A stretch of 43,788 nt of DNA from Fragilaria crotonensis (Eukaryota > Bacillariophyta > Fragilariophyceae > Fragilariales > Fragilariaceae): NCBI GenBank assembly GCA_022925895.1, contig JAKSYS010000527.1, forward strand, positions 1-43,788, in the 5' to 3' direction. A program made the translations under genes and the position numbers. Positions within the stretch are counted from its first letter, which is position 1, and each line of letters starts with the position of its first letter. Shown here in pieces: positions 1-43,788 of this stretch. The notes under the pieces are model-generated. The model was not told the origin of the DNA. It saw only the letters and a list, made by a program, of their open reading frames with translations, and did no database searches.

Positions 1-19
1 AGACAGCTCCTTCTGATAA

Positions 20-367
20 TGTATTGGAGGTCCCGGTCGCATCAAGAAATCTCCTGCCGCACGCAAACACCGGCGTGACAACAGCCGAGACTACAATGCT
101 GTTCAACATCAACATCACAATCAGGGCACTCTTGTCGCGCCAAAGCGACATTTGGTGCAAGACCAGTATTTAGCCATGGCAGGTATGGATTTTGAAGAAG
201 TGTGCGTGTGGCGATCGCGCATGCCAGTTGAGGATATCAAGACATACGAGTGTGAAAGACTTATCTTCTTCAGTGATGTCAATATGAACGATTTTGGTGA
301 TGAGAAAAATGAGAGCAGTGTAACCTGTCCTCGTCGACGTATGGAGGCTGATACGGTACAAGTGTAA
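20..367 (+). CDS. Possible 3'-terminal exon of an unrecognised gene (partial)
   Basis: A frame with no stop runs from about position 20 to the TAA at 365-367 (about 115 codons). It has no convincing ATG near its start, so if real it is the last exon of a gene that begins left of the window; an AG at 28-29 could be its acceptor. The encoded stretch begins basic and His/Asn/Gln-rich and ends mixed and acidic, with no recognisable domain. A second frame is open from 3 to 176, so the frame choice is uncertain. Its end lies 48 bp from the end of the HSF gene on the other strand, a convergent arrangement typical of compact diatom genomes. No function is proposed. Confidence 0.3.
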   Translation, partial: CIGGPGRIKKSPAARKHRRDNSRDYNAVQHQHHNQGTLVAPKRHLVQDQYLAMAGMDFEEVCVWRSRMPVEDIKTYECERLIFFSDVNMNDFGDEKNESSVTCPRRRMEADTVQV

Positions 368-415
368 AGATAGGTGCACGCAGTAACGTTTTCAGAACAG
401 CATGTACTCTCGTAT

Positions 416-1558
416 CTACTCTGTTATCGTATCTAATAGGTTCGCTAAAGAATGGTCCGCTGCCAATGGGTTGACTGTCGTGGTAGTCATCTCGATGGGA
501 AGCTCACCAAGTCTGCAGCATACGATCGAATTCGTTTCTGATTCGTCATCAGATTCAACATCGACTTGGTTCGTGTTTTGAAACTGACACTGAATTGTGA
601 CCATAGGAGTCGATGGTATAGCCTGTGGCTCCGAGAACGCTGTCATCCACTCGGAGGTGTATGCTGGTAACTGCAACGATGATAGTGAGCTCTGATGGTT
701 CGGAAGCACTGTGCTGCCCTTCATTACAGAGGGCAAGTGACCAAAGCTGTACTGCTGTTTCAAGATGATGTTTTGCAGCTCGGATAAAACTGTGGGTAGC
801 CCATGCATCTGATTACTTGCAAGGGAGTGGTTCAAAATGATGCGATTGATGGCTTGAATTCGGTCGTCATCTGCCGTGTGGAGCGGGGCTGGCGAAGGAA
901 GAGAACCAAACAGTGGTATCCCCTCCATCGGTAGTTGATGAATGGTCGATGTGTTCTTTGCCGTAACTCCATCGTCTTCCTGCACGTCAGTGAGTATTGG
1001 AGGCATGACATAAAACTGTGGTTCCGTATCCGGAGAACTTGGTTTTCTCACGCCCGTGCCCTTGATTTTGAGTCGCTGAATGCGAAGGGCGAGAAATTTC
1101 TTTCCGCGGAGAAAGAACTCATGATAATATCCGCCTCTGTCTGGTCCTGAGGTTAATCGGTTGAATCCATATAAGTTGAGCTGGCGTTGGAAACTTGGAA
1201 ATTTGGTCTGTTTGAAGTAATGTGGCATGATCACATCGACGAATTGCTGCTGATTGTGGACCACAAAACATCGCCCATGGGGTTGCCATGAAACAACGTG
1301 TGAAAGTCCATCTTGTTCAATATGATCCAACATTTCATGCAACTTGACAGGAAAGGGAACAGCCATCACCCCTTTTGGGTTGCGATTATTTGGGTAGGAA
1401 ACATCAAGAGAGCCCATGAATTCATTTGAACGCAACGCGAATAAGTCGTTCTTTTCGTTCCCGTAGTCAATGTAGTTGTGAACAACTTCGTCTCCATACA
1501 TCTCAGTATCGGTGCGATTTCTTTCCATGATATCGAATACGTTGTCCAGTGAGATCAT
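416..1558 (-). CDS. Heat shock transcription factor (HSF-type DNA-binding domain)
   Basis: Encodes 380 aa in one exon. Residues about 69-160 form a full HSF DNA-binding domain: FPVKLHEMLD at 69-78, VSWQPHGR at 89-96, the recognition-helix stretch from IMPHYFKQTK through SFQRQLNLYGF at about 109-132, and YYHEFFLRGK at 144-153. The WQPHGR and YYHE..LRG wording is typical of the greatly expanded diatom HSF family. The protein should act in the nucleus as a sequence-specific regulator of stress or other genes. A 68-residue N-terminal extension precedes the domain. The remainder (about 165-380) is low in order, with no clear HR-A/B heptad coiled coil after the domain, so the trimerisation mode is uncertain. 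The C-terminus (SLANLLDTITE) is acidic and hydrophobic and could be a short activation segment. The frame is intact. Target genes cannot be inferred. Confidence 0.94.
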   Translation of the reverse strand: MISLDNVFDIMERNRTDTEMYGDEVVHNYIDYGNEKNDLFALRSNEFMGSLDVSYPNNRNPKGVMAVPFPVKLHEMLDHIEQDGLSHVVSWQPHGRCFVVHNQQQFVDVIMPHYFKQTKFPSFQRQLNLYGFNRLTSGPDRGGYYHEFFLRGKKFLALRIQRLKIKGTGVRKPSSPDTEPQFYVMPPILTDVQEDDGVTAKNTSTIHQLPMEGIPLFGSLPSPAPLHTADDDRIQAINRIILNHSLASNQMHGLPTVLSELQNIILKQQYSFGHLPSVMKGSTVLPNHQSSLSSLQLPAYTSEWMTAFSEPQAIPSTPMVTIQCQFQNTNQVDVESDDESETNSIVCCRLGELPIEMTTTTVNPLAADHSLANLLDTITE

Positions 1559-2439
1559 GTCGATCCTTCAGGATGTGCAGTTGATTGCATTCAATCCTAG
1601 TTGGAGTGTGTTTTCAGCACTTACCCTCGATCACGCTTATATGCCCCGTTATTACCGGTACTTGTAGCGACTCCCTTCAAACTTCAAACGGCGAGTTGGT
1701 GTATCATCGAAGAAGTTCAACACCGTTCAATACTAGGTACGTCTGATCCGTATGATATGTACGTACATATAAGCGACATGGTCTCATGACTTCATCATCA
1801 ACGTAGGAACCTTTCTTCTTAATTGACGTGTCAATTTTACTTGAAGCTAGGGGAATGACCTATCAGGGAATCATGGCTACGAATGAAACATATTGGAGGG
1901 TCTACTTCGAAAACACTAATACTGTGAACACCATTCAAAGGTGCGTCTCGGGATGTCCCATATCTGCCTCGCGCATGTCCCTTCTCGCGTTTTGTTAAAA
2001 AGAGAGTTGATACTAAAATTGTGCTATTTGTTTAGCCTTAATCAACTTCTATTTTCTTTCACCGGTAGGATCCACTTTTTGTAGTAGGAACAACTTTTTT
2101 TAAATATGAAACATGAAAATGAATGTAAGTAAGTTTCTGTACCCGTGACCTTTCAGGCATACGGAACGAGTTCTCTTAAAAGACAAGGTTGAATGACATT
2201 CGATTAAATAACATCTGTCGCATTCGGTACAAAAGTACTACGTAGCCATAGTGAGCAAAGTACCGGTATTTCTATGTATGTGTTTCGAATCGTTGCTATG
2301 TCGTTTCTTCCTACCAGTCACAGTACACAGATAATGAATGTGACATGTTGAAGGTGAAGGATGAGGCATGATCACTTCGTAAGATACCCACACCGGAAAT
2401 GACTATATACTTGTGGTCGTCTACTTGAGTTTTAGAGGG
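1559..2439. other. Intergenic region upstream of the HSF gene
   Basis: About 880 bp with no supported gene. It must contain the HSF promoter at its left end, but I see no core element clear enough to annotate. Its right edge is the insertion boundary of the YR retrotransposon, where target sequence ending in AGAGG meets the element end GATTACAG. Confidence 0.5.
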
Positions 2440-2931
2440 ATTACAGTTAATCTGCCGACGAGAAAATGGGCCACAGAAAAATTTATTAACCTCAATAATC
2501 TTAGTGAAACTGACCGCACTCATCGCCGTCTGGAAGAGTAGACGGCTGCAATGATGCAGTCAGCAGGTGTCTCATAAGCGACGATGCACGGGTGATGCAT
2601 CGTCGCTCGCATAATGGGGGCACAGTAGCACGAATTAGTCAGTGCACAGTAGTGATACCTCCCCAGGTCATGCGTATCCGCATGGCTTCTTGTATTGACC
2701 AAGTCATAGTCTTGAAAGGGTTGTTCTCCTTTGTCCTGTCGTCTCTCTCCGCCTAGTCGGAACAAAGTCATCGGCCAAGGCGGTAAGTTCGGCAGAGAAG
2801 ATATACCTGTTCGAAGTGCAATTCCTTCATCTCGGAATTCCTTCGGTCGATCTTGACACAACTTAAATCAATCGCAGATGCAAGGCCACCGGCTTTGGGC
2901 TGGCGGTCTTGCATCTCGAAGACTAAAACCC
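2440..2931 (-). repeat. Split direct repeat B2 (3' end of YR element)
   Basis: A 492-bp copy of B1 at 3474-3967. The only difference noted by eye is a 2-bp indel in a GA run (GGAAGAGTAG here, GGAAGAGAGTAG in B1). It is the outer 3' end of the element; the flank to its left ends in TTTTAGAGG. A 47-bp spacer (2932-2978) separates it from A2. Small open frames inside it are not genes. Confidence 0.85.
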
Positions 2932-2978
2932 TGCATACGCCCAACGTAAGCAGAGAAAAGAAAGGGATGGTGGGTGGG

Positions 2979-3473
2979 GAAAAAGAAATTCCCTCAAGAA
3001 ATATACGACTTCAGGCCTTGGCTGAACGGTCCGAGGATGAAAGTCGATGCTTTCTTGATTTGTGAGAGAGATTCCTCTCTCTCACCGTGAAGAGACATTC
3101 TGTTGTTGACACCTGGTCAAGATGATGTCGTGGTGACCAGGCTGTAGGATCGGTAGCGGCAGCTACATCGGGTGTCATGGTGATCCGCGGTCTTCAATCA
3201 ATCAAGGACTCATCTGATGTGGTGAAGGTGATCGTGGGAGTGATGGATCATAAAACTCCGATGAAATGGCCGATCCGGATGAACGTCAAGTTTGGACATT
3301 GAAACACACTGCCAATCCAGTGTCGATGATTTTGAATCACGAAGCTTGATTGGGTACAGTAGCGAATTTGGTTAGTAACCGTAATATCAGAGGTGAATGA
3401 ATTTTTACGTAGTTACCAGTTCCTCGCTCTCTGCTTTAACTGTCATCCGACTTAACCTGGGGGTACGCAGAGG
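2979..3473 (-). repeat. Split direct repeat A2 of YR element
   Basis: 495 bp, same length as and apparently identical to A1 at 11944-12438. It abuts B1 directly at 3473/3474. This A2-B1 junction (CGCAGAGG then ATTACAG) is the sequence predicted for the closed circle formed from the element ends. Confidence 0.87.
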
Positions 3474-3967
3474 ATTACAGTTAATCTGCCGACGAGAAAA
3501 TGGGCCACAGAAAAATTTATTAACCTCAATAATCTTAGTGAAACTGACCGCACTCATCGCCGTCTGGAAGAGAGTAGACGGCTGCAATGATGCAGTCAGC
3601 AGGTGTCTCATAAGCGACGATGCACGGGTGATGCATCGTCGCTCGCATAATGGGGGCACAGTAGCACGAATTAGTCAGTGCACAGTAGTGATACCTCCCC
3701 AGGTCATGCGTATCCGCATGGCTTCTTGTATTGACCAAGTCATAGTCTTGAAAGGGTTGTTCTCCTTTGTCCTGTCGTCTCTCTCCGCCTAGTCGGAACA
3801 AAGTCATCGGCCAAGGCGGTAAGTTCGGCAGAGAAGATATACCTGTTCGAAGTGCAATTCCTTCATCTCGGAATTCCTTCGGTCGATCTTGACACAACTT
3901 AAATCAATCGCAGATGCAAGGCCACCGGCTTTGGGCTGGCGGTCTTGCATCTCGAAGACTAAAACCC
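3474..3967 (-). repeat. Split direct repeat B1 of YR element
   Basis: 494-bp copy of B2, lying between the YR ORF and A2. About 210 bp of non-repeated sequence (3968-4176) separates it from the YR stop codon. Confidence 0.86.
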
Positions 3968-4176
3968 CCATCACAGAGAACTCCCCGACCCTGCCTTTTA
4001 TGCAAGGAAAATTTTGCGTTGATTGCCAAGTAAACGACACCGAGAGACAAGTCCGATAGACGCATTCCGACTCTTGTGAAGGGCTCTTGCATAAGCTCCT
4101 TCCTGTCGACTGATAGAGTCCCGATTCTGGTTATCCTTCAGATTTGGAACTCAATCACGAGCTCGACAGCCTTCAG

Positions 4177-5751
4177 TTACATGGCATTCGTGTACCGAAT
4201 GAATGAATCCTTGACCATGTTGACGTCAACATAATGTTGATCGATGGCATGGGAAACTTTTCCGGTTCCTGCGGCCTCTTTCTTCTTCCACCGATTTACG
4301 ACATAGCGGTCGGCTTCCGAGACTTTCATTGCCACAGCCCTTGACTCTGAACCTCGCCTGAAGGATCGAAAGACGTTGTACTTGTCAACAAGAGTACTGG
4401 CGTCAACAATGTCACGACCGAATAAGTGTGGGTGATCCTCGTATATGTCGGTCAGCACGTCAAGAAAGAGTGCATTCATGTCAGCTGTGGAAGACTGGTA
4501 TCCATGAGGGTCCACAAACGCTGGTCCAGTGGACCTTCCCTTCGCTTTGTGAACCGCAATCACACGTGAAAGCCACAGCTTCACCTCGATTCCCGAACCT
4601 GTAGTCGCGCATGAGATCAGGAGGTGTTGCTTTGCGTGATGTTCGCCCTTAAAGCGCCCTAGTAGCGGAACGACAACCTCGTCCGATGCCGGATCGTGAA
4701 ACCTGAGGAGTCCCTCGAGGTCCGCCATCAGTCCTTCTGGACTCCTCAGAGAAAGCACGAAACAGATACAATAATAACCGCCTGCCATCACCCACGTATG
4801 TCGCTCTTCCACGGTGGGTGCAGCTCGAGCTCTTTCCTCGACTCGTTGTAACAGTAAATGAACAATCTGGATCCCGATGGCTTGATTTGGCCGCCAATCC
4901 TGGCCCATTCGTCTACAACACCCCAACATAAACCTTTGGAACCACAACGACCCGCAAGGATCAATGGCGAGGCGTTGGTATCCCGAACCCTTGTTGTCTG
5001 CGAGGACCAGCGGACTTGAGTTTGCGTCTCGAGCGGCCCTGATCTGGTTTGAATAACACGTGCGAAAACGTCTCACGGTGTCCCATTGTTTGTGATCCGT
5101 GGCGTACCTTCCACCCTCCCGAGACGACACCACAATCTGAAGTGCGACCTCGTATCCGCAGTGGTCGTGCGCCGGTAGGGGGCCTGGGGCGAGGTAGGGT
5201 CCGCTTAGCCCAAGTTGCTCTGAAATCTTCAAGCCCTCTCTAACTTTTCTCGTGTTTTGTTTTACAGTATCGGTGGCCCGGCTCCAAAAGGCATCCAGGT
5301 TCACTCGGCGTATGCACGCCAGGCTGAACATGTCCTTGGAATTTTGGTTGTTTGGCGGCCTCTCGTAAAGTTTGTGAAAGATGCAGGTATCGCACTCGAA
5401 CGACACCAATAGGTCATCGCCGTCTCTTGCTCGACAGAACTTTCCCGCATCGGATTTCTTAGGAAGCCAGCCTGACAGAAGTCTGTCCTCGTCGCCGTTT
5501 CCTGCTTGCGGGAGGTCACCCGTGGCCACAAAGAACTTGACCGATTCATCAAAGGAATAACAGCTGCCGCACCATGTGCTCTGGCATGGTCGAGAGGTCA
5601 CAACCGAGTGTCCAAAGTTTGCACAGAAGATCCCGTGTGCCCACTTCAGATTCCTCGAGCACTTTCCGCAACTCCCGACCCACTGCGAACATTTTGGGGG
5701 TGCCTTTGATCTGCCAAGGACGGACGCTGAGAAAGGGGAAAAGAATTCCAA
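4177..5751 (-). CDS. Tyrosine recombinase ORF of the YR retrotransposon
   Basis: 524-codon frame encoding the enzyme expected to insert the circular DNA copy. The N-terminal part has a Cys-rich motif (CQSTWCGSCY, about residues 57-66) and FECDTCIFHKL near 118-128, wording I associate with YR ORFs of protist elements. The catalytic C-terminal part shows LRSPEG (Arg near 336, box I), LLGRFKG near 364, SFRRGSESRA near 463-472 (second Arg) and a candidate nucleophile Tyr in HYVDV near 507. The classical His of H-x-x-R is not evident. The frame opens with TTG right after a stop and has no early ATG. It overlaps the end of the RT/RNase H frame by about 200 bp in the +1 frame, so expression by +1 frameshift or from an internal start is possible. 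Assignment as YR is confident; exact catalytic residues less so. Confidence 0.8.
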   Translation of the reverse strand: MEFFSPFSASVLGRSKAPPKCSQWVGSCGKCSRNLKWAHGIFCANFGHSVVTSRPCQSTWCGSCYSFDESVKFFVATGDLPQAGNGDEDRLLSGWLPKKSDAGKFCRARDGDDLLVSFECDTCIFHKLYERPPNNQNSKDMFSLACIRRVNLDAFWSRATDTVKQNTRKVREGLKISEQLGLSGPYLAPGPLPAHDHCGYEVALQIVVSSREGGRYATDHKQWDTVRRFRTCYSNQIRAARDANSSPLVLADNKGSGYQRLAIDPCGSLWFQRFMLGCCRRMGQDWRPNQAIGIQIVHLLLQRVEERARAAPTVEERHTWVMAGGYYCICFVLSLRSPEGLMADLEGLLRFHDPASDEVVVPLLGRFKGEHHAKQHLLISCATTGSGIEVKLWLSRVIAVHKAKGRSTGPAFVDPHGYQSSTADMNALFLDVLTDIYEDHPHLFGRDIVDASTLVDKYNVFRSFRRGSESRAVAMKVSEADRYVVNRWKKKEAAGTGKVSHAIDQHYVDVNMVKDSFIRYTNAM

Positions 5752-7318
5752 TTAGTAACGGTTCGTGCATACAACTAGTCCAGCAAGAGGAACCAACAGG
5801 CAATTCAAACACGAAGTCTGACGCTCGGTAAAGTTGCTTTGCCCATTGTGTTGTACACAGTCGGGGGCACACGATTATATGACAGTCGGTTTGCCGCTTG
5901 ATCCTTGCCTTCCTCAGTTCTGCGAGAGCGACCTCAGCCGCTATCGGGGGGGGAGACCAGATGTATGTCTCTCGGCCCTTCGCAAGCTTTGGCCTCTCGA
6001 ACCCGTCCCTTCCCGTTTCCCATCCTTCGATACCGTGCCCTGCTTCAAACCACCCCTTCTCGTCCAGCAGAACGGCGTCGTCGCCGCACCAGCTTCGAAT
6101 CCAGGGCACAAGATTCGTTGATCTGTCCACTGCGGAAATGTGGATGGGGATGTGAGCCACCATCGACTCTCCCGCCATAACTCCTTGACCGAGATAACCG
6201 CGAGAGACTCCATCAGTCCCCTGAGCAATCATTCTTGTACCCGAGACGTGGAATATGTGGATTTTCACGTCACTCCTGGTCATCAATCCTTGGAGCCGAA
6301 TGACTAGCCCCAAGAGCTTAGGCGACGATGATGTGCCCCGCGATGCACACGACTCTACAGTCGAATTATCCGTGAACATGTACACTTCCGACCCCTCAAG
6401 GTTTCCGGCCCTCGCTTCGTCTTCCAAGGCTTCAACCACATTGGTAAATTCTTTCCAGTTTGATGACTCGGGGCCCTCATCTGCGCCCCAAACACCGATC
6501 CTAAAATTGAATCCACTTCCGCACGTGAACGTCGCCCCGAGACCAGACCCCGAAGCGTCTCCGAACCCGTATACAACGGTCACCACGGTTCTCGATCGAA
6601 TGCTGACTTGCGGGGCCGACTTTCGTTCCATCATGAAACATAAAGCCGAGAGGTCGTGTATTAGACTTGGGCTTGCTCTTACGAGCAAGGGCGCTTCGGC
6701 GTCTTCTTGTCCTTTCAAGGCGAAGTCCAACTCTTCCTCCGAAATTCCTTCTCTTTCCGCTCTTGCGCACAAGATCATTCTCCATTTTTTCGCAGATAGC
6801 TTCCAGTCATTTTCATCTCTTCCCTCTCTCCAAGAGTTCAGAGTTAAGTATAACCCCTTTAGGTACGGAATCATCGTTTCGAATGTCATGGAGAGGTGGT
6901 TTAAGAAACCTGTTTCCTTCTCTAATGACCGACGATCCAGGAATGGGCGAGAGTCCGTGGTCGCTTTCAATTCTTTGAGACGCCTGCTAGTTATTTCTCT
7001 GCCCTTGTCCCATTTTTCCTGCGAGACCGATTTGGTGATGTGACTGGATCCTATCCTGAAGATTGTCCCTGTCCACGCGCCTGCGTTGGTCTGAGAAGGG
7101 GGGCGGAACTTCCGAGGAGCATTTTGCATTCCAAGGTACTGCATCCTGGAGGCAAACTGGTGATACACCTTCCAACAATTCGATTTAGAGTAGCCGGTGA
7201 TTCTCACGTCGTCTACGAACGTGACAACATCCCCTGCCACGTGACCTCCGCAAGTGCCGGCTTCTGGGTCACTCCTCCACTTCATGACTTTTGGATTTGA
7301 CGGATCATAGTTGGCCAT
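5549..7318 (-). CDS. Reverse transcriptase (YVDD-box part) and RNase H of the YR retrotransposon
   Basis: 589 codons continuing the RT from the previous frame. TFVDDVR at residues 33-39 is the catalytic RT motif C. An RNase H fold follows: GFGDASGSG at 251-259, Glu near 290 (KEFTN), FTDNSTVE at 315-322 and GTDGVSRG at 367-374, giving a D-E-D-D set. The C-terminal part has PWQIKGTP and a helical tail. The frame is in the -1 register relative to the upstream Pol frame and overlaps it by 37 bp (7282-7318), so the RT is split between motifs A/B and C. A one-base loss in a C/G run near 7318-7322 would explain this; a programmed -1 shift is possible but no canonical slippery heptamer is visible. 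An ATG at the start of this frame is probably incidental. Confidence 0.85.
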   Translation of the reverse strand: MANYDPSNPKVMKWRSDPEAGTCGGHVAGDVVTFVDDVRITGYSKSNCWKVYHQFASRMQYLGMQNAPRKFRPPSQTNAGAWTGTIFRIGSSHITKSVSQEKWDKGREITSRRLKELKATTDSRPFLDRRSLEKETGFLNHLSMTFETMIPYLKGLYLTLNSWREGRDENDWKLSAKKWRMILCARAEREGISEEELDFALKGQEDAEAPLLVRASPSLIHDLSALCFMMERKSAPQVSIRSRTVVTVVYGFGDASGSGLGATFTCGSGFNFRIGVWGADEGPESSNWKEFTNVVEALEDEARAGNLEGSEVYMFTDNSTVESCASRGTSSSPKLLGLVIRLQGLMTRSDVKIHIFHVSGTRMIAQGTDGVSRGYLGQGVMAGESMVAHIPIHISAVDRSTNLVPWIRSWCGDDAVLLDEKGWFEAGHGIEGWETGRDGFERPKLAKGRETYIWSPPPIAAEVALAELRKARIKRQTDCHIIVCPRLCTTQWAKQLYRASDFVFELPVGSSCWTSCMHEPLLIGILFPFLSVRPWQIKGTPKMFAVGRELRKVLEESEVGTRDLLCKLWTLGCDLSTMPEHMVRQLLFL

Positions 7319-9570
7319 ACCGGGAGATTCATGATCACTTTGTCATATCCCATGGGATTATCCAACCTTGAGGGGTTCCCACGAGCGAACTCTTCGCCCC
7401 AATAGTAATGTCGGATTGCCAGGTAGGGACTGGGTCTCATTCCCATAAAGAGCCGGGTCCATCGTAACTTTCTGGCATGTCCTGCCTTCTTTGTCCCTTT
7501 GATTTCCTTTGGCGCCACATTTGGTAGAAGCGGGGCCAGCGAGCCCAATTCCACTCCGGAGAAAGGACGAATGCGAGGGTCCATATGAAAGTTGTGGAAC
7601 ATTTCTCCGAAGTCCATATCGGCCATCCATGTTCCAAAGCTCATGGACATGGCCGCTGACCTTGCCGAAGGGAGAAAGAAGTTTGGGGCCCATAGTGTGG
7701 CATTGAGACCACTGGAGGTACCATCGAACACCACTCGAACGTCAGAATCACCCTTTGGAACCGCAAAGTAGTGAACGGTGTTTGTGACATGACCGGGTTC
7801 TAAATAGTCGCGCTTTACCATGGTGTCCAATTTCGAAGCCACGAGCCCTTGTTGGGATTGAGGGAGTGGCGCCGTTTGTCGGCGTTGGCTTGGCAGAGCC
7901 GCTGCCACAAAAATCTTGATCCCATCTCGAGAAGCCCGAATTTGTTCTTGGCCATTCCAGCGCCAAAAGAATAGGCTTGAGCCTCCCGTCCATTCCCACC
8001 ACGAGCTCGAAGAAACTTGGCGCAGGACGCGGAGACCGCACTGGACATCTTGGAGCAGTTGGGTGGAACGGACGTGGTGACGTCGATGTTTTACTGCAAT
8101 GGCCGCCCCCAGCTCAACATTCCCGGACCCGGGTGTTGTCACCCCCAACCCCATTATGTGAGATCCCGCACAGGCGCTCGGTGGAGGAGCGCTACGTTTA
8201 CGCTTGCCGAGCTGAAGGGCTGGAGATTCACCTCGCTCGTGAAACGAACGAGCATATCGCTGAACATCGCGTCTCCAAGACGCCCCATATTCCGCGACGA
8301 GATACTCGAAGAAAGACTTCGAGAGACGTCGAAACCATACACGAAGGCATAAGCGTTCGACGCCACGGATAGCCGTAATGTTAGCTTTCGGAAAGATCAA
8401 CAGAACCCGTTGATTCCATGGGAACTGCTCAATTGCTGCGTCATCCGACTTGACGGCTTTGTCAGCAATCAAGATGTTGGCCCATGACCCTGGAAGCCAC
8501 ATCTGTAAGTCGTCGAGCCATTCGGCGTCCAACGGGAGGGGCGAGGCGGTCTTGATTGCTAATTTCGGTCGAGACGAACGTGCCTGTTCATCCGTCTGAG
8601 GGGACCGAATAACTCTCAATGTAGCGTCGATAATGACCCGGAAGACCTGAATAGGCACAATTTTTGTGGCAAAATCGTCTTTCCACTGAACAAAAGACGG
8701 CAAATCAAACGCCTGAGCGAATTCCTCATCCGAAAGTTTTCGGATTCCCCAGCCGGATCTTGAGAAGCAAGACTCATACAGTACTGGTTGCTTCATGTGT
8801 TGAACCGAAAGCCGATGCCCCAGGAGGTAATGAGGCTCCGGATGAGGGACTGAACACGGTGTGGGACGAATTGAGAATTTCACGATGTGTGAAATGACTC
8901 GCTGGAGGGGATCAGTCTCAATTTTCAAGGAATCGAGGTGACCCTGACCGAACACTCCTCTGGCTGTTGTAGACCCGCCCACCGTTTCGTGGGAAACACT
9001 GAACCACCGATGTTTGATAGTATCGGGTGGCCGTCGCCGGCCGCAACGCTCCGCCCACACCACCCTAGGCACGCCTTCCGGTAGCGATACCATTTCCAAA
9101 AACTTCCGAGAGCCGCTCAAAAACCACACATTGATGGCATCCGAATGTTTTACATCCGAAAGAGAAGTCACGATTCTGAGCCGTTCCTTGGTGTGTGACC
9201 ACGTTGAAGTATAGTACTGGCGAAGACGGAGTTCGTCGGTGTCCAAGATATAGATGTCTTTCCAATCAGAAGGTCGAATAGCCCACAACCATGCTGGGAC
9301 GTCTTCGAACATTACGCCACAGCATAAAGGTTCCGAACGCCCCTGAAAACCTCTCTTTACAAGTTTGAGCGGTCGATATTCTTTCGGAGGCTCCGAGCGA
9401 GATTGAACAGGAGTTCCGAGCTTGGTAGGGGTTGATGATGCTGCACTCAGGATGTCAGGAGAGGTCAAGAAACGAGGAAGAATGGTAATTTTGGTAGAAT
9501 CCTCGATGCTACTAGCATTACCCTGGTGTGGCGAATTGCCATCCGAGGTCTCCTCCTCGTTTCCTAACCG
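7282..9570 (-). CDS. Pol N-terminal domain and reverse transcriptase fingers/palm of the YR retrotransposon
   Basis: Open from directly after the Gag stop (9571-9573) to a stop at 7282, in the same frame as Gag, with no ATG until about 50 codons past position 9468. It is therefore best read as a Gag-Pol extension by readthrough. The first roughly 400 residues are an unrecognised domain; RKLSDEEFAQAFDLP in it resembles a conserved stretch found ahead of RT in related protist elements, and loosely a motif of cytosine-C5 methyltransferases. The C-terminal 200 residues are RT: KRDYLEPG, VRVVFDGTSSGLN and motif A ADMDFGEMFHNF (about residue 616 counted from 9468), then RWTRLFMGMRPSPY (motif B region). 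The VDD motif lies in the next frame. Confidence 0.82.
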   Translation of the reverse strand, partial: RLGNEEETSDGNSPHQGNASSIEDSTKITILPRFLTSPDILSAASSTPTKLGTPVQSRSEPPKEYRPLKLVKRGFQGRSEPLCCGVMFEDVPAWLWAIRPSDWKDIYILDTDELRLRQYYTSTWSHTKERLRIVTSLSDVKHSDAINVWFLSGSRKFLEMVSLPEGVPRVVWAERCGRRRPPDTIKHRWFSVSHETVGGSTTARGVFGQGHLDSLKIETDPLQRVISHIVKFSIRPTPCSVPHPEPHYLLGHRLSVQHMKQPVLYESCFSRSGWGIRKLSDEEFAQAFDLPSFVQWKDDFATKIVPIQVFRVIIDATLRVIRSPQTDEQARSSRPKLAIKTASPLPLDAEWLDDLQMWLPGSWANILIADKAVKSDDAAIEQFPWNQRVLLIFPKANITAIRGVERLCLRVWFRRLSKSFFEYLVAEYGASWRRDVQRYARSFHERGESPALQLGKRKRSAPPPSACAGSHIMGLGVTTPGSGNVELGAAIAVKHRRHHVRSTQLLQDVQCGLRVLRQVSSSSWWEWTGGSSLFFWRWNGQEQIRASRDGIKIFVAAALPSQRRQTAPLPQSQQGLVASKLDTMVKRDYLEPGHVTNTVHYFAVPKGDSDVRVVFDGTSSGLNATLWAPNFFLPSARSAAMSMSFGTWMADMDFGEMFHNFHMDPRIRPFSGVELGSLAPLLPNVAPKEIKGTKKAGHARKLRWTRLFMGMRPSPYLAIRHYYWGEEFARGNPSRLDNPMGYDKVIMNLPVWPTMIRQIQKS

Positions 9571-9573
9571 TCA
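9571..9573 (-). promoter_or_regulatory. Candidate readthrough stop codon (UGA-CGG) between Gag and Pol
   Basis: On the minus strand the context is AAG TGA CGG TTA. The frame before and after is the same (Gag start 11937 and the Pol frame are congruent modulo 3) and Pol lacks its own ATG. UGA followed by CGG is one of the established leaky stop contexts. A small hairpin can form 12 nt downstream (CGAGG pairing with CCTCG around AGGAGA). Readthrough itself is inferred. Confidence 0.6.
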
Positions 9574-11937
9574 CTTTCCCTTTGTCATGCCTCCCATCGC
9601 CCTCTTCAATGTTTCGATTTCCTTGTTTGCCGCCGAGAACTTGTCGGTAATTGTTGATGCCTTGGTGAGAGCTCTTTCGGCGATATCGAGGGCCTTCTCG
9701 ACCTTCTCCTTCATTTGCGAAACAGCAACCTCCATTTTTTCAACTTTGTCGAACCCTGAGTTAGTCGCAAGAAATTTTACATACTCGGCAGAGATGGCAG
9801 GGTGATTCTCGAAGTGGTGATCGATGTACGACTTCATCACATCGTGCGTCCGGAAACAGGCCCAAAGGAGGTGCGAGCAAATGGACGCCGGTTCCTCCAC
9901 TGTCATTGCATCGGCTACACCTTCTTTAGGAGCATAAAGGTCTTCGCATACACGGTCAAGAATCTGGGTAGTTAAAGACCACGCCTGGTCCGCGGAAAAC
10001 TTCGAATCAGAGTGGAGCTTCTGGTAAATAGCGTCAACGAAACCCAGGAGTTGGGTCAAGAACGTGACTGTCGAGTTCAGACTGGCAGTGGCCACTGCTT
10101 TGGCCGCAATCATGGTGAGATCGTGTCCAAATGCGTACTCGATGTCATGTGCCACAGTTGAATGAATTAAGTTCATCTGCTTGATCACATGATTCATTAC
10201 ACCTTCTCCGCCGGATTTCCAGCTCTTGTAATGAGGAAGTTTTGATAGCTTTGAGGTGTTTCTCTCGTTTGTCATCGCAACTCGACCCTTGTGGAACAGG
10301 CGAGGACGATTGAAGTGAAGAGCTTTGATGGCTGCTGCCTCAGCTCCGGTCTTGATCTTAAGCTTGACCCGAGATTCCAAAACTTTAAACTGGGTGTCCG
10401 CATCCATATCGTCCGAACCGAAGATGCGATCAAGCATCAGAAGGGGGTCCATTACCAGACCATAGCGATAGGAGGAGAAATTCTTGACGACCCACTCGGA
10501 ACACTCAGATAAGTCGCGAATACCGAGCCCTCCAAACTTGATGGACTTGTCTTCGGTGTTTGCTTTCAACACTCCGACATCGCGTGATAGCATTCTGATC
10601 TCGTTTGCGAACCGGCGAAGCTCTTCTTCCGTTCGGATTGAAGCGTCAGACACCCCGAGGCTTTCGTTTCCTTCCTCCATTTCGACCTCCGATTTCTTCG
10701 TATCATTGTTTAGCAAGGTCATGAGGTGGTCCACCACCGGGCGATCCTCCTTTGAGTCCTGTTTCAGGTTTACCCTCTGCTTCTTGAGCCTGGGGATGCC
10801 TTCAAGATCTTGATCGTGTTTAGCAACATCGGTCTTGATTGCCTCTATTTCTGACCCAACACCTTGAATGCGCTTTATGACAGACGTGAGAACCGCCACG
10901 ATCTTGGCCTCATCTTCAACCTTGGATTTCTCAACTTGATCCATTCTTCCGACCACGGACTTCATCTCGGTGACTGCCTCTGACGTTTCCACTTTGGACT
11001 GATTTACGTCCAGTCCTAGGCGGTCCACTTCTTCACCAATGAACGACGTTGTGCCCCATAAGGTGGGTGCTTCGAATTTCGGGTCCATTTCTACTGCGGA
11101 TCCGAGCGAAGACATGAGGTTCTGAACTGCCCCCGCCATGAGGATTGCAGTTTGTTCATTATCCAAGAAGCGACCGTGCGATAGAGAGGCCACTTCCTCG
11201 AGCGTGCGACCCATTTCTACAACGACAGATTCGAGTCGCGAGACAATCCTTGTCAGACCACCTCTCCCCAAAGATCCACCCTCAATCATAGCCTCCAAAC
11301 CGGTGTCCCCTTCCACTGGCAGGGTGCGACGGTAATTTGGTACTACGATAGTACTGAGAGGTTCGGAGAGACTGACCTGTGCCTTCCTCTTCTTAGCGGG
11401 AGTCCTGAAAACCTCAGCTTCGTCTAGCAGTTTGACCTCGGACTTGATGTCGTCTTCCGATGCCAATTCGTCATCAGCATTTGTGACAGCACGAAAGGCC
11501 TTAACCCACATTGGAAGAGACCACTCCTTTCCTGCCCACTCTGCCTGAGTGCTACTCGGTACCTTTGACATAGGTACCGAGGGTTGGGAGAAAACGGTCG
11601 CGCCGCTGACTCTGAAGATGAAGAACCTGGAATCGTCGAATGCTGGTATCTTGTTCGTCCCATGGGACTTGATCTTGCAACCCTTGCGAACACAGAACGA
11701 CGAGCCTCCGACGCCAATCAAACCAAAACACAAAGAACGATCCGAGCCCGGAATCAAAACAACAGAGTAGCAACGCTTAGTATCAACCATACCTTCAGTA
11801 GAGCCAACAACCCCCTCCATACTCGCCGGAGAGGGCGACGCCGCGACAGGCGAGGCGAAAGAGACAGAAGCCCCGGGAGGGGCAGCAGCGAGAGAGAGCG
11901 AAGCAGTAGCCTCCTGCAAGAGATCATCGAGCGACAT
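9571..11937 (-). CDS. Gag-like ORF1 of the YR retrotransposon
   Basis: 788 aa starting at an ATG 7 bp inside the A1 repeat edge. Residues 1-45 are Ala/Ser/Pro-rich. A possible zinc-binding set C70, C82, C87, H92 (SLCFG then FCVRKGCKIKSHG) precedes a basic patch near 187-191 (KKRKA) that could be a nuclear localisation signal. The middle (about 225-430) and the last 55 residues are predicted by eye to be coiled coil, fitting a self-assembling nucleocapsid protein that packages element RNA. Length is compatible with YR-element ORF1. It ends at a single UGA followed by CGG, and Pol continues in the same frame. Function as Gag is inferred from position and composition, not from a diagnostic motif. 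Confidence 0.72.
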   Translation of the reverse strand: MSLDDLLQEATASLSLAAAPPGASVSFASPVAASPSPASMEGVVGSTEGMVDTKRCYSVVLIPGSDRSLCFGLIGVGGSSFCVRKGCKIKSHGTNKIPAFDDSRFFIFRVSGATVFSQPSVPMSKVPSSTQAEWAGKEWSLPMWVKAFRAVTNADDELASEDDIKSEVKLLDEAEVFRTPAKKRKAQVSLSEPLSTIVVPNYRRTLPVEGDTGLEAMIEGGSLGRGGLTRIVSRLESVVVEMGRTLEEVASLSHGRFLDNEQTAILMAGAVQNLMSSLGSAVEMDPKFEAPTLWGTTSFIGEEVDRLGLDVNQSKVETSEAVTEMKSVVGRMDQVEKSKVEDEAKIVAVLTSVIKRIQGVGSEIEAIKTDVAKHDQDLEGIPRLKKQRVNLKQDSKEDRPVVDHLMTLLNNDTKKSEVEMEEGNESLGVSDASIRTEEELRRFANEIRMLSRDVGVLKANTEDKSIKFGGLGIRDLSECSEWVVKNFSSYRYGLVMDPLLMLDRIFGSDDMDADTQFKVLESRVKLKIKTGAEAAAIKALHFNRPRLFHKGRVAMTNERNTSKLSKLPHYKSWKSGGEGVMNHVIKQMNLIHSTVAHDIEYAFGHDLTMIAAKAVATASLNSTVTFLTQLLGFVDAIYQKLHSDSKFSADQAWSLTTQILDRVCEDLYAPKEGVADAMTVEEPASICSHLLWACFRTHDVMKSYIDHHFENHPAISAEYVKFLATNSGFDKVEKMEVAVSQMKEKVEKALDIAERALTKASTITDKFSAANKEIETLKRAMGGMTKGK

Positions 11938-11943
11938 GAAAAA

Positions 11944-12438
11944 GAAAAAGAAATTCCCTCAAGAAATATACGACTTCAGGCCTTGGCTGAACGGTCCGAG
12001 GATGAAAGTCGATGCTTTCTTGATTTGTGAGAGAGATTCCTCTCTCTCACCGTGAAGAGACATTCTGTTGTTGACACCTGGTCAAGATGATGTCGTGGTG
12101 ACCAGGCTGTAGGATCGGTAGCGGCAGCTACATCGGGTGTCATGGTGATCCGCGGTCTTCAATCAATCAAGGACTCATCTGATGTGGTGAAGGTGATCGT
12201 GGGAGTGATGGATCATAAAACTCCGATGAAATGGCCGATCCGGATGAACGTCAAGTTTGGACATTGAAACACACTGCCAATCCAGTGTCGATGATTTTGA
12301 ATCACGAAGCTTGATTGGGTACAGTAGCGAATTTGGTTAGTAACCGTAATATCAGAGGTGAATGAATTTTTACGTAGTTACCAGTTCCTCGCTCTCTGCT
12401 TTAACTGTCATCCGACTTAACCTGGGGGTACGCAGAGG
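11944..12438 (-). repeat. Split direct repeat A1 (5' end of YR element)
   Basis: 495-bp copy of A2. As the 5' end of the element it probably carries the internal or upstream promoter, but no element can be pinpointed. The outer edge reads CGCAGAGG on the plus strand, followed by flanking GTTCATTT. Confidence 0.87.
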
Positions 12439-13685
12439 GTTCATTTTTCCTCCTTTGTCAGATCAACGACAAGTTTGATGTTGCAGTTGAAGCCACCATA
12501 CCAGTAGGCCAAAAGCTTTAAACATCGACGAGCATCAGAAAATTAGGTGTGACGCACGCATTGGTTCAATAAAAGGACAAAACAAAACTTCACAAAACCC
12601 CTTTTTTTCTTTCTTTTTTCAATGAAAACTCATCCCTTATTGAAGACATGAAACAATTGCATCACTGCCGGACAGTTTTGTAGAGCCCAACATAGTAACC
12701 TACCTCTGACAAAAATGACTTTCACTCTGTTGGAATTTTTTAACAAACGTGACTTGCAAGAAACTCATGGATTCCAGGAGATGCTGTGGCTGCTATCTTC
12801 AATGCCATTTGAGAATTCTATTCAACTCCTGTGTGGCAGATGGCTAAATGATTTTGTTCTTCTTCAGAATATCTTTCGTTCATTCTTCCAATTTCTGCCA
12901 GAGGGGCACTTCGTCAAATGCAACAAGATAATCAGATGTGGATCCCGGGTCGTACAAGATTGATATGTCAACCCTAGTAGACAGCACACACGGCTTGAGA
13001 GTTCAGTCCAACAAGAACCTCTTCTTTCATCCACTTGGCCTAGTACCCACAGATTGGAGTACATCCTGCGGCAACATTTGTACAATTTGTGAGCAGCCTC
13101 CCCGAATGGGAAGCCGAATTATTGCATGACATTGACTTGTGCGAAGACCCCTTTACTGTAAGCAATGCACTGTCATATTGCATCCGGCGATGAGTGACGG
13201 CTGCGTGTGGACAGATAAACAAGGAACTTGGGTGACATAGTTGTGCGTGGCATGGGATCAGCTCAGGGAGCCAAGCAAGGTTGATTCCTACTGCGCGGAA
13301 GCATATAGCTAGTAGCTAGCATGATGATGGCTATGCTTTGCTTTCTTCGTCGGTTGGCAGAGTTCACGACCCAACTGGTGCCACCATGGACAGGGATCTT
13401 GGCAACGGATAGCCAAGCCTCTTGGATACCATCACGGTCACCACCACACCACCATCAAAAGGAGAACATTGTTGCCCTCAGTATGCACAACAGAAACCAG
13501 TTGCACAACTTGATGTGAAGTGGCCGGAGTGGTATTTGCTGAGAAGTATCCTCACAAAAAGCTTGAACGCTAGCAAGGTGTTACTCTCCAACATGTGAGG
13601 GGCCACCAGGATTGAAAAGTGGCAGGAAACAATATTATATCATTGTTGCCGTCTGGATTCTGTACAATTTTTTATGGTAATCTAA

Positions 13686-13981
13686 TGGATCCATACTTTT
13701 TCACAAATCTCATCTACCTCTGGTGGTGCTTCCTTTGTTGTTGTACCTCCTTTCAGCCCAGCAGCAGCACGGTGTACTATCATCAAAGCCCCGCCTGTTG
13801 GAGAGAACAACATCTTCAACGAGAATTTCATTAATAACTACGACGTCTCTGTGGAGCTGCCATGATAGGGTCATATAGTGCACGCATTGTTGCACTGGAC
13901 AAGAAAACAAACGTCGGGGGCAAAGATCTCCATTTAAAGCAGGTTGTTTACTGTTGTACGTCCATTCAGATGATGGGCAAC
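13686..13981 (+). pseudogene. Possible decayed coding remnant, unrecognised
   Basis: Two consecutive open stretches in different plus-strand frames give normal-looking protein text: 13686-13862 (ending NNIFNENFINNYDVSVELP, then TGA) and about 13859-13981 (containing ARIVALDKKTNVGGKDLHL, then TAG). A third open stretch follows to about 14210. The change of frame between them suggests an old gene or transposon fragment. No family is recognised, and chance open frames are possible. Confidence 0.2.
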
Positions 13982-14347
13982 TAGTAGTAGTACATTGGTA
14001 ACTTCCACCCAACCAATAATGGCCCAGTTCTCTTTTTGTGTCTAGCTCCCATTGTTGTTATGTTTGTGTCCAATCCATCATCAATTGGCATATTGTCATT
14101 GATTCTACTCCACCAGACCCGCAGTGCCTTGTATTGCCCTATGTGTTTCCAAACCTGTTCTTTGTCAATCTTCCTCAACTACATCACAAGGTGGTTTTTG
14201 GTGACTTTTTAAAAATAAATTGCATTCAATATATATTGTGAGTGGACGGGGACTATTCACCAAATAAAATTGTTAACAACATTTAGTTTGATTATTCATC
14301 GTTAATATTCATATTACATTTTAAAAGTTTAACATTTGTCACTTGCT

Positions 14348-14592
14348 TTGTTGATTTATATCACCATGTGGATTGTAATTACAATGTTAAAATTGAATAC
14401 AATGACAATTATAAAGTCAAAACAGGCTTAAACTTCAAGTACATACACACTCATTTTTAATACATCACATGTTGGTTGATTTATACCAGCATGTGGATTG
14501 TGTGACCATTGTTTAAATTATGTGCTACGACAATTTAAATTCAAAACACGCCTAAAACTCTAAGTATATTCACGCTCTGATCCATTCAAGCT
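14348..14592. repeat. Diverged 125-bp tandem duplication in AT-rich DNA
   Basis: Two units with period 125 bp, anchored by TTGATTTATA at 14351 and 14476, each followed by a CATGTGGATTGT block, then a GACAATT block and a TAAA(A)CT-AAGTA block. The units differ at many positions, so the duplication is old. Confidence 0.75.
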
Positions 14593-15109
14593 TCGAACCA
14601 AATCGAGGCTCCTCCTTTTCTCCCTCATCCAAAATACACAATGCTGCACCCCAAACAATTCAACACTTTTTGACTCAACCCTGATGGCACCTGACTTGAG
14701 TCAATCCTCGTTGCCAGGCTGCATTTGCATTGTAATGACCATGACAATGTTGTTATAAACCGAACAACGACATGGCAATCCTCGAATGTTGGTGCTTTTG
14801 GCATTCAATGATTACTTTGTCGTCGTTTTCTTGATCAGTCTTGTCATTGCTGTTGTGTTGTGCTACACGTACACTTAGTACATTTCTTATTTGAAACCAG
14901 TCCGGGAGAATCAGCACTTTGAATTCCTGTAGAGATGTACAGTGGTCCTCCTACACGCACAATTTCTGGCGGTTTTTTTTTCAATTTCAAACCAGATGGA
15001 GCTGGAATAGTAAATCTTTGAATACCAGCCATTGTCAGTACCTTGTTGTTAACCTTTTTTGTTATAAATGAATTTTAATAGTGATGTGAAAACACCAAAT
15101 TCATCTCTT

Positions 15110-15315
15110 GAAAAAACGGTTGTTACTGCAGAAATAAATTTATGGTTTTGTTGACTCCAGTAGAAACAAATTATGGAATCCACCATTTGTTGATTATTAA
15201 TTAATGGGATTCACCCTTTTGTTGAGTCCAGCAGAAATATAATTACGGGATCCAACAATTTGTTGACTCCAGCAGAAATAAATTTATGGAACCCACTGAT
15301 TTGTTGACTCCTAAA
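15110..15315. repeat. Short tandem array with ~40-bp period
   Basis: About five diverged units with the core TTGTTGACTCCAGCAGAAAT followed by an AAATTTATGGAATCCAC-like segment. Core positions are near 15110, 15151, 15190, 15222, 15263 and 15304. It lies in AT-rich DNA and is not coding. Confidence 0.75.
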
Positions 15316-16650
15316 AATATACATTTGTCATAGTTTGATAAACCATCAATTCAATCACCAACTCATTAAATACTTTGATTTTAATACATTTAAATCTCAA
15401 TACAAATTATTTATGCGTAGATATCACTTTTTAATGTTGAAAGGGGCCATAATTTTAACCATAAACAGTCATTATTGACTACAACTATATCAACTCACTT
15501 TTTGCCACCTTGTGATGTACACCATGGATCCAACCATCTCTTGGACTCCAAAAACAAGTCGTGAACAAGAATACAATAAGCATGCGGTGATGAAAGTCTT
15601 GTCGACGGTCGATTGTTAACGCAAGCTCTTGAAGTTGTGCTTGAGAAAATTGAAGCATGCCATTAATATCCCGAAGACTCCTTTAATGTCTTTCCATAGT
15701 ACAGACTCTAGCTACCTTTCCACTCCATTTCATAACTGCACTTTCCAGGTTCCTGCCAATGCTAACTTGAAACAATGTGGCACCATTACCAAGAATAGGC
15801 AAGAAAACACCAAGTACCTTGAGCTTTCCAGCAGCAACTTTGTCAGGGAGGCATCCACTATGGCCACCACCTAGTCATTGACGTTCTTGCTGATGAAACA
15901 ATAAGATCATAAGGACCTTGGAACAAGCTTTGAAACCTCTTTGCATGTCTTCTGTGAGATTCCTTGGGGTAAACTGCTTGGAGTTTTGACTTTTTTGGGA
16001 GACGAAGCTATTTAATTTGTATTGTTTGTGTTGGGCCGGCCCTTAAAATAACTCAAACCTTTTTGAAGAACAATGTAGAAAAATCAAGAGTCGAGCTCCC
16101 CTTCTATACTCATCACTCGTCGTCAACAACAACATTGCCATGGCAAATTTGATTGCCGAAGCAAATCACACCCACAGGAGACTGATGGCCATGTGGTGAT
16201 CATTGTGGAAAAGACAATGGAACAAAATTAACAGGAGTGCTCACATTCTCCGGAGAATGCGTTGTGGAGGTGACATTGTTGTGTATGCATAGTACATGTA
16301 GTGTGACATCCACCATGCATTGACGAGCAGAGTTCGTGCCGAAGAAAAAGGGGATAGTGGTGCGAACCACACATTATACCATTCCGAATCATTGTTTCTA
16401 AAAATCTGCGGTGCCTTCATTGTTCGCCGCACACGTACACAGCTCACCGCTCTCTTCATACTTTCTGCAACTACTAGAGTATACTGCAGGATGATATTGA
16501 GAACTACGACGTTGTAAGTTGAATGTACTAGGAGTGCATCACACATTTGAGAACGCAAACAGTTACTATTCTTGACCTCATCAGCTCTCAGGCAGGACGA
16601 AACGAGAAAAAGAGTGGTTATATACTAGTACATGGCGTAGGAAACGCGTG

Positions 16651-16749
16651 GAATATTTAGACCCCTCGGGGTCTAAATTTTGACCGTGGGGTCAAATTTG
16701 CTGAATTTAGACCCGGGGATTAAATTATAGACCCCAGGGGGTCAAATTC
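16651..16749. repeat. Cluster of inverted GGGGTC(T/A)AAAT motifs
   Basis: About 100 bp built almost wholly from alternating direct and inverted copies of a 10-12-bp word, ATTTAGACCCC and GGGGTCAAATT. The first pair, 16656-16677, is a perfect palindrome with 10-bp arms and a 2-bp centre. It ends 10 bp before the Harbinger left TIR, outside its TAA duplication. Confidence 0.7.
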
Positions 16750-16985
16750 AAGATCCTAAGGGCGATCCTTACGGGAAACAAAACTGGCTTTCAACAAAAT
16801 TTGCAGCAGGTTGTGTGGAAGGTTTTGTGCACCTATTCCTTACGACTTTATCTGAGTACAAAACTTACCAGTTTATCAATATCTTGGGACCTGAACATCA
16901 ACATAAAAACACGTGCGATTACGTAGAAATGATACTAGAACTTAGGATTTCGAACTTGTTTTGCCACCATTGTTTGTTTCCAACC

Positions 16986-18799
16986 ATGTCAGATCCGCCT
17001 TCAGCAACGGCATCGCTCACCGGTAAGAAGAAGAGCCGCAATGGTGGAACCAATGTGAGCAAGGAACTGCTTATGGAGTTTCAAGCTCTCATTGCCTACG
17101 CATGTTACGACTCACCTTCTATTTCGGGGGCTGGCGTGTCGATGACGGAATCCACGATGGAAAAGCTCATGATGAAGCTTTGCTTTGGGGAGAATCATGA
17201 CAACCACGACGAAATGGTTTGCTACGTTGATCAATTTTTACTTGGTCTTAACAAGTTTAAAGGCTTGTATGCTGGGCCGCCGCCTCCTCTGACTGATGTC
17301 GATGCAGGAGTCCCTTCAGAACTGTTACTGTGTGTTCCTCCATCCTTACATCGTCAGGGAAAAATACATATTTTTGTTGGGGAAGGCTCAATCGAGAAGA
17401 GGCTTCTCATGCAAAAATCATTGACAAACGAAAGTGGAATTAATGGAAGGACAATGCTGAGACTTGCAAAGGACGTTTTAGCGAATTGCAAAAAGATGAA
17501 TGCAATCGTCACGTCCAGCGATTCACCATACAAGGACTTCAGATCTTTTCCGTCTGGAACAAATTACGAAGACTATCTCAAATGGTGCCTCACTGCAATG
17601 TTTACAAATGATGACGACAAAAAAGGTACGTCCGCAGTGTTGCCAATAACGTTTGTGTATTTGTGCAAGTATCGAAGCGACTGATTTCTTATGCTGTTTC
17701 GTTGACAGATACTAGCAGTAGTGACACTCCTAAGAAAAGTAGCGAAGGTGACATTGAGCTACAACCATCAACTTCAAGTCCGTCATTCTCTCAACAACAA
17801 GGTAAAACTGGGGATCCAGCAGGAGTTGAGATCTCACCTCCTCCCAACTATTTCTTCAAGGGATTTCTAGCGTGGTGTCTATGGGGTCACTTACCCATCG
17901 AGAATGACGGCACAATGAAGTCCTTGCTTTTTACGGAAGCCAAGGTTCCGACATCGTTTGGTAGGAAGACTGCTTCACGTCAGTCTTCCAAACAGTATCA
18001 GATAAAGCAGCACCAGGATGGAGAAACCTTGATGGGTCGCCGCGGAACGAAGAGATCGGTGTCCGAAAGTGAGAGTACTATGACGTCGTCTCCAAATGAA
18101 GATAGTAGCAACAAACAACAACGAAATGCCATCCTTCAACAAATGCACCGTTTCAACGCCGAGTACATCGAGAGAGAACTGCAGAAACGAAGTGCCTTGC
18201 AGGTAGCTATTGTCCGGGACAAAATATCTGCACTCACAAGAAAAAGCGACAGGGCAACAGAGAAGCTCTTCCGAATGAAGAAGGGTTTGGCTGCTGATGA
18301 GTTGAACACCGTTGTGGAGAACTTGGACCGAGAAATCGAAAATCTCGAAACGGAGCTGAGGACTTTGCAAGAGAGAGAAATCCAGCGTCGAGACAAGGTG
18401 ATGATGATGACAGGCCAGCACGTGATGGTCGAAGAGAACGTTCTGGAGGATGATGACGTTGTTGAAAATAACATTCTCAGCAAGAAGACTCCAGACAAGA
18501 ACACCCCGGATAAGAACACTCCCGCCGTCATCAATAATCGAGATGTCGAATATCCTCTGGATGTTGTTTTGAAGGATCCGCCCCAAGAACAACCGTCAGG
18601 AAACATTTGTGTTGAATGTTCCGCCACTCCAAGTATTCACAAGTGCCGAAGGTGTCGGCGATTTGTCTGTACTTTGTGTTGCTCAGAGAAGCGGCATCTG
18701 GATATGATTTGGTGGTGCGGCAACTGCTTTGAAAACGAAAGTATCACGAACCAACAACAAATTCGTGACGGAAAATACGAGTCAGACGGAGAAGGGTAA
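16986..18799 (+). CDS. Harbinger partner protein with coiled coil and Cys-rich zinc finger (2 exons)
   Basis: Exons 16986-17625 and 17709-18799, joined in phase by an 83-bp GT-AG intron (AG/GTACGT donor, TTGACAG acceptor), give about 576 aa. The start is the first ATG in frame (MSDPPSATASL). The N-terminal 200 residues are an unrecognised helical region. A middle segment (PPNYFFKGFLAWCLWGHLPIE) lies in exon 2. Then comes a long charged coiled coil (about AEYIERELQKR to LQEREIQRRDK) and a repeated DKNTP linker. The C-terminus is a finger of the pattern CxxC-x8-CxxC-x4-CxxCC...WWCxxC (NICVEC to WCGNCF), a cross-brace-like arrangement of at least eight Cys. Harbinger elements usually encode a Myb/SANT partner that imports and targets the transposase; this protein holds that position but lacks a visible Myb domain. 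Role inferred from position only. Frame intact. Confidence 0.75.
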
Positions 18800-18821
18800 T
18801 AGAGCTGTCTACTTATGAAGG

Positions 18822-20571
18822 TTAGACTCTAATGAAGTTAGATGAATTTATGTCCATTAGGAATAGTGCTGGTGGGAACTTGTCGTGGTTTCTTGGCAAG
18901 TCGCGCATATCATTTTCGTGGAATTTAGTGTCGAAATGTTCAATAAGCATTGAACGGAAACAAGTCAATGACAAATCCTTCACTGCCATTCCATTCCTAA
19001 AAGTTGTGCTCGGAGAACAACTTTCAGCAACGTCATCAGCACTGTTGTATTTGTCATTATGTCCTGCGTCGTTCTTATATCCAATTGTGGTACCATCGTA
19101 GGTACGGATTGCACGTGAATTTGCTCCGGACGGGTCAACCAACCTCCGAATAGCATCGGGAACCTCGCTTTCATCGAATTCTCCGCTCTCTAACTCCCAG
19201 TGGGACGGAACACCATTTCTCCAACCGTCGCTCAGGCCATCAACATACAACAGAAGGTTGTGCAGAGCACAACACGTCAGCCAGATATTATCTGCAACCG
19301 CTGTTGTGCATCCTAATTCCTGTCTTGAGAACTCGCCATCGTCCTTTCAATATTCCAAACGCACACTCAACATCCTTTCGCAAGGATTCGAGCCATTGGG
19401 AGAATCGAATCTCACTGCGATTCATAGAATGCTTCAATGGAGGCACAGTTGTAGGCCATTTCAGGTAGCCATTGTGGACAATTACATATGCACCCTTGAT
19501 TGTGACATCGCTTCCACTTTTGTTCGACAAAACAAACGACATCGTGGAATCAAACTCACCATCTCGGAGTTGATGCATGAAGCCATCATACCGTACGAGA
19601 GTTTTATCATTCCACCTTCCAGGATGGCCTGTCGTGGTGTGCAATATCTTGCGACGGTGATTGACCGTCAAATTGTACATCCGAGTGGTGCAAGGCATCT
19701 TGTACCCAAGATGCGCTTGCCTTAATCCAAATGACATCTTCTCAAGAGGTATGTGTGTTGCATCCGTGCTGCCGATGCAACCAGGAAAGCCTGCATTTCT
19801 GTACTCACGTTCGCAGTCTCGTAATTCCTCTAACGTAGAAGGGGTTGTCACATATAGGGGATACAGCTTCTTGGCGCCGAACTCCACGAATTTGTGAAAG
19901 AAAACGCGGTACACCTCCTTGTCAATAAAAGTCGACTCCTCCACCAGATCATCAAACGTCCACCCTCGACCAAGGTAACGTAAGCTACCCAATACTAATA
20001 GTTCGATAGGACTTACTTTTCTGTTCTTGCATGTGCCATCAACTCTCCATCTGTGAAACATACCGCCCGAAACAGCCCTTTCATTTTCAACCATTTGCAG
20101 TAGATGAAGGAAAGAGTTGTACGGCAATCGAAATTGCTTCCTAAAGGTCTTGGCCCATTGAGGATTATCAGGCTGTGGATCTTGCATGTAGAGTATCCAC
20201 CATAGACTAAGTTTTGGCGTGACAGAGCGAGGATTTCCAGTTGTTGGGTCAGTGCAAAATTTTGGGTGTTGCATTCTCGCTCGTTTGGTAGGTGGCTCTA
20301 GTGAATTCTTCATTCGTGCCTTCGCCTCATCTGTTGCTCCAAGTGCAAACTGCAGGTACATGAATTGAAGTTTCCTCCTTGCATCCTCCTCATCTTCTTC
20401 TCTTTGCTGATATTCTTGATACAGAAGTTGATTCAATGTGCGGTCATCATTGTAGCACAAGCATTCTTTGATTGGACGTGAGTCGTTGCCACCCCCGCCA
20501 TAGATGCTTTTAATGACTTTAGCAGCTTGAGTTGCAAGGTCATCTTTTTCAGTACTTTGAACAGCTCCCAT
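18822..20571 (-). pseudogene. Harbinger DDE transposase (DDE_Tnp_4 type), frame-broken copy 1
   Basis: The likely start is ATG 20571 (MGAVQSTEKDD); the frame is also open upstream. It includes LPYNSFLHLLQMVENE (helical N-terminal region) and the catalytic domain: GSTDATHIPLEKM (first Asp), GHPGRWNDKTLV, VIVHNGYLKW where the second catalytic Asp is expected, and VECAFGILKGRWR (Glu). In VIVHNGYLKW the expected Asp reads His (GTG at 19474-19476 on plus, CAC codon). The frame ends early at 19288 because two bases present in the other copy are missing near 19297 (CAACCG here, CAACTTCG there). The remaining C-terminus continues in another frame to the stop at 18822. Family assignment is firm; activity is doubtful. 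Confidence 0.88.
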
Positions 20572-20719
20572 CGTTAAGAGAAGGGGAGATGAAATAAAGG
20601 AATGTTGGACAAATGGAGGAGTTGTTGAGGAGGATGAAGAATTCAGCCTGCCCTTGTTGACATCAATAGCAACACGACAGCAGTGGATTGTTTGTGTCAC
20701 GATCTTGAAAACTTCAAAG

Positions 20720-20914
20720 TTGCACTGCAAGTTTTGTTAACCCGGAGGCGAACAAAACTTGCTGCAAATTTTTGATAATAGACCATGAAACCCGGTTTCC
20801 CAAAACATGCTGCAAGTTTTGTGGGACAAGTTTTGTTCGTAAGGACTGTAATTAACAAAATTGGCTGCAAGTTCTGTTTTTGTATGCAAGTTTTGTTTGT
20901 CGTAAGGATCGCCC
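20720..20914. repeat. Subterminal motif array of the Harbinger right end
   Basis: About seven direct or inverted copies of GCAAGTTTTGT or near variants lie in under 200 bp between the transposase leader and the right TIR. The left end has only one or two (ACAAAACTGGC). Such subterminal motifs are typical transposase or partner binding sites; binding is inferred. Confidence 0.65.
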
Positions 20915-20917
20915 TAA

Positions 20918-21630
20918 AAAATGACTTATACCCTCCCATAAGACTTGCTTTTTGATTTTTTTCAGATTCGGGACTCACTTAACCCCATGATAAGACCTGC
21001 TCTAAGATAAAAGCTTCCGAGGCCCAGAGCTTGGAATAAACTTCGTTCCCCGTATTGTACCGCACACAGACTCTGAGCAATTGTTGGTGGATTCAACACC
21101 AGGAAGTCCTGACGGGTCGATGTCCCAATGAGATCCAAATCACATCAGCCCGGTATCGGGGTTTACTAGTTCTATCTGTCTGGTACTCTAAGTTCCAGGT
21201 ACCATGTAGTACTGGGTACTGGAGTAGCGTCTATTTCGAGTCGTGATCCGCGTTCAGAAACTGGCTCATAAAAATTCGCGTTATCAAGCACTCACACCGC
21301 GATTGCTTGGAGTCGCAAGGGACTGAAAACCGCATTAACTTTGAGTCGAGATGCCCGTGCACCGCGTTGTTCCATGATCGCAACTAAGTGAACATAATGT
21401 GCTTCTTCAATAAACAAACAGAGGCAAGGTCATCATTGTTCGGTGCTCAGCAACTTACATTAACGATTACCCCAACATTCAGAGTGAAGCCGAGCTGCTG
21501 AATAGTAAGTTTGCCAGAGCAAAAGTAAAATCGCTTGTCCACTTTTTGCTCGTCGTTGACAGAACTACTAGTGGAAACCCTCTGGTCTCTGGACTGCGCC
21601 CCTACACTCTGCGCCGTGGACAGCCTGATC
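20918..21630. other. Intergenic region upstream of membrane-protein gene copy 1
   Basis: About 710 bp without a gene. It includes the TAA at 21189-21191 that is the empty site of the TIR element inserted in the duplicate copy. The part from about 21290 resembles the region upstream of gene copy 3 (shared TCGAGATGCCC, GCTTCTTCAA, CCAACATTCAGAGT, GCTGCTGAATAGT), so a promoter is likely here, but no core element is assigned. Confidence 0.55.
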
Positions 21631-24543
21631 ATGATTGAATTTGAGAAGCCGGTTGGCGCACACGCCGATTGCAAGGAACTCGAGTACATCTCAGCCTTGC
21701 ATCAGTCAGCCCGATGCTCAGACAGGACGCATCGATAACAGGTACGTGGTGGGTAGGTGTTCGTTACTGGTGCTGAGTACAGTGAGAAGTCATATAAATC
21801 TCTGATTGCACCAGTAGCACTGGCCATTAGCCTTGTCAGAAACCACAAGACTGGTATTTATCTTGATCTTACTCAGTGAACCCTTGCATTTGCAGCCGAA
21901 GACGTTGTCAATTTTCTGCTTTCTCGACATGGCATCAAGGCAGACTTGACATATGTCGAAAGAAATCTAATGCCCGGTTTGGCCGGCAACATTGACGAAT
22001 CACCTGACGCAGTCTTTGATCTCGTGGAGCTTGCCAGCATTTTGCTCATACCACACCTTCGCAAGACTGGAGCCGAGCATGATTGCGAAATTTTTTCGAC
22101 AAAGTTCTCAAGATGATCACCTTGGATGTCACTGGATCCTCTGACCCGGTACGTTTAGACCGAACTATGATGCTGAACATCATGAAGACCTACGGTGAGG
22201 AGGATGTGTCTTCAGCGGTGGTTGACGAGATGCTCAAAGCAGCTGGGGTACAGAAAAATGGTTCCACAATGTTTGATTACAAAAAATTGGTAAATGCCAC
22301 AACCGCCGACATTCAGCAATACGATCCAGAATGGGAAACTAGAGAAACCACTTATTACGATGACGTTCTCGACGGAACGTCTCTGGATGCAAACTTGGAA
22401 GACAACGATCCCGATGAAGAACTGGCCAAGTCGAACTTCGACGATGCCCCTGACAAGATTCGTCGGATCTTCACTTTACCAACGATTGATACTGTCGCCG
22501 AGAATTACAGGTCCAAAACTTTCAATGTCTTGCTCTGGGTGTTCGTTGTTGTAGCCCTTTTCCAATATGCATCTGACTTTGACACGTCGGTTGGACAGTA
22601 AGTCTATCGTCGCCGTCGTACAGAACTTTGGGTTGTCACCATCGCTCTCTTTCTCTCACACAATACGATGCGTTATTGCGCTTCACAGACAGGATTGTCC
22701 GACGACATCGTTCATGTCCGAGTTTGGATGTCGCGTTGGCCAGTCGATCGTTGCCTGGTTGATGCTTATGGTACAGCTCATTATTTTGGGAACGATCTTC
22801 GTCATATTGTCAACAGCTGGAAACTCCATTCACCTCCAGCACAATCTTCCCAGCTTTGTCGGAGTTATGCTAGGAATTGTAACGATCATGTTCTCCAGCA
22901 TGTTGTCGTACATCTTTGAAGTCAAATTCTTTCTAATCAACACCAACAAGTCTTCGTCTGCTGAAGGGCAATTCGGGTACGGCTTTGCGCTTGCACTGGG
23001 TTGTGTCCTCCTTCTTTTTCAGATAAAGTCTCTTCTCTACGTCCTCATTCCACGGTCAACTTGGAAGAACCTTCCTTTCGCGAACTTCTGGCTGACATGT
23101 GAAATGGCGAAATCTGAGTGTTGCACAAAGCAAGCTGCTGCGTACAAAATCAAGAACATGGTCGACCATGCTTTCGCTCAGCACGATGGGAGTATCCTTC
23201 GTAAAGCCGAGAGTGCCAGGGTCAAGTTGAAAGCTTCTTCCTTCAAGAGCGCCAATGCGAAAGCCATGATGAGCTTCCATGCGACTGCTGATCACCGCGA
23301 ACGTGTTGGAGGCATATTGTATACATTTCGAAGGATGTGGAACGGTTCCCTGTTCAAGGAGGATGGCGTTTTTATCCACGCCGGTCTCTACGCGATGAAT
23401 GTATCCCAATGGTTTGTTGTCATTCTCTTCATTATCATATACGCGAGCCTCGACCTTGCCATCCAATCCGAGTACAGCACTATAACCATTTCTGATGCGC
23501 CGCCTCCCACAACAAGGGCATCGCCATCGGCATCACCTGCTCCTCTTCAATATTGGTTTCCAACCGAGACTGAAGTTCGATTTTCAATCGGTCTCGGTTG
23601 TGTTACTGCCTTTCTTGCTGCAGCTTCACTCGCTCTTGTTTGGATTCCTTCCAGTGTCAGCACGATCCAGCAGTTTCGCTGCGGTAACATCGGAAGCCTT
23701 CGTTGCCGTTTTTTTCCCACATATCGCTTTGCACCTGATGTTACCACGATCCTGCTTGGTTCAACCTTCTGGGGAACCCTTTACACTTCTTTGTCCGTTT
23801 TGATTATGGTTGGTAGTATAACTTTTCTTTTGGTTTGGAGCGTCACACGGTCATTGGTGATAAAGTGGCTTGCAACCATCATTGCAATCCTCTTGACTCT
23901 ATTCTTCAAGATACTCCTTCTAACATTCGTGCGCAAGTTTATCTTTGTGGGATTCTTTCGTAAGAATCCGATTGGAGGCAATGTCCTGATGCTCGCCCTA
24001 GGTACGTTTCTCCTCCTTACCGATACGAGACTCATTTGTGAATGCAACACTTACACTTCGCTTAAGAATGCTGGTCGCTTGGGCTAACGTTGGGAACCAT
24101 GTTTTTCCGGACGATGAAGCTTCTCTTGGTAACTTCCTTTTATATTGGGCGACTTGATACACCTCTCTTTGCCCCAGGTGTTGGCATGATTGGACCCTTA
24201 ATTGTAGACGGCTACCCAGTGCAGTTCCGAAAGGGTTTGCTCCTTCATGATGCCCATCGTCACCCTTACATGGAACGTCTGGGAGTGATTTATTTGCTCA
24301 AGTTAAAGTACGGCGTGCACTTTGCTAACCGTGCCGGAGGTCAATGGCGCTTGATCTTTGTCATGGCCCTGATGCCATGGCTTCGCCGCTACCGGCTTGA
24401 CGATAGCATTACGAAATATGCTGGAAAAACGAAGAATTTCGTGACGAGCAGCCTCATGCCGCTCATACTGACGCTGGTATATGGGTTCCTCTCATGATCA
24501 CCGACCCTCAATCGACGCCGTGGAGATGATTGATTACTTTTGA
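21631..24543 (+). CDS. Multi-pass membrane protein with EF-hand-like N-terminus, copy 1 (frame-broken; possibly STRA6-like)
   Basis: Exons: 21631-21741, 21896-22597, 22689-24001, 24067-24543, with GT-AG introns of 154, 91 and 65 bp whose phases agree across all three copies. The N-terminal 200 residues contain two EF-hand-like units (around MPGLAGNIDESPDAVFDLVE and VQKNGSTMFDYKKLV) with poor loops, then about nine hydrophobic segments (for example LMLMVQLIILGTIFVILS, LATIIAILLTLFFKILLL) split by a basic cytosolic loop of about 110 residues. The end (FYIGRLDTPLFAPG, HDAHRHPYMERLG, WRLIFVMALMPW) recalls the last part of STRA6-type retinol transporters (RLD, then H-NP). That link is my inference. 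Against copy 2 it lacks one base in exon 1 (near 21707) and one T in exon 2 (T-run near 22090), and the last codons are shifted near 24490. Exon 3 is fully open. Substrate unknown. Confidence 0.65.
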
Positions 24544-25196
24544 TCGAGTGTACTCTCTACTAGTAGGACACAAAGTTATGGATTCTGCGTGAGTACATGG
24601 TGATGTTCAAGGTTCAAGGCCCCTGAAAAAATCAACGTCCGACAGCAACGCCTAAAAGTTAAATATCCCTATATTTGTGTATTCCTTATTTATGCATGCT
24701 GCTCGTATGTGGTTATCGGATATGCTGATATTCATCAACATACTTGTATGCTCCGTATGATATGGTGCGATAACCGGAAGTATGGCTATGTACTGATTCG
24801 GATTCAATGAAAATTAGTCATAACTGGATACCTTTACCGCATATATATATATATTGTAGTTTATATGGTATGACATAAAAGGTACTAGGTGCAGTTATTT
24901 CCTTCCTGGTAGACTTGTAGGACAAATTGATGACATTCTGTCGCGGGTTCATGGCGCTAATAATCGATATTCGATATTTGTCATACGTCGGTCCTACGGT
25001 AAAGCGCAGATTGGGTTCTTGGACCCGTTCGATTCTGCTGCGTATGCATAAGAGCTCATTAGAGATTAGAGTGTAATCATAGGAATAACGGCGCACTTAT
25101 ACCGCGTTAACTTCGAGTCGTATGCACTCAACCCCACCAACTTTCAAGTCGAGATGCCCTAACACTTACAACGCTTCAACTTTAAGTTGTTACATT
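24544..25196. other. Downstream spacer of gene copy 1
   Basis: 650 bp without a gene. It contains an (AT)n run near 24841-24854. Its last ~100 bp (GAGTCG, TCGAGATGCCC) resemble the upstream region of the gene family, so another gene copy probably once followed here, as it still does after D2. Confidence 0.5.
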
Positions 25197-25295
25197 ACAA
25201 TTTCCTAGTTTGGAGTTTTTACATCGAGTTCTGTCCTTCGACCGTCCACCAGTAGAAACAGTAGGAAGTTGTTGCGTACCTCCGCACCGTTCACC

Positions 25296-28159
25296 ATGAC
25301 TGAAGGAACGGCCCCGTTGCCGTTCTTTGCGTCTGATAACCCCCCTGATGTTACCGCATCTGTGTTCAACTTTACCATCGTTGCCTATGTTCAAACTCCT
25401 GCTTTGATTGAGCGCGAGAATGATTCGAAAGCAGCGATTGAAAATCGAAAAGTCGATGATGATAGTTACCGACGCTCGGTTTCACCGACCAGTTGGCACC
25501 GGTTCACTACCTTAGGATTTCAAGCAACGCATGGCAAAGACTTCGATATGATTTGGAGAGACCGTAACTCCAATCCACTTTGTTTTCATCGACTCGTATG
25601 GTATAACTACAAGGCTTACGTTGATCGTGAATGCAATGTTAACCCTAAGTTACACGCATGGGCAACCAACGTCTCGCATCCATTTTTACTCGAACATTCA
25701 CCAGAATCGTTGGAAATGGACACAGAACGGTTTAGTTGGTCACGCATTCTTGCTCATTTTGCTAAACACTTAGACAAAGGTCTGTGGAAAGCAGTAAAGG
25801 GAACGAATAAACGTAACGAAAAATGTCGACAGATCTATCTCCAACCAAACATTTCGACAATGAGGAATTGACAACCACGGAAAAGCGCACGATTCAACAT
25901 TCCTGTTCCCGAGATAACTGAAGACAACAATTCGGATCAGTTGAGACCAGAAATCGAGGAGGTCGCTACGTTGATGACAAACATGACAAACCAGGATGTC
26001 GAGTGGATTCGGACTCTGAGTCTGATGCTAAGCAATCGGCGTTTACGCTGAGCAACGAGGTTAGGACAAATGACGGCACGCATCGCATTTCGATTAAATG
26101 GAAATTATCCCGAAGGAGTTCACGGAGCTGGTCGATAACAAAACTCGTCTCCACTCAGAAATCTTTTCGGTTTTGGGCGTTGTATTTCAGGAGACTGACG
26201 GGTATTTCTACCAATGGGATAGTGATGAATTGATCTATCCAAAAAGAGCCCACGAGTTGACTGTTTCGGATTTGAAAGACTACTTAGAGCCTCAAATCAC
26301 GACAGCTCAGTCTCTGCACTTGGTCGTTTTTGCAGTACGCTTCGCTTTCGCCGAGAATCCTATTTCGTGGAGGAATTCCACTCACGTCCAATCCGCTATG
26401 AAACTGAACAATCTTCAGATTCATGAATCCAATGTCAACACTACCGCAGGAATTCCAGTGGTGGCTGGGTATATTCTACTGAAACATCCGACGATGACTT
26501 TAAGGCATAAGTATACACAATTCCTCAGGTCTCGAATCGTGGATACGTTGCCTTACTTCGACATTCGCCTCCATCGGAAGACACCAACAGACAAGTCGAT
26601 CGCCCATTTGGTGGTATACTGCGGGAAAACAGGTGACAGATCTATGCCAAGAGCTCTCGACAATCTTGAACGGACAAAACACGGCTGTGTTCCTCCTCGA
26701 TACACATTTGCAAATATGACAAACGATCAAATCGACAACCATTTCAAGATGCATGAAACGTACATCCGGGCATTACAACCAATCTCATTGGCACCGCTTG
26801 TGACAACGTTAGATTTGAAACGGGTGGAGTACTTTCCAGATGGCACGACAATCGAAAGGTCGACTCGCGATTGGGTTTGTCCCTCAGACGAGAGGACGGG
26901 GACACACATGCACAATGCGATGTGGTAAATGGAGTAAAGAACGTCAGAACTGCATATGTCATGGCTCCTGCGGCTTATGTGTCAGAAATTCGAGCGATGG
27001 TGGCGAAATACAAGGAACGTTTACGACCGATTGCTCGCCGAGAAGCAAAGTATCGAGAAGGGATTCCAGACTTACCAGATGTCATTCACATTACGTCTAC
27101 TGTTCAAACTAACCTAGACTTTATGGCAAAAATGTCCTCCAGCGATATTTGGAGTAAAGCTCCGCCATCGGTCAAATCTTCGCCTTCTGCTGTCGCATCA
27201 GCTGCAGCAAACCGTTCAGCTCCGTCGGACGCATCGGCCAACAGTGACAATACCGCTCAGTGGCCGTCGTTGGTAAAACGACCAGGACTTGACGTCTCTA
27301 ATCCGATCAAGTCAGTACCTAAGTCGGGTGCCAATCTACCGCGTAAGGGAAAACCAAAACTCAACTGGACATGCATGGTAAATCATCCCATATCAGTCTC
27401 ACGTCGGAAGAAGTTGATGACCGAGCCGACACAGCCTCTACCCATTCTCTGACCAATACGTTGAGATCGTCAACGACCATGCGGATGATGGAGTTGGAAA
27501 ACCAGATGCGCGAATGTCGAGAACTCCTACGTTCGAACAGGGAAGCAGCTCGAGACTCGTCGGACAGATTGGCGGCAAACGAACAAAGTCTTCGAGAAAC
27601 TATGGAGACCATAACGGAAATGACACATACAGTGGCCGGATTACAAACGCAGTTCGCGGGTTTCAACATCACGATGGAGAGCATGCGACTCATGTTGCAC
27701 ACACTGATGCATCAGTCAAGCGCCAACAGTGTTCAAGTCGAAAGTAACTTTTCATCTTCAGCTTTTCCGTCGTTTCCAATGCCGCATCATCAGTTGACGA
27801 CAATTTCTGAATCCACTCGCACAACTGAGTTACAAGGCACGGGGGACAGCACATCCGTGGCATCAGAGGACTCAATGTATCGCAGATCTCCCGAGAAGAA
27901 GAAAACGAGGAAATACGATGAGCAGAATATCTCGAATTCAGCAAGTCCCCCAGTCGACCTTGAAGATGTTCAAATGTGCCTTTTCGAGGAAGGACCCCCA
28001 GATGAAACTCAGGACACTGTTATTGCCAATGCTTTATCGGGCCAATCTCATGACGACCTCGTTCGACAATCCACGTCACAAACTCACAAACAAAATTCAA
28101 GCCCCCCGGACGCTCAATACACAAATCCAAGTGATCCGGCTGGGCGTGAGGACACGTAA
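25296..28159 (+). pseudogene. LINE-like ORF1 protein, multiply frameshifted
   Basis: Successive open pieces: 25296-25871 (starts MTEGTAPLPFF), 26098-26928, 26940-27452 and 27371-28159, each continuing the other in a new frame. The middle piece has YFDIRLHRKTPTDKSIAHLVVYCGK, wording I associate with ORF1 or polyprotein segments of diatom retroelements. The last piece is a clear coiled coil (MRMMELENQMRECRELL onward) followed by a Ser-rich tail. It probably was an RNA-binding, self-associating ORF1 protein. It now looks non-functional. Confidence 0.6.
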
Positions 28160-28376
28160 TGAGCCAATACAAGCGAGTGTCGATGGCATCTGAGACGGAA
28201 ACTGAGTTACCGTCAAACGATGCACAGTCAGTCGATTCCGGAACTTCGATTCCTATCGACAATGAAACGTCAATTCCCATAAGTATATTGATAGCGCGAA
28301 GTTACAATGGCGACAGCTATTTTCCAAGCCGATTACGGACAATGATTCGAGACCAACGACACTGACAACTCTGAAC

Positions 28377-29468
28377 ATGCGTTCTAACGTCCCTTGGGGA
28401 GATGACTTGGGACCCAAAGACTCGAGTATCATAAGACTCTATTCAATTAATGTCAATGGCATTTCTATCGACCGGAGAGGAGGCACGTTTGATGACATTT
28501 GCCGGTCAATCAAAGAGGTCCAGGCGGACATCTTCTGTGGGCAGGAACATAACTTAGACACTACGCAATTTCGAATTCGGAGCGCCTTGTTTGAATCAGC
28601 AAAACAACATTGGAAGCGACATCGAATATCTCTCGGAACGACACCAATAACGGTGGAAAATTCTTATAAACCGGGGGGGACAATGATTTTGACGGTAGAC
28701 AGCTTGATGGGACGTATTGTTCGTCAGGACCGTGACCCATGGGGACGATGGGTAGTTCAGGAATTCACAGGCAAAGGAACACGCAAGATTGCTGTTTTTT
28801 CAGCCTATCAACCCGTGGACAAGGCGATTAGCCCAGGTACCATTACAGTGGCGGCTCAACATGCGAGCCTCCTCAGACTGACACAAGATCAAGTTCTGAA
28901 CCCGCGAACAGCGTTCCGGAGGGATCTGCTGAAAGCGTTACAGACATACGCATCGGTCGGCACGATGTTGCTGGTAGTAGGAGATTTCAACGAAGTTTTT
29001 GGGGCTGACCCAGATGGTATGAGCAAGATCGCAGGGCAATTGGGTCTCATCGATGTCTTCGCAAGGCGAAATTCTTCTACACCCCCAGTCACTTATGCAC
29101 GTGGTACGAAACGTCTGGACTATGCACTTGCTAGTCCCGCTGTGAGTGATGCTGTGATTTCCGCTGGATACGAAGCATTCAATGCACATATAGTGTCTGA
29201 TCACAGAGGCTTCTATCTCGATTTTGACTCCAATGTCCTATTCGGTTCCGACACTCAAAAATTGGTATCAGCAGAAAAGAGGGACCTGTCGTCGAATAAT
29301 ACACAACAAGTGACGGAGTACATCCGGGAGAAATATCGGATTCTGTTCCATCATCACAACGCCTTCGTTAGGAGCGTACAATTGACACAACCTGGCAATC
29401 GTCATGCTTTTGCAGAACGACTGGACCAAGATGTTTTGACGGCAAGCTTGGCAGCAGCAGCAAAGTGA
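28377..29468 (+). CDS. Endonuclease (EEP/APE-type) domain of LINE-like ORF2
   Basis: 363 codons open from ATG 28377. Motifs of the endonuclease/exonuclease/phosphatase fold appear in order: SINVNGIS near residues 24-31, FCGQEHNLD (catalytic Glu), FSAYQPVD, VVGDFNEVFG (Asp/Asn pair), RLDYALAS and SDHRGFYLDFD (final Asp-His). This enzyme nicks the target DNA for target-primed reverse transcription. The frame ends in a stop at 29468 just where a linker to the RT should follow; the RT is in other frames, so the complete ORF2 is broken. An open piece at 28159-28365 (MSQYKRVSMASET) may be its N-terminal leader. Confidence 0.85.
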   Translation: MRSNVPWGDDLGPKDSSIIRLYSINVNGISIDRRGGTFDDICRSIKEVQADIFCGQEHNLDTTQFRIRSALFESAKQHWKRHRISLGTTPITVENSYKPGGTMILTVDSLMGRIVRQDRDPWGRWVVQEFTGKGTRKIAVFSAYQPVDKAISPGTITVAAQHASLLRLTQDQVLNPRTAFRRDLLKALQTYASVGTMLLVVGDFNEVFGADPDGMSKIAGQLGLIDVFARRNSSTPPVTYARGTKRLDYALASPAVSDAVISAGYEAFNAHIVSDHRGFYLDFDSNVLFGSDTQKLVSAEKRDLSSNNTQQVTEYIREKYRILFHHHNAFVRSVQLTQPGNRHAFAERLDQDVLTASLAAAAK

Positions 29469-31764
29469 AAAAGTTTGGGAACCCGCATGGTCGGTGGAAC
29501 TTGCCGAAGCTCGCAAACAAGTTGTTGTACTGAAGAAGCATTTGTCAGCTCTTCGCACACACTACGACCATTCCAGTGTCTTAGCGCGCGAGATGGCTCA
29601 ATTATCAACACCAGTGCCGTTGCCCCTACACCGCGTGAGTGTTCTGCGGAAATTCGCAAGGTTGAATCATCCATCAAGGCAATCATAGCTGAGAGCTATG
29701 AACGTCGAGATCAAGAACGCCAACGAAAAATTGCAGTACTCGAAGCGACTGGGAAGCAAGCGGACAAAGAATCAGCAACTCGGTTGAGACATATGAAAAA
29801 GGCCGAAGATATCAAGCAGTTATTTCGCAAGATTAGTGGCGTACGGAAGAACAAATTAAGACAAGGAGTAACGAGAATTGAAATTCCTTGCATCCAGACG
29901 ACAATCCCAAGATGTGTACTGAATGGCGACAGATAGATGTGCCAACTGAGATTGTTCGGCTATTACAGGAACGCAACGGGCTCATTTCGGACAAGCAAAG
30001 GAACACCCTTCACTGTTGCACCACTTCTTGACGACTTAGGCTTTTGTGGGGATCGACCCTCGAGTACAAAAATTTTGGACGGCACATATCAACACCGGAC
30101 GAACGATGACGATGATGTGAGTAAAAATGTGAGACTCTTGTTGCAGCACATGACACAGGTTCACGAAATGGCAGCGTCCCCCTCGTTTCCTACCATCTCA
30201 ATGGACGACTTCATGAGTAAATTGCGCGTCTGGTCGGAATCCACCACCACGTCTCCGTCAGGATTACACCTCGGACACTATAAGGCCTTGATTGCACGAC
30301 ATTCATACTCATCAGACCTCCCAGATGATGAATTGACCCCAGAGTTCCGAAGAAACCGAGACGAGCTTGACATGATGCAAAACGACCTGCGGACTTTGCA
30401 CTTGAATCTGTTGAATTATGCGCTTGAGCGAGGCTATTCGTATAAACGTTGGCAAACAATTGCCAATACAATCCTCTTCAAAGATCCGGATAACGTTCGG
30501 TTACATCGTACTCGAGTGATTCACATTTATGAAGCGGACTTTAATCTCGCCTTGGGAATCAAGTGGAGGATTCAGATGTATCAAGCCGAGGCCCTGGCAG
30601 CATTAAATGATGGGCAGTATGGGTCTCGACCACGACGAAATGCAACGGATCCAGTGTTCATCGAGGAACTCCAGTGTGAGATCTCTCGTGCCACTCGACG
30701 GTCAGTGGTCTTGATCAATTATGATGCGCTTGCATGTTTCGACCGAATGATTCAAAATGCAGCAATGATTGTTAGTCGGAAGTTCGGCGTTCCGCTTCCA
30801 GTAACTCAGGCCAATGCAGTAACCTTGAGAGAGCGGAGTTCAGGGTCCGTACAGAATTAGGCCTCGCTCCAAATGGTTACGTACATTCGGATAGCAAGCC
30901 CATCTATGGCACGGGACAGGGCAGTGCCAACTCCCCAGCGATCTGGTGTTTTCTGTCGAGTTGTCTCATGGATGCCTATGACACGACTGCAACACCTGCG
31001 GTATATTATTCACCGGATGAAAGCACGTCAGCGTCTTTGGGATTAGTAGCTTTTGTGGACGATTGCAATGGGCAGGCGAACAATTTTAGCACCAGGATCT
31101 GATGAGACGCTTCGGGATATCTTGGTACGCACGCAGAAGAATGCACAATTGTGGAATGACTTACTCCACTCGAGTGGTGGTGCACTGGAATTATCCAAGT
31201 CCTCGTGCCAAGTACTCCATTGGTGGTTTACACAGCAAGGAGCACCATTTTTGGCCCCGAAACAATCTGCTCACCAAGAAGTGTTGCGTGTCATAGATCG
31301 ATCCACCGGCACGACACATCAACTACCCTTACTGTCACCGTATGAGGCACATAAGACATTAGGGCACTATAAAGCACCAGCTGGGAATCAAACCGAACAA
31401 TTTCGAAAACTCAAATCAAAGAGCGACGAGATTACGACCTTCCTGTGGACATGCCCACTTACGCGACTCGAAACATGGACTTTTATTATGCCTGCTACCT
31501 CCCAAGTGTTGGTTATCCGTTAGCGTGCTCATCTCTTACACGACAACGACTGGATCAGGTACAACGGAAAGCGATGTCGATCATTGTCCCACGTTGCGGT
31601 TTCAATCGGCATACCAAGAGCGAGATCATCTACGGTCCTTTGGAGTTGGGTGGGCGAACTTCCGTCATCTCTATGTCGAACAAGGCATTGGGCAAGTGTC
31701 CCTGTTTATGAGGAATTGGAGATTGAAATCGACAGCGGGGAAACTCCTTCGCATTGCAGTTGGA
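29469..31764 (+). pseudogene. Reverse transcriptase of LINE-like ORF2, frameshifted and 3'-truncated
   Basis: RT homology is spread over several frames: a coiled linker (29494-29900); 29937-30860 with SPSGLHLGHYKAL, FNLALGIKWR, GQYGSRPRRNATDP and motif A INYDALACFDRM; then in another frame GTGQGSANSPAIW (motif B) and AFVDDCNGQ (motif C, near 31053); then thumb and connection pieces at 31053-31523 and 31445-31764 (GFNRHTKSEIIYGPLELGG). Frame changes lie near 29650, 29930, 30835, 31070 and 31510. The sequence stops being RT-like at 31764, where Harbinger sequence begins. Confidence 0.8.
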
Positions 31765-32399
31765 TACATCGAGAGAGAACTGCAGAAACGAAGTGCCTTG
31801 CAGGTAGCTATTGTCCGGGACAAAATATCTGCACTCACAAGAAAAAGCGACAGGGCAACAGAGAAGCTCTTCCGAATGAAGAAGGGTTTGGCTGCTGATG
31901 AGTTGAACACCGTTGTGGAGAACTTGGACCGAGAAATCGAAAATCTCGAAACGGAGCTGAGGACTTTGCAAGAGAGAGAAATCCAGCGTCGAGACAAGGT
32001 GATGATGATGACAGGCCAGCACGTGATGGTCGAAGAGAACGTTCTGGAGGATGATGACGTTGTTGAAAATAACATTCTCAGCAAGAAGACTCCAGACAAG
32101 AACACCCCGGATAAGAACACTCCCGCCGTCATCAATAATCGAGATGGCGAATATCCTCTGGATGTTGTTTTGAAGGATCCGCCCCAAGAACAACCGTCAG
32201 GAAACATTTGTGTTGAATGTTCCGCCACCCAAGTATTCACAAGTGCCGAAGGTGTCGGCGATTTGTCTGTACTTTGTGTTGCTCAGAGAAGCGGCATCTG
32301 GATATGATTTGGTGGTGCGGCAACTGCTTTGAAAACGAAAGTATCACGAACCAACAACAAATTCGTGACGGAAAATACGAGTCAGACGGAGAAGGGTAA
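31765..32399 (+). pseudogene. Truncated Harbinger partner gene (copy 2)
   Basis: Carries the coiled coil and DKNTP linker, in frame with the preceding LINE-like RT tail, so a chimeric open frame runs from 31525 to 32307. A one-base loss near 32228 (CCACCC against CCACTCC) shifts the frame inside the Cys-rich finger. The rest of the finger continues in another frame to the TAA at 32399. Confidence 0.85.
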
Positions 32400-32421
32400 T
32401 AGAGCTGTCTACTTATGAAGG

Positions 32422-34157
32422 TTAGACTCTAATGAAGTTAGATGAATTTATGTCCATTAGAATAGTGCTGGTGGGAACTTGTCGTGGTTTCTTGGCAAGT
32501 CGCGTCATATCATTTCGTGAATTTAGTGTCGAAATGTTCAATAAGCATTGAACGGAAACAAGTCAATGACAAATCCTTCACTGCCATTCCATTCCTAAAA
32601 GTTGTGCTCGGAGAACAACTTTCAGCAACGTCATCAGCACTGTTGTATTTGTCATTATGTCCTGCGTCGTTCTTATATCCAATTGTGGTACCATCGTAGG
32701 TACGGATTGCACGTGAATTTGCTCCGGACGGGTCAACCAACCTCCGAATAGCATCGGGAACCTCGCTTTCATCGAATTCTCCGCTCTCTAACTCCCAGTG
32801 GGACGGAACACCATTTCTCCAACCGTCGCTCAGGCCATCAACATACAACAGAAGGTTGTGCAGAGCACAACACGTCAGCCAGATATTATCTGCAACTTCG
32901 CTGTTGTGCATCCTAATTCCTGTCTTGAGAACTCGCCATCGTCCTTTCAATATTCCAAACGCACACTCAACATCCTTTCGCAAGGATTCGAGCCATTGGG
33001 AGAATCGAATCTCACTGCGATTCATAGAATGCTTCAATGGAGGCACAGTTGTAGGCCATTTCAGGTAGCCATTGTGGACAATTACATATGCACCCTTGAT
33101 TGTGACATCGCTTCCACTTTTGTTCGACAAAACAAACGACATCGTGGAATCAAACTCACCATCTTGTTGATGCATGAAGCCATCATATCGTACGAGAGTT
33201 TTATCATTCCACCTTCCAGGATGGCCTGTCGTGGTGTGCACATCTTGCGACGGTGATTGACCGTCAAATTGTACATCTGAGTGGTGCAAGGCATCTTGTA
33301 CCCAAGATGCGCTTGCCTTAATCCAAATGACATCTTCTCAAGAGGTATGTGTTGCATCCGTGCTGCCGATGCAACCAGGAAAGCCTGCATTTCTGTACAC
33401 GTTCGCAGTCTCGTAATTCCTCTAACGTAGAAGGGTTGTCACATATAGGGGATACAGCTTCTGGCGCCGAACTCCACGAATTTGTGAAAGAAAACGCGGT
33501 ACACCTCCTTGTCAATAAAAGTCGACTCCTCCACCAGATCATCAAACGTCCACCCTCGACCAAGGTAACGTAAGCTACCCAATACTAATAGTTCGATAGG
33601 ACTTACTTTTCTGTTCTTGCATGTGCCATCAACTCTCCATCTGTGAAACATACCGCCCGAAACAGCCCTTTCATTTTCAACCATTTGCAGTAGATGAAGG
33701 AAAGAGTTGTACGGCAATCAAAATTGCTTCCTAAAGGTCTTGGCCCATTGAGGATTATCAGGCTGTGGATCTTGCATGTAGAGTATCCACCATAGACTAA
33801 GTTTTGGCGTGACAGAGCGAGGATTTCCAGTTGTTGGGTCAGTGCAAAATTTTGGGTGTTGCATTCTCGCTCGTTTGGTAGGTGGCTCTAGTGAATTCTT
33901 CATTCGTGCCTTCGCCTCATCTGTTGCTCCAAGTGCAAACTGCAGGTACATGAATTGAAGTTTCCTCCTTGCATCCTCCTCATCTTCTTCTTTGCTGATA
34001 TTCTTGATACAGAAGTTGATTCAATGTGCGGTCATCATTGTAGCACAAGCATTCTTTGATTGGACGAGTCGCTACACCCCCGCCATAGATGCTTTTAATG
34101 ACTTTAGCAGCTTGAGTTGCAAGGTCATCTTTTTCAGTACTTTGAACAGCTCCCCAT
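32422..34157 (-). pseudogene. Harbinger DDE transposase, copy 2, multiply frameshifted
   Basis: Same gene as copy 1. The two bases missing there near the C-terminus are present here, so the end reads on (MHNSEVADNIWLTCCALHNLL). But this copy has its own small indels near 32517, 33165, 33245, 33350, 33397, 33430, 33465 and 34070. The His in place of the second catalytic Asp (VIVHNGYLKW) is shared with copy 1 and so predates the duplication. Confidence 0.85.
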
Positions 34158-34773
34158 CGTTAAGAGAAGGGGAGATGAAATAAAGGAATGTTGGACAAAT
34201 GGAGGAGTTGTTGAGGAGGATGAAGAATTCAGCCTGCCCTTGTTGACATCAATAGCAACACGACAGCAGTGGATTGTTTGTGTCACGATCTTGAAAACTT
34301 CAAAGTTGCACTGCAAGTTTTGTTAACCCGGAGGCGAACAAAACTTGCTGCAAATTTTTGATAATAGACCATGAAACCCGGTTTCCCAAAACATGCTGCA
34401 AGTTTTGTGGGACAAGTTTTGTTCGTAAGGACTGTAATTAACAAAATTGGCTGCAAGTTCTGTTTTTGTATGCAAGTTTTGTTTGTCGTAAGGATCGCCC
34501 TAAAAATGACTTATACCCTCCCATAAGACTTGCTTTTGATTTTTTTCAGATTCGGGACTCACTTAACCCCATGATAAGACCTGCTCTAAGATAAAAGCTT
34601 CCTGAGGCCCAGAGCTTGAATAAACTTGTTCCCGTATTGTACCGCACACAGACTCTGAGCAATTGTTGGTGGATTCAACACCAGGAAGTCCTGACGGGTC
34701 GATGTCCCAATGAGATCCAAATCACATCAGCCCGGTATCGGGGTTTACTAGTTCTATCTGTCTGGTACTCTAA

Positions 34774-36051
34774 GGTGGTGTGTATACAGCAAAAATTTTC
34801 CGAACTTGGATCCAAGTTTCCAAGTTTCCAACGGAATCTCACTTCCAAAAACCAAAATAGATTCCCTAATTCGTGACTTAACTTGGATTTCCGAGTTAGT
34901 AAGACTCAACTTTGATCCACTTGGAGATCCAAGTTGCCCACATTTTTTTAGCCAAGTTTGGTTATCCAAGTTTCGCATGCGCTCAATTTGCGCGCGTTTC
35001 CCTTGCTACGATGCACTAAAAATGGAGTGCACTCATCGTTCATCATTGTTGTGCACCACTTTAATGATGAGCAATAAGGCTACACCAGAGGGTGCTCATC
35101 AGCCACTTAATGATCCCCCTAGTCCTATTTTAGCTGTTTAGTCTAAGATAGTAGTGCAAGCCATTGCTTCAAGCATCGCATTTCCATTTTCATTCTTGCA
35201 CTTGCTTTTAATCCAGCTCTCATTCCTCTTGTTTCGAGCTCTCGTTTGCTTTTATTTGCTGTCGTTTGTTCTTCTCGTTCCTGCCCTTCCACTCACACTC
35301 GCTCCGTTTGCTGCTCTCGCTCTCATTTGTTTGCTCTTGCTCGTTGCTGCTCTTGCCTTGCACTCTCATTCTTGATCGCTCGCGCTCGTTCTCGCTCTTG
35401 CTCTACAATTTGTTTGCTCTCGTTTGTGCTTACGTTTGTGCTCTCGTTCATGCTCTTGAACTTGCTCTCATTTCGCTTTCGCAGTCTTGCACTATCACAC
35501 TCATTCTTGCTGTCGTTGTTCCACTCGCTTCGTCGTTTCCTGCTCTCGCTCTCGTCGTTGCTCTCGTTGCGTTTGCTGGTGCTCTCGCTCTCGTTTTCGT
35601 CTGCTCTCCTTGTTCCTGTTGCTCTCCTTGCACTCTCATTTTGTTCGCACTCATTCCGCTATTTTTCATTTTGCCTCCTTGATGAGACTCAGGCATATCG
35701 GTTGAAGATTGCTTGACTGCTGTCGGTCGCAGTCATGATGTAGTGATAGAGAGTTAGTAACAAGTCCATGGTCCTGCATGGAGTATGCAGTATGTGCATG
35801 ATGCATGATGCGTGACGCCTTACGAATCTTCACTCAAAACATTTGTCTACTGGTAGTAGAATGCTACTCACGTTCGTCTTCTTCAAAGAAAACTTGGGAG
35901 TTTCCGACTTGGATTCAAAGTTTTCAATTGTGCTGTATACATGCCAGTGGACCAGGACGAAATTTAACATTCAAATTCATTCCTAAGATTCCGTTGGGAA
36001 CTTGGAAACTTGGATCCAAGTTTGTATTTTTTTTGCTGTATACACACCGCC
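34774..36051. mobile_element. Non-autonomous TIR element (Harbinger-like, TAA target duplication)
   Basis: 1278 bp with terminal inverted repeats GGTGGTGTGTATACAGC (left) and GGCGGTGTGTATACAGC (right, reversed), one mismatch, flanked by TAA at 34771-34773 and 36052-36054. The duplicate copy D1 has the uninterrupted site with a single TAA at 21189-21191, which proves insertion. The inner ends also pair: each carries the palindrome AACTTGGATCCAAGTT (34803-34818 and 36007-36022). No transposase is encoded. The 3-bp duplication fits PIF/Harbinger, but the TIR differs from that of the Harbinger at 16760, so a different autonomous partner is expected. Confidence 0.9.
35150..35665. repeat. Pyrimidine-rich low-complexity tract inside the TIR element
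   Basis: About 500 bp of irregular repeats of words such as GCTCTCG, CTCTTGCT and TCGTTTG, strongly T+C-rich on the plus strand. All three plus frames give long Leu/Ser/Ala/Val-rich open frames by composition alone; these are not genes. Confidence 0.8.
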
Positions 36052-36488
36052 TAAGTTCCAGGTACCATGTAGTACTGGGTACTGGAGTAGCGTCTATTTC
36101 GAGTCGTGATCCGCGTTCAGAAACTGGCTCATAAAAATTCGCGTTATCAAGCACTCACACCGCGATTGCTTGGAGTCGCAAGGGACTGAAAACCGCATTA
36201 ACTTTGAGTCGAGATGCCCGTGCACCGCGTTGTTCCATGATCGCAACTAAGTGAACATAATGTGCTTCTTCAATAAACAAACAGAGGCAAGGTCATCATT
36301 GTTCGGTGCTCAGCAACTTACATTAACGATTACCCCAACATTCAGAGTGAAGCCGAGCTGCTGAATAGTAAGTTTGCCAGAGCAAAGTAAAATCGCTTGT
36401 CCACTTTTTGCTCGTCGTTGACAGAACTACTAGTGGAAACCTCTGGTCTCTGGACTGCGCCCCACTCTGCGCCGTGGACAGCCTGATC

Positions 36489-39388
36489 ATGATTGAATTT
36501 GAGAAGCCGGTTGGCGCACACGCCGATTGCAAGGAACTCGAGTACATCTCAGCCTTGCATCAGTCTAGCCTGATGCTCAGACAGGACGCATCGATAACAG
36601 GTACGTGGTGGGTAGGTGTTCGTTACTGGTGCTGAGTACAGTGAGAAGTCATATAAATCTCTGATTGCACCAGTAGCACTGGCCATTAGCCTTGTCAGAA
36701 ACCACAAGACTGGTATTTATCTTGATCTTACTCAGTGAACCCTTGCATTTGCAGCCGAAGACGTTGTCAATTTTCTGCTTTCTCGACATGGCATCAAGGC
36801 AGACTTGACATATGTCGAAAGAAATCTAATGCCCGGTTTGGCCGGCAACATTGACGAATCACCTGACGCAGTCTTTGATCTCGTGGAGCTTGCCAGCATT
36901 TTGCTCATACCACACCTTCGCAAGACTGGAGCCGAGCATGATTGCGAAATTTTTTTCGACAAAGTTCTCAAGATGATCACCTTGGATGTCACTGGATCCT
37001 CTGACCCGGTACGTTTAGACCGAACTATGATGCTGAACATCATGAAGACCTACGGTGAGGAGGATGTGTCTTCAGCGGTGGTTGACGAGATGCTCAAAGC
37101 AGCTGGGGTACAGAAAAATGGTTCCACAATGTTTGATTACAAAAAATTGGTAAATGCCACAACCGCCGACATTCAGCAATACGATCCAGAATGGGAAACT
37201 AGAGAAACCACTTATTACGATGACGTTCTCGACGGAACGTCTCTGGATGCAAACTTGGAAGACAACGATCCTGATGAAGAACTGGCCAAGTCGAACTTCG
37301 ACGATGCCCTGACAAGATTCGTCGGATCTTCACTTTACCAACGATTGATACTGTCGCCGAGAATTACAGGTCCAAACTTTCAATGTCTTGCTCTGGGTGT
37401 TCGTTGTTGTAGCCCTTTCCAATATGCATCTGACTTTGACACGTCGGTTGGACAGTAAGTCTATCGTCGCCGTCGTACAGAACTTTGGGTTGTCACCATC
37501 GCTCTCTTCTCACACAATACGATGCGTTATTGCGCTTCACAGACAGGATTGTCCGACGACATCGTTCATGTCCGAGTTTGGATGTCGCGTTGGCCAGTCG
37601 ATCGTTGCCTGGTTGATGCTTATGGTACAGCTCATTATTTTGGGAACGATCTTCGTCATATTGTCAACAGCTGGAAACTCCATTCACCTCCAGCACAATC
37701 TTCCCAGCTTTGTCGGAGTTATGCTAGGAATTGTAACGATCATGTTCTCCAGCATGTTGTCGTACATCTTTGAAGTCAAATTCTTTCTAATCAACACCAA
37801 CAAGTCTTCGTCTGCTGAAGGGCAATTCGGGTACGGCTTTGCGCTTGCACTGGGTTGTGTCCTTCTTTTTCAGATAAAGTCTCTTCTCTACGTCCTCATT
37901 CCACGGTCAACTTGGAAGAACCTTCCTTTCGCGAACTTCTGGCTGACATGTGAAATGGCGAAATCTGAGTGTTGCACAAAGCAAGCTGCTGCGTACAAAA
38001 TCAAGAACATGGTCGACCATGCTTTCGCTCAGCACGATGGGAGTATCCTTCGTAAAGCCGAGAGTGCCAGGGTCAAGTTGAAAGCTTCTTCCTTCAAGAG
38101 CGCCAATGCGAAAGCCATGATGAGCTTCCATGCGACTGCTGATCACCGCGAACGTGTTGGAGGCATATTGTATACATTTCGAAGGATGTGGAACGGTTCC
38201 TGTTCAAGGAGGATGGCGTTTTATCCACGCCGGTCTCTACGCGATGAATGTATCCCAATGGTTTGTTGTCATTCTCTTCATTATCATATACGCGAGCCTC
38301 GACCTTGCCATCCAATCCGAGTACAGCACTATAACCATTTCTGATGCGCCGCCTCCCACAACAAGGGCATCGCCATCGGCATCACCTGCTCCTCTTCAAT
38401 ATTGGTTTCCAACCGAGACTGAAGTTCGATTTTCAATCGGTCTCGGTTGTGTTACTGCCTTTCTTGCTGCAGCTTCACTCGCTCTTGTTTGGATTCCTTC
38501 CAGTGTCAGCACGATCCAGCAGTTTCGCTGCGGTAACATCGGAAGCCTTCGTTGCCGTTTTTTTCCCACATATCGCTTTGCACCTGATGTTACCACGATC
38601 CTGCTTGGTTCAACCTTCTGGGGAACCCTTTACACTTCTTTGTCCGTTTTGATTATGGTTGGTAGTATAACTTTTCTTTTGGTTTGGAGCGTCACACGGT
38701 CATTGGTGATAAAGTGGCTTGCAACCATCATTGCAATCCTCTTGACTCTATTCTTCAAGATACTCCTTCTAACATTCGTGCGCAAGTTTATCTTTGTGGG
38801 ATTCTTTCGTAGAGAATCCGATTGGAGGCAATGTCCTGATGCTCGCCCTAGGTACGTTTCTCCTCCTTACCGATACGAGACTCATTTGTGAATGCAACAC
38901 TTACACTTCGCTTAAGAATGCTGGTCGCTTGGGCTAACGTTGGGAACCATGTTTTCCGGACGATGAAGCTTCTCTTGGTAACTTCCTTTATATTGGGCGA
39001 CTTGATACACCTCTCTTTGCCCCAGGTGTTGGCATGATTGGACCCTTAATTGTAGACGGCTACCCAGTGCAGTTCCGAAAGGGTTTGCTCCTTCATGATG
39101 CCCATCGTCACCCTTACATGGAACGTCTGGGAGTGATTTATTTGCTCAAGTTAAAGTACGGCGCACTTTGCTAACCGTGCCGGAGGTCAATGGCGCTTGA
39201 TCTTTGTCATGGCCCTGATGCCATGGCTTCGCCGCTACCGGCTTGACGATAGCATTACGAAATATGCTGGAAAAACGAAGAATTTCGTGACGAGCAGCCT
39301 CATGCCGCTCATACTGACGCTGGTATATGGGTTCCTCATGATCACCGACCCCTCAATCGACGCCGTGGAGATGATTGATTACTTTTGA
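36489..39388 (+). pseudogene. Membrane-protein gene copy 2 (frame-broken)
   Basis: Exons by alignment with copy 1: 36489-36600, 36755-37454, 37543-38851, 38917-39388, same intron sites and phases. Exon 1 is intact here (112 nt, phase 1), and the T-run that is short in copy 1 is full length. But one C is lost at DDAP near 37308, one A near 37374, one T near 37418, bases near 38202 and 38221, two bases are gained near 38811, and bases are lost near 38947, 38990 and 39163. The intact C-terminus reads FLMITDPSIDAVEMIDYF. Between copies 1 and 2 every exon is intact in at least one, which points to recent or artefactual breaks. Function as for copy 1. Confidence 0.65.
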
Positions 39389-40285
39389 TCGAGTGTACTC
39401 TACTAGTAGGACACAAGTTATGGATTCTGCGTGAGTACATGGTGATGTTCAAGGTTCAAGGCCCTGAAAAAATCAACGTCCGACAGCAACGCCTAAGTTA
39501 AATATCCTATATTTGTGTATTCCTTATTTATGCATGCTGCTCGTATGTGGTTATCGGATATGCTGATATTCATCAACATGCTTGTATGCTCCGTATGATA
39601 TGGTGCGATAACCGGAAGTATGGCTATGTACTGATTCTGATTCAATGAAAATTAGTCATAACTGGATACCTTTTACCGCATATATATATATATTGTAGTT
39701 TATATGGTATGACATAAAAGGTACTAGGTGCAGTTATTTCCTTCCTGGTAGACTTGTAGGACAAATTGATGACATTCTGTCGCGGGTTCATGGCGCTAAT
39801 AATCGATATTCGATATTTGTCATACGTCGGTCCTACGGTAAAGCGCAGATTGGGTTCTTGGACCCGTTCGATTCTGCTGCGTATGCATAAGAGCTCATTA
39901 GAGATTAGAGTGTAATCATAGGAATAACGGCGCACTTATACCGCGTTAACTTCGAGTCGTATGCACTCAACCCCACCAACTTTCAAGTCGAGATGCCCTA
40001 ACACTTACAACGCTTCAACTTTAAGTTGTTACATTGACGCAACCGCAAAAACATAAAGCGCTTCTTCAACACGCAAGCATCAGCACCGTAAAGCAACGTG
40101 GACCCAACATTCAGAGTCTTTAAGCCGTCAAGCTGCTGAATAGTTTGCCAGTGTGTGATCTTTGTTCTCATCGGCTGTTTGTTGTTTTGTCACCTATCTG
40201 GTTTGTTGGCAGAACAGGTGGAAACAAACTACCGGTAGTCTCTGGGCTGCGCTCTCTACGCACTGGGCTTTGGGGACAGGGGATC
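39389..40285. other. Intergenic region between gene copies 2 and 3
   Basis: About 900 bp without a gene; the first 650 bp repeat the spacer after copy 1, including the (AT)n run near 39680-39693. From 40036 the sequence is unique to this place and resembles the upstream region of copies 1 and 2 (GCTTCTTCAA, CCAACATTCAGAGT, GCTGCTGAATAGT), so it probably holds the promoter of copy 3. Confidence 0.55.
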
Positions 40286-43145
40286 ATGATTACATTTGAG
40301 AAGCCGGTTGGCGCACACGCCGATTGCAAGGAACTTGAGTACATTTCAGCTCTGCATCAGTCTGGTCCGACGCTGAGACAGGACGCATCGATAACAGGTA
40401 CGTGGTGGGTAGGTGTTCAGTTCGAGTACTATCTCTGATTGCTCCAGTGGCACTGGCGACAATGAGCTTTGTCAGATACTGCAGGATGCCTGATAGATAC
40501 CTTGATCTAACTGGGTGAAACCTTATACTTGCAGCCCAAGACGTCGTCAATTTCTCCTTTCTCGACATGGCATCAAGGTAGACTTGACGTATGTCGAAAA
40601 TAATATTATGCCCGGTTTGGCCGGCGACATTGACGAATCTCCTGACGCAGTCTTTGATCTCGTAGAGCTTGCCAGCATTTTGCTCATACCACACCTTCGT
40701 AAGACTGGGGCTGGGGATGATAGTGAATTTCTCTTCGACAGAGTACTGAAGATGATCACCTTGGATGTCACAGGATCCTCTGAACCCGTACGTTTAGACC
40801 GAACTTTGATGCTGAACATCATGAAGACTTACGGTGAGGAGGATGTGACTTCAGCGGTGGTTGATGAGATGCTCAAAGCAGCTGGGGTACAGAAAGATGG
40901 CTCGCCTATGTTTGATTACAAAAAATTGGTAAATGCCACAACCGCCGACATTCAGCAATACGATCCAGAATGGGAAACTAGAGAAACCACTTATTACGAT
41001 GACGTTCTCGACAGAACGTCTCTGGATGCAAACTTGGAAGACAACGATCCCGATGAAGAACTGGCCAAGGCGAACTTCGACGATGCCTGACAAGATTCGT
41101 CGGATCTTCACTTTGACAACGATTGATACTGTCGCCGAGAATTATAAGTCCAAAACTTTCAATGTCTTGCTCTGGGTATTGGTGGTTGTTGTCCTTACCA
41201 GTATGCATCTGGGTTTGTAATGTCGGTTGGACTGTAAGTCTACGATCGCCTTCACACAGAACCTTCATTTGTCACCATCGCTCTCTTTCTCTCACAATAC
41301 GATGCGTCATTGCGCTTCACAGACAGGATTGTCCGACAACGTCGTTTATGTCAGAGCTCGGTTGTCGCGTCGCCAACTCGATCATTCGCTGGTTGATGAT
41401 TATGGTACAGCTCATTACTTTGGGAACGATCTTCGTCATGATGTCAACCGCTGGTAATTCCGTTCACCTCAAGCACAATCTTCCCAGCTTTGTCGGAGTC
41501 ATGCTAGGAATTGTAACGATCATGTTCACAAGCCTGTTGTCCTATATCTTCGATGTCGAATTCTCTATCATCAACACCACAAGTCTTCGTCTGTTACAGG
41601 GCAATTTGGGTACAGCTTTGCACTTGCACTGGGCTGCTTCCTCCTTCTGTTTCAGATCAGGGGCTTCTTTACGTCCTCATTCCGCGGTCAAGGTGGAAGA
41701 ACGTTCCTTTGCGAACTTCTGGTTGACATGTGAAATGGCGAAATCTGAGTGTTGCACAAAGCAAGCGGCTGCGTACAAAATCAAAGAGGATGGTCGACCA
41801 TGCTTTCGCTCAGCACGATGGCAGTATCCTTCGTAAAGCCGAGAGTGCGAGGTCAAGTTGAAAGCTTCCTCCTTCAAGAGCGCCAGTGCGAAAGCCATGA
41901 TGATCTTTCAAGCGACTGCTGACCACCGCGAACGTGTTGGGCATTTTTTATACATTTCGAAGGATGTGGAACGGTTCCTTGTTCAAGGAGGACGGCGTTT
42001 TATCCACGCCGGTCTCTACGCAATGAACATGTCCCAATGGTTTGTTGCCATCCTCTACATTATCCTATACACGAGCCTCGACCCTTGGTCCAATCAGCCT
42101 ACCACCCTGCAACGAACGCCCCTTCTGTGGCACCTTCTCCGACAACAATAGCATTTGCTTTTCCTCATCCTTCGCTTCCAACCGCTGAAGTTCGATGTGC
42201 AGTCGGTGTTGGTTGTGTCACTGCATTTCTCGCAGCAGCTTCACTCGCAGTTGTTTTGATTCCTTCCAGTGTCAGCACTATCCAGCAGTTTCGCTGCGGT
42301 TACATCGGCAGCCTTCGGTGCCGGAATTTTCCTTTATATCGCGAGGCACCTGATGTTACCACGATCCTGCTTGGATCAACTTTCTGGGGAACGTTGTTCA
42401 GTTGTTTGTCCATCTTGATAATTGTTGCAACTCTTACTTTCTTCTTGGTATGGAGCGCCACTCGATCACTGGTGATTATCTTGCTTGCAAACATCATTGC
42501 AATCCTCCTGACCCTCGCCGTCAAGATACTCCTTCTAACATTCGTGCGCCAGTTTATCTTTGTGGGATTCTTTCGCAAGAGTCCGATTGGAGGCAATGTC
42601 CTGATGCTCATCCTCGGTACGTGTCTCCATGCCAATGAGACTCATTTGTTGATGCAACCTCACACTTCGCGAAAGAATGCTGGTCGCTTGGGCTAACTGT
42701 GGGGACCATGGTTGTACGAATGTTCAAGCTTTTCTTGATAAGTGCACTTTACATTGGGCGGCTTGACACACCTCTCTTTGCCCCAGGTGTTGGGATGATT
42801 GGGCCCATATCTGTAGACGGCCACCCCGTGCAGTTCCGAAAGGGTTTGATCCTTCATGATGCCCATCGTCATCCTTACATGGAACGTCTGGGAGTGATTT
42901 ATTTGCTCAAGTTAAAGTACGGCGAACACTTTGCTAACCGTGCCGGCGGTCAATGGCGCTTGATCTTTGTCATGGCCCTTATGCCTTGGCTTCGCAAATA
43001 CCGTGTCGACGATAGCATTACGAAGTATGCGACGAACGAAGCATTTCGTGACGAGCAGCCTTCTGTTGTTCGTGCTGACGCTGGTATGTGGGTTCCTACT
43101 GACGCCTCAATCGGCGCACTGCGGAATATTGAATATTACTTTTGA
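40286..43145 (+). pseudogene. Membrane-protein gene copy 3, diverged paralogue (frame-broken)
   Basis: Exons 40286-40397, 40535-41233, 41323-42616, 42676-43145, with the same intron positions as copies 1 and 2 but clearly diverged sequence. Exon 1 encodes MITFEKPVGAHADCKELEY. The EF-hand-like N-terminal region and the TM segments are conserved, including RLDTPLFAPG and HDAHRHPYMERLG. The luminal Ser/Pro/Thr-rich loop before TM6 is the most diverged part, and the C-terminus differs (WVPTDASIGALRNIEYYF). Small indels break the frame near 40550 (one base short), 41087 (two C fewer than copy 1, giving a stop), 41197, 41580 and in several places of exon 3. The last exon is open. It may be a true pseudogene or affected by sequence errors. 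Confidence 0.6.
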
Positions 43146-43788
43146 TCGAGTGTAATGCTCTGGATTCTGCGAGAGTAAAAGGCAGGGGAGGCACGTTATG
43201 TTTTGCTTTTATGGTTTTGCCAAAACCCTCATGGTTCCAGGTTCCAGAACTCAAGGTTTTGGGTTTCGCTCACCCCTGACAGAAAGCTTGCGCATACGAC
43301 AAATTAGTGTGCCTGGGACTGGAACTCGTACTAGTACTCCAGTTGCAGCTACAAGTTCAAGATACTGGCTTATGAAAGTGGCATCAAAGTGCAGTATCGA
43401 AGAGGTGCTCCAAATTTTTCCTTGTACAGTTGTAGTTACGCAAAAATAGCCTGAATGATGCGTAGGTAGAGAAGCTGGTTTACATCAATTCAATCTATCA
43501 TGTCTTTCACAATTGCAATTGGATATCTGATGATGGTCACGTTGCCGATGATGATGATGATGCTTCTTGGTACTAGGTCAGTAATATACCCAGTAACAAG
43601 TATCAGTAGCACATGCTGGCCTTGGCAGCTCGGCAGCACAACCAAAATATTAGCACATCTACAGATGTACTCCAGTAAAACGTTAAGGTACAGTAATGAT
43701 TTTCAGTTGTCTCGTCAGAGTAAACGTAACAATTTTCCTGCTTTAAGATTATGTACCGGTAACTACACGGGTCCGATTAGGTTTCACC
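43146..43788. other. Right-end intergenic sequence
   Basis: 640 bp with no supported gene. A short (GAT)n run lies near 43548-43564. An open frame at 43198-43449 has no recognisable domain. Confidence 0.5.

Follow-up and report, generated by a model that had tools for sequence, protein, structure and literature searches.

Programmed readthrough of an in-frame UGA is very probably the best explanation for the Gag-Pol junction of a retrotransposon found in Fragilaria crotonensis, judging from the sequences of its diverged relatives. Six features are observed at or near this junction: a conserved in-frame UGA, a frame shared by Gag and Pol, an open linker behind the stop, a bias towards C as the next base, an excess of predicted RNA structure in the aggregate, and a short conserved motif. 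The window is the whole stretch of DNA that was analysed, with a length of 43,788 nt (contig C478); the genome searched for relatives comprises 62.1 Mb in 881 contigs. Of 19 listed matches in this genome to the silicon-transporter family PF03842, 18 exceed the cut-off, in keeping with a diatom host.

Layout of the element

The window contains one whole copy of the element. Its parts are as follows:

2434..12441, minus strand: whole retrotransposon copy, about 10.0 kb (ends from similarity to copies C760 and C33 and from the split repeats)
11946..12441, minus strand: split direct repeat A1, 5' end (copy comparison; shares a 300-nt block with A2 at 100% identity)
9571..11937, minus strand: Gag ORF, ATG to TGA (ORF reading)
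7282..9570, minus strand: first part of the Pol ORF, with the N-terminal domain and the start of RT (ORF reading)
5549..7342, minus strand: part of Pol with RT (FVDD) and RNase H, in a different frame in the window copy (presumed domain labels)
4177..5751, minus strand: tyrosine recombinase-like ORF in the +1 frame, overlapping the RT/RNase H ORF (presumed label)
3469..3967, minus strand: split direct repeat B1 (copy comparison and repeats in the window)
2981..3479, minus strand: split direct repeat A2 (copy comparison and repeats in the window)
2434..2931, minus strand: split direct repeat B2, 3' end (copy comparison and repeats in the window)

The ORFs are thus ordered Gag, RT with RNase H, and the recombinase-like ORF in the +1 frame. 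The Gag ORF has 795 codons from stop to stop, and its first ATG is at 11937 on the minus strand. Two blocks of 300 nt and one of 101 nt are repeated within the window, and each pair is 100% identical. The repeat order A1-[ORFs]-B1A2-B2 is present in the window copy and is partly shown for C760 and C33. Ngaro elements are described as having a tyrosine recombinase, and split direct repeats in the layout A1-[ORFs]-B1A2B2 (PMC8547959); the split direct repeats suggest that the present element is a Ngaro-type tyrosine-recombinase retrotransposon.

Matches to RVT_1 in the Pfam scan lie below the cut-off (E 0.093 in the window, 0.011 in L004). Pol has conserved blocks (FVDD/IDD, GDASG, N-[WF]-[KR]-E and FTDN) which we take to belong to RT/RNase H. 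The absence of a methyltransferase domain sets Ngaro apart from DIRS and PAT. No methyltransferase was found in the Pfam scan, a scan which barely detects even the RT. The recombinase-like ORF has no relevant match in PDB, Pfam or NCBIfam searches, and its single-sequence structure prediction (pLDDT 35.1) is too poor for a fold search. R336, R465/R466 and Y507 are invariant in 8/8 aligned recombinase-like ORFs; these are presumably the catalytic residues of a tyrosine recombinase. This ORF and the RT/RNase H ORF overlap by about 160-350 nt, both in the window and in six relatives.

The original prediction placed the end of Pol at 7282, which is wrong. The window Pol frame is interrupted within the RT region near 7.3 kb, and RT/RNase H goes on in ORF 7342-5549. 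Copy C760 is open past this break point (C760:9596-11800 and further) and has a separate break near 9.6 kb. Compared with the window over 5721 nt, it shows 21 gap positions with 4 mismatches; C33, compared over 5689 nt, shows 43 gap positions with 5 mismatches. As C760 is open there, and as the copies differ mostly by indels, the RT break looks to be an indel, either of this copy or of the assembly. C33 and the window have a common 3' flank down to at least 1149, so C33 may be the same locus as the window. Neither C760 nor C33 is counted as independent of the window. The assembly carries indel noise.

The Gag-Pol junction across the family

Two features define the junction in the window copy:

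9571..9573, minus strand: UGA stop, the proposed readthrough codon (AAG UGA C), at the same place in 14 intact lineages
9361..9570, minus strand: open linker of 70 codons, from the UGA to the conserved Pol motif, without in-frame stop or ATG (ORF reading)

The junction reads AAG, TGA (9573-9571), then CGG, with the Pol ORF starting at 9570 in the frame of Gag. Gag and Pol had been predicted to lie in one frame with a single TGA between them, and this is confirmed. Pol had also been said to lack an ATG for more than 30 codons; in fact there are 86 codons before its first in-frame ATG.

Relatives were found by searching the genome with Gag, Pol and RT segments. The 29 junction loci fetched and the window make 30 loci, all from one genome; smaller family fragments (e.g. 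C753, C618, C317 and C83) are left out of the counts. At 22/30 loci, the window among them, Gag is separated from the first conserved Pol motif by one TGA, in a single frame. Eight near-duplicates (L015, L017, L019, L020, L022, L024, L029 and L030) are left out of the 14 intact lineages. Eight more are excluded because they are broken, truncated or decayed (L003, L014, L007, L018, L025, L026, L009 and L027). Among these, L018 is a decayed copy of L013, L026 is too heavily decayed to judge, and L009 and L027 are missing the Gag side. The 14 lineages together with L003, L007, L014 and L025 form a set of 18 non-duplicate readable loci. No relatives beyond this genome were confirmed in viral contigs or in prokaryote genome contigs, a collection where few would be anticipated.

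Comparison of the junction across these copies bears out the prediction. Gag is closed by an in-frame TGA in 17/18 non-duplicate readable loci; the exception is L007, in which small indels have shifted the TGA and Gag and Pol are fused without a junction stop. The frame is common to Gag and Pol in 16/18 of these loci versus 6 expected (P 1.7e-6). L003 and L014 keep the TGA-C but have Pol in another frame, which is itself open from the stop. L025 has the TGA-C in frame, followed by one in-frame TAA in the linker. A sense codon or a non-conserved stop at this place is therefore absent as a family pattern, the fused L007 and the off-frame L003 and L014 being the exceptions. It should be noted that the 14 lineages were picked as intact, so their shared frame and openness are partly conditioned by this choice.

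The 14 lineages are well diverged. Identity among them is at most 84.5% over the last 200 Gag residues (minimum 18%) and at most 63% over 150 Pol residues (minimum 16%). For the Gag tail, 13 cross-lineage pairs give a dN of 0.11-0.40; for the Pol domain they give 0.30-0.79. The flanking domains are conserved and synonymous sites are mostly saturated; dS is undefined in most of these pairs, and a cross-lineage dN/dS ratio is therefore not given.

The junction stop is TGA in 14/14 intact lineages. The base after it is C in 12/14, upholding the predicted conservation of UGA-C, and T in two (L002 and L008). Recombinase ORF ends of the same elements serve as a control (n=11): seven are TGA and one has C next. 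The junctions differ from these ends both in the use of TGA (14/14 vs 7/11, Fisher p=0.03) and in the C after the stop (12/14 vs 1/11, Fisher p=2e-4). Past the first base the next codons vary; CGG, CGA, CAA, CAG, CAT, CTT, CTG, TGC and TGG are all found among the 14 lineages. Neither of the context motifs CUAG and CARYYA follows the junction stop in any of the 14.

The linker from the TGA to the first conserved Pol motif is 19-80 codons long and amounts to 859 codons over the 14 lineages. It contains 0 in-frame stops in these 859 codons, while the other frames contain 31 and 77. Composition predicts 40.7 in-frame stops, and 1000 dinucleotide shuffles of the linkers give a mean of 37.6 and a minimum of 20; the excluded L025 would add one stop in 65 codons. 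The first 20 linker codons likewise have 0 stops in 279 codons versus 13.9 expected. Since the linker is free of stops even in this first part, the frame appears to be translated directly from behind the stop. The linker peptide shows weak conservation (dN 0.59-1.41, exceeding dS in the two pairs with L023). An in-frame ATG is absent from 7/12 main-family linkers and present in 5/12 and in both distant ones.

RNA structure and the motif after the stop

Positions downstream of the stop are numbered from the first base after it (+1). The window copy has the following features in this region:

9551..9569, minus strand: proximal arm of a predicted 19-bp stem, +2..+20 (fold prediction)
9463..9481, minus strand: distal arm of the predicted 19-bp stem, +90..+108 (fold prediction)
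9544..9559, minus strand: small CGAGG/CCTCG hairpin named in the original prediction, alternative to the long stem (sequence)
9509..9520, minus strand: TAATGCTAGTAG, the TAATnnTAGTAG motif (motif scan)
9494..9497, minus strand: CTAC, possible pairing partner for the GTAG of the motif (sequence)

The fold scan covers 100-nt segments at 49 positions, about 1.2 kb either side of the stop. The segment starting 6 nt after the stop has a mean fold z of -2.17, the lowest of the 49; the next lowest is -1.03. When +1..+28 is paired with +56..+140, the stop ranks 1 of 111 anchors with a mean z of -1.56, versus a mean z of 0.02 (SD 0.27) for 106 control anchors. The window (19 bp, z -6.3, 0/100 shuffles), L023, L004, L008, L016 and L002 show strong pairing; in L010, L011 and L013 it is moderate, and in L001, L006 and L021 weak. 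L005 and L012 lack the outer stem, L012 having a local hairpin instead, and in several lineages the stem is not individually significant. A duplex rank against 500 other anchors per element, which involves no shuffling, gives a combined p=2e-5 (Fisher's method), with one rank of 1.0 among those combined; total folding energy gives a combined p=0.003 only. Duplex ranks of the broken L003, L007, L014 and L025 are 0.06-0.83. Excess predicted structure after the stop thus holds in the aggregate and not in every lineage, and is an aggregate rather than a covariation-based result.

The CGAGG/CCTCG hairpin is present at +12..+27, as originally described. It is rejected as the main structure; the predicted fold favours the 19-bp stem, which displaces it.

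TAGTAG or TAGTAA is found at +39..+78 in 10/12 main-family lineages, and seven of the ten have the full TAATnnTAGTAG. Elsewhere in the elements these hexamers occur twice in 42,148 nt of flanks. The motif is missing from L012, L013, L021 and L023. Its codon phase is constant in all 10 intact lineages that have it, though the preceding codon varies; in the broken loci it is in another phase in L003 and L007 and in the same phase as the intact lineages in L025. The motif uses AGT, the rarest serine codon of these Gag tails (19 of 245). As it fixes the third base of a codon whose residue can vary, and uses this rare AGT, the constraint looks to be on the nucleic acid and not on the peptide. CTAC (TTAC if the motif ends in A) lies 8-23 nt past the motif in 9/10 lineages, with none in L001; about 18% of comparable 42-nt stretches contain CTAC by chance.

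Proposed mechanism and known systems

A UGA, a C next to it and a stem closing 50-150 nt on are found together as in viruses, and programmed readthrough is therefore taken as the mechanism. The majority of ribosomes would terminate at the UGA and release Gag; a minority would decode it with a near-cognate tRNA and go on to make Gag-Pol. The leak would be set by the UGA-C and by folded RNA directly 3' of it, in which the first arm of the stem begins within about 12 bases of the stop and its partner is 60-130 nt away. An internal GUAG/CUAC hairpin on the UAGUAG motif may add to the signal in most main-family lineages. The readthrough interpretation that was originally put forward is supported by the family comparison in this one genome; that ribosomes do read through, how often, and with the RNA fold as driver, we infer.

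Readthrough may also be one of two recoding steps acting on one mRNA throughout a clade of tyrosine-recombinase retrotransposons, a proposal we put forward only tentatively. UGA readthrough, driven by a new RNA signal in two parts (the long stem and the UAGUAG hairpin), would give Gag-Pol; Gag-Pol-recombinase would then come from a +1 frame change in the conserved RT/recombinase overlap. If so, recombinase output would be fixed at a small proportion of Gag.

Gag and Pol could instead be joined by splicing, in a minority of transcripts, of a short intron running from G-TGAC at the stop to a TAG of TAGTAG. G precedes TGA in 11/14 lineages, giving GTGA; the motif can be read as branch point and acceptor, and the joined phase would fit. 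The off-frame L003 would come into frame by such splicing and is the locus which fits splicing better. However, the spacing from TGA to motif is in one phase in 10/10 intact motif-bearing lineages (11/13 with the broken L003, L007 and L025), and none of the 193 codons in this stretch is an in-frame stop, a result seen in 2 of 5000 shuffles. Splicing needs neither the constant phase nor the stop-free stretch. There is no GT at the stop in 3/14 lineages (L011, L021 and L023), and four lack the motif altogether. The one resolved host intron (L053) reads GTGAGT...TACTAAC...TTACAG after AAG, unlike GTGAC...TAG, and its paralogue L052 is similar by eye. The full motif is not enriched genome-wide, with 152 matches versus 264 for the reversed motif. 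Splicing is disfavoured on the grounds of phase, openness, missing GT and host intron, and we consider it improbable. Separate translation of Pol, whether through reinitiation or through an internal promoter or entry site, is a little less credible again. Some linkers have an early in-frame ATG (e.g. L004, L010, L016 and L023), and Tca2 is reported to have a promoter at its junction (PMC2194720). Yet in 7/12 main-family lineages the first in-frame ATG is past the start of the conserved Pol domain; moreover, the frame is open from the codon after the stop and is shared with Gag in 16/18 loci, and separate initiation needs neither.

Decay is evident in several copies, and the RT frame of the window copy is interrupted, so the UGA might be no more than a normal terminator, or a stop that arose by chance as copies decayed, and the shared frame functionless. 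Against this, 14 lineages with conserved flanks and mostly saturated synonymous sites have retained the TGA, the frame and the openness, and the shared frame in 16/18 loci has a chance of about 1.7e-6; decay is a most implausible account. Equally implausible is that the UGA is decoded as selenocysteine or has been reassigned. The codon is the right one for selenocysteine, and selenoproteins occur in diatoms, but positions 2400-12500 of the window have no match to any Rfam family at gathering score. UGA also terminates other ORFs of the same elements.

Programmed readthrough, known chiefly from RNA viruses and certain other retroelements, can at this Gag-Pol junction be set beside several described systems. 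Judged by titles and abstract openings, open-access searches gave no readthrough report for tyrosine-recombinase retrotransposons, Ngaro and DIRS included. Among texts on such elements, the word 'readthrough' is absent from PMC8547959 (main text), PMC6681497 and PMC12477816, and 'stop codon' from PMC3266345. No description of how the Gag:enzyme ratio is set in these retrotransposons was found in the papers examined. If readthrough is true, the extended-stem signal would reach cellular elements and a further retroelement order, and the diverged junction variants are a natural set for dissecting UGA leakiness outside the usual model hosts.

The element itself departs in some respects from known Ngaro elements. 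Its recombinase and RT/RNase H ORFs overlap, whereas Ngaro ORFs are usually separate, an arrangement stated as usual and not strict (PMC3266345). The Ngaro of Cafeteria burkhardae shares the split direct repeats and has a tyrosine recombinase, presumed here as well, but is about 6 kb in size, versus about 10 kb here (PMC8547959).

Gag-Pol with an in-frame stop is already known in LTR retrotransposons (PMC10085805), and is debated in Tca2 (PMC2194720). The fission yeast Ty3/Gypsy elements Tj1, Tosmo1-3 and Tcry1 have an in-frame TGA-C between Gag and Pol with a strict stop context, and the Tj1 in-frame stop is reported to be essential for transposition (PMC10085805). Unlike the window element, these are LTR retrotransposons with an integrase; their 8-bp context is strictly conserved, and no extended fold is described for them in that source. 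Tca2 of Candida albicans, also an LTR retrotransposon and so unlike the window element, resembles it in having gag-UGA-pol and a possible 3' RNA structure or pseudoknot (PMC2194720). The Tca2 junction alone gave no readthrough in S. cerevisiae (PMC2194720), which counts against the readthrough reading here.

The candidate signal resembles those of viruses. A 3' stem that starts a few nt past the UGA and closes 50-150 nt on is described in alphaviruses and predicted in furo-, tobra-, peclu- and pomoviruses, and Sindbis has C after the UGA (PMC9553062). As here, the alphavirus, tobravirus, furovirus, pecluvirus and pomovirus signals have a UGA mostly with C next and arms about 50-150 nt apart (PMC9553062). 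The present candidate signal, known from sequence alone, differs from them in lying at the Gag/Pol site of a cellular retrotransposon, in having a lineage-specific stem sequence, and in its extra conserved UAGUAG hairpin.

Overlap and start of the recombinase ORF

The recombinase-like ORF lies in the +1 frame relative to the RT/RH ORF and overlaps it by approximately 160-350 nt, both in the window and in six relatives (loci L031, L032, L033, L034, L035 and L037).

Window 5549-5751, minus strand: overlap of the recombinase ORF with the RT/RH ORF

The position of the first ATG of the recombinase ORF varies. It is found upstream of a cysteine-rich conserved block in contigs C307, C547 and C223, whereas in C204, C67 (L033), C456 and the window the block precedes it. 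Because of this arrangement, expression of the recombinase ORF may depend on a second recoding event or on an alternative start.

Near-identical copies of the element

Two near-identical copies are present in the same genome, on contigs C760 and C33.

C760:13800-17300: locus L041
C33:103400-106900: locus L042

The reverse transcriptase frame is interrupted in the window copy (window 7282-7342). At the matching site in C760 the frame is open, and the copies differ chiefly by indels; this points to assembly indel noise or a recent mutation as the source of the break. C33 and the window share the 3' flank of the element, at least down to window 1149, and comparison of the two found no match between their 5' flanks. 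This combination suggests that the assembly is allelic or duplicated here, or that sequences were joined at the repeats. In both copies (L041 and L042), the downstream repeat stretches match several of the A- and B-type (split direct) repeats of the window; these may simply be the same repeats seen twice, or may reflect a tandem arrangement in C760.

Other mobile-element-like ORFs

A segment is repeated within the window, at approximately 17.6-20.7 kb and 31.4-33.3 kb. Further transposable element-like ORFs are found at 16731-20736 and 28000-34000; we take them to resemble a transposase of the Harbinger type and the endonuclease and reverse transcriptase of a non-LTR element.
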